Shown here one piece after another: positions 1 to 35,735 of a stretch of 35,735 bases of DNA (position 1 is the first letter of the stretch; each line of letters opens with the position of its first letter). The DNA is from Ruminiclostridium sp. (GTDB taxonomy: Bacteria > Bacillota > Clostridia > Oscillospirales > Ruminococcaceae). The DNA lies in the NCBI GenBank assembly GCA_017635095.1, contig JAGBMA010000147.1, positions 1 to 35,735 on the forward strand. The letters run 5' to 3'. Position numbers and translations under genes: made by a program. The notes beneath the pieces were generated by a model that was not told the origin of the DNA, made no database searches, and was given only the letters and a program-made list of their open reading frames with translations.

Positions 1-58
1 TAAAAAAAGGCTTTTCTCTCTCCCCTCGACCCCTCTCTCTTTCCAAAAAAACTTTAGT

Positions 59-305
59 AGCTGCCGCGCTGAGTGGGACAGTTTCTGCACAACAAAAAGA
101 TACAGCAGACTCGAAAGTAACGGGTCTGCTGTTTTTATATGCTGTTATGATAACTCACGGGTAAGTCGCGGCAGCTTCGGGTGCAGGGCTTGCCCTGCCG
201 CGGGTCCGGGCGACGTCAGCCCGGCGCTGTCCGCGAGGACATCCGGCGAAAAAGTACCTTTTTCGCCGGACCGGACAGCAGACCCGAAAAGAACAGGTCT
301 GCTGT
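59..305. other. Hairpin-dense intergenic region
   Basis: No gene is visible between the window start and 308. Positions 1-58 are only A/T and pyrimidine-rich sequence. From 59 on there is a run of inverted repeats: a 10-bp pair at 59-68 and 167-176, a 12-bp stem at 102-113/121-132, a 7-bp stem with a 2-nt loop at 183-198, a 6-bp stem at 206-224, a perfect 13-bp stem with a 3-nt loop at 242-270, and a 10-bp stem at 275-305. The first and last of the larger stems share the arm ACAGCAGAC. The 275-305 stem lies directly after the stop of the acetyltransferase gene and could end its transcript, but it has no T-tract on that strand. Confidence 0.6.
102..136 (+). terminator. Intrinsic terminator, plus orientation
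   Basis: A 12-bp stem (102-113 with 121-132, one G-T pair) with a 7-nt loop is followed by TTTTT at 132-136. It would end a plus-strand transcript from a gene left of the window. Confidence 0.6.
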
Positions 306-307
306 TC

Positions 308-922
308 TCAGTCACATATCAGTTCGTCGATCGTGTCGTTCTCGGTAATGTCCCTTATCCTGCGGCAGGGTACCCCCGCTGCAAGCGCTCCGGGCGGAAT
401 ATCTCTCGTTACAACGCTTCCCGCGCCTATCACACAGCCTTCGCCTATCGTTACGCCGCCGCATATCGTCACGTTTCCTGCGATCCAACAGTTGTTACCG
501 ATCGTTATGGGCTTTGCGTATTCACGGTCGGTCATCGTCCCGTCCGCTTTCATGTACATATTCCTGTCCTGTGGTCTTAAAGGGTGGACAGGGGTGAGGA
601 TAGAAACGTTCGGACCCATGAACACGTTGCTTCCGATCTTTACCGGCGCACAGTCCAGAACCGTGAGATTGAAGTTAGCGTATGAGTTTTCCCCGATCTC
701 GGTGAAACAGCCGTAATCGAACTGCACCGGCCCCTGGAGATAAACGCCTTTGGCTGCATTCGGCACAAGTTTTTTCATAATGGCGGCGCGTTCCTCTTCC
801 TGTGTCTCGAATGTGGCATTGTACTCGGCGCTCAGCTTATGGGCGGCTGCACGAAGCCCCAGCAGTTCCTTGTCAGACGGGTCGTAGATCTTTCCGGCAA
901 GCATTTTCTCTTTTTCGGTCAT
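308..922 (-). CDS. Sugar O-acetyltransferase, maltose/galactoside acetyltransferase family
   Basis: Predicted 204-residue left-handed beta-helix acetyltransferase that moves an acetyl group from acetyl-CoA to a sugar hydroxyl in the cytoplasm. The N-terminus has the Maa-type cap (MTEKEKMLAG then a helical segment). Repeated hexapeptide turns (for example IGSNVF, IGNNCW, IGEGCV) fill the second half. The conserved catalytic histidine is in TPVHPLR at about residue 113. I chose the ATG at 922 because AAAGGAG lies just upstream; an upstream in-frame TTG falls on that ribosome binding site. Length is usual for the family. It lies downstream of the YtxH-like gene, separated by a hairpin, so it may be transcribed alone or by read-through. 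The true sugar acceptor cannot be told from sequence. Confidence 0.9.
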   Translation of the reverse strand: MTEKEKMLAGKIYDPSDKELLGLRAAAHKLSAEYNATFETQEEERAAIMKKLVPNAAKGVYLQGPVQFDYGCFTEIGENSYANFNLTVLDCAPVKIGSNVFMGPNVSILTPVHPLRPQDRNMYMKADGTMTDREYAKPITIGNNCWIAGNVTICGGVTIGEGCVIGAGSVVTRDIPPGALAAGVPCRRIRDITENDTIDELICD

Positions 923-941
923 TTCTTCTCCTTTCAACGGA

Positions 942-972
942 AAACGGGACAGTCATTCCGACTGTCCCGTTT
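942..972 (-). terminator. Hairpin terminator after the YtxH-like gene
   Basis: Perfect 12-bp inverted repeat (942-953 with 961-972) around a 7-nt loop. It lies 20 bases past the stop of the YtxH-like gene and just before the acetyltransferase ribosome binding site. On the minus strand it ends in a short T-tract, so termination is probably partial. Confidence 0.6.
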
Positions 973-992
973 GTGTTCTTTGGTCAGATCTA

Positions 993-1679
993 TCAGAGCT
1001 GCTCGGGATTGCTGAAATCGAATGTCTCTACCGCCTCGGAAGCAACGCTGTCGATAGAAACACTGTTGATATCGTCGGAAGCGTCCTTGAGTTCGTCCTT
1101 GACTTCTTCCTTGATCTCTTCAACAGCCTCGGCTGCCTGCTCGACTATGGGCTCGGGAGAATTCTTGATCTCTTCTGCCATATCAACAGCCTTTTCCGTG
1201 AGTTCGTCAACGTCTTTTTCAATAGCTTCGGCGAGGTCAGCGGCTCCTGTTTCGTCTGCGATCTCTTCTGCCTTGCCCGCGACCTTGGACTTGATGTTGT
1301 CTATGCCGGTCTTGATATTTTCACCGGTGGTTTTTGCGAAGTTCACAGCCTTGTCCTTAGCCTCGGCTGCAGTTTCCTTGCCCTTAGCGACAGTCTCTTC
1401 GCCCTTTGTTATCATGTCCTTGTTGATGATGTCATCAATGCCCTCTTTGAACTTCTCGGTGCCTGTTTTGATAGCACCTACTGCGAAAAGAGAAGCCCTC
1501 TGGATCTTCTCTTTCGGAGTGGAGTGTCTCTCTTCTACGAAAACGTCGGAATCGTCCTCATAAACGTGCTGAGCGCGCTCTTCCTCCTCAGCATTGCGCT
1601 TTTCGATAAGCTTTTTGCCTACATAGAAGCCAACGCCTGCGAGAGCAGCTATGCTGACAAGTGCGGTTAATTTACCCAT
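993..1679 (-). CDS. YtxH-like membrane-anchored acidic coiled-coil protein
   Basis: Predicted 228-residue protein with one N-terminal hydrophobic segment (about residues 3-20, LTALVSIAALAGVGFY) followed by KK. The remainder is long, highly charged and low in complexity, rich in Glu, Lys, Asp and Ala, and probably helical or coiled coil. This resembles YtxH-domain proteins, which in Firmicutes are small envelope or stress-related proteins of unclear role. The start at 1679 is preferred over an ATG three codons upstream because AAAGGA is properly spaced only from 1679. It has its own sigma-A promoter (1721-1749). Its function cannot be deduced beyond envelope association. Confidence 0.65.
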   Translation of the reverse strand: MGKLTALVSIAALAGVGFYVGKKLIEKRNAEEEERAQHVYEDDSDVFVEERHSTPKEKIQRASLFAVGAIKTGTEKFKEGIDDIINKDMITKGEETVAKGKETAAEAKDKAVNFAKTTGENIKTGIDNIKSKVAGKAEEIADETGAADLAEAIEKDVDELTEKAVDMAEEIKNSPEPIVEQAAEAVEEIKEEVKDELKDASDDINSVSIDSVASEAVETFDFSNPEQL

Positions 1680-1720
1680 TTTTATCATTCCTTTCAGAAT
1701 TTTGTTTTGATGCTGATACT

Positions 1721-1749
1721 ATTATACAATATTTTTTTTGATTTGTAAA
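1721..1749 (-). promoter_or_regulatory. Sigma-A promoter for the YtxH-like gene
   Basis: On the minus strand, TTTACA (1744-1749), a 17-bp spacer and TATAAT (1721-1726) lie about 40 bases upstream of the gene start. Confidence 0.75.
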
Positions 1750-1778
1750 GGGTTTATATGCAAATTTTACCAAAAATG

Positions 1779-2444
1779 TTATTTTTTATTCACGGCTTCG
1801 AGGTAATAGATCGGAAGACCTTGTGAGAGAAAACGCTGTTCATATTCCGTAATAATATTCCCACTCACGTCGCTGTTATGCAGGTCGCGGGTGACATAAC
1901 GTATCTCAAATCCGCCTTTTGTGAGGCTTTCAAGGGAATAGTCGAAAAACTCGCGGTTATCGGTCTTTTGCAGTATCACACCGCCGTTCACGAGCAGGTC
2001 CCGGTATATCGGCAGGAAACGTTCGCTTGTGAGACGGTGTTTGGTGTAGCGGGTTTTCGGGAAGGGACAGCTGAAATTCAGGTAAATGCATTCAATGCTG
2101 TCGGGGCGGAGGACTTTCTGCAGATACCCGGCATTTCCCATGAAATAACGCAGGTTTTTCAGCCCCAGCGAAACGGTCTGCTCCATGGCTGAGACGATAA
2201 CGTTCGGAGTCTGTTCCACAGCGATGTAGTTTATGTCCGGGTGCAGTCCCGCGATAGTATTTGCGAATTTCCCTTTGCCGCAGCCTATCTCAAGGTGCAC
2301 CGGGGCATTGTTTCCGAAAACAGCGGAAAGGTCTTTCTGTTCAGCGTTTCCGTCATCGTGAACGCCGTCCGGCAGCCAGCCGAGATCGACTGCACCGCAA
2401 GCCGCAAGACGCTCGTCGAGATGCTTTTTCTTTCTCATTCTCAT
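1779..2444 (-). CDS. trmB: tRNA (guanine-N7-)-methyltransferase
   Basis: Predicted 221-residue SAM-dependent methyltransferase making m7G46 in the variable loop of tRNAs. The SAM-binding loop EIGCGKGKF is at residues 52-60, and VNGGVILQKTDN and the C-terminal DLHNSDVSGNIITEYE block match the TrmB family closely. The family signature usually read as NFSDPWPK appears here as NFSCPFPK (residues 123-130), so the conserved acidic residue thought to act near the target guanine is cysteine 126. The start overlaps the NUDIX gene stop by 4 bases, implying translational coupling. It is the last gene of the leftward group. Confidence 0.9.
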   Translation of the reverse strand: MRMRKKKHLDERLAACGAVDLGWLPDGVHDDGNAEQKDLSAVFGNNAPVHLEIGCGKGKFANTIAGLHPDINYIAVEQTPNVIVSAMEQTVSLGLKNLRYFMGNAGYLQKVLRPDSIECIYLNFSCPFPKTRYTKHRLTSERFLPIYRDLLVNGGVILQKTDNREFFDYSLESLTKGGFEIRYVTRDLHNSDVSGNIITEYEQRFLSQGLPIYYLEAVNKK

Positions 2445-2950
2445 ATCCCGAGAAGCCCCTCCTTTTCAAGCCGCGTTACCTCGTGCAGCATATCTATCCC
2501 ATATGCCCCCGGGAACAGTGCGTTTTCCGCTTCATCGCGGGTGAACCATGCTGCTTCGCTCACTTCGCCGGACAGACGTGTCTCTGCTTTGCGGACCCTG
2601 CAGGCAAACGCAAGCATGAGATTGTCGTGCTTTTCGTAATATTTGCTGTAAAGGAACCTCGCTCCGAGCATTTCCAGCCCTGTTTCTTCCGCGATCTCTC
2701 TTTTTGCGCATTCCTCCGCGCCTTCGCCGGCTTTTATGTATCCTGCGACGCAGACGTAGCGTATTATACCGTAGCTCTGCTTTATGAGAAGGACTTCGTC
2801 ATCTTCGCTGATGCAAAGACATATGACGCAGGGATAGCTGAACGGAAAGAACGGCCGTTCACAATTTTTGCAGTAAGGAACATTCCCTTCGTCGCCTATC
2901 TGCTTCGGAACGAGCTTCTCACCGCATTTCGGGCAATGATCGAATTTCAT
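2441..2950 (-). CDS. NUDIX hydrolase with N-terminal zinc ribbon (NudC-like)
   Basis: Predicted 169-residue hydrolase of nucleoside diphosphates linked to another moiety. Two CxxC-type pairs (Cys 6, 9, 27, 30) form a probable zinc ribbon. A perfect Nudix box (G-x5-E-x7-REIAEETGL) spans about residues 70-92 and supplies the metal-binding glutamates. The architecture resembles NAD pyrophosphatase/decapping NudC proteins but is shorter, so the substrate is open. The start at 2950 is chosen because it begins just before the first Cys pair and has AAGGA upstream; the reading frame continues further upstream into lysA, which is implausible. It lies 4 bases after the lysA stop and overlaps trmB. Confidence 0.85.
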   Translation of the reverse strand: MKFDHCPKCGEKLVPKQIGDEGNVPYCKNCERPFFPFSYPCVICLCISEDDEVLLIKQSYGIIRYVCVAGYIKAGEGAEECAKREIAEETGLEMLGARFLYSKYYEKHDNLMLAFACRVRKAETRLSGEVSEAAWFTRDEAENALFPGAYGIDMLHEVTRLEKEGLLGI

Positions 2951-2954
2951 TGGC

Positions 2955-4226
2955 TCAGTCCTTGAAGCTGTACTCGCTGAAGTCGAATGTCGCAAAAAGA
3001 TCCTGCGGCGTTTCGGCGCGGCGTATCATCTTGAAGCTTCCGTCCTCTTTCAGCAGCACTTCCGCCGAACGGAGCTTGCCGTTGTAGTTGTAGCCCATGG
3101 AGAAGCCGTGAGCGCCCGCATCGTGTATTGCAAGGATATCGCCCATGTCGATCTTCGGGAGCATTCTCTCATGAGCGAACTTATCGCTGTTCTCACAGAG
3201 ACCGCCTACGACATCGTACTCGTGGTCGCAGGGCTCGTTTTCCTTGCCGAGCACGGTTATGTGATGATAAGCGTCGTAGATAGCGGGACGCATGAGGTTT
3301 GCCGCGCAGGCGTCAACGCCGATGTACTCCTTGTATATGTGCTTTTCGCGGATAGCTGTCGTGATAAGAAGTCCGTTGGGCGCGAGCATGAAGCGGCCGA
3401 GTTCTGTGCAGAGCTTTACGTCGCCCATTCCCGCGGGTACGAGTATTTCTTCGTAAGCCTTGCGAACGCCCTCGCCGATGACCTTGATGTCGTTCTCGGA
3501 CTGTTCGGGTCTGTATGCTATGCCCACACCGCCGGAAAGGTCTATGAAGCTGATCTTCACACCGGTCTTTTCCTTGATCTCGACCGCAGTTCTGAACAGG
3601 ATAGAAGCGAGGACGGGGTAGTAGTCGTTCGTAAGGGTGTTGCTTGCGAGGAAGGAATGCATACCGAACACTTTTGCACCCTTTTCTTTCAGGATACGAT
3701 AGCCTTCGATGAGCTGGTCATGAGTGAAGCCGTACTTTGCGTCCGCGGGTGTGCCCATTACATTGCCGATCTCGCTCGTCTTGAAGTCTCCGCCTGGGTT
3801 ATAGCGGCAGCAGATAGTCTCCGGAATGCCGGTGAGCTTATCGAGAATGTCGATATGGGTGAAGTCGTCGAGGTTGATGATGGCTCCGAGCTTGTATGCG
3901 AGCTTAAAGTCCTCATCGGGGGTCTCGTTGGAGCTGAACATTATGTCGTGCGCCTTTGCACCTACCTTGTCGGAGAGCATGAGCTCGGTGAGAGATGCAC
4001 AGTCGAAGCCGCAGCCCTCCTCCATGAGTATCTTCATGATGAACGGGTTGGGTGTCGCCTTGACTGCAAAATACTCCTTGAAGCCTTTGTTCCATGAGAA
4101 TGCGTCGTTAAGGGCGCGCGCAGTTGCTCTGATGCCCTTTTCGTCGTAGAGGTGGAAGGGAGTGGGGATCTCTTTTCTGATCTCTTCTGCTTTTGCTTTG
4201 GTGACAAACGGGATTTTCTTGCTCAT
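2955..4226 (-). CDS. lysA: Diaminopimelate decarboxylase family protein
   Basis: Predicted 423-residue fold-type III PLP enzyme. It probably converts meso-diaminopimelate to lysine, the last step of lysine synthesis. The PLP lysine lies in YFAVKATPN (K56), the glycine-rich phosphate loop in LSGGVGIAY, and the active-site cysteine in GGLCENSD near residue 345. Length and the complete N-terminal barrel and C-terminal beta domain fit the family. AAAGGA precedes the ATG at 4226 by about 9 bases. Related ornithine or carboxynorspermidine decarboxylases share the fold; the CENSD motif and length favour LysA. It sits between nitroreductase (15-base gap) and NUDIX genes in one operon. Confidence 0.87.
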   Translation of the reverse strand: MSKKIPFVTKAKAEEIRKEIPTPFHLYDEKGIRATARALNDAFSWNKGFKEYFAVKATPNPFIMKILMEEGCGFDCASLTELMLSDKVGAKAHDIMFSSNETPDEDFKLAYKLGAIINLDDFTHIDILDKLTGIPETICCRYNPGGDFKTSEIGNVMGTPADAKYGFTHDQLIEGYRILKEKGAKVFGMHSFLASNTLTNDYYPVLASILFRTAVEIKEKTGVKISFIDLSGGVGIAYRPEQSENDIKVIGEGVRKAYEEILVPAGMGDVKLCTELGRFMLAPNGLLITTAIREKHIYKEYIGVDACAANLMRPAIYDAYHHITVLGKENEPCDHEYDVVGGLCENSDKFAHERMLPKIDMGDILAIHDAGAHGFSMGYNYNGKLRSAEVLLKEDGSFKMIRRAETPQDLFATFDFSEYSFKD

Positions 4227-4241
4227 AGTTGTTGTCCTTTC

Positions 4242-4790
4242 TTATTTTTTTATTTCAGGGAACGCGTTGAACCATGCGCGTTCCTCAAACGGCTTTTTCT
4301 TTGGTGCAGATACTTTGTCTGCGGCTTTTCCTATCGGCAGGAAGCATACGAGCTCGTACTCATCGGGGACTCCGAGTATCGCTGCCATTTTCCCGGCGAT
4401 ATCGTCTTCATCGGTGATGTGCCCTTCGTACCAGCAGCTCCGGTATCCAAGCGCTTCCGCCGCGAGCAGCATATTCTCGACTGCAGCCGAGTAATCCTGG
4501 ACTGCGAAACAGCGGTCGCGGTAGGCGGGTATGCGTCTTGTGAGAACACATATCGCCGCGGGTGCGGTCTCACCTACGGGCGGGTCAATGACGCTCCTCA
4601 GTTTTGCAAGGACAGCCGGATCATCTGCCGCAATAAGGCTCGTGGTCTGTTTGTTGCAGCCCGACGGAGCTGCAAGGCCGGCCTCCATTATGATCCTGAG
4701 GTCATCGCGCGGTACAGGGTCGGCTTTATACTCACCCCTGTAACTGCGTCTGTTCATGATTGCACCGATAACGTTCATAGTCTCACACAT
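4242..4790 (-). CDS. Nitroreductase family flavoprotein
   Basis: Predicted 182-residue FMN-dependent oxidoreductase of the nitroreductase fold, usually a homodimer using NAD(P)H to reduce quinones, nitroaromatics or related substrates. The N-terminal RRSYRGEY matches the FMN phosphate-binding RRS motif, and GLAAPSGCNKQ matches the following APS-x-N element. AAEALGYRSCW is the usual C-terminal helix region. The start is uncertain: ATG at 4790 overlaps the esterase gene by 8 bases, and ATG at 4778 is four codons in; neither has a strong ribosome binding site. The physiological substrate cannot be read from sequence. Confidence 0.85.
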   Translation of the reverse strand: MCETMNVIGAIMNRRSYRGEYKADPVPRDDLRIIMEAGLAAPSGCNKQTTSLIAADDPAVLAKLRSVIDPPVGETAPAAICVLTRRIPAYRDRCFAVQDYSAAVENMLLAAEALGYRSCWYEGHITDEDDIAGKMAAILGVPDEYELVCFLPIGKAADKVSAPKKKPFEERAWFNAFPEIKK

Positions 4791-5592
4791 TCATGTATTT
4801 CGCAAGGAACTTAACGGACAGATCTATCCAGGTCTTGCAGTTATCACGGTAGAAGTAGTCGTTCCAGCCCGTGATCTTGTCGCAGGTAGAAAGACCGTGG
4901 GGTCCTTCATCGAACATATGCAGTTCCACGGGAACTTTGTTGGAGACACAGGCTTTTGCCATTACCAGGCTGTTGTGGGCGGGAACGCAGTCATCGTTTG
5001 CTGTACACCACAGGAAGATCGGCGGCGTTTTCGTCGTTACGCGGTTTTCGAGGGAGAGACGGGAGAGTTCGCTGTGAGATGCGTCTTTTCCGAGGAGCAC
5101 GTCGAAAGAGCCTTTGTGGGGGTTGGTGATGCCGCTTATCACAGGGTAGCTGAGCACAGCGGCATTGGGGCGGATATCGTTTCCTTCACAGCCGATGATG
5201 TCGAGCATGTATGTATCGTTCCACATCGTGGCGAGACAGCCTGCGAGATGACCGCCGGCGCTTGCGCCCCAGACTGCGATCTTGTCACGGTCTATGCCGA
5301 ACTCGTCGGCGCGGAGCCTTATCTTATACAGAGCGTATGCCGCGTCGCGGAACGCCGCAGGGTACTTTTCGTTGCAGGTATAATAGAGCACGAACGCATT
5401 GTAGCCTTCGGCAAGGTAGCGCATTGCCACCGGTTCGGCTTCGCGCTCGGACAGAAATTCATATCCGCCGCCGGGGAGAATGAGGATAGCGGGGCGTTTT
5501 CTGCACCATTCTATGCTCTCGACCTGGTCGAGCAGGTAGGCTTTCATGAGCACGGTCCTCTCGCTGTTCAGATAAAACGTTTTTATGTTCAT
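4783..5592 (-). CDS. Alpha/beta hydrolase, acetylesterase/BD-FAE-like
   Basis: Predicted 269-residue cytoplasmic serine esterase. The oxyanion-hole element PGGGY is at residues 40-44, the nucleophile elbow WGASAGG places the serine at 111, the acid is in TANDDCVP and the histidine in EGPHGLS near the C-terminus. No signal peptide is visible. This pattern is that of small carbohydrate or aryl-ester esterases (acetyl-xylan-esterase-like) that often remove acyl groups from imported sugars. AAAGGACG precedes the start. It is 17 bases after the FlK-like thioesterase and overlaps the nitroreductase, so it is cotranscribed with both. Confidence 0.85.
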   Translation of the reverse strand: MNIKTFYLNSERTVLMKAYLLDQVESIEWCRKRPAILILPGGGYEFLSEREAEPVAMRYLAEGYNAFVLYYTCNEKYPAAFRDAAYALYKIRLRADEFGIDRDKIAVWGASAGGHLAGCLATMWNDTYMLDIIGCEGNDIRPNAAVLSYPVISGITNPHKGSFDVLLGKDASHSELSRLSLENRVTTKTPPIFLWCTANDDCVPAHNSLVMAKACVSNKVPVELHMFDEGPHGLSTCDKITGWNDYFYRDNCKTWIDLSVKFLAKYMNV

Positions 5593-5609
5593 TTCGGTCG
5601 TCCTTTCGC

Positions 5610-5999
5610 TTATTTCTGCAGTTTTGCCGCTGCTTTTGCGGAGAATTTCACACTGTCAACGATGAAGCGCTCATGGGTGCCTTTTCCGATCTCGCCCGCA
5701 TCGTCATATGCCGTTACCGTGAATACGAGGCGCCGTCGGTCTATGAGTGTGAGCTCACTCTCGCAGGTTATTACGCTTCCCTCGGGAGAGGCTGAGGTAT
5801 GCGCCACATCTATCTTCGTGCCGACTGTGGTCATGCCGTCGTCAAGCTCCGGCGCTACCGAAAGCAGCGCGGTCTTTTCCATGAGCGCGATCATCGCCGG
5901 AGTTGCATATACCGGGAGAGCCCCGCTCCCGACAGCCGCGGCGGTGTTTTCCGCAGTCACTTTCTCTGTCTGTTTACCTTTTATGCCGGTCTCAAGCAT
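5610..5999 (-). CDS. Small hotdog-fold thioesterase, FlK-like
   Basis: Predicted 129-residue hotdog thioesterase related to fluoroacetyl-CoA thioesterase FlK. The stretch from ATPAMIALMEKTA through TVGTKIDVAHTSAS contains the Glu, Thr and His expected for the catalytic triad of that family. In most bacteria such proteins hydrolyse unidentified acyl-CoAs, and there is no reason to infer fluoroacetate resistance here. The ATG at 5999 has AAAGGAAG upstream; the open frame extends further into the promoter, which I discount. It is the first gene of the leftward operon driven by the promoter at 6034-6062. Confidence 0.8.
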   Translation of the reverse strand: MLETGIKGKQTEKVTAENTAAAVGSGALPVYATPAMIALMEKTALLSVAPELDDGMTTVGTKIDVAHTSASPEGSVITCESELTLIDRRRLVFTVTAYDDAGEIGKGTHERFIVDSVKFSAKAAAKLQK

Positions 6000-6033
6000 A
6001 AGATTACTTCCTTTCAGAAAATATATCCTCTCT

Positions 6034-6062
6034 ATTATACAATATTTCTCGTAATTTTTCAA
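6034..6062 (-). promoter_or_regulatory. Sigma-A promoter for the thioesterase-to-trmB operon
   Basis: On the minus strand, TTGAAA (6057-6062), a 17-bp spacer and a perfect TATAAT (6034-6039) lie 35 bases upstream of the thioesterase start, in an AT-rich divergent region. Confidence 0.85.
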
Positions 6063-6100
6063 TAAATTTTTGAAAATAACAAAAAAATTTGCAAAACCTC

Positions 6101-6129
6101 TTTTCTTTTTTGCAATTATGTTGTATAAT
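6101..6129 (+). promoter_or_regulatory. Probable promoter for the ZapA-like gene
   Basis: A TATAAT at 6124-6129 lies 73 bases before the ZapA-like start. The only element at 17-bp spacing is a poor TTTTCT (6101-6106), so the -10 is clear and the -35 is weak. Confidence 0.5.
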
Positions 6130-6201
6130 GTATGTGTATAGGAATGTCCCGGCGCGGATATCGGTGCCGGAACTGCAAAAACACATGAAAGGCTCGATAT
6201 T

Positions 6202-7347
6202 ATGGACAAGCTCAAGGTTCACGTCAACGGAAGAGGATATTACTTAAAGACCGATAATGCAGATGAAGTGCTTAATTTTGCCAGAAGATTCGAGGAACAG
6301 ATCAACTATCTCTCCACGAAAATGGGGAATGTGAGCGAGGCGGAGGTCACAGCCTACGCCGCTTTGCTGCTCATGGGAGATTCACTCAGCGAGCGCCGCA
6401 GTGAAGCGGATCAGGCTCTCATAGAGGAGCTCAACGGCAAGATAGATGTCCTCGAAGAACGTATAGATACACTCACCGAACAGATCTCCGAACATAACGA
6501 CAAGGAGACGAGCATGACGACCGAGAATGCCGAGCTCAGGGCAAGAGCCGATGAACTCGCGGCCCGTCTCGGTGACATAAGCGAAAAGCAGGAACAGATC
6601 GCAAGCGCATACAACGAAAGCGCAAATGCGCTAAATGATACGAAGTCCGCACTTGCGTCCGCCAACAAGATCATAGCAAGGCTCAATACCGAGAAGTTCA
6701 CCGAAGTGGCTGCAAATGAGGCTCTGCGCAATGAGCTCGAAGTCTCCCGTGACAGGCTTGAGGCTGCAAACAAGCAGATCGCCGAACTTAATGGCAAGAT
6801 CACGAAAATGGAGATAAACTCCATTGCCGTGGAGCCGGACGGGACTGTTTCCGTCAATGAGGAAGCCCTCAAGAAGATAAAGTCCGAGAAAGAGGATCTT
6901 GAGATCGAGCTTGCCATCGCAAACGAGGAGATCGAAAAGCTCAAAGCTGCTCAGAAGGCTGCGGCGGACGAAAATGAGGCTGCAAGAAAGATCGCCGAGT
7001 ACGAAAAGACTATCAAACAGCTCGAAAGCAGGAGCGGTGAGATAGACAAGCTCCGCGGGCTCCTTGCCGAGACCGAGCAGTCCATACGTCACAAGGTCGA
7101 TGAAAAAGAGGAAGAGAACGACAAACTCCGCAATATCCTCAAGAACTACGAGAACTCCTACGGGCTCAGCATCGCAAAGAAGGAAGAAGAGATAATCGAG
7201 CTCCAGCAGCAGGTCGAGCGCCTTAAAGGCATTCTCAACATGAGGAGCGAGGAAAAACTAAGCGGTAAGTACGTCCAGACCACTTTTGACGCGGAATCCG
7301 AGGCTAATGTCCGCGCGGGCGGCGCCGGCGAGGCAGAGAAACTTTAA
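6202..7347 (+). CDS. zapA: ZapA-like protein with a very long coiled-coil tail
   Basis: Predicted 381-residue protein. Residues 1 to about 85 match ZapA, the FtsZ-ring bundling factor (KLKVHVNGRGYYLKT, then EVLNFARRFEEQI and a helical AYAALLLMGDSL segment). From about residue 65 to 355 the sequence is a nearly unbroken heptad-rich coiled coil, then a short Gly/Ala tail. Ordinary ZapA is only about 80-130 residues, so this is a long variant. GAAAGG lies upstream of the ATG at 6202; an earlier ATG overlaps that site. The stop overlaps the next gene's start (TAATG), coupling it to the U32 gene. I infer a division role from the N-terminal domain only. Confidence 0.8.
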   Translation: MDKLKVHVNGRGYYLKTDNADEVLNFARRFEEQINYLSTKMGNVSEAEVTAYAALLLMGDSLSERRSEADQALIEELNGKIDVLEERIDTLTEQISEHNDKETSMTTENAELRARADELAARLGDISEKQEQIASAYNESANALNDTKSALASANKIIARLNTEKFTEVAANEALRNELEVSRDRLEAANKQIAELNGKITKMEINSIAVEPDGTVSVNEEALKKIKSEKEDLEIELAIANEEIEKLKAAQKAAADENEAARKIAEYEKTIKQLESRSGEIDKLRGLLAETEQSIRHKVDEKEEENDKLRNILKNYENSYGLSIAKKEEEIIELQQQVERLKGILNMRSEEKLSGKYVQTTFDAESEANVRAGGAGEAEKL

Positions 7348-8588
7348 TGATCGAAGTACTTGCACCATGCGGCGGTGAGGATTCCCTTCCCGCCGCTCTG
7401 AATTCGGGCGCGGACGCTGTTTATCTCGGCGTTTCCGCGTTTTCTGCGCGCAGAAACGCAAAAAACTTCACCGAAGAAGCCCTCCGCGGGGCAGTGCGCG
7501 AATGCCGCATCTCCGGCGTAAAGGTGTATGTGACGCTGAACACGCTGGTTTTTGATGACGAACTCGGAAAGCTCGCAGAGACTGCGGAAATGATCGAAAG
7601 CTGCGGCGCCGACGGGGTTATAGTGCAGGATCCCGGGGCTGCGGCAGTTATTCACAGGGCTGCGCCGACGCTGAGACTGCACGCATCGACCCAGATGACG
7701 GTGACTTCCGCAGCAGGCGCGGAGTTTGTACGGAAGCACGGGTTCAGCCGCGTAGTGCTCGCCCGTGAGATGTCCCTCGACGAGATAGAGCGGGTCGTGC
7801 GGAACGTTGACATCGAAACAGAGGTCTTTGTTCACGGCGCCCTTTGCGTCTGCGTCAGCGGTCAGTGTCTCATGAGCGCCATGTACGGCGGCAGGAGCGG
7901 CAACAGAGGTCTCTGTGCCCAGCCCTGCAGGCTCGACTTCACTTACGGCGGCAGGCACAACGTCCTTTCGCTCAAAGACCTTTCGGTGGTGGAGCGGCTC
8001 CCGGAGCTTGAACGCATCGGTGTTACTTCCGCCAAGATAGAGGGTAGAATGAAGCGCCCCGAGTATGTTGCGGCTGCGGTGACAGCTTGCAGGAACGTTC
8101 TTGCGGGACGCCGGCCGGACATGGACACGCTTCGGGCGGTATTCTCGCGGAGCGGCTTCACTCAGTCCTACTTCGACGGTACTATCGCGGATATGCAGGG
8201 TGTGCGCACGAAAGACGACGTGATCGCTGCGGACGGAGCTCTCTCGGGACTGAGGCGCCTTTATGACAAGCCGTATAAGCGGCGCACCGTTGATATACTG
8301 CTCGATGTGCAGCCCGACAGACCGGTGACGGCACGGGTGAGCTGCGGCAAACTCGCTTTTGACCACATCACGGACAAGGTGCCGGAGAAAGCGCTGAACC
8401 GGGCGGTAACTGCGGACGAGATAGCTTCACGGCTCAGAAAGACCGGAGGAACGGTCTATGAGATCGGCAGGGCAGAGGTGAACGTCGGCGACGGGCTTAT
8501 GCTCACGGCGGCATCGGTGAACGAAATACGGCGGGAGATAATCGCAAGGCTCGATGAAGCCTTTGTGAATGCAGGTACGCATACATAA
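7347..8588 (+). CDS. Peptidase U32 family protein
   Basis: Predicted 413-residue protein of the U32 (collagenase-like) family. Several characterised members are not proteases but act with prephenate or iron-sulfur chemistry in tRNA or rRNA hydroxylation (TrhP, RlhA). The family signature EVFVHGALCVCVSGQCLMS is at about residues 159-177, and further cysteines at about 190 and 194 (GLCAQPC) could complete a metal site. The N-terminal LAPCGG...GADAVYLG is also typical. It ends without the extra C-terminal domain of the longest members. It overlaps the ZapA-like gene by one base, so both are probably made from one transcript. Confidence 0.88.
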   Translation: MIEVLAPCGGEDSLPAALNSGADAVYLGVSAFSARRNAKNFTEEALRGAVRECRISGVKVYVTLNTLVFDDELGKLAETAEMIESCGADGVIVQDPGAAAVIHRAAPTLRLHASTQMTVTSAAGAEFVRKHGFSRVVLAREMSLDEIERVVRNVDIETEVFVHGALCVCVSGQCLMSAMYGGRSGNRGLCAQPCRLDFTYGGRHNVLSLKDLSVVERLPELERIGVTSAKIEGRMKRPEYVAAAVTACRNVLAGRRPDMDTLRAVFSRSGFTQSYFDGTIADMQGVRTKDDVIAADGALSGLRRLYDKPYKRRTVDILLDVQPDRPVTARVSCGKLAFDHITDKVPEKALNRAVTADEIASRLRKTGGTVYEIGRAEVNVGDGLMLTAASVNEIRREIIARLDEAFVNAGTHT

Positions 8589-8624
8589 ATACAAAGAACA
8601 TACATAAAGAAAGAAGATAACGTT

Positions 8625-9974
8625 ATGAACACGGATATGACGGTGGGGAAACCGTCAAAAGTGCTGCTGAAGTTTTCGCTTCCGCTTTTTGTGAGCGTGG
8701 CGTTCCAGCAGTTCTACAGCATCGCCGACAGTATGATCGCCGGCAATTTCATACCGGACGGAGAAGCTGCCCTCGCCGCGATAAGCTCAAGCTACCCGGT
8801 GACCATGATCTTTATAGCGGTGGCGACCGGCATGAGCGCAGGGTGCTCGGTAATATGCTCGAACCTTTTCGGGGCGCACAATCCGGTGCGGTTAAAGACT
8901 GCGGTGAGCACTTCGTACATAGCCGCGGCGGTGATGAGCCTTATACTCGCGGTTGGGGGAGTGCTTTTTTCTGCGCCTGTGCTGGGGCTTCTCAACACCC
9001 CCGCAGAGGTCTTTGACGATAGCTGCCTTTATCTGAACATATACGCTCTCGGCATCCCGTTCCTGTTTTTCTACAATGTGTGCAACGGCGTGTTCACGGC
9101 GCTTGGGGATTCGAGAACGCCGCTGTGGCTCCTCATTGGCTCATCGGTGGGCAATATAGTCCTCGATCTCATAGCCGTGATACCGCTTCAGATGGGGATA
9201 GCCGGTGTTGCATGGGCGACTTTTGCTGCGCAGGGAGCTTCCTCTGTGGCATCGTTCATACTGCTCAATATCCGGCTCAGAAAAATGAAGACCGGGGAGA
9301 AGCCGGAGCTTTTTTCCCGGAAGATGCTCGGGAAGATAAGTACCGTGGCAGTCCCGTCGATACTCCAGCAGAGTTTCGTGTCCGTCGGGAACCTTTTCAT
9401 ACAGGGCATGATAAACAGCTATGGCACCGCGGCTATGGCGGGGTATTCGGCAGCCATAAAGCTCAATACCTTCGTGGTCACGAGCGTTGCAACCATGTCC
9501 AACGGTATGGCGAACTTTACCGCCCAGAACATCGGCGCCGGAAAGCTTGACCGGGTCGTGAGCGGTTTCCGCACGTCGGTGGTCATGTCCGCCTGCGTGA
9601 GCCTTCCGATCTCTGCACTTTATCTCATCTTCGGCAGTCAGCTCATCGGTATGTTCATGGACAGCCCGGACGGCACTGCAATAGGCATAGGCTATGATTT
9701 CCTGCTCATTGTGGCTCCCTTTTACTTCTCCGTGACTGCAAAGCTCAACTGCGACGCGGTCCTCAAAGGCGCGGGTGCCATGATATACTTTGTGATAACC
9801 ACCTTCACCGACCTGATACTTCGGGTCGTGCTCGCCTACATATTCTCGGAGAACCTCGGCATGGGCATCAACGGGATATGGTGGTCATGGCCGATAGGCT
9901 GGTGCGTTTCGGCAGGTCTTTCGGTGTGCTTCTATTTCTTCGGCAACTGGAAAAAACATGCCCACGCATATTGA
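8625..9974 (+). CDS. MATE family multidrug/sodium antiporter
   Basis: Predicted 449-residue inner-membrane transporter with about 12 hydrophobic helices in two six-helix halves. The N-terminus (GKPSKVLLKFSLPLFVS, then FQQFYSIADSMIAGNF) is the usual MATE opening. MATE proteins extrude cationic drugs or metabolites using Na+ or H+ gradients. The start is preceded by a purine-rich AAAGAAAGAAG. It lies 36 bases after the U32 gene and may be its cotranscribed neighbour. The substrate cannot be predicted. Confidence 0.92.
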   Translation: MNTDMTVGKPSKVLLKFSLPLFVSVAFQQFYSIADSMIAGNFIPDGEAALAAISSSYPVTMIFIAVATGMSAGCSVICSNLFGAHNPVRLKTAVSTSYIAAAVMSLILAVGGVLFSAPVLGLLNTPAEVFDDSCLYLNIYALGIPFLFFYNVCNGVFTALGDSRTPLWLLIGSSVGNIVLDLIAVIPLQMGIAGVAWATFAAQGASSVASFILLNIRLRKMKTGEKPELFSRKMLGKISTVAVPSILQQSFVSVGNLFIQGMINSYGTAAMAGYSAAIKLNTFVVTSVATMSNGMANFTAQNIGAGKLDRVVSGFRTSVVMSACVSLPISALYLIFGSQLIGMFMDSPDGTAIGIGYDFLLIVAPFYFSVTAKLNCDAVLKGAGAMIYFVITTFTDLILRVVLAYIFSENLGMGINGIWWSWPIGWCVSAGLSVCFYFFGNWKKHAHAY

Positions 9975-10098
9975 GCGGCCCGTTCACAACAAAGAAAAGT
10001 GCGAACAGCGCGGATTGTCGAAAGTGCACGGATATTTTAGATACTTGGGGCACAGGTTATGCAAAAGCGCTGAATTTGAAAATGAACACGGAATTGAC

Positions 10099-10127
10099 TT
10101 GAAATTATCAACGAAAACGTATATAAT
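10099..10127 (+). promoter_or_regulatory. Sigma-A promoter for the Na/phosphate cotransporter
   Basis: TTGAAA (10099-10104), a 17-bp spacer and TATAAT (10122-10127) lie about 70 bases before the cotransporter start. The 220-base gap between 9975 and 10197 holds nothing else that I can recognise. Confidence 0.8.
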
Positions 10128-10197
10128 TAGTGTGTACTGAAAGATAAGAAAAGAAAAAAACAGGGAAAGAGCCTGTAGATCTGGTTTGGTGAATATC

Positions 10198-11979
10198 ATG
10201 GATATATTCGATCTGTTTTCGTTGCTCGGAGGTCTCGCCCTACTGCTTTACGGCGTAAAGCTCATGGGACAGGGGCTCGAAAAAAAGGCAGGCGGCAAGC
10301 TGAAGACGATGCTCGCGGCCGCAACTTCGACCAAATTCAAGGGATTTATTCTTGGCGTAATCATCACCGCGGTGATCCAGTCTTCCGCCACGACGACCGT
10401 CATGGTGGTAGGATTTGTAAACTCCGGTATCCTGACACTCGGACAAGCTATCGGCATTATCATGGGTGCGAATCTCGGTACGTCGGTGACTTCGTGGATC
10501 ATGTCCCTTATCGGCGTTGAGAGCGACGTATTCTGGGTGCAGTTCCTGAACCCGCGCACTTTCACTCCTATAATCGCTTTTGTTGCTATACTTATACTCA
10601 TTCTTTTCAAGAAAGATTCAAAAAAAGCAGACACCGCTTCGATACTGTTCGGTCTCGCGTTCCTGATGTACGGAATGCAGGCGATAACGGACGCGGTATC
10701 GGGTCTGAAAGATGTTCCGGAGTTCACGGAGCTCATGGGTATGTTCTCGAACCCCATTCTCGGCGTCCTCGCCGGTGCGGTCATCACCGCGATAATCCAG
10801 TCTTCGGCGGCATCGGTGGGAATACTCCAGGCGATCTCGCTGAACGGAACGCTCACATATTCGAGCGCTATCCCCATTATTATGGGACAGAACATAGGCA
10901 CCTGCGTTACCGCTATGCTTTCGTCGCTGGGGGCGAACAAGAACGCGAAACGTGCTGCATTCATTCACCTGAGCTTCAACACGATAGGCACGGTGGTATG
11001 GCTCACGATCTACTCCGTGATCAATGCGGTGCTGAGACCCGCGATATCCTCGGAAGCGGTCACACCGCTTGGGATCGCGATATGTCATTCGGCGTTCAAC
11101 ATACTTACGATCCTGTCACTTGCGCCGTTCAACAAGCTCCTTGAGAAGCTTGCCTGTCTTGTTATCAGGGACGGTTCGGACAAGGGCGAGTTTGCGCTGC
11201 TGGACGACCGTCTGCTGTCCACTCCGTCTATCGCCATAGACAGAGCAAGAACTGTTGCCGTGAAAATGGCTCACGAGGCGGAACGCTCGCTTGATCTCGC
11301 GTTCGGGACTCTCTTCGAGTACAACGAAAAGACTGCATTGAAGGTACGCGATATTGAGGACGCAGTTGACAAATATGAGGACAGTCTCGGGACTTATCTC
11401 GTTAAAGTCAGCAACCAGAATACTTCGGAAGCCGACAGCCATGAGGTGTCGAAGCTGCTGCATATGATAGGCGATTTCGAGCGGCTTTCCGATCATGCGG
11501 TCAATATCATCGAATCCGCCGAGGAGATCCACGACAAGGAGCTTAAATTCTCCGGCGACGCGATAAATGAGATAAAAGTCATGATCGCTGCCGTAAGCGA
11601 GATCCTCGATATGTCGATAACGGCTTTCGAGAACGACGATCTGAAGACTGCGGTAAGCGTAGAGCCGCTTGAGCAGGTGGTTGACTGGCTGAAAGTGCAG
11701 ATAAAATCCGCTCATGTCGAGAGGCTCAGGAAGCAGGAGTGCACGATAGAAATGGGATTTGTGCTTTCTGACCTTCTTACCAATCTCGAACGCATATCGG
11801 ATCACTGCTCAAATATCGCGGTCTGTATGATCGAGATAGCTCATGACAGCTTCGATATGCACGAATATATAAATCATCTTAAAAGCGAGAGCTCCAAGGA
11901 ATATGAGAAGTGCTTCGAGTATTACCGGAACAAGTACTCGCTCGATAAGATCGGAAAGGGACTTCCTGCTGCCGAGTAG
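10198..11979 (+). CDS. Na/Pi cotransporter family protein with PhoU-like tail
   Basis: Predicted 593-residue membrane protein of the NptA/SLC34-like family. Two inverted transport repeats each carry a QSSA signature (VIQSSATTT in the first half and IIQSSAASV in the second), which lines the Na+/phosphate site in this family. After about eight hydrophobic segments comes a soluble helical domain of roughly 220 residues resembling PhoU (ALKVRDIEDAVDKYE; FERLSDHAVNI; ERISDHCSNIA). It probably takes up phosphate with sodium, and the PhoU-like tail may sense or regulate. The ATG at 10198 is preferred over TTG/GTG codons just upstream, with GGTGA as a modest ribosome binding site. Confidence 0.9.
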   Translation: MDIFDLFSLLGGLALLLYGVKLMGQGLEKKAGGKLKTMLAAATSTKFKGFILGVIITAVIQSSATTTVMVVGFVNSGILTLGQAIGIIMGANLGTSVTSWIMSLIGVESDVFWVQFLNPRTFTPIIAFVAILILILFKKDSKKADTASILFGLAFLMYGMQAITDAVSGLKDVPEFTELMGMFSNPILGVLAGAVITAIIQSSAASVGILQAISLNGTLTYSSAIPIIMGQNIGTCVTAMLSSLGANKNAKRAAFIHLSFNTIGTVVWLTIYSVINAVLRPAISSEAVTPLGIAICHSAFNILTILSLAPFNKLLEKLACLVIRDGSDKGEFALLDDRLLSTPSIAIDRARTVAVKMAHEAERSLDLAFGTLFEYNEKTALKVRDIEDAVDKYEDSLGTYLVKVSNQNTSEADSHEVSKLLHMIGDFERLSDHAVNIIESAEEIHDKELKFSGDAINEIKVMIAAVSEILDMSITAFENDDLKTAVSVEPLEQVVDWLKVQIKSAHVERLRKQECTIEMGFVLSDLLTNLERISDHCSNIAVCMIEIAHDSFDMHEYINHLKSESSKEYEKCFEYYRNKYSLDKIGKGLPAAE

Positions 11980-11992
11980 GAAAAATGCTGAA

Positions 11993-12050
11993 AAGCATCC
12001 GGAATGTGACGTCAGGTCTTTGCAGTCACATTCGCGGGTGCTTTATTTTT
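11993..12050 (+). terminator. Terminator/attenuator-like hairpin before pnuC
   Basis: The arms 11993-12010 and 12025-12043 pair over about 17 bases with one small internal mismatch, followed by a T-rich tract (12042-12050). It ends the cotransporter transcript, and its T-tract abuts the pnuC ribosome binding site. A small alternative hairpin (11985-11998) uses part of the same left arm. Confidence 0.75.
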
Positions 12051-12060
12051 AGGAGGAAAT

Positions 12061-12777
12061 ATGAAATTGTCCGGTGCGTTCGGGAAGCTCACCCGGTTCG
12101 AGCTCTCCCTCTGGATAGTATCGCTTGCGGTGACAACGGTCTCGTTCGCCGTATCCGCGCTCATTTCGGGTGTGTTCGATGTGCTTACGCTCATTGCGTC
12201 GCTCATAGGAGTAACGGCTCTCATCTTCGTTTCAAAAGGTCATGTGCTCGGGCAGATCCTTACTGTCGTATTTGCGGTATTTTACGGCATTATATCATTC
12301 TTTTTCCGCTACTACGGAGAGATGATAACATATCTTTGCATGACCGCACCTATCGCTGTCGCCGCAGTAGTATCATGGGCAAGGCACCCTTACGCGGAAA
12401 GCAATGAGGTCGAGGTAAGCAGACTCACCCGCGGAAAGGCTGTGTTCCTCGCGGTGTCTGCTGTGGCGGTCACTTCAGCGTTCTTCTTTATACTGCAGGC
12501 TCTCGGTAACGCGAACCTGTTCTTTTCGACTCTCTCGATAACTACAAGCTACTGCGCGTCCTATCTTACGCTTTTCAGAAGCCCCTGGTACGCGGTTGCG
12601 TACTCTTTCAACGACATCATTCTTATCATTCTCTGGACGCTTGCATCGCTTGAAAATATATCCTATGTCCCGATGATATTCTGCTTCCTTATGTTCCTTG
12701 CAAACGACGCTTACGGATTCGTCAACTGGAGAAGAATGAAGAAGCGCCAGTCCGGAGATGCCTCAGCGGAGCTTTAA
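12061..12777 (+). CDS. pnuC: PnuC-like nicotinamide riboside transporter
   Basis: Predicted 238-residue inner-membrane protein with about seven hydrophobic helices. The pattern of short helices, the FRYYGEM segment and the C-terminal ANDAYGFVNWRRMKKRQ match PnuC family facilitators, which import nicotinamide riboside for NAD synthesis. AGGAGG precedes the ATG by 4 bases. The 3' end overlaps the convergent DNA-repair gene by 15 bases. Related vitamin facilitators (PnuT, PnuX) share the fold, so the exact vitamin is inferred from family only. Confidence 0.85.
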   Translation: MKLSGAFGKLTRFELSLWIVSLAVTTVSFAVSALISGVFDVLTLIASLIGVTALIFVSKGHVLGQILTVVFAVFYGIISFFFRYYGEMITYLCMTAPIAVAAVVSWARHPYAESNEVEVSRLTRGKAVFLAVSAVAVTSAFFFILQALGNANLFFSTLSITTSYCASYLTLFRSPWYAVAYSFNDIILIILWTLASLENISYVPMIFCFLMFLANDAYGFVNWRRMKKRQSGDASAEL

Positions 12778-13449
12778 TGTCCGCAGATATTCTTTCTGCT
12801 CCGGCGTGATGCGGTAGCTCTCGATAGCTTTCTGTACTGCTTTATTGTGCGTCCATTTGTCCAGACGATGCTGCTCTATAAACGGCAGTACCTCGTTGTA
12901 GTTTTTTGCAAGAGCCGTGGCAAAATACCACGCGGTCATCATATTGACATAATATTCTTCCGAACGGACAGAGGCAGCCATCTCAGCATACTGCACGTCA
13001 AAATCGTCACCGAGAAAATACCGCATCAGACAGCCAACAGCGAACCGGACGGTGTATGTATGCCCGGATAAGAGCCATTCCCGTATATTTTTCAGCAGTT
13101 CCGGTCTGTTCTTTGCAAGAGCTTTCGGCGCGAGAGAATCACAGGTCTCCCAGTTGTCTATGTACGGCAGGAAGCACTTCACGGCGGATATGCATATATC
13201 ATACCCGTTCATCAGGTTTATGAGCTGGGCGTGAATGTAGTTCTCTTCAAGATATCTGTGGGGAAGCGCAGTGAGAAATCCGTTCATATCCGCTTTCCGG
13301 TATTCTTTTGCAAGCTTTTTCAGCTCAGGAGAACGGACACCTATGACGCTGTCACGGCTTATGTTCGGTATAAGCTTCGCGTTGAAGTCGCCGTATTCCT
13401 TGTCTTCAAGGGCAAAAAGCCTTGTCCTTATCTCTTCGTTTATATCCAT
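12763..13449 (-). CDS. DNA alkylation repair protein, AlkD-like
   Basis: Predicted 228-residue all-helical HEAT-repeat protein of the AlkC/AlkD glycosylase superfamily, which removes bulky or positively charged alkylated bases without base flipping. Family hallmarks include GVRSPELKKLAKE near residue 37, LPHRYLEENYIHA, and DNWETCDSLAPKAL, where the aromatic and acidic residues of the DNA-binding cleft lie. The N-terminus is complete and GGAGG precedes the ATG at 13449. It is convergent with pnuC, overlapping by 15 bases. Members of this subfamily are common in Clostridia and not all are proven glycosylases. Confidence 0.87.
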   Translation of the reverse strand: MDINEEIRTRLFALEDKEYGDFNAKLIPNISRDSVIGVRSPELKKLAKEYRKADMNGFLTALPHRYLEENYIHAQLINLMNGYDICISAVKCFLPYIDNWETCDSLAPKALAKNRPELLKNIREWLLSGHTYTVRFAVGCLMRYFLGDDFDVQYAEMAASVRSEEYYVNMMTAWYFATALAKNYNEVLPFIEQHRLDKWTHNKAVQKAIESYRITPEQKEYLRTLKLR

Positions 13450-13496
13450 GATGCACCTCCGTTTACAGAATTATACCATACTGCAGAGGAAAAATC

Positions 13497-13526
13497 AATG
13501 CCCCCGTACATTTGCACGAGGGCATT
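13497..13526 (-). terminator. Terminator after the spore protein gene
   Basis: Inverted repeat AATGCCC (13497-13503) with GGGCATT (13520-13526), plus partial inner pairing. T-rich tracts lie on both sides, so it can work in either direction. It lies 30 bases past the spore protein stop. Confidence 0.65.
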
Positions 13527-13555
13527 TTTCAGAGGTCATCAGTTTCAGAGATCAC

Positions 13556-13735
13556 TTACTTGGCTGTGTTCTGATAGCTTTCGATCATTTTCTTTACCAT
13601 CTGACCGCCTACAGAGCCGGCCTGTCTGGAAGTAAGATCGCCGTTATAGCCGTTGTCCTTGAGCGGAACGCCAACTTCATTAGCTGCCTGCATCTTGATA
13701 TTGTTTAAATTATTGTTCTTTCTGTTGCTTGCCAT
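13556..13735 (-). CDS. Alpha/beta-type small acid-soluble spore protein
   Basis: Predicted 59-residue DNA-binding spore protein that coats DNA in dormant spores and is degraded on germination. The block ANEVGVPLKDNGYNGDL, then SRQAGSVGGQMVKKMI, is the family signature, with Gly and Met residues at the conserved positions. The start at 13735 has GGAGG about 8 bases upstream; an in-frame extension five codons longer lacks support. It indicates that the host forms endospores. Expression in the forespore under sigma-G would be expected, but I could not identify a convincing sigma-G promoter by eye. Confidence 0.93.
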   Translation of the reverse strand: MASNRKNNNLNNIKMQAANEVGVPLKDNGYNGDLTSRQAGSVGGQMVKKMIESYQNTAK

Positions 13736-13802
13736 TATCGTTTCCTCCAATGATTGACCGGACGAATTTCCGGCCTTTTCTATTTCATATTGCAGGAACG
13801 TT

Positions 13803-14822
13803 TTGTCCCTGCAAGAGTATTATGGCGAGATGATTCTGCAATATTACTGGAAAAATCAAGATTTGTTTTTTTGCGGCAGAGTTTCACGGAGTATTTCAAT
13901 CGGCCTGTTCATCAATCGCGAGAAGCAGTATTCCGAGAAAGAGAATTCCGAGGAATACGAAAAGGTCACAAAGCAGCGGGCGCTCGAACGAGATATACGC
14001 AAGCAGAAGACCACTAGAAACGCCCTGAAAGCCGCAGGAGATGACGAGGGAGTAAAAGAATACGACAAAAAGATTCGTGCTTCTACGGCGAAATTAGAGC
14101 GGTTCTGTGATGAGAACGGATTGACTGTCCGGAGAGACCGGACGGAGGTGTATGGGTATAGTGACCCGGGACGAAAGAAGAAGCACGAGGATTTTGTGGA
14201 AACGCTTGACAAATCTGAGGAAAGTGATATAATAAAATCAGGAAGTGATATAGTGGCACTTGAAGAACAGCGATATGGGCGAAATAAGAATACTCTTGTC
14301 AACAAAACCTTTATTGACAGCGGGGAGTATAAGCGCAAGTTTGATAATGCTACTGATAATCCAGTTGTAAACAAATCTCTGTATGATTGCGCCAAAAAGG
14401 CACTTAAGCATCGAAGCGGCACCGTTTTCGAGGATATGTATTGGATTAACAGTAATACAGGTAATATCGAGTTAGCAGTCACAGACAGTACAGCAGAAAG
14501 AGGTATTCCGTATTCTGATAAAATTATCAAGGCAATAACAGGAAGAACCGATTTAATTACCCTACATACGCATCCGGGCAGTATGCCGCCGAGTATATCT
14601 GATTTGAATAAAAACTTTGAGCATAATTACAGAACAGGTTTTATTGCGTGTCATAATGGTAGAGTATTCGGGTATAATTGTAACGAGGAAATAAGTCAAG
14701 CGTTGCATGATCTTTATGTAGCAGAATATCAAAGTATGGGGGATGATGAATATTCTGCACAGTTAGCATCGTTGAACAAACTTAAGGAAAACCATGATTT
14801 TGATTTTTGGGAGGTGACATGA
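13803..14822 (+). pseudogene. Phage minor capsid protein, C-terminal remnant with HTHP (JAMM-like) domain
   Basis: Open frame of 339 codons from a TTG. From about residue 40 the sequence is typical of the C-terminal region of Firmicutes phage minor capsid/head-morphogenesis proteins (REKQYSEKENSEEY; QRALERDIRKQK; RFCDENGLTVRRDR). The last 190 residues form a separate domain ending in LITLHTHPGSMPPSISDL, which looks like a JAB/JAMM metalloprotease-type motif (HxHP...SxxD). The usual large N-terminal part of the capsid protein is missing and the first 40 residues look unrelated, so I regard the gene as 5'-truncated. Whether the fragment is translated is unknown. The stop overlaps the next small gene (ATGA). 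Confidence 0.75.
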
Positions 14823-14986
14823 AAATGAGTGAAATTAAGTATTATATTGACGATCGCTTTGAAGTGCCAGAGCACATAAAACAGATGTCACATGAAGATC
14901 GTCAGAAAGAAATAGCTCGTCTTGAGGCAGAAGCTGCCGAAAAAAAGAACGCTGCAACTAAAAAGCAGATGCCGAGAGCGGTATAA
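14819..14986 (+). CDS. Small charged phage-type protein, 55 residues
   Basis: Begins MKMSEIKYYIDDRF and ends in a Lys/Glu/Ala-rich helix. GGGAGG lies just upstream and the start overlaps the capsid remnant stop by 4 bases (ATGA). A second ATG two codons on has better spacing from that ribosome binding site. No known function; the position right after the minor capsid gene suggests a phage accessory protein. Confidence 0.6.
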   Translation: MKMSEIKYYIDDRFEVPEHIKQMSHEDRQKEIARLEAEAAEKKNAATKKQMPRAV

Positions 14987-15000
14987 ATTAAACATCATTT

Positions 15001-15031
15001 CAGCGCACGCCTCCGGGTATGCGCTGTTTTT
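15001..15031 (+). terminator. Intrinsic terminator inside the prophage remnant
   Basis: Perfect 7-bp stem CAGCGCA (15001-15007) with TGCGCTG (15020-15026), then TTTTT. It lies 14 bases after the 55-residue gene. Confidence 0.7.
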
Positions 15032-15050
15032 ATGCCCGAAAGGAGATAAA

Positions 15051-15209
15051 ATGACCAAGCAGGAATACAAAAATTACGTTGAAAAGCTGTTGGAAAAGCT
15101 TGAATGCTGCTGTCCTGCCGATGTGCCCTCAATACAGCTGCGGCGCGACTTAGCTTACGAACTATATATTCTTGATCTCGGAAAGGAGCCCCAATGCCCG
15201 AACCAATAA
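15051..15209 (+). CDS. Small phage-type protein, 52 residues
   Basis: Begins MTKQEYKNYVEKLLEKLE, contains CCCP in the middle and ends GKEPQCPNQ. AAAGGAG lies 7 bases before the ATG. It looks helical and soluble. No function is recognised; the following truncated phage frame overlaps it by 16 bases, as in compact phage operons. Confidence 0.55.
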   Translation: MTKQEYKNYVEKLLEKLECCCPADVPSIQLRRDLAYELYILDLGKEPQCPNQ

Positions 15210-15280
15210 CACTGACTCTCAACGACCTGTGGCTGTTCCTGCTCGCGTTCGCCGGGGGATTGTCAACGATCTCGGCTTGA
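15194..15280 (+). pseudogene. Truncated phage membrane protein stump, 28 residues
   Basis: Begins MPEPITLTLNDLWLFLLAF with a hydrophobic segment and stops after 28 residues. AAGGAG precedes the start. The sequence resembles the N-terminus of small phage proteins with one membrane helix found near holin genes; the remainder is absent, so I read it as the right edge of the remnant. Confidence 0.5.
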
Positions 15281-15328
15281 ACAGGGAAACAAACGTTTGC
15301 AGCTGCATTACAGAAAGATCATTAAGTA

Positions 15329-15357
15329 TTGACAATACCTGTTATTTTTGATAAAAT
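15329..15357 (+). promoter_or_regulatory. Sigma-A promoter for the aldolase gene
   Basis: Perfect TTGACA (15329-15334), a 17-bp spacer and TAAAAT (15352-15357), 71 bases upstream of the aldolase start. Confidence 0.85.
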
Positions 15358-15428
15358 AGTATCTGTCCGGATAAATACTTCCGGAAACGGATCTTTACGA
15401 TTTTGCATGAAATGGAGCATAAATATAT

Positions 15429-17042
15429 ATGAGCAATATCAGGTTGTTGGACTGCACATTAAGAGACGGAGCATATATCACCAATTCAGACTTCGGTGAA
15501 GCGGCAATCCGCGGTATCATCAAGAAAATGCAGGAGGCAAGAGTCGAGGTGATAGAGATCGGCTGGCTCAAAGATACGCCTCACAAGCCGGGTTCTTCTT
15601 TTTTTCATGTTCCGGAGGACGCGGAACCATATATCATCGAAAAAAAACCGAATGTTCTTTATACAGCTATGATAGACTGGGATCGCTATGATGTTGAACG
15701 GCTTCCCGAGTATAACGGAAGATCTGTTGATGCAGTCAGGGTAGTGTTCCCCCACGGCAGACACAGAGAGGGGATAGAGGTAGGAAAGAAAATACGGGAA
15801 AAAGGTTATAAAGTCTTATTCCAGGCGGCAAATACACTTGCGTACAATGATGATGATCTCGCCGAACTCGCGGAATGCATGAATGAATTTATGCCCGTAT
15901 CTGTGTCTATAGTTGACACGTTCGGTGCTATGTTTTTCGACGACCTTGAGCATATTGCAGGGATACTGAACCGGAAGCTTTTACCGCAGATAAATATAGG
16001 ATTTCATGCGCACAATAATCAGCAGCTTGCTTTTGCGCTAAGCATATATTTCATAGAGTTCATGAAGAAATCGGGCCGTGACATAATGGTAGATTCAAGC
16101 CTTTCCGGTATGGGACGAGGTGCAGGGAACACGACCACAGAGCTTATGACAAGCTATCTTAACCGCAAACAGCATGGAAACTATGATCTTAATGCGGTCA
16201 TGGACGCTATTGATGTTTATATGACCGGTTACAGTGAAAAATATACATGGGGTTATTCCACACCTTACTTTATTGCAGGTATGTACCAGTGCCATGTGAA
16301 CAACATTGCTTACCTTACCAAAAACCACAGAGCCAATGCACGGGATATGCGCTCTATCATTGAGTCGCTTTCCGTGGAGGAGCGCAGAAAGTATGATTAC
16401 GACCTTCTTGAGAGCAAGTACATCGAAAATCAGAACCGTATCGTAGATGATGCAGACGCGCTCAGAGAACTCAGGAACGCTGTTGCAGGGAAAAAGGTGC
16501 TTCTCATTGCGCCCGGAAAATCTGTTGATCTCGAACTTGATAAGGTGCGCTCGTATATTGATTCGGAAAAACCGGTCACTATTGCTGTAAATGCACTTAA
16601 CCCGAACTATGATTGTGATTATGCCGTTTTCGTCAGCCCGGGCAGATACGAATATGCAATGAGCTATCATCCTGCACAAATGAAAAATACAAGAAAGATC
16701 CTTCTGTCAAATATCAAGAAAGAAGCGGGTGAAAACGAGATCGTCATAAACTACAACACAGTAATAAAGCGCGGCTGGGAACATTTTGACAATGCTGTTA
16801 TACTGACACTTCGCCTGCTTAATAAGATAGATGCGGCCGATGTTACCATTGCCGGTTTTGATGTGTTCAGGACGAAATATAACGAGAGCTATGCCGACCC
16901 GAATCTTCCCACTCTGAACCCGGATAATAAGTGGGACGAACTTAATGAAGAGATCAGCGATATGTATCACGACTTCTGTAACAGTGTCGAGGGAAGAATG
17001 AAGATCGTTCTCCTTACGGGAGGCAGTTTCGATTCGATGTAA
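15429..17042 (+). CDS. HMGL-type (DRE-TIM) aldolase fused to a Rossmann-like domain
   Basis: Predicted 537-residue protein. Residues 1 to about 290 form a DRE-TIM metallolyase barrel like 4-hydroxy-2-oxovalerate aldolase: DCTLRDG (8-14), the metal-binding HAHNN (193-197) and GMGRGAGN (227-234). Such enzymes make or break C-C bonds with a divalent metal and a 2-keto acid. From about 350 a second domain begins (GKKVLLIAPGKSVDLE) and resembles nucleotide-binding folds such as the MptE/DUF115 type seen in motility-associated glycosyltransferases; that likeness is tentative. It has its own promoter, a modest GGAG ribosome binding site and a terminator shared with the convergent FkbM gene. Its neighbours suggest a role in building an unusual sugar. 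Confidence 0.75.
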   Translation: MSNIRLLDCTLRDGAYITNSDFGEAAIRGIIKKMQEARVEVIEIGWLKDTPHKPGSSFFHVPEDAEPYIIEKKPNVLYTAMIDWDRYDVERLPEYNGRSVDAVRVVFPHGRHREGIEVGKKIREKGYKVLFQAANTLAYNDDDLAELAECMNEFMPVSVSIVDTFGAMFFDDLEHIAGILNRKLLPQINIGFHAHNNQQLAFALSIYFIEFMKKSGRDIMVDSSLSGMGRGAGNTTTELMTSYLNRKQHGNYDLNAVMDAIDVYMTGYSEKYTWGYSTPYFIAGMYQCHVNNIAYLTKNHRANARDMRSIIESLSVEERRKYDYDLLESKYIENQNRIVDDADALRELRNAVAGKKVLLIAPGKSVDLELDKVRSYIDSEKPVTIAVNALNPNYDCDYAVFVSPGRYEYAMSYHPAQMKNTRKILLSNIKKEAGENEIVINYNTVIKRGWEHFDNAVILTLRLLNKIDAADVTIAGFDVFRTKYNESYADPNLPTLNPDNKWDELNEEISDMYHDFCNSVEGRMKIVLLTGGSFDSM

Positions 17043-17086
17043 AAAAGGCTGTCTGTGGTAATTTTCATTCCACAGGCAGCCTTTTT
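17042..17086. terminator. Bidirectional terminator
   Basis: A 17-bp stem (17042-17058 with 17070-17086, one G-T pair) has an A-tract on one side and a T-tract on the other. It lies between the convergent aldolase and FkbM genes and can end both transcripts. Confidence 0.9.
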
Positions 17087-17108
17087 ATTTGCTTGGTTTG
17101 GAAATATT

Positions 17109-18236
17109 TTATTCGGGTATTGCCCACATAATAGTGTGATAGCCGCCCCGCAGATAATACTTGTATTTTACACCTAAACTGTCGATGAACAGAGGGATAT
17201 CGATAAGATCGTTCTTTCTGTGATAAAGGCAGATCGCAAGGTAAGGTCTGTATTTTGTGATAGTGTCAGCTGCACCTTTAAGAGCCTTTAATTCCAATCC
17301 TTCTATATCCATTTTAATATATACGGCCCCTTTATAATCTATGTCAAAGCTGTCGATCTTTTTGATTTCAAGAATGTCCGATGAACCCTCGGGGTCTTCG
17401 GTGAATTTTCCGCTTTCCGGATCTCCGTTTTCCGGAAGATGAAAATACAGTTTTTCGTCCTTTTCGCCCACTCCGCATTCTATAATTCTGAGATCGGTGC
17501 ACAGAGAACTGAGCTGAGAGTTGTTTTTCATTGCCAGGATATTCTCTTTTAACGGCTCTATTGCATTATAATATATCTCGTTTTCGGGGATAGAGCTGCA
17601 GATCGCCTGAACGCTGTCACCGATATAAGCGCCGCAGTCAAGGATCGTAGCCGCCCCGTTTGTTGCAGTATCATCAAATTCGTATGTTTCCCAGTAGTCT
17701 TCCGTAAAATAATACATATCCTTGATCGTCTTGTACGGGACTATCTCGTAAGTATCGTGAATGTTTTCGTATGGTTTACTGTTGACCAGTGCATTAAAGA
17801 TCGCGACAGATCCGCTGTCCGTGAATAACTGTTTCACCCGTTCATATCTTTCGTCATCAAACGGTACTCTGATATCAGATGCAAGATCGTCGTCCAGTAA
17901 AAAGAATCTTAACGACTGGTATGGATTTACTACGAATAATCTGTCTTCGATAAAACGGTAAGAATCCAGCAATTTATTTACAGAATGATAAACGTTTACA
18001 TTTCCAAAAGCAACAACAACTGCATTATTATCATCTTTCAGAAGCGGCAATATCTTGTCCGCATTTTTTATTTCAATTCCATGGAATGATACAATCGTGC
18101 GCTTTTCATCGGGAAGTGTATCAAAGACTGCAGCGAGCTTGCTGTCGATACCTTCGATCTGGTTATAAAGTCTTTCAGCCATTACACCTCCGCCGAAGAA
18201 AATAATTCCTTTGTAACTATTAAGATCTTTTTCCAT
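17109..18236 (-). CDS. FkbM family methyltransferase with N-terminal Rossmann-like domain
   Basis: Predicted 375-residue SAM-dependent O-methyltransferase. Residues 9 to about 80 (IIFFGGGVMAERLY) look like a small nucleotide-binding domain of the PglD type. The methyltransferase domain spans about 195-375: SAM motif LDCGAYIGDS (199-208), the acidic IEP (226-228), and the FkbM hallmark KMDIEGLELKALKGA (308-322) followed by YRPYLAICLYH. FkbM enzymes methylate hydroxyls, often on sugars. AAAGGA precedes the ATG. It is the last gene of the cluster. Before the inferred insertion to its right it may have stood directly downstream of the GNAT gene. Confidence 0.85.
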   Translation of the reverse strand: MEKDLNSYKGIIFFGGGVMAERLYNQIEGIDSKLAAVFDTLPDEKRTIVSFHGIEIKNADKILPLLKDDNNAVVVAFGNVNVYHSVNKLLDSYRFIEDRLFVVNPYQSLRFFLLDDDLASDIRVPFDDERYERVKQLFTDSGSVAIFNALVNSKPYENIHDTYEIVPYKTIKDMYYFTEDYWETYEFDDTATNGAATILDCGAYIGDSVQAICSSIPENEIYYNAIEPLKENILAMKNNSQLSSLCTDLRIIECGVGEKDEKLYFHLPENGDPESGKFTEDPEGSSDILEIKKIDSFDIDYKGAVYIKMDIEGLELKALKGAADTITKYRPYLAICLYHRKNDLIDIPLFIDSLGVKYKYYLRGGYHTIMWAIPE

Positions 18237-18276
18237 AGTTTTTCCTTTCTGAATTTTAGGTTTACCGATACAGAGT

Positions 18277-18495
18277 TTAACAGTGCTTTACCAGTATATG
18301 ATCTATCGCATACGGTCTGTATCCGAGCTCCTCGTCGAGTTCGGATTTAAGGCTGCCTTCCATGAATTCCGCTATTGTTTCCTTGAACAGATTATGGATG
18401 TCATCCATGCTCTGTACATTTGCCGCTGACAGCAGTTCGCTTATCAGTTCTCTCCGTGCCTGCTGTTCAGGCGTTCCTCTTTTTCTCCTTGCCAT
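18277..18495 (-). pseudogene. IS256-family transposase N-terminus fused to the GNAT gene's 3' end
   Basis: A 72-codon frame. Residues 1-59 (MARRKRGTPEQQARREL..., IAEFMEGSLKSELDEELGY) are the N-terminus of a mutator/IS256-type transposase, which should continue for about 400 residues. From residue 58 the sequence changes to GYRPYAIDHILVKH, identical to the end of the GNAT protein encoded at 19879-20601, then stops. The transposase catalytic domain is absent, so it cannot transpose. GGAGG precedes the start and an IS-type promoter remains. The join coincides with the codons for Gly-Tyr in both parents, consistent with recombination at a short shared sequence. Confidence 0.85.
18283..18325. repeat. 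43-bp direct repeat, copy 1
   Basis: Exact copy of 19891-19933, encoding the last 14 residues shared with the GNAT protein. It begins at GTGCTTTACC and ends at CTGTATCCG. The flanking bases differ on both sides. Confidence 0.95.
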
Positions 18496-18569
18496 TTTAA
18501 AACCTCCTTAGTAGTGCTGCTTCTATTATACACTATTTGGGAGGTTTACACAAGATTTGGGATAGACTC
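18326..18569 (-). mobile_element. IS256-family insertion sequence, left-end fragment
   Basis: Contains the transposase start, its ribosome binding site, a promoter on the minus strand (TTGTGT, 17 bp, TATAAT within 18525-18560) and, at 18539-18569, a sequence of the kind that forms the terminal repeat of Clostridia IS256 elements (GGAGGTTTACACAAGATTTG). The right end and most of the transposase are missing. Confidence 0.7.
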
Positions 18570-18571
18570 GT

Positions 18572-18615
18572 AAAAAATGGCTGTCTGTGTTTTCACATTT
18601 CTCTTGTCAACAGCC
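18572..18615 (-). terminator. Possible terminator after the central FkbM gene
   Basis: On the minus strand, a 6-bp stem (18610-18615 with 18579-18584) encloses a small inner hairpin and is followed by a T-tract (18572-18577). It lies about 30 bases past the FkbM stop. The stem is short and the loop long, so termination may be weak. Confidence 0.35.
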
Positions 18616-18646
18616 CGGTAATTAATTATGCGCTGAATTATATAAA

Positions 18647-19804
18647 TTATCTTACTTCTGCATATAACACGGTTTCTAATAAAGAGTTAGAATGCTGTCT
18701 TACTGAAAATGTGTATTCAGGAACTATACTGTGCAGATATTTGGGTATTGTTATAATATCTTCGATTTTATGATATATACAAACAGCCAGTTTAGGCTTA
18801 TTTTGTTTGATCGTTTTCTCAGCACCTATCAAGGTGTCTAATTCTGCACCTTCAATATCCATTTTAATGAGAGTTGGATTTTCATCCTCTAATATATCAT
18901 CTAACTTTTTTATATCGGTTAAGTCACCGTCTTCATTATCATAAATAGATGACCCTAATGTTCCTTTAGAAGAAAACCTGATGCTGGTATTTTCTTTACC
19001 TGTTGCGCAGCACATTAATTTTATATCATGATATTTTTGTGTCGCATCACAGAGTTTTTTAAAGCTGATTTTATCCGGTTCAATTCCAATTATTTTTGAA
19101 TATTTTCCTTTAGTATAGTCATAAAACATTTTTATAGAATCACCGTCAAATGCTCCACAGTCAACAAAAATCTCTTTATCGGATATTGAATAATACTCTT
19201 CTTGAAAATACTGATAATAGTTTACCGGAATTCTGTCAATATAAGAAACATCACCGGTTTTATAAAATAATAACCTGTTTTTTATTATATCTTTTGATAG
19301 CGGATCATCGTATAAAGACAGAATCTCTTCTTCCTTATCAAGATATTCTGAATAATACGCTTTTATCTTTCCCTCAACATCTCTAACAGAATCGTATTCA
19401 TTACACTTATAAAGCAACTGCATCAGATTATCCTGATAAAAACTTTGATCATAATCTGTTGCTATATATTTTAGTTTCTTTTTCGATAAAATATTTTTCA
19501 GCTTTGAATCATTCTGTATTCCGACTACAATAATATCATTGTTACTGAAAACTATATTTTCACATTTCTTCACAGGAATGTCAAACAGGGTTTCATTATC
19601 AGAAGTTACAAAGTCATTGATAAAACATCTGATCTGGTTTATGTATCCTAAATGAGTCAAAGCATTATAAAGAAATTTCCCATATATCCCCGAGCCATAT
19701 ATGTAAATATTTTTTCCGTTTATGGCATCTTTATAATAATCATCAACTTTCTTCCAGCAGCCGGAAATAAAATTCTCTACAGCCCTATCTGCTTCCCTTT
19801 TCAT
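18647..19804 (-). CDS. FkbM family methyltransferase, AT-rich and lying in an insertion
   Basis: Predicted 385-residue protein with the same layout as its two paralogues: a Rossmann-like IYIYGSGIYGKFLYN (about 32-46), a middle helical region, then the FkbM domain with VDCGAFDGDS (214-223), IEPD (241-244) and KMDIEGAEL (314-322). It probably O-methylates a glycan. AAGGAGG lies about 10 bases before the ATG. The gene is visibly richer in A and T, and in Lys, Ile, Asn and Tyr codons, than the GNAT and thiamine-enzyme genes upstream. It lies between the two copies of a 43-bp repeat beside an IS fragment, so I infer later acquisition. Confidence 0.85.
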   Translation of the reverse strand: MKREADRAVENFISGCWKKVDDYYKDAINGKNIYIYGSGIYGKFLYNALTHLGYINQIRCFINDFVTSDNETLFDIPVKKCENIVFSNNDIIVVGIQNDSKLKNILSKKKLKYIATDYDQSFYQDNLMQLLYKCNEYDSVRDVEGKIKAYYSEYLDKEEEILSLYDDPLSKDIIKNRLLFYKTGDVSYIDRIPVNYYQYFQEEYYSISDKEIFVDCGAFDGDSIKMFYDYTKGKYSKIIGIEPDKISFKKLCDATQKYHDIKLMCCATGKENTSIRFSSKGTLGSSIYDNEDGDLTDIKKLDDILEDENPTLIKMDIEGAELDTLIGAEKTIKQNKPKLAVCIYHKIEDIITIPKYLHSIVPEYTFSVRQHSNSLLETVLYAEVR

Positions 19805-19878
19805 TCTGTAAAATCCTCCTTAAAAATACAAGAATACAATGGTGCTCTTTATCTTTTATCGTAATATTTCTTTGATCT

Positions 19879-20601
19879 TCATTCTGACCTGTGCTTTACC
19901 AGTATATGATCTATCGCATACGGTCTGTATCCGTTCATTATAAGGGCTTTAAGCTGACCGACATTGTTTGAGGAGACGCTTGTTATCAGTCTTTTTCCGC
20001 CGAGCATTCTTGTGATCTCGGGCTCCTTCTGGACAATACCGAGACCGGTGCCGCGATATTTTTCATACCCGCCGCCGAGCACAGAATAATAAGTTTTCTC
20101 GTCCTGTTTGTCCAGCACGACAAATCCTGCACCGTCATCACAGTAGGTTATCAGAAAAAACTCTGCACCCTTTTCTCTCAGATCGTTTGTCCAGTTAATA
20201 TACCTTTTTGAAGAAACACCTTTTGCAAAGAAACTGTCATTCGATATTCTGTCATTATCGAACATACCGTTTCTGATCTCGGACTGAAGCTGAGCGAAAT
20301 CCTGATCTGACATTTTTCTGTATGAAGTTTTTTCATACAGCCTTTTTTGTATCCGGCTCATTTCAACTTCGCGCAGATCATGCTCGACGTGGATCATATC
20401 TTCAATGAACTCGTACCCGTTGCTTTGAATTACTTTCAGAATGCTGCTCATTTCCGAAGGAAGTCTTACGACCGAGTATTCGCTTACGATCCTGGATAAC
20501 TTCTCATTCACCAGATCGAGCCCATCACATTTTTCGATCGTAATCTCGCTCGCTGCAACACCGAGGTTTCTTTTTTCCCAGACTGCGTCAACAATTTTCA
20601 T
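19879..20601 (-). CDS. GNAT family acyltransferase, WecD-like
   Basis: Predicted 240-residue N-acyltransferase. The C-terminal half carries the acetyl-CoA loop region (YEKYRGTGLG, about 179-188) followed by SSNNVGQLKALIMNGYRP, the usual beta-bulge and helix at the end of GNAT folds. The opening WEKRNLGVAASEI resembles acyltransferases of aminosugar pathways such as WecD, so an amino or hydroxyl group on the product may be acylated. The start overlaps the thiamine-enzyme stop by 4 bases. The last residues, KHRSE, differ from the KHC ending attached to the other repeat copy, suggesting that the insertion replaced the original end. Confidence 0.7.
   Translation of the reverse strand: MKIVDAVWEKRNLGVAASEITIEKCDGLDLVNEKLSRIVSEYSVVRLPSEMSSILKVIQSNGYEFIEDMIHVEHDLREVEMSRIQKRLYEKTSYRKMSDQDFAQLQSEIRNGMFDNDRISNDSFFAKGVSSKRYINWTNDLREKGAEFFLITYCDDGAGFVVLDKQDEKTYYSVLGGGYEKYRGTGLGIVQKEPEITRMLGGKRLITSVSSNNVGQLKALIMNGYRPYAIDHILVKHRSE
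19891..19933. repeat. 43-bp direct repeat, copy 2
   Basis: Exact copy of 18283-18325, here in place inside the 3' end of the GNAT gene. The copies bracket 1,565 bases that hold an IS fragment and an FkbM gene. Confidence 0.95.
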
Positions 20602-22415
20602 ACCGGTTTACCATAGCTTGTCTCAAGAGGTTCAATTATCATTTCTTTAAAGAACAGATCTCTGTCAATAAACGGTGACTGATCCTCTATCGGTCTGAAG
20701 CCGACCTTTCTTTTTCCGTACATGACCAATGCGTTATGGAGATCGAACTGATCCGGGTCGGTCATTATCTCGATAATGCAAGGATCGTTTTCTGAAAAGA
20801 CTTCGTCGATACCCTTGTCTAATTCATCGACGCTTTCCACCTTTACATACCTGATACCGAACGCGTAAGCCAATTTCCCGAAATCCGGGAAATCCAGTCC
20901 ATTGCTCGGATCCGTGCCTATCGACTTGCCCCGGAAATGAGCTTTCTGACCGTGTCTTACTCCGGAATATCCGTTATTGTTGATAATGACGATCTTTATG
21001 TTGTAGTTGTTTCTTCTGATCGTCTGTAATTCCTGAAGATTGAGCATGAAAGAGCCTTCACCTGTGAATGCAATGACCGGTTTGTCCGTAACTGATGCGG
21101 CACCGCAGGCACCGGGGAGCGTGAATCCCATTTCTCCCTGTGCATATGCATGGACAAGTCCGTCACCCTCTTTGAAAATGCAGCACGCGGTAGCGGCAGC
21201 TCCGGTAAATCCGGCATCGCACAATACAACTGAGCCGCAGGGCATTTTCATGGAAACCTGTCTCATAGCGTATTTTGCATCTATAAGACCGTTGGCAGTC
21301 AACGGCTCTTTATAGTCATTGAACAGCTCTTTCCAATGGTCGCATTTTTCTATCCAGTTCCGGTCGGCAGTACCGATAGTTCCGTCCGCACACCCTTTGT
21401 TGAGCAGTTCCAGGAAGTCTTTTGCGTCAGCAGTGATAAGTCTGTCTATCCTGACTCCGTTCTTTTGGTGTTCTATGCTGTCAATATCGACAACGATTAT
21501 CTTTGCTGCTCTTGCAAATGTTTCCGCGTTCCCTCCGATCGTATCCATGTTCAGCCTTGAACCGATAACTATCAGCAGGTCTGAATTCTGCACGAGAAAA
21601 TTGGCATATCTGTGTCCGCCTGCGGTTCCCTGAAGCACTCCGAAATTGTATGTATAGTCTGAGGGAACCATGTTGTAAGTTCTTCGGGAAAATGTAGTTG
21701 GGATATGAGTCGAGTCAACGAACTTTATCAGTTCTTTTTCTGCCCCCGCGCTTCTTACTCCGTAGCCGACATGGATAGCGGGTCTTCTGGAATTCCTTAT
21801 AGCTTCTGTTATGTACTCATAATCGGCCGCGTCGATCTCAGGCGTTTTATCATCTGTCGGAACAAATCTTTCCAGCGATTCTTCATCTATCATAACGTTC
21901 TGGACATCAAGCGGAACATCGACCCATACAGGACCTTTTCTTCCGCTCCTCGCCATGTAGATTGCCTTATCTAAATGGTACGCGATGCTTTTTGCGTCGG
22001 GAACGGTTATTACATATTTGGTCATCGGCGCTGCGATAGCTTCAACATCAGCTTCCTGAACGCCGACCTGGCGAAGGGGGAGTCCCGACGCTTTTACGGT
22101 GTTTGCATAATTCTGCTGACCGGAGATCACTATCATCGGAATACTGTCCTGCCATGCGTGCAATACGCCGGTAAGTGTATTTGTTCCTGCACAGCCGGTC
22201 GTAACAAGGCACGCGCCGAAATTATTAGTGTATTCCGAATATGCGATCGCCGCCATGGCAGCAGCCTGTTCGTGGTGGCAGGAGACTGCTGTGATATCTT
22301 TGCTTCTTCTGAGCGCATCGCAAAGATATACGCACTGGCCGCCCGGGACATAGAAAAGCTGATGTACACCTTCACCGGCAATTCTCTGCATAATATAATC
22401 CGCAACTCTTATCAT
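20598..22415 (-). CDS. Thiamine-diphosphate enzyme, acetolactate-synthase-like
   Basis: Predicted 605-residue enzyme with the three-domain layout of acetolactate synthase and pyruvate decarboxylase relatives. The activating glutamate lies in SCHHEQAAAMA (E49), and the thiamine/metal motif spans about 452-482, starting GEGSFMLN and ending IIINNNGYSG-like (IVIINNNGYSG). The usual GDG is GEG here. Such enzymes decarboxylate a 2-keto acid and transfer the acyl unit to an acceptor; in sugar clusters (for example YerE in yersiniose synthesis) the acceptor is a keto-sugar, giving a branched chain. GGAGGG precedes the ATG. Plain branched-chain amino acid synthesis is unlikely because no ilv genes are nearby. 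Confidence 0.82.
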   Translation of the reverse strand: MIRVADYIMQRIAGEGVHQLFYVPGGQCVYLCDALRRSKDITAVSCHHEQAAAMAAIAYSEYTNNFGACLVTTGCAGTNTLTGVLHAWQDSIPMIVISGQQNYANTVKASGLPLRQVGVQEADVEAIAAPMTKYVITVPDAKSIAYHLDKAIYMARSGRKGPVWVDVPLDVQNVMIDEESLERFVPTDDKTPEIDAADYEYITEAIRNSRRPAIHVGYGVRSAGAEKELIKFVDSTHIPTTFSRRTYNMVPSDYTYNFGVLQGTAGGHRYANFLVQNSDLLIVIGSRLNMDTIGGNAETFARAAKIIVVDIDSIEHQKNGVRIDRLITADAKDFLELLNKGCADGTIGTADRNWIEKCDHWKELFNDYKEPLTANGLIDAKYAMRQVSMKMPCGSVVLCDAGFTGAAATACCIFKEGDGLVHAYAQGEMGFTLPGACGAASVTDKPVIAFTGEGSFMLNLQELQTIRRNNYNIKIVIINNNGYSGVRHGQKAHFRGKSIGTDPSNGLDFPDFGKLAYAFGIRYVKVESVDELDKGIDEVFSENDPCIIEIMTDPDQFDLHNALVMYGKRKVGFRPIEDQSPFIDRDLFFKEMIIEPLETSYGKPV

Positions 22416-22429
22416 TTACTTTCCCTCCG

Positions 22430-23569
22430 TCAGACAGCATATAATGTCATATCCAATATGCCTCTGCTGTTAGCATTTATTCTGAAATAAATGTCATAAT
22501 TATTGGTTTTGAATTCTTCTTTGATAAATATCGGTATAGTAAATATATCCTCTTTTAAGTGATAAATTCTTACACCCAATGTTGGTCTGTTTTTTAAGAT
22601 TTCTTTTTTACCGCCTTTGAGTGCTGCTAATTCACTGCCTTCAATATCCATAAGAATCGCACCGACATTACCGTATTTCTCGGCTAATGTGTCAATACTT
22701 ACCGTATCTATGGATTCATACTCGTCTTCATTTTCTTTTGCGGGATAAACTATTCTTGCTCCCTGTCCTCCGTTTGAATCAAAAAATATTTTACCGTCCT
22801 TTTCATGTACACCGTATTTGAGTGGTTTAACATTATTCAGATCTTTTGTTTTTTCTGCTAAAATTGCATAATTATGATCATCAGGTTCAAGTGATATAAT
22901 GTTGTTATGGCAATCAATACCTCTCAGATAATCTGATAATTCAACAGCAGTTTTGCCGTTAAAAGCGCCACATTCTAAAATATTCCCGACTGGCTTGTTT
23001 CTAAACAACAGATCATATTCATAATCGTGCAAATGATCTGTTTTCAGTACGCACAGAGCCGCAGATTCACCGGATATACAAGCGTTAAGATACTCGACCA
23101 TGACTTTTCTGGAATAATCGTCTTTCAGGCAATCATAAACAGATTGGAGAGAATTCAAATGCTCCAGGATATATTTATAATCTATAAAATCCCAGTCAAT
23201 ATAACAGTGCTCAAAATCAATTATTTCTATGCTTGGTTCGGTGTTATACAGCTTCGATATTTTATTTTTCAGTTCCTCTTCTTTTTCAACTATTGTTTCA
23301 AATCCGATTATGAGGATCGAGTCCTTAAAATCACACAATCCGCTTGTCGGATAAACACTTTCGTTTTTATTCTGATATTTGTAATATGTATCGTCTATGA
23401 CGAAGTAGTCTATATTAATACCTATTTTCTTCAAACGGTCTGAAAGAAATCCGGCATATATTCCGTTACCATACATTCCTATCTTTTTATTTGTTTTCAG
23501 CAGGTGTTGTATCTGACAATAAAACTTGTTTTTCTTATAGTTTATCTGTCTTATTAAGCTGTTCTCCAT
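22430..23569 (-). CDS. FkbM family methyltransferase, third paralogue
   Basis: Predicted 379-residue protein. A Rossmann-like MYGNGIYAGF lies near residues 32-41, the SAM motif ECGAFNGKT at 199-207, LEPD at about 227 and MDIEGSELAALKGG at 307-320. I place the start at 23569, where GGAGG lies 7 bases upstream; the open frame continues 14 codons further in a low-complexity Arg/Gly stretch that belongs to the overlapping glycosyltransferase gene. It overlaps that gene's 3' end by 35 bases. It is A/T-rich like the central FkbM gene, although here the operon context is intact. Confidence 0.85.
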   Translation of the reverse strand: MENSLIRQINYKKNKFYCQIQHLLKTNKKIGMYGNGIYAGFLSDRLKKIGINIDYFVIDDTYYKYQNKNESVYPTSGLCDFKDSILIIGFETIVEKEEELKNKISKLYNTEPSIEIIDFEHCYIDWDFIDYKYILEHLNSLQSVYDCLKDDYSRKVMVEYLNACISGESAALCVLKTDHLHDYEYDLLFRNKPVGNILECGAFNGKTAVELSDYLRGIDCHNNIISLEPDDHNYAILAEKTKDLNNVKPLKYGVHEKDGKIFFDSNGGQGARIVYPAKENEDEYESIDTVSIDTLAEKYGNVGAILMDIEGSELAALKGGKKEILKNRPTLGVRIYHLKEDIFTIPIFIKEEFKTNNYDIYFRINANSRGILDMTLYAV

Positions 23570-24524
23570 TGGGCGCCTCCTTTTCCGACCTCCTGATCTC
23601 CCTGATGACATACTGAGGTGAATTGTTTATGCATATATATATTCTTCCTATATATTCACCGATAAGTCCGAGCATTATCATTATAACGCCGCCTATCACC
23701 ATCATTATGGAGACTGTTGAGCTCCAGCCGGCCTCCATTTCCGGGTGAAAGAACAGCTTTTTTATTATGATATATATTGTATACAGAATTCCTGCCGCAG
23801 CAGTGAAGAAACCTACATATGAGCCAAGTCTCAGGGGCTTGACGGAAAATGCTGTGAATCCGTTCAGCCACAGATTGACAAGTCCCTTGAATGAGTAGCC
23901 CGATCTACCTTCAAGCCTGTCTCTGTGGGTAACGGGAACTACGCTTATGTTTCGTGTAGCTCGCAATACCAGACCTGCCATATAAGGATACGGATTCTTG
24001 TACTTTATCATCTCTTCAATGATGAATTTTCTTGCAATATAATAACTGCTTCCTTGCCTTTTTTCTCCCTTAATATCGAACATATAGTCCGACATGGCTT
24101 TGGCAAATTTTGAGCCGAGTTTCCTTATGACATTCTGATGTACTTCGCCGTATGTGGCATAAACGACATCATAACCTTTATTAAGCTCATCTAACAATTT
24201 GTAGAATTCATCGGCTGGTGTCTGACCGTCATCGTCAAGGGATATCACAAATTCGCCGTTACAGTTGTTATATCCGGCGAGCAGGGCAGAGTGCTGACCG
24301 AAATTCTTTGCAAGATCTATTCCCGTCACATGATCGTTTTTCTTTGCAAGATCGGATATCACCGACCATACATTATCCGGAGAGCAGTCATTTACAAGAA
24401 TTATCTCATAGTCATATCCGTCTCTGGTTTTCACTGTTCTTTCTATCTCATCGACGACTTTCAGTATAGTGTTCTGAGATCTGTAACATGGTATCACGAA
24501 TGATAACAGAGTATTTTTTTCCAT
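23535..24524 (-). CDS. GT2 glycosyltransferase with two C-terminal membrane helices (GtrB/ArnC-like)
   Basis: Predicted 329-residue membrane enzyme. The GT-A domain opens LLSFVIPCYRSQNTI and has the metal-binding SLDDDGQTP at about 95-103. Two hydrophobic helices follow near residues 232-258 and 267-295. This is the layout of DPM1/GtrB/ArnC enzymes that move a sugar from a nucleotide to undecaprenyl or polyprenyl phosphate at the cytoplasmic face. In this cluster it probably loads the finished unusual sugar on a lipid carrier. The start abuts the stop of the SDR gene. No flippase or oligosaccharyltransferase gene lies in the window. Confidence 0.87.
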   Translation of the reverse strand: MEKNTLLSFVIPCYRSQNTILKVVDEIERTVKTRDGYDYEIILVNDCSPDNVWSVISDLAKKNDHVTGIDLAKNFGQHSALLAGYNNCNGEFVISLDDDGQTPADEFYKLLDELNKGYDVVYATYGEVHQNVIRKLGSKFAKAMSDYMFDIKGEKRQGSSYYIARKFIIEEMIKYKNPYPYMAGLVLRATRNISVVPVTHRDRLEGRSGYSFKGLVNLWLNGFTAFSVKPLRLGSYVGFFTAAAGILYTIYIIIKKLFFHPEMEAGWSSTVSIMMVIGGVIMIMLGLIGEYIGRIYICINNSPQYVIREIRRSEKEAPNGEQLNKTDKL

Positions 24525-25274
24525 TTATCTCAATCCTCCGTCAACCCGTAATACCTGTGATGTGATGAACGACGCGTTATCTGATGCAAGAAACGCGACG
24601 GCATTTGCTATTTCGTTCGGTTCGCCCTTTCTTTTCATTATATTCATCGACAAAGCTATCTTTTCGTCTTCCTCGCTCATACTGTTTCCCATGTCTGTAG
24701 CTGTAAGCCCCGGGGCGACTGCATTAACGCGGATATTGAAAGGTCCGTATTCGACAGCAAGTCTTCTTACCATTCCGATCACCGCGGCTTTGCTTGCGCT
24801 GTATTCAATGTTCGCTCCGCCGTCAAAAGCCGCTGATGAAGAAATATAAACGATGCTTCCTTTTTTATATCTCATCATATTTCTGGATATGAGCTGAGTA
24901 AGTAGCATCTGAGAAAACAGGTTCACTTCAAAAACTTCCTTAACGGTATTCATCTTTGTCATTGCCAGCGAATTGAGCGGCAAACTTACTCCCGCATTGC
25001 AGACAAGGATATCTATCGGCACTTTTGCGCTCATGATCTCCTTTGCGCCTGAACGCACGCTCTCTTCATCTGCGAGTTCAATACATACGGGGGTGATCCT
25101 GACTCCGTATTTCTGAGAAATCGTGCCGATTAACCCGTTGAAATCCTCGGATCTGTTTCTCACGACAGCAAAGATATCTGCTCCATTCTCCGCGAAATTC
25201 TCCAGTATAGCTTTTCCTATACCCCTGTTGCAGCCGGTTATGACTGCGGTCTTGTTTTTCAGCAATTCTCCCAT
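24525..25274 (-). CDS. Short-chain dehydrogenase/reductase (module 1)
   Basis: Predicted 249-residue FabG-like SDR. It has the cofactor loop TGCNRGIG (13-20), NAGV (93-96) and the catalytic Ser146/Tyr158/Lys162 set (SSSAAF...EYSASK). It would reduce a carbonyl to an alcohol with NAD(P)H, or the reverse. It is clearly related to the second SDR in the cluster but not identical. It follows LuxC by 18 bases and is directly followed by the glycosyltransferase gene, so it may act on the aldehyde or ketone made by LuxC and the thiamine enzymes. Confidence 0.88.
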   Translation of the reverse strand: MGELLKNKTAVITGCNRGIGKAILENFAENGADIFAVVRNRSEDFNGLIGTISQKYGVRITPVCIELADEESVRSGAKEIMSAKVPIDILVCNAGVSLPLNSLAMTKMNTVKEVFEVNLFSQMLLTQLISRNMMRYKKGSIVYISSSAAFDGGANIEYSASKAAVIGMVRRLAVEYGPFNIRVNAVAPGLTATDMGNSMSEEDEKIALSMNIMKRKGEPNEIANAVAFLASDNASFITSQVLRVDGGLR

Positions 25275-25292
25275 TTCCGAAAACTTCCTTTT

Positions 25293-26537
25293 TTACTTTG
25301 ATTTATCATATACATATATCACCCGTGACATATTTTCGACCATTCTGTAACCGTCCCAGACAAATTCAAGTCCCATCGTATCTCCGATATCTACAACACG
25401 ATCAACGCCTCTCACGCCGCTTTGCCTGACGAGACCGACCACTTCACTTTTTTCGATGCCGAAAACCGCAACAGTCTGACATTGTTTTTCGAGAAACGGA
25501 ATGATCTCATCAAGATTTTTTACGGCGTACTGGAAGAAAAATCCTCCGCCGGTCTTATAGTTGAAAATGTCTGAGTCGGCTTCATTTATATCTATTACAA
25601 ACAGTTTATTATTCCGCTTGTTTATCGTTACCGGCTTATCCGACTTCATTGCAAGTTCGGTAAAATTTGATAGCTTATCTATTGCCTGGACAGGCTTCAT
25701 ATCGTATCTTTCATCTGCTTCTTTCTGAAGCGCGCCCCAGAACGTTTCACGGCATACATCAAGGTCTTCGGCCGCGATATCTCCGGTCACCCAGATCAGG
25801 ATACGCGGAGAACTGCACGCGTTCTGGTCGGAGTAATATGTGTCCGTGTAGAATTTTCTTGCAGTCTCTTCCGCAATTTCCTTTGACTTTCTCAAATATT
25901 TTTTTGCATCTATCACTGCCATAGAATACCGGTCGGCAAAGCACATTTCCACTGCTCTTGACGGTATGGGGAAACGCCGTATCTCCTTTATCGTCGCGTC
26001 TCCGCCCCATATTATCCGAAGGTCGCATACAGACGAAAGATATTCTGTAACCTGGTCACTGTGATCGTATCTGATGATGCAGATATATTTTTTTATGACC
26101 TCATGTTCCGGTTTTTCGAGAAGTTTATTTATTGCATTACAGATAATATCTACTTCTTCAAACTCTTTGTTTGATACTCTTATCACCGTTATGTTTCCTG
26201 CAAGAAGCGATGACGTCATGGATACCGCAAAGTTTACCGGAACATTGGAAGGCGCTATATGGAATGCCACACCTCTTCCGACTCTTGTATCAATATCTGT
26301 GGTCTTTTGTCTTTCTCTTTCTATGGACGCTTTTCTGATCCAGTATGCATATGACAGCACGTCCCGGTGACTTCGTATCCCTTTTATGGAAAGAAGTTCT
26401 CTTGAAAGATCGCTGAGGAAAGCCACAGCTTCGACGGAAAAAGCGGGCAGCACGGGGATCCGTCCGCATTCGGCAATAATGCCGCGATCTCCCACAAGAA
26501 ACTTTATTTTCGCTAAAACTTCATTCTGTTCACTCAT
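25293..26537 (-). CDS. LuxC-like acyl-CoA/acyl-protein reductase (module 1)
   Basis: Predicted 414-residue member of the aldehyde-dehydrogenase-like LuxC family. The region HIAPSNVPVNFAVS (93-106) matches the cofactor-binding side, and the nucleophilic cysteine lies in DQNACSSPR (C241). In bioluminescent bacteria LuxC takes an acyl group from LuxE and reduces it with NADPH to an aldehyde. No luciferase genes (luxA, luxB) are present, so the aldehyde must serve another end. It lies between LuxE (15-base gap) and an SDR. The natural acyl chain is unknown. Confidence 0.85.
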   Translation of the reverse strand: MSEQNEVLAKIKFLVGDRGIIAECGRIPVLPAFSVEAVAFLSDLSRELLSIKGIRSHRDVLSYAYWIRKASIERERQKTTDIDTRVGRGVAFHIAPSNVPVNFAVSMTSSLLAGNITVIRVSNKEFEEVDIICNAINKLLEKPEHEVIKKYICIIRYDHSDQVTEYLSSVCDLRIIWGGDATIKEIRRFPIPSRAVEMCFADRYSMAVIDAKKYLRKSKEIAEETARKFYTDTYYSDQNACSSPRILIWVTGDIAAEDLDVCRETFWGALQKEADERYDMKPVQAIDKLSNFTELAMKSDKPVTINKRNNKLFVIDINEADSDIFNYKTGGGFFFQYAVKNLDEIIPFLEKQCQTVAVFGIEKSEVVGLVRQSGVRGVDRVVDIGDTMGLEFVWDGYRMVENMSRVIYVYDKSK

Positions 26538-26552
26538 CTGTGATCCTTCTGT

Positions 26553-27680
26553 TCAAAGCTTCATCTTATCGGCATATGTGTCGCTGCAGCCGCGCAGCTC
26601 CGCACTTTTCAGCCTTCCGATTATCCTGATGTATTTACCTTTGCGTCCACACGGACAATCATCTGCACCAAGTATCATTCCCTCATCTTCCGTCAGGAGC
26701 GAGTGACCAGGGTATGAATGCGGCAGAACGGATACGGTCTGTATGATTCCTTTCTCGCCGGGAGCTTTCAGGGAAAAATCCAGCGGATCCCTTATAAAGA
26801 CATCAGAATAGTTGCTTGCGTGAAGATGACCGTATTCACATTCCGCGTAGATACAGCCGGTCTGTTCCACCATGGCGTAATGATCTATGAAATGACCGAT
26901 GCCGAAAACATCGCGCATACGGGTCTTGAAATCGTCCTGAGAGATGCTTTCGCTTACGAGTCTTTTCCAGCCCCCTCCCGTCATAAGGAAAGCGTCCGAA
27001 AGATCATAGTCCTTTATGTTCAGCACTGTCTCTTCGTTATCTGACGTGCATTTTATTGTGCCTGCAGGTTCAAAAGCCTTGTAAAAATGCTGCCATACTA
27101 TGAACGTAAAGCCGAACATTATAAAGCGCCGGCCGCTGTATTTCTGCAGAAAGTCATTTACTGCTCTTACGTTGAGGGTCATATCTTCGTTAAGCGCGTA
27201 AACTATGTCGCGTGCAGCTATCTGAAGCCCCATTATCGCGGCTCCCCTGGCGGTGAACATCTGACGGTTCCTTACGGTTTCAGCCGAGTCTATCACAAGC
27301 ATCGGCAGACGTTTTTTCCCCCAGTGATCGCTTAGTATCCGAAGCATGACTTTCTGCTGGATCATCGCGGTCTCTCTGTCAACAAAGATCTTTGATACCC
27401 TCTGACCGGTGGTACCCGATGAGGTCATTGTTTTGAACACGTTCTCCCTCGGAATGCTAAGCAGGTCAATGTTCTTGAACAGCCGCACCGGGAAAAACGG
27501 TATGTCCGACGCTGTTTCAACTTTGTTTTCATCAAACCCGGAAGCGTCCAGAAATCTCCTGTATTCTGTACAGTGTTCACGGTGAAACCGGGTCAGTTCC
27601 AGAAGCTCTTCCGTGATAAGCTTATCCTTTGATGCCATATCCATATCGTATGGCTCATGCTCGTAAAAATTCTCTATCAT
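26553..27680 (-). CDS. LuxE-like acyl-protein synthetase (module 1)
   Basis: Predicted 375-residue ATP-dependent acyl-activating enzyme of the LuxE family. The nucleotide loop is TSSGTTG (86-92). The family's ending is intact: DDCPCGRKGKY (about 340-350), GRLKSAELRGCSDTYA, with Cys365 matching the C-terminal cysteine that carries the acyl group in luciferase systems. It would adenylate a carboxylate and hand the acyl thioester to LuxC. The start overlaps the transketolase C-subunit stop by 4 bases. It is about as long as lux-operon LuxE. Confidence 0.87.
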   Translation of the reverse strand: MIENFYEHEPYDMDMASKDKLITEELLELTRFHREHCTEYRRFLDASGFDENKVETASDIPFFPVRLFKNIDLLSIPRENVFKTMTSSGTTGQRVSKIFVDRETAMIQQKVMLRILSDHWGKKRLPMLVIDSAETVRNRQMFTARGAAIMGLQIAARDIVYALNEDMTLNVRAVNDFLQKYSGRRFIMFGFTFIVWQHFYKAFEPAGTIKCTSDNEETVLNIKDYDLSDAFLMTGGGWKRLVSESISQDDFKTRMRDVFGIGHFIDHYAMVEQTGCIYAECEYGHLHASNYSDVFIRDPLDFSLKAPGEKGIIQTVSVLPHSYPGHSLLTEDEGMILGADDCPCGRKGKYIRIIGRLKSAELRGCSDTYADKMKL

Positions 27681-28648
27681 TTCAACTCACTTCTGATCTT
27701 TTCCGCTATCATCGTGCCGGTCAGTCCGGCCTGTTCCCATAAATATTTCTGAGCCCCGGCATTATAACAGAACGAATCCTGAAATCCTATGAATACCTGC
27801 CGCGGTGTGTTACAGAGCGTTGCTTTATACTCGGCTACCGCGCTTCCCATTCCGCCTATGACGCTGTGCTCTTCTATGGTGGCGATAAGCCGGTGACTGT
27901 CGAAGAGCTTTTTAAGCCCTTCCTTATCAACAGGCTTGATCGTATGCATATTCGCAATGGTGCATGAGATACCGTCCTTTTCGAGCAGCGCTGCGGCTTC
28001 AACCGCTTCATGCACCATTGATCCCGATGCGATCAGAGCCGCGTCCGTGCCCTCGCTCACAATGCTTATCTTCTCCGGTTCAAATACATAACTCTCGTCA
28101 TAAACCTGCGGACAATCCGGAACGCCGTTCAGTCTGATATAAAGCGGTCCTTTGTGTTCTGCGGCAAAATTCGCCATACAGTACGCCTCAAGGCTGTCCG
28201 CAGCGCTCATTACCGTCATTCCCGGAAGTGCCCGCATAAATGTCATATCCTCGGTAGCCCAGTGTGCTACGCCGGATCTTGCCGCGACCACGCCGGCGGC
28301 TGTACCGATAAGCTTGACGTTAAGGGCGAGATTTGAGAGGTGCTGTCTGATATGCTCAAGATCGCGTATTGTGATGAAAGAAGCATAAGTGGTCGCAAAA
28401 ACGTTATAGCCTTCCATTGCAAGACCGGCCGAAATGCCGATCATGTTCTGTTCCGCTATACCGACATTCAGAAATTTATCCGGAAACTGATCCTTGAACT
28501 TAGTCAGATTTGAAAGCTGGGCAAGGTCGGCGGTAACTACCATGAGATCATCATTCTGTTTTGCTATCTCCGGCACCGCGATTCCGAAAAATGTCGCGCG
28601 CTGGCCGAGACGCGACCATGACCTTATTGTCCCTTTTGTAATGTTCAT
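27677..28648 (-). CDS. Transketolase, C-terminal subunit
   Basis: Predicted 323-residue protein with the pyrimidine-binding and C-terminal domains of transketolase. The thiamine-activating glutamate is in GIAEQN (E66), and later parts (ARSGVAHWATEDM; HTIKPVD) match the family. It must pair with the N-terminal subunit in the next gene, overlapping by 4 bases. Split transketolases in secondary-metabolite and surface-sugar clusters transfer a two-carbon ketol unit to an aldehyde acceptor. DXP-synthase or pyruvate dehydrogenase-like roles are less likely because of the split and context. Confidence 0.88.
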   Translation of the reverse strand: MNITKGTIRSWSRLGQRATFFGIAVPEIAKQNDDLMVVTADLAQLSNLTKFKDQFPDKFLNVGIAEQNMIGISAGLAMEGYNVFATTYASFITIRDLEHIRQHLSNLALNVKLIGTAAGVVAARSGVAHWATEDMTFMRALPGMTVMSAADSLEAYCMANFAAEHKGPLYIRLNGVPDCPQVYDESYVFEPEKISIVSEGTDAALIASGSMVHEAVEAAALLEKDGISCTIANMHTIKPVDKEGLKKLFDSHRLIATIEEHSVIGGMGSAVAEYKATLCNTPRQVFIGFQDSFCYNAGAQKYLWEQAGLTGTMIAEKIRSELK

Positions 28649-29487
28649 ATCACTTTACCACCCATAAGATCGGCAAGAGCTGTATCATACTGCTCCCGGG
28701 TAATGGCTTTCTGATGCCATTCGGGTCTGTTTTCTGCAAAAGACAGACCTTTTCCTTTGACGGTATCACAAATGACAGCGTTGGGCGCAGCAGCGGATAT
28801 ACTGTAAAATGCCCTCAGCAGATCGGAGATATCATGACCGCTGCAGCCGATCGTATTGAATCCGAAAGAACTCATTTTTGCGTTCAGGTCTCCGAGCATC
28901 ATAACGTCCTCGGTCTCTCCGTCATAGCAGAGATGATTTCTGTCAATAATTGCTATAAGGTTATCAAGTCCGAACTGTTTTGCGGACATGAATGCTTCCC
29001 ACACCGAACCTTCGTTAAGCTCTCCGTCGCCCATAAGAACGTACACGTTATAGTCAATTCCCTTTTTCTTTGCTGCAAGTGCCTGTCCGACGCCGACGGA
29101 TATCGCCATTCCAAGACTGCCGCCGGAGTATTCTATGCCTATTTCCGGAGCATAGGGATATCCTATCAGCCTGCTCCCGTTGACTGCATATGATTCAAGC
29201 TCTTCCTCTTTTATAAAACCTTTCTCCGCAAGGGCAGGGAAGTGGGCGAGCGTGCAGTGGTTCTTGCTTATGAGAAGCCGGTCGCGATTGACATTCAGCG
29301 GGTCTTTCGGGTCAACTCTCAGTACTTCGCCGTACAGCACCGCCATGATCTCCATTGCGGAAAACCCGCCGCCGATATGCGAACCTTTTGCTCCGGCGGA
29401 AAGCGCCATATCAAGAGCCATTTTTCTCATGCGGACAGCCATATCCCTTATTCGTGAAACATTATCCGTGGAATGATCTAAACGCAT
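28645..29487 (-). CDS. Transketolase, N-terminal subunit
   Basis: Predicted 280-residue subunit carrying the thiamine diphosphate-binding half. It has GSHIGGGFSAMEI (35-47) with the conserved His38, the metal motif GDGELNEGSVWEA (153-165) and IDRNHL (181-186). The length is normal for split enzymes. It overlaps both neighbours: the C-subunit by 4 bases and the SDR by 10. It probably forms a heterotetramer with the C-subunit. It lies between two LuxE-LuxC-SDR modules, consistent with an aldehyde as acceptor. Confidence 0.88.
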   Translation of the reverse strand: MRLDHSTDNVSRIRDMAVRMRKMALDMALSAGAKGSHIGGGFSAMEIMAVLYGEVLRVDPKDPLNVNRDRLLISKNHCTLAHFPALAEKGFIKEEELESYAVNGSRLIGYPYAPEIGIEYSGGSLGMAISVGVGQALAAKKKGIDYNVYVLMGDGELNEGSVWEAFMSAKQFGLDNLIAIIDRNHLCYDGETEDVMMLGDLNAKMSSFGFNTIGCSGHDISDLLRAFYSISAAAPNAVICDTVKGKGLSFAENRPEWHQKAITREQYDTALADLMGGKVI

Positions 29488-30233
29488 ATCCTGCCTCCGT
29501 CTGCGATAAGTGTCTGACCTGTTATAAATGATGACCGGTCAGACGCGAGGAACAACGCACAGTTTGCTATTTCCTCAGGGCTTGCTTTTCTGTGAAGGCT
29601 GCTTCGTTCGAGGATCTTTTCGATCTCATCGTCGGATTTGTACGATCCCATTTCGGTCTCAACGAGCCCGGGGGCAATAGCGTTGACTCTTATCCCGTAC
29701 TGTCCCACCTCGTGAGACGCGGTCTTGGTTGCATATATCAGCGCGGCTTTGCTCGATCCGTATGCGAGATATCCCGGAGCTGTCTCGATGCCTCCTACGG
29801 AAGCCATATTGATGATACAGCCGCTTTTCTGCTTCATCATATTTCTAAGCACGAGCTGCATTATCTGTATCTGTGCAAAGTAGTTGATCTGGAAAACTTC
29901 CCGGAGCTTCGACATAGACGTCATAGTGAAAGACCCGCCATAGGCGATACCGGCATTGTTCACGAGCACGTCCGTCTGCTTTTTTTCCCTGATGATCCGT
30001 TGTATGCCTTCTTTGACGGCTGCCTCGTCCGAAAGATCGAAGTAAACCGGCTCTATCCACACACCATGTGCGTCGGCAAGTGTTTTTATCTCTTCTTCAA
30101 AGCCTGTGTCGGGTTTTCTTGCACAAGCCCATACATTTGCACCGCTCCGGACAAAAAGTTCAAGAACAGTCCGTCCTATCCCTCGCGCAGCGCCAGTTAT
30201 GATAACATTTTTTCCGGTAAGCAGATCGTTCAT
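29478..30233 (-). CDS. Short-chain dehydrogenase/reductase (module 2)
   Basis: Predicted 251-residue FabG-like SDR with TGAARGIG (13-20), NNAGI (92-96), Ser145, Tyr158 and Lys162 (AYGSSK), and the C-terminal FITGQTLIADGG. It shares the layout of the module 1 SDR, including the position after LuxC. It overlaps the transketolase N-subunit by 10 bases, so the two are translationally coupled; it may reduce the ketol product. It stands 45 bases after LuxC, the largest gap between genes in this half of the operon. Confidence 0.88.
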   Translation of the reverse strand: MNDLLTGKNVIITGAARGIGRTVLELFVRSGANVWACARKPDTGFEEEIKTLADAHGVWIEPVYFDLSDEAAVKEGIQRIIREKKQTDVLVNNAGIAYGGSFTMTSMSKLREVFQINYFAQIQIMQLVLRNMMKQKSGCIINMASVGGIETAPGYLAYGSSKAALIYATKTASHEVGQYGIRVNAIAPGLVETEMGSYKSDDEIEKILERSSLHRKASPEEIANCALFLASDRSSFITGQTLIADGGRICV

Positions 30234-30278
30234 GAGATCCTCCAGGAATACATTTTTGTCATATTTTCTCCGACTTCA

Positions 30279-31466
30279 TCAGAGAATGATCACTCTGCGG
30301 GACATCTCTCTTATGAGATCGTGACCGTCCCATATAAGCGAAAAATCCATTGACTTCCCCATAGGCACGATACGGTCTATGCCATGTGGTCTGCACTCTT
30401 CAAGAAGATCCGCAAGATCTTTCTTGTCAATGCCGTAGTACGTCAGTGTCTGACAGCGGATATCGCATACATTTATTATATCAGCCAGGTTTTCGATATC
30501 TTTCTCGAAGAAAAAACCGCTGTTGTATTTGTAATTCATCAGGTCATTGCCGATAACATCTGCCCTGAGCCTTGTAACAAGCATATCGGGGCTCTTTTCG
30601 AGCACTGCTTTTTTCTGCGCCGCTGCAGAATATACAGCACTGAGCTTGCCCACAGCCTGAACTGCGGACAGATCGTATTTTTCGGATACGAGCTTATGTA
30701 CTCTACCCCAGAAATCTTCTTTTGCTTCGGACTTCCTTTTGCCCTGCCAGAAAATGATGCGGGGTGAAGTACAGGCGTTCTGATCCGTATAATAGGTGTC
30801 GTTGTAGAAGTCCTGAATTACAGTATCCTTACGTTCCGCGTCAAGATACGCATCAGCATTTATGACCGCTGCCGAATGTCGGTCGGCAAACGTTATCTCC
30901 GTTGTTCTCGCGGGTATCGGGGACTGTCTCAGCCCGGCAACTGTCCCGTCTCCGCCCCAGATGACGCGTACATTGCAGACAGATGAAAATGCATCGGCTA
31001 TTTCTTTGGCAGGCGGGAACTTTACGAAAACGACATACGGAGCAAGGCTTTTGTATCCGTTGCCGAGGAGGCTGCGGACAGCATCGCTTATGATATCGAC
31101 CTGCTCAAAGGAGCGCCCCGGGAGCCGGACGATATTTGCGTTTCCCGAAAGAAGTCCGGCTGCAAAGCTGAAGGCGAAATTCACCGGAACGTTTGACGGA
31201 GTGCTGTGGAATACTATCCCCCTGCCGAGTCTTTCGGCGGCGTCATCATACTTCGCTTTCTCCTTTACAAGCGAAGCCCTGCGGCACCAGAACCCGAATG
31301 TGGCAACATCGGGGTACTGTCTTACATTCCTGAGGGCGGCGGAAAGATCGCCGAAAAAAGCGATCACTTCATCGTCGAAAGGTCTGAGCGGTCTTGCGCC
31401 CGTCATGCGTTCAACAGTTCCGGGACTGCCGATGACGTACTGTAATTCATTGAAATTTAGCTGCAT
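30279..31466 (-). CDS. LuxC-like acyl-CoA/acyl-protein reductase (module 2)
   Basis: Predicted 395-residue LuxC paralogue. HSTPSNVPVNFAFS (87-100) and the nucleophile motif DQNACTSPR (C232) correspond to those in module 1, and the C-terminal blocks (RPHGIDRIVPMGKSM; LIWDGHDL) also align. It probably reduces a LuxE-bound acyl group to an aldehyde with NADPH. Its start overlaps the LuxE gene by 20 bases. The two LuxC proteins are plainly homologous but diverged, so they may handle different acyl groups. Confidence 0.85.
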   Translation of the reverse strand: MQLNFNELQYVIGSPGTVERMTGARPLRPFDDEVIAFFGDLSAALRNVRQYPDVATFGFWCRRASLVKEKAKYDDAAERLGRGIVFHSTPSNVPVNFAFSFAAGLLSGNANIVRLPGRSFEQVDIISDAVRSLLGNGYKSLAPYVVFVKFPPAKEIADAFSSVCNVRVIWGGDGTVAGLRQSPIPARTTEITFADRHSAAVINADAYLDAERKDTVIQDFYNDTYYTDQNACTSPRIIFWQGKRKSEAKEDFWGRVHKLVSEKYDLSAVQAVGKLSAVYSAAAQKKAVLEKSPDMLVTRLRADVIGNDLMNYKYNSGFFFEKDIENLADIINVCDIRCQTLTYYGIDKKDLADLLEECRPHGIDRIVPMGKSMDFSLIWDGHDLIREMSRRVIIL

Positions 31467-32538
31467 AAGTATCGCTGCAACCCCTTATCTCTGCATTTTT
31501 CAACCTGCCGTTTATCCTGAAATACTTTCCTTTTCTTCCGCAGGGACAGTCATCTATGCCAAGTATCACGCCCTCGTCTTCGGTCAGGAGACTGTGTCCC
31601 GGGTATGACTCGGGGATCGTCGAAACGACCTGGATAACGCCTGTTTCTCCGATCCCGGCTTCGGAAAAGTCGATAGGTCTGCGGACTATGACATCGGAGA
31701 AATTGCTTGCGTGAAGATTACCGCATTCACATTCCATATAGATGCAGCCGGTCTGTTCGACCATTCCGTAGTAATCATGTATGTCGCGAAGCCCGCAGGC
31801 TTCTTCCGCTCTCTTATGGAACTCTTCGCGGCTCACAGCCTCCGATGCAAGCTTTTTCCAGCCGCCGCCGTGAAACATGGTCCCGCGGGACAGGTCGAAT
31901 GTCACTCCCTCGTTTCTGAGCCTCAGCAGCTCCTTGAAGAAGTGCTGCCATATCATGAACGTAAATCCGAAGATAAGTATCCTTTCGCCCGCGTGTTCAT
32001 GAAGAAAGGCGGATATCCCCTCTGTGTCAAGCTTCATGTCATCGTCGAGGGCGTATATCTTTTTTGAGCCGAAGATCGAAAAACCGAGTATCCCCGCGCC
32101 TCTTGCACTGAACATGGCTCTGTTCTTTACTACGGAAGGGCAGTCTATTATCATCATCGGCATCCGTCCCGATGACGTGAAATCGGAAACGATCTTTACC
32201 ATGGCTTTTTGCTGATTTGAAGATGTGGTACGGTCAAGGTAAATCTTTGACACCGCCTGTCCGGTGGTGCCGGAAGAGGTCATGGTCTTGACGATCTCTT
32301 CCTGTGGAACGGATCTCAGTTCCATTTCTTTGAACAGTCGGACAGGGAGGAAGGGGAGATCCTTGTAAGACTTCACGGGATCTGCACCAAATCCCGTGCC
32401 TTCAAGCATATTTCTGTATTCGGTGCAGTTCTTCCTGTGCAGTTCGGTCAGTTCGTTCAGCCGTTCTGTCAGAAGCTTCTCTTTTTCCTCCTTTTCAAGG
32501 CTGTACGGAGGAATGCTCAAAATATCATCAAATGTCAT
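31447..32538 (-). CDS. LuxE-like acyl-protein synthetase (module 2)
   Basis: Predicted 363-residue LuxE paralogue. It has the nucleotide loop TSSGTTG (87-93), the YYGMVEQTGCIYMECE block, DDCPCGRKGKY and the C-terminal RGCSDTYA with the candidate acyl-carrying Cys354. It would activate a free acid with ATP and pass it to the LuxC encoded next. It overlaps the thioesterase gene by 4 bases; in the luciferase system a thioesterase (LuxD) releases the acid that LuxE activates, so this neighbour is telling. Confidence 0.87.
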   Translation of the reverse strand: MTFDDILSIPPYSLEKEEKEKLLTERLNELTELHRKNCTEYRNMLEGTGFGADPVKSYKDLPFLPVRLFKEMELRSVPQEEIVKTMTSSGTTGQAVSKIYLDRTTSSNQQKAMVKIVSDFTSSGRMPMMIIDCPSVVKNRAMFSARGAGILGFSIFGSKKIYALDDDMKLDTEGISAFLHEHAGERILIFGFTFMIWQHFFKELLRLRNEGVTFDLSRGTMFHGGGWKKLASEAVSREEFHKRAEEACGLRDIHDYYGMVEQTGCIYMECECGNLHASNFSDVIVRRPIDFSEAGIGETGVIQVVSTIPESYPGHSLLTEDEGVILGIDDCPCGRKGKYFRINGRLKNAEIRGCSDTYAAKFQ

Positions 32539-33245
32539 GACAGGTTCCCTTGCAGTATCTTTGAATTCATTATCTCAGCCATTTCCTTATGATGCTCCAG
32601 AATGAAGAAGTGACCTCCCCCGAAGCCGAAGTATTCGCATTCTCCGACAAAATAACGGCTCCAAAGCTCCATGTCTTTACGGGGAGTATCTGTTTCGGAG
32701 TAAAATACGGTGGCAGGGACCGGCGTTTTCAGCGCCAGTTCTTCAAATCTGTAATTCCGTATAAGTGAATAGTCCGCGCGGTATATGGGCAGGTACATTC
32801 TCCAGAAAGCTTTATTGCCGATAAGCTTTTCGGGTATCGCGCCGAAGCTTATGGTTCTTTCCTTTATCCATTCATCGGTGCAGTCTCCGGCGTATCCTTC
32901 AAGCTCCGCCCTGGAGTGCGGCTCATGGGCTGCAAGAAACATACGGTCGGGTGCGTTTATTTCTTTTCCGCCGATTATCCTTTTCAGCACTTCTACTGCG
33001 GCTATCGCGCCCATGCTGTAACCGAAAAGGGCATACCTGCCGCCTGAATACTGATTTATAAAGGAGCCGAACAGATCGTATGCAAGTTCATCGAAATCCC
33101 GGCAGAACGCTTCTTTATGTTTTGCTCCGTGACCGGGGTATTCAAGCTTTACAAGATCATATTCGGTAAGATCTTTTTCTGTCAGATCAAAGAACGAAGC
33201 ATTCCCGCCCGCATACGAAAAACAGAAAAGCTGAGGTTTACTCAT
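32535..33245 (-). CDS. Type II thioesterase, alpha/beta hydrolase (SrfAD-like)
   Basis: Predicted 236-residue thioesterase of the surfactin/gramicidin type II class. It has the oxyanion region FSYAGGNASFF (9-19), the nucleophile GYSMG (S77), the acid in SETDTP (D186) and the histidine in GGHFFI (H212). Such enzymes hydrolyse acyl groups from phosphopantetheine carriers, for editing or release. Here it could release the acid from the carrier protein encoded two genes upstream, in the role LuxD has in bioluminescence. It overlaps both neighbours (8 and 4 bases). Confidence 0.87.
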   Translation of the reverse strand: MSKPQLFCFSYAGGNASFFDLTEKDLTEYDLVKLEYPGHGAKHKEAFCRDFDELAYDLFGSFINQYSGGRYALFGYSMGAIAAVEVLKRIIGGKEINAPDRMFLAAHEPHSRAELEGYAGDCTDEWIKERTISFGAIPEKLIGNKAFWRMYLPIYRADYSLIRNYRFEELALKTPVPATVFYSETDTPRKDMELWSRYFVGECEYFGFGGGHFFILEHHKEMAEIMNSKILQGNLS

Positions 33246-34653
33246 AATATTTTGCCAATTCCGTATAAAGTGTTTTCCCCGAATCGTTTTTCGGGATCTC
33301 GCCGATAACTATTACCCTGAATGCCGAAGGATTAAGCTTAGTTTTGTTTATTACAAAGTCGCGTACAGTTCCTGAGTACTTTTCATCGGTCACAAAAATA
33401 TACGCGTGGTCGTCCACACCGCTGCTTGCAGCTTCGATACCGAATTCACCCTTGATAAGTCTATCGAGCTCATCAAGGTTCACGCGGTTGCCGTATATCT
33501 TGAGAAAGCGCTTCCGGCGGCCTACGATATAGTAGAAGCCGTCTTCGTCAAACTGCGCCATATCTCCTGTTTCAAGCCTGCCGTGACGTTCGTCGCCGCG
33601 GATAAGATCCTCGCCGCATTCCGCGTACCCGAGCGTGACGTTTTTTCCTTCATACACAAGCTCGCCGGTCGTATATGGCTCTGTGACGGGCTTATCGTCG
33701 TCACCTATGAGAGTGAAGCTGCCGCCGGGTATCGGGATACCCATTGATCCGCGCTTTTCGACCGCTTTCTCCGGCGGCAGGTAACCCATGCGGGCTGTGG
33801 CTTCCGAAGCGCCGTACATTACCACGAAATTTATGTTGTGCTCAGCCGCGTAAGCTGCAAATTTCTCGTGAAGCTCAGGAGTGATCTTGCCGCCTGCCTG
33901 GGTCATCGTTCTCAGGCTCGGCAGATCCATACGGCAGAAGCGAAGCCTGTCGAGCATTTCGTAGGTGTACGGTACCCCGCCGAACGACGTGGCATTCTGT
34001 TCTCTGAAAAAGTTCCAGAATTCTTTCTGCATAAGGCCTTTATCCGTGAGAAGAACGGCTGCGCCGACCAGAAAGTGCGAATTAATGATCGACAGACCGT
34101 AAACATAGTTCATCGGCAATGTCGTTATCGGTCTCTCCGTGTCGTCAAGCCGGAGGTATTCCGCAATGGAACGTGCGTTCTCCGAAACATTCGTGTAGGA
34201 TTGCCTTACAAGCTTCGGAGAACCGGTGGAGCCCGATGTGGATATAAGCAGACCGAGCTCGTCATGCATGGGATATTTTACGTCATAGCCGGTTTTAAGC
34301 AGAACATAGCCGTAAGACTCATGTACTTCGGTCATGCAGGGAAAACCGCCGGTCATATCTTTCGGTATCCACAGATATTCCGGCGAATATGTTTTCAGCA
34401 GTTCACGCAGCAAAGCATCTTCGAGGTGGCTGCTCAGAAGCAGGGGCACGATGCCGTTGTTTATGAAAGCGGTGTAGCCCGACACAGAGCCGATCTCGTT
34501 CCGGCAAAGCGCGAAAACGAGACAGCGATGACCGATCTTTCCGGCGAGCAATTCTGCTTCGGCGTTCAATTCACTATAAGTGACCCGAAAGCCGGATTCG
34601 TCGATAAGCGCAGGCGCGTTCCCGTGCTCATCAAGATCCCAGATCCTTCCCAT
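33238..34653 (-). CDS. AMP-forming acyl/amino-acid ligase (ANL superfamily)
   Basis: Predicted 471-residue adenylating enzyme. It has the ATP loop STSGSTGSPK (138-147), YGASEATARM around residue 270, the hinge block GRRKRFLKIYGNRVN near residue 390 and the catalytic lysine K460 in PKNDSGKTLY. It is the length of a stand-alone adenylation domain. It most likely loads an acid on the carrier protein encoded directly upstream (1-base overlap). I cannot read the substrate specificity; a hydroxy acid, amino acid or fatty acid are all possible. Confidence 0.86.
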   Translation of the reverse strand: MGRIWDLDEHGNAPALIDESGFRVTYSELNAEAELLAGKIGHRCLVFALCRNEIGSVSGYTAFINNGIVPLLLSSHLEDALLRELLKTYSPEYLWIPKDMTGGFPCMTEVHESYGYVLLKTGYDVKYPMHDELGLLISTSGSTGSPKLVRQSYTNVSENARSIAEYLRLDDTERPITTLPMNYVYGLSIINSHFLVGAAVLLTDKGLMQKEFWNFFREQNATSFGGVPYTYEMLDRLRFCRMDLPSLRTMTQAGGKITPELHEKFAAYAAEHNINFVVMYGASEATARMGYLPPEKAVEKRGSMGIPIPGGSFTLIGDDDKPVTEPYTTGELVYEGKNVTLGYAECGEDLIRGDERHGRLETGDMAQFDEDGFYYIVGRRKRFLKIYGNRVNLDELDRLIKGEFGIEAASSGVDDHAYIFVTDEKYSGTVRDFVINKTKLNPSAFRVIVIGEIPKNDSGKTLYTELAKYYE

Positions 34654-34895
34654 CAGAATTCCACGTTGTATTCCGGCTTTGCGAGGAGCTCCATGCCCTT
34701 TTCGTAAGAGCTCAGATCAATGATATCGTCGGTGTCCATCATGATATCAAATGCATCTTCAAGCGCGGCTATAAGGCTCATGTGTCCTACCGAGTCCCAT
34801 GCCGTGATATCCTGATATTTAAGTCCCGCAAGCTGATCTTTTGTGATCTCGAATGTCTCAATAAAAGCCTGGTCATATTTTTCTCTGTTGCTCAT
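34653..34895 (-). CDS. Acyl carrier protein
   Basis: Predicted 80-residue carrier protein. WDSVGHMSLI (33-42) contains the serine (S35) that takes the 4'-phosphopantetheine arm, and the acidic helix-rich composition is typical. The sequence differs enough from AcpP-type proteins of fatty acid synthesis to suggest a dedicated carrier. It is the first gene of the operon; GGAGG lies about 8 bases before the ATG. Its only operon partner for loading is the ligase downstream. Confidence 0.9.
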   Translation of the reverse strand: MSNREKYDQAFIETFEITKDQLAGLKYQDITAWDSVGHMSLIAALEDAFDIMMDTDDIIDLSSYEKGMELLAKPEYNVEF

Positions 34896-34955
34896 TTTAT
34901 GATACCTCCGTTTTATCGTGAGAAAAGCTGTGCGCCGATCTCAAAAACTCTTCTT

Positions 34956-34984
34956 ATTATACAATATACAGCCGGTTTTGTCAA
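34956..34984 (-). promoter_or_regulatory. Perfect sigma-A promoter of the modification operon
   Basis: On the minus strand, consensus TTGACA (34979-34984), a 17-bp spacer and consensus TATAAT (34956-34961). It lies about 60 bases before the acyl carrier protein gene. It implies strong housekeeping expression, unlike the sigma-D type promoter of the adjacent flagellin. Confidence 0.9.
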
Positions 34985-35395
34985 CCCTCAGCCCACTGCT
35001 GCGCGGTACAGGCTGAGGCTCTCTGTAAGGCGTTCGTATGACTGTTGAGATAGTATTATCCGGTGCGGACCGAAGCGGATATACTGCGAAACGATACCCT
35101 AACCATGCAGTGGAAGAGAACTGTGCAGGGGAGACGGTATGTTGTACTGCAGAAAAGGATCTGCTGCGATATACCATTATAATATGAAAAATCAGAGTGT
35201 AAATTGAAGATCGGAAGATTAATTTACTGCAAAAAAATTACAGTAATACATTTGCATTGGTGTGATCCGACATATAAATGGTGCGCCGCAAGAAAAAAAA
35301 CACAATATATTGTGCAAAATCTACAATATAGCGGAATGTCGGTTGTTGCATATCAACAAAATGCAAAATAATTTCAAAAAAATTACATTTGGGGC
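34985..35395. other. Gene-free region between the modification operon and flagellin
   Basis: No convincing gene is seen. The left part is mixed in composition; an open frame on the minus strand (34941-35177) overlaps the perfect promoter and shows no protein-like pattern. A TATAAT at 35178-35183 (plus strand) has no clear -35. The right part is A-rich with several small inverted repeats: TTACTG/CAGTAA (35223-35245), a perfect 14-bp palindrome CACAATATATTGTG (35301-35314) and TTGTTG/CAACAA (35343-35359). These could be regulator sites for the flagellin or the operon. Confidence 0.5.
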
Positions 35396-35422
35396 TAAAG
35401 TTTTTTGAAAACGAACCGATAT
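35396..35422 (+). promoter_or_regulatory. Sigma-D (sigma-28) flagellin promoter
   Basis: TAAAGTTT (35396-35403), 11 bases, then ACCGATAT (35415-35422). The family consensus is TAAAGTTT-N11-GCCGATAA, so the -35 and spacing are exact and the -10 differs at two positions. It drives the flagellin gene from about 190 bases upstream. Confidence 0.85.
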
Positions 35423-35429
35423 TACATTT

Positions 35430-35620
35430 GTAAGGGTCAAGTGAAGGCTGACTGCAGCGGTTGGAATTTGGCCGTAACACCAAAACACAAATCACAGATC
35501 ATTATCAGGCCGATACCAAGAGGGTACGGCTAAAAACCACAAGGGCTCGCCGTAAAGGATATGGCGGGTAGAGCATAACTCCCCCAAGAGTTGTGTTCGG
35601 AAAATCAAGGAGGAACAATT
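35430..35620 (+). promoter_or_regulatory. Structured flagellin leader with candidate CsrA sites
   Basis: The leader of about 190 bases can fold into three successive hairpins: GCCGATACC with GGTACGGC around 35500-35531, a 6-bp stem CTCGCC/GGCGGG (35546-35551/35563-35568) whose loop displays AAAGGATA, and a stem at 35574-35595. The ribosome binding site CAAGGAGG is at 35606-35613. A GGA in a hairpin loop plus a GGA in the ribosome binding site is the arrangement CsrA binds in Bacillus flagellin mRNA. Evidence is by eye only. Confidence 0.45.
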
Positions 35621-35735
35621 ATGGGAATGGTAGTACAGCACAACATTAGCGCAATGAACGCAAACGAGGCTATGCGTAAGAACGTAGCAGGTCTCAAGAA
35701 GCAGACTGAAAAGCTCTCCACAGGTTACAACATCA
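35621..35735 (+). CDS. Flagellin, N-terminal part (runs off the window)
   Basis: The first 38 codons encode MGMVVQHNISAMNANEAM, then GLKKQTEKLSTGYNI, which is the strongly conserved N-terminal D0 helix of bacterial flagellin that packs the filament core and is read for secretion by the flagellar type III apparatus. AAGGAGG lies 7 bases before the ATG. The gene continues beyond base 35,735. It is preceded by a sigma-D promoter and a structured leader. The surface-exposed region that is normally glycosylated is outside the window. Confidence 0.95.
   Translation, partial: MGMVVQHNISAMNANEAMRKNVAGLKKQTEKLSTGYNI

Follow-up and report, generated by a model that had tools for sequence, protein, structure and literature searches.

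A predicted flagellin-glycosylation operon with two LuxE-LuxC pairs and an altered split transketolase in Ruminiclostridium sp.

Genes of the operon

The window analysed here is the whole stretch of 35,735 nt from Ruminiclostridium sp. (GCA_017635095.1, contig JAGBMA010000147.1, positions 1 to 35,735, forward strand). Eight genes lie on its minus strand at 24525..32538, in the order LuxE_A, LuxC_A, SDR_A, TktN, TktC, LuxE_B, LuxC_B and SDR_B, with overlaps or gaps of 15-45 bp between them. Their coordinates, order and strand agree with the preliminary description of this DNA, and their Pfam scores are far over the gathering cut-offs (24.9 bits for LuxE and 21 bits for LuxC). A profile scan of 20 window proteins, which covered the whole operon, and of two further proteins gave no match to luciferase families. 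The operon is not a luciferase (lux) operon: the luciferase genes found with luxCDE are absent from all of it, as had been described. In all likelihood, the eight genes form the middle of an operon for the glycosylation of flagellin or another surface structure.

The acyl-protein synthetases LuxE_A (31447..32538) and LuxE_B (26553..27680) match PF04443 at 174.5 and 178.8 bits, and the acyl reductases LuxC_A (30279..31466) and LuxC_B (25293..26537) match PF05893 at 84.4 and 100.8 bits. Both LuxE proteins carry the adenylate loop SSGTTG and the C-terminal cysteine in RGCS, and both LuxC proteins have the nucleophilic cysteine in DQNAC, so the earlier observation that the catalytic motifs are kept holds for all four. 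These motifs are nearly invariant among relatives (RGC in 79/79 LuxE rows, as RGCS in 78 and RGCG in 1; an SSGTTG-like loop in 76/79; DQxAC in 75 of 76 LuxC rows). LuxE_A and LuxC_B, the two that were searched, align with the solved LuxE-LuxC complex 7xc6 at the motif cysteines. Judged by profile and motif, both LuxE belong to the family, with a predicted acyl-accepting C-terminal cysteine, and both LuxC belong to the acyl reductases, with the nucleophilic cysteine. The A and B copies share 52% (LuxE), 37% (LuxC) and 41% (SDR) identity, and LuxE_A and LuxE_B fall in separate clades of the LuxE tree (support 100/100); the two LuxE are old paralogues and not recent duplicates, in line with the divergence reported before.

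TktN (28645..29487) is the ThDP-binding chain of a split transketolase (PF00456, Transketolase_N, 116.2 bits; 6yak, E 1e-55), and TktC (27677..28648) is the Pyr and C-terminal chain (PF02779, Transket_pyr, 93.9 bits; PF02780, Transketolase_C, 89.9 bits; 6yaj, E 5e-59). TktN keeps the equivalents of His26, His66 and His261 and has Tyr at the His100 position. The window's TktC has Ala and Ser at the positions of His461 and Asp469 of E. coli TktA. The equivalents of both residues are absent from 41/41 island TktC rows (the window and 40 from other loci), whereas 17/17 housekeeping transketolase rows keep both; the catalytic Glu411 and His473 are retained in all 41 island rows. The two chains make up a split-type transketolase that has its catalytic Glu and His but has lost two residues of a sugar-phosphate transketolase, the His that binds phosphate and the Asp on the acceptor side. 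In the E. coli enzyme, the H461S substitution raises activity towards glycolaldehyde and propionaldehyde, and D469T and D469A raise it towards propionaldehyde (PMC3657141). Elsewhere in the genome, Transketolase_N is matched once more, on contig C178. The FabG-like ketoreductases SDR_A (29478..30233; PF13561, 203 bits; YGSSK), which is linked to TktN-TktC, and SDR_B (24525..25274; 182 bits; YSASK) belong to a set of SDR matches that score 162-203 bits.

Beyond the eight genes described earlier, the co-directional run includes three upstream genes, in the order ACP, ligase and thioesterase, and several downstream. The acyl carrier protein (34653..34895, minus strand) had no Pfam match on its own; a profile built from its alignment matches solved ACPs (best E 7e-5), and Ser35, in DSVGHM, is invariant in an alignment of 18 sequences that includes the window's own. 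A putative sigma-70-type promoter (34956..34984, minus strand) precedes the ACP gene by some 60 nt, with a 12/12 consensus match, the only such site among 37 in the scan, where shuffles gave a mean of 36.2 sites of any score. The AMP-forming ligase (33238..34653, minus strand; PF00501, 130 bits) is probably an acyl-ACP ligase, and none of the 25 NCBIfam subfamily models listed for it exceeded its cut-off. It is followed by a type II-like thioesterase (32535..33245, minus strand; PF00975, 89.8 bits).

After SDR_B come six minus-strand genes. The first is a GT2 glycosyltransferase of ArnC/PgfS-like, Und-P type (23535..24524; PF00535; best NCBIfam model ArnC, with 173 bits against a cut-off of 529). 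A FkbM methyltransferase (22430..23611; PF05050), a YerE/JanthE-like ThDP carboligase (20598..22415) and a GNAT-type acyltransferase (19879..20601) follow. The last of these had no Pfam match; when 12 sequences were combined into a profile, it matched GNATs (best E 1.2e-5) and, weakly, TDP-fucosamine acetyltransferase (E 0.033). Two more FkbM methyltransferases close the run (18647..19804 and 17109..18236; both PF05050), and the 410-bp gap before the second makes its membership of the operon unsure.

The flagellin gene and the carboligase neighbourhood

At the end of the window an ATG at 35621 opens a plus-strand flagellin gene (35621..35735) that is divergent from the operon and runs off the sequence. 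Its N-terminus, read from the DNA by eye, is identical to that of a 527-aa flagellin on contig C4; the 34 residues score 22.6 bits against PF00669, below the cut-off. The last 140 bp of the window are identical to the end of one other contig, C4, in a unique exact overlap, and the C84-C4 join rests on this end overlap in an assembly of 236 contigs with 4.18% contamination. C4 carries the whole flagellin gene, then GT2, an unknown gene, RfbF, RfbG, GT1, RfbH, two epimerase-type genes, radical-SAM genes and FkbM.

Among solved structures, the ThDP enzyme scores highest with 8rph (334 bits), which is JanthE (PMC12188165); the next is an acetolactate synthase (218 bits). These scores suggest that it is closer to YerE/JanthE than to acetolactate synthase, and Pfam and NCBIfam give it the name of the wider family only. 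Its ThDP-binding motif reads GEG, against GDG in 11 relatives read and CDG in JanthE (PMC12247030). The related ErwE, which acts on CDP-4-keto-3,6-dideoxyglucose, has a preference for 4-hydroxy-2-oxo acids (PMC12247030, section 6). A DmpG/HMGL-type aldolase with an extra C-terminal domain (15429..17042, plus strand; PF00682; matches to 3dxi and 4-hydroxy-2-oxovalerate aldolases) is convergent with the operon. Its homologues adjoin the ThDP gene in loci L064 (55%) and L105 (61%). In L108 an HpcH/HpaI aldolase lies three genes past the ThDP gene, and L106 has a gene of equal length at the same place.

Homologues of RfbF, RfbG and RfbH, the set expected for a branched CDP-3,6-dideoxyhexose, appear to accompany the ThDP enzyme here through the C4 join, and they are contiguous in L064 (Acutalibacter sp. 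1XD8-33). There a single contig carries flagellins and the run SDR_A-TktN-TktC-LuxE_B-LuxC_B-SDR_B-aldolase-ThDP-ACP-ligase-TE-LuxE_A-LuxC_A-RfbF-RfbG-RfbH. L104 (Flintibacter muris) resembles it: RfbF and RfbH are present, an aldolase was not matched, and RfbG has no match between the two Rfb genes. Among the contigs checked, close linkage of the ThDP gene to RfbF/G/H was seen in the window's island (via the overlap), L064 and L104; L079 has RfbF and RfbG nearby and no RfbH match in its genome. The association of RfbH with the ThDP gene is weak in the 40 of 80 loci that entered the count (8/13 genomes with a ThDP gene near LuxE, 10/27 without).

Because the flagellin gene is divergent from the operon, the overlapping contig brings in RfbF/G/H, and a YerE/JanthE-like carboligase and a DmpG-type aldolase are present, we read the locus as a putative flagellin glycosylation island whose glycan genes adjoin flagellin and whose glycan is predicted to be on flagellin. 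A flagellin match is absent from the genomes of L103, L106, L108, L043, L099 and L041, the assemblies of which may be incomplete; the machinery is therefore not flagellin-specific.

Gene order across related LuxE loci

We compared 80 related LuxE loci, counting over the stretch examined at each; 63 of them are at least 12 kb long. The preliminary description treated the eight genes as two LuxE-LuxC-SDR modules flanking a transketolase. The modules as drawn are not a natural unit because that exact order occurs in 0/80 loci. Two other units recur, namely ACP-ligase-(thioesterase)-LuxE_A-LuxC_A and SDR-TktN-TktC(-LuxE_B-LuxC_B-SDR), so that SDR_A accompanies the transketolase, and an ACP and a ligase accompany LuxE_A-LuxC_A.

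A transketolase lies near LuxE in 43/80 loci, all 13 loci with LuxE_B carry one, and SDR, TktN and TktC follow one another in 34/80 with no other query-panel gene in between. It is probable that the island transketolase uses the LuxE/LuxC aldehyde. An enzyme that bypasses this aldehyde is in our view improbable; its C2 unit would go to a carrier or, as has been suggested for miharamycin, to a keto-sugar, and LuxE/LuxC would make a different group. Such keto-sugar branching by split transketolases has been proposed in Streptomyces clusters (PMC12247030, section 9), and 37/80 LuxE loci have no transketolase in the stretch examined. However, TktN-TktC is contiguous with and directly before LuxE_B-LuxC_B in 8 loci, and the order LuxE-LuxC-SDR-TktN-TktC also recurs, in 4 loci.

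The two LuxE-LuxC pairs might also serve separate residues of one glycan, the A pair an N-acyl group and the B pair a branched-sugar donor, the operon being two pathways concatenated. We regard this as possible, short of probable. It agrees with the separate clades, with the absence of the exact order, with the occurrence of LuxE_A without LuxE_B in 67/80 loci within the stretches examined, and with that of LuxE_B without LuxE_A in the examined parts of L099, L103, L105, L106 and L108. Nevertheless, the contiguity of TktN-TktC with the B pair and the union of both pairs in one run (the window, L064 and L104) also fit one linear route.

Somewhat less likely is a route in which the chain stays on ACP. 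The ligase would load a di- or hydroxy-acid by one of its carboxyls, LuxE/LuxC would reduce the other, transketolase and SDR would extend it, GNAT (elsewhere a PglD-type enzyme) would move the polyhydroxy acyl group onto an amino sugar, and FkbM would methylate it. A known parallel comes from Treponema denticola, whose flagellin glycan bears a 2-methoxy-4,5,6-trihydroxyhexanoyl group. The mass of the Treponema flagellin glycan is given as 450.2 Da (PMC9481697). ACP (62/80 loci) and ligase (69/80) are common near LuxE; one DegT-type protein cluster occurs in 27 loci, one PglD-type in 17, GNAT in 14, and a WecE-type aminotransferase together with GNAT in 6. Five loci (L041, L042, L048, L057 and L073) unite GNAT, SDR, TktN, TktC, ACP, ligase, LuxE and LuxC, and a plasmid of Rhizobium anhuiense has TktN, TktC, an acyl-ACP-type acyltransferase, an ACP-like gene, ligase, DegT, LuxE and LuxC. 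On the other hand, the scan of window proteins showed no aminotransferase, the WecE homologue of this genome being on another contig (C173), and the ThDP enzyme, the aldolase and RfbF/G/H are left unexplained.

Among the loci of 12 kb or more, 18/63 have LuxE but lack, in the stretch examined, all four carbon-carbon enzymes that were sought; the aldehyde therefore has other fates too. In the Lelliottia loci L091 and L093, TktN-TktC lies beside ligase-LuxE-LuxC, and the LuxE of L091 is about 12 kb from flagellins.

Proposed route and comparison with known systems

The preliminary description had envisaged a stepwise route that activates an acid, reduces it, lengthens it by a ketol unit and reduces it again, possibly twice, to make a sugar-like or polyol group that is branched or of higher carbon number. 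The direction of this proposal, taken as a route to a surface glycan, is supported by the gene context, the recurrent SDR-TktN-TktC order, the altered transketolase, the flagellin gene and the ThDP and Rfb homologues; the repetition is not. We infer both the order of steps and the product from gene content. Ligase, ACP and thioesterase would handle a small carboxylic acid, which LuxE_A would activate and LuxC_A reduce to an aldehyde. The dedicated split transketolase would extend this aldehyde, which bears no phosphate, by a C2 ketol, and SDR_A would reduce the ketone formed. LuxE_B/LuxC_B would supply another aldehyde, made either from that chain or from a different acid. Addition of pyruvate by the DmpG-type aldolase would yield a 4-hydroxy-2-oxo acid. 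This acid may be decarboxylated by the YerE/ErwE-like enzyme and joined to the 4-keto carbon of CDP-4-keto-3,6-dideoxyhexose, after which SDR_B would reduce the ketone that this creates. The resulting 3,6-dideoxy sugar would be branched and of higher carbon number, attached to flagellin and probably O-methylated by the FkbM enzymes. As a whole, a flagellin-glycosylation operon with an acid-derived branched sugar is our best explanation, held at slightly less than even confidence, and a branched CDP-3,6-dideoxyhexose as the product is about equally credible; the exact order of the steps is unlikely to be right throughout. The rival readings are not all exclusive of this explanation.

The substrate of LuxE/LuxC might instead be a fatty acid, from which the transketolase would make a lipid-like ketol or triol attached to the glycan. 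LuxE and LuxC of luminous bacteria use fatty acids as substrates, and loss of His461 and Asp469 would admit aliphatic aldehydes too. The LuxE/LuxC part of such islands is already in print for flagellin glycosylation in Aeromonas group II and Enterobacteriaceae, where these genes are read as fatty-acid genes for a liposugar component (PMC7874193, PMC4875605). The present context is, however, one of sugar-nucleotide, methyltransferase and YerE-like genes, and KASIII is found in 6/80 loci, so we think a lipid product improbable here.

What is new is the evidence from the island transketolase C-chains. LuxE/LuxC together with a dedicated transketolase altered at two of the positions that engineers have changed offers an alternative to the lipid reading, namely acid-derived aldehydes that become polyol or branched sugar chains. 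More broadly, and still tentatively, bacteria of several phyla may build surface-sugar parts from carboxylic acids and not from sugar phosphates, with LuxE/LuxC aldehydes, interchangeable carbon-carbon enzymes (altered split transketolase, YerE-like carboligase with pyruvate aldolase, NeuB-type synthase) and SDR reduction, here yielding a branched higher-carbon sugar on flagellin. If the alternative to the lipid reading is right, it would explain a widespread gene set (the transketolase is in 43/80 of these LuxE loci), predict that named bacterial strains have new glycans on their flagellin, and provide natural transketolases for non-phosphorylated aldehydes.

The island transketolase has the two-chain layout and catalytic residues of the split-gene enzyme of Carboxydothermus hydrogenoformans (6yak/6yaj; PMC7661550), but the THAG...GED segment of 6yaj, which holds the His461 and Asp469 positions, is replaced. 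YerE, ErwE and JanthE and the yersiniose, erwiniose and caryophyllose pathways resemble the present locus in three respects: JanthE is the solved structure closest to its ThDP enzyme, RfbF/G/H homologues are on the overlapping contig, and a pyruvate-aldolase-type gene lies beside the operon. The products of those pathways are in LPS or cell-envelope glycans, and the sections of the source that describe them make no mention of donor synthesis by LuxE/LuxC or transketolase (PMC12247030); our literature search found no flagellin example of yersiniose-, erwiniose- or caryophyllose-type sugars. The LuxC-LuxE fatty acid reductase of luminous bacteria (7xc6) is homologous, and its acyl-cysteine motifs are kept here, but the match is remote (55.6 bits for LuxE_A and 33.2 bits for LuxC_B) and the operon differs in its sugar context and its upstream ACP and ligase. 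The islands of Aeromonas group II and Enterobacteriaceae share ACP, FabG-type SDR, AMP-ligase, LuxE and LuxC with the present one and, in Aeromonas, a GT2 gene downstream of luxC; one LuxE is named there, and the word transketolase is absent from the main texts (PMC7874193, PMC4875605). Compared with these islands, the Ruminiclostridium operon has in addition a dedicated split transketolase, a second LuxE/LuxC pair and a YerE-like enzyme.

The operon and its flagellin island

The eight genes LuxE_A, LuxC_A, SDR_A, TktN, TktC, LuxE_B, LuxC_B and SDR_B (24525–32538, minus strand) lie in the places and belong to the families reported by the preliminary description, and all score far above the Pfam cut-offs. 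They belong to a longer run that opens with an ACP gene at 34895 and extends to the end of a GNAT gene at 19879, its genes overlapping or separated by very little. Two FkbM methyltransferase genes lie beyond the GNAT gene, the first 74 bp on and the second after a further interval of 410 bp, and some 60 nt ahead of the ACP gene there is a perfect match to the sigma-70 consensus. Searched singly, neither the ACP nor the GNAT protein had a Pfam hit; profiles made from their relatives matched solved ACPs and GNATs. The nucleotide loop and C-terminal cysteine of LuxE and the nucleophilic cysteine of LuxC, also described earlier, were recovered as SSGTTG and an RGC-type cysteine in both LuxE proteins and as DQNAC in both LuxC proteins, and YxxxK is kept in both SDRs. 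Because these catalytic residues are kept and LuxE_A and LuxC_B have clear solved relatives in the two chains of 7xc6, nothing in the sequences suggests that these are dead genes. Over the whole window, neither Rfam at gathering scores nor a tRNA scan gave a match. An ORF at 13803–14822 (plus strand) has a Phage_min_cap2 Pfam match of 39.7 bits, which covers about 60 residues only.

Divergent to the operon, a gene with a flagellin-type N-terminus starts at 35621, closely preceded by AAGGAGG, and continues past the window end. The last 140 bp (35596–35735) form an exact end-to-end overlap with C4, another contig of the same assembly, and occur nowhere else in the assembly. The flagellin gene spans this join and is complete (527 aa) on C4. 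The join, which rests on assembly ends, is likely. Beyond the flagellin, C4 carries a GT2, a gene that matches no Pfam family, homologues of RfbF and RfbG, a GT1, an RfbH homologue and two epimerase-type genes, and further on radical-SAM genes, an FkbM gene and a second GT2. By its sequence, the operon is a predicted flagellin island. In the same island, RfbH and an RmlC-family epimerase are followed downstream by a row of four genes that resemble one another at the N-terminus (C4 54830–58961; 8831–12962 of locus L123); the first and last, the two that were scanned, are radical SAM/SPASM genes.

Recurrent units and distribution among related loci

A LuxE scan of the genome_contigs collection (84,980 species by its description) with two LuxE peptide patterns yielded 120 relatives, and the analysis used the 80 best loci, a selection that leans to near relatives. 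Each of these loci was searched for the 17 operon proteins; the loci end at 10-kb flanks or contig ends, so that presence counts are lower bounds. Among these best 80 of 120, the AMP-ligase was present in at least 69, ACP in 62, SDR in 57, transketolase in 43, thioesterase (TE) in 24 and the YerE-like enzyme in 13. Gene order here means that no other gene of the query panel intervenes; unrelated genes may do so. SDR-TktN-TktC occurred in order in 34/80 loci, TktN-TktC-LuxE-LuxC in 8 and LuxE-LuxC-SDR-TktN-TktC in 4. The complete eight-gene order was found in 0 of the 80 within the flanks or contig ends, and two LuxE-LuxC-SDR modules, as first proposed, did not hold as a unit. Of the 63 loci that span 12 kb or more (again among the best 80 of 120), 18 showed none of the carbon-carbon enzymes looked for.

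The two copies are diverged, as noted previously, and recent module duplication was rejected: identity between them is 52% for LuxE, 37% for LuxC and 41% for SDR, and a LuxE tree of 81 rows separated A (67) from B (14) with full support. The tree covers LuxE only. Transketolase was present in 13/13 loci with a B-type LuxE versus 27/52 loci of 12 kb or more that lack B (best 80 of 120). On these order counts, the transketolase association and the A/B split, the operon is better read as three units: ACP-ligase-TE-LuxE_A-LuxC_A, SDR_A-TktN-TktC, and a LuxE_B-LuxC_B-SDR_B unit that travels with transketolase. Among 41 closely related genomes, the window's own included, LuxE of at least 50% identity occurred in only two, the window's own and G020, and no transketolase match was found in the stretch around the G020 LuxE.

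Two other gene families were observed at these loci. A NeuB-type synthase with at least 45% identity to that of L031 stands at LuxE in 11 of the best 80 of 120 loci (L031, L034, L035, L037, L050, L052, L055, L065, L069, L079 and L083) and may be another aldehyde-using enzyme. In 10/80 loci of the same set (L034 12265–13254 and nine others), LuxC is closely followed by a gene of the lactate/malate dehydrogenase family, which may hint at a 2-hydroxy acid as the acid used.

The relatives come from Bacillota, Bacteroidota, Synergistota, Melainabacteria-type bacteria and Pseudomonadota, together with 13 records of a plasmid collection from Rhizobium, Ponticoccus, Deinococcus and Nonomuraea (four inspected). 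No match to the ThDP enzyme was obtained in that collection at 1e-60. A flagellin-only role was rejected: among the genomes behind 20 loci chosen from the 80, 14 had a flagellin match and six had none, so the machinery also serves other surface glycans. Flagellin lies on the LuxE contig, recognised by its length, at six loci (L064, L104, L105, L079, L050 and L091) and within the flank of two more (L063 and L066); this linkage is a lower bound from picked flagellin contigs of 13 genomes. Plasmid pRA_T24_2 of Rhizobium anhuiense T24 (L183 2167–14350) carries TktN, TktC, an acyltransferase, an ACP-like gene, a ligase, a GT, DegT, LuxE, LuxC, an SDR, a GMC oxidoreductase and FabZ, and may represent a non-polysaccharide use of the gene set. 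Genes for a siderophore receptor and for an amino acid transporter stand next to this cluster.

The transketolase active site

Island chains were aligned to the E. coli TktA sequence; the Arg358, Ser385 and Arg520 columns were badly aligned and were excluded. Glu411 and His473 are kept in 41/41 island chains, and His26, His66 and His261 in 40/40. The equivalents of His461 and Asp469 are absent from all 41; the window has Ala and Ser at these sites, and the Rhizobium anhuiense plasmid enzyme has Gly and Leu. In contrast, both residues are kept in 17/17 housekeeping rows, defined by a 50% identity line among matches in frames of up to 600 aa. These rows are the window genome's own copy and 16 loci from 14 of 17 genomes searched, with two rows each from G058 and G071; the two from G071, L167 and L171, may belong to a single gene. 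The window's genome has one other Transketolase_N match, on a different contig and likewise split. Below the line, L166 (47% identity) keeps the His and Asp, and the other 13 rows lack the pair. Position His100 is variable (His in 23/40 TktN rows) and Asp155 is replaced by Asn in 5/40, and on this variation some island transketolases may differ in cofactor or donor binding.

According to one study of the E. coli enzyme (PMC3657141), His461 is linked to phosphate binding; the H461S variant is more active on glycolaldehyde and propionaldehyde, D469T and D469A are more active on propionaldehyde, and D469S has altered kinetics with that substrate. A D469T-containing series reportedly shifts acceptor use away from phosphorylated aldehydes and towards aliphatic and aromatic ones (PMC5073344). 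Taken with these variants, the loss of both residues fits, as a correlation, a natural acceptor that would not be a sugar phosphate, for example the LuxC aldehyde. The acid-aldehyde-ketol direction proposed initially is partly supported and sharpened by this loss and by the recurrent SDR-TktN-TktC order, but not in its two-module layout.

Possible use of the chain and comparison with known systems

The ThDP enzyme (20598–22415, minus strand) is a YerE/JanthE-like carboligase with JanthE as its best solved relative. Its ThDP motif reads GEG, versus GDG in the 11 relatives read; JanthE has CDG there, and ErwE, a characterised relative, joins functionalised 4-hydroxy-2-oxo acids to CDP-4-keto-3,6-dideoxyglucose (PMC12247030). 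A DmpG/HMGL-type aldolase lies near the operon end (15429–17042, plus strand); its C-terminal ~240 aa are conserved, and a weak NCBIfam SteA match covers 330–388. In L064 and L105 its homologues (55% and 61%) are immediate neighbours of the ThDP gene, and in L108 an HpcH/HpaI aldolase stands three genes beyond the ThDP gene. RfbF, RfbG and RfbH homologues, which we take to be the route to a keto-sugar acceptor, are on C4 for the window's island and contiguous in L064. From the ErwE parallel, the aldolase beside the ThDP gene and the RfbF/G/H linkage, a branched higher-carbon sugar is our best single guess for the product.

Against this product, the counts do not support a general partnership of RfbH with the ThDP enzyme: RfbH is present in 8/13 genomes with a ThDP gene near LuxE versus 10/27 without (40 of the 80 loci). 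A second YerE/AHAS-like match (31%) was observed shortly after RfbH in a Flintibacter muris contig (L152 17590–18999, contig ~313589–314998).

The chain might instead stay on the ACP and go onto an amino sugar as an N-acyl group. This use is favoured by many loci, which carry aminotransferase and acyltransferase genes instead, and a Treponema flagellin glycan reportedly bears a hexanoyl group.

LuxE and LuxC of luminous bacteria act on fatty acids. Published flagellin islands of Aeromonas and enterobacteria that contain ACP, SDR, ligase, LuxE and LuxC have been read as fatty-acid/liposugar genes (PMC7874193, PMC4875605); the word transketolase is in neither main text, whereas the window's island has a split transketolase. 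No paper that places LuxE/LuxC and transketolase in one glycan cluster was found in an open-licence library. Neither LuxE nor transketolase occurs in one Geobacillus flagellin island paper, and no LuxE-type gene was found for the Shewanella sfm cluster in the accessible part of its description (PMC3765264). Split transketolases have been proposed for sugar branching in Streptomyces (PMC12247030). The known frame is that of surface and flagellin glycan islands, and the chemistry proposed here is unusual and testable.
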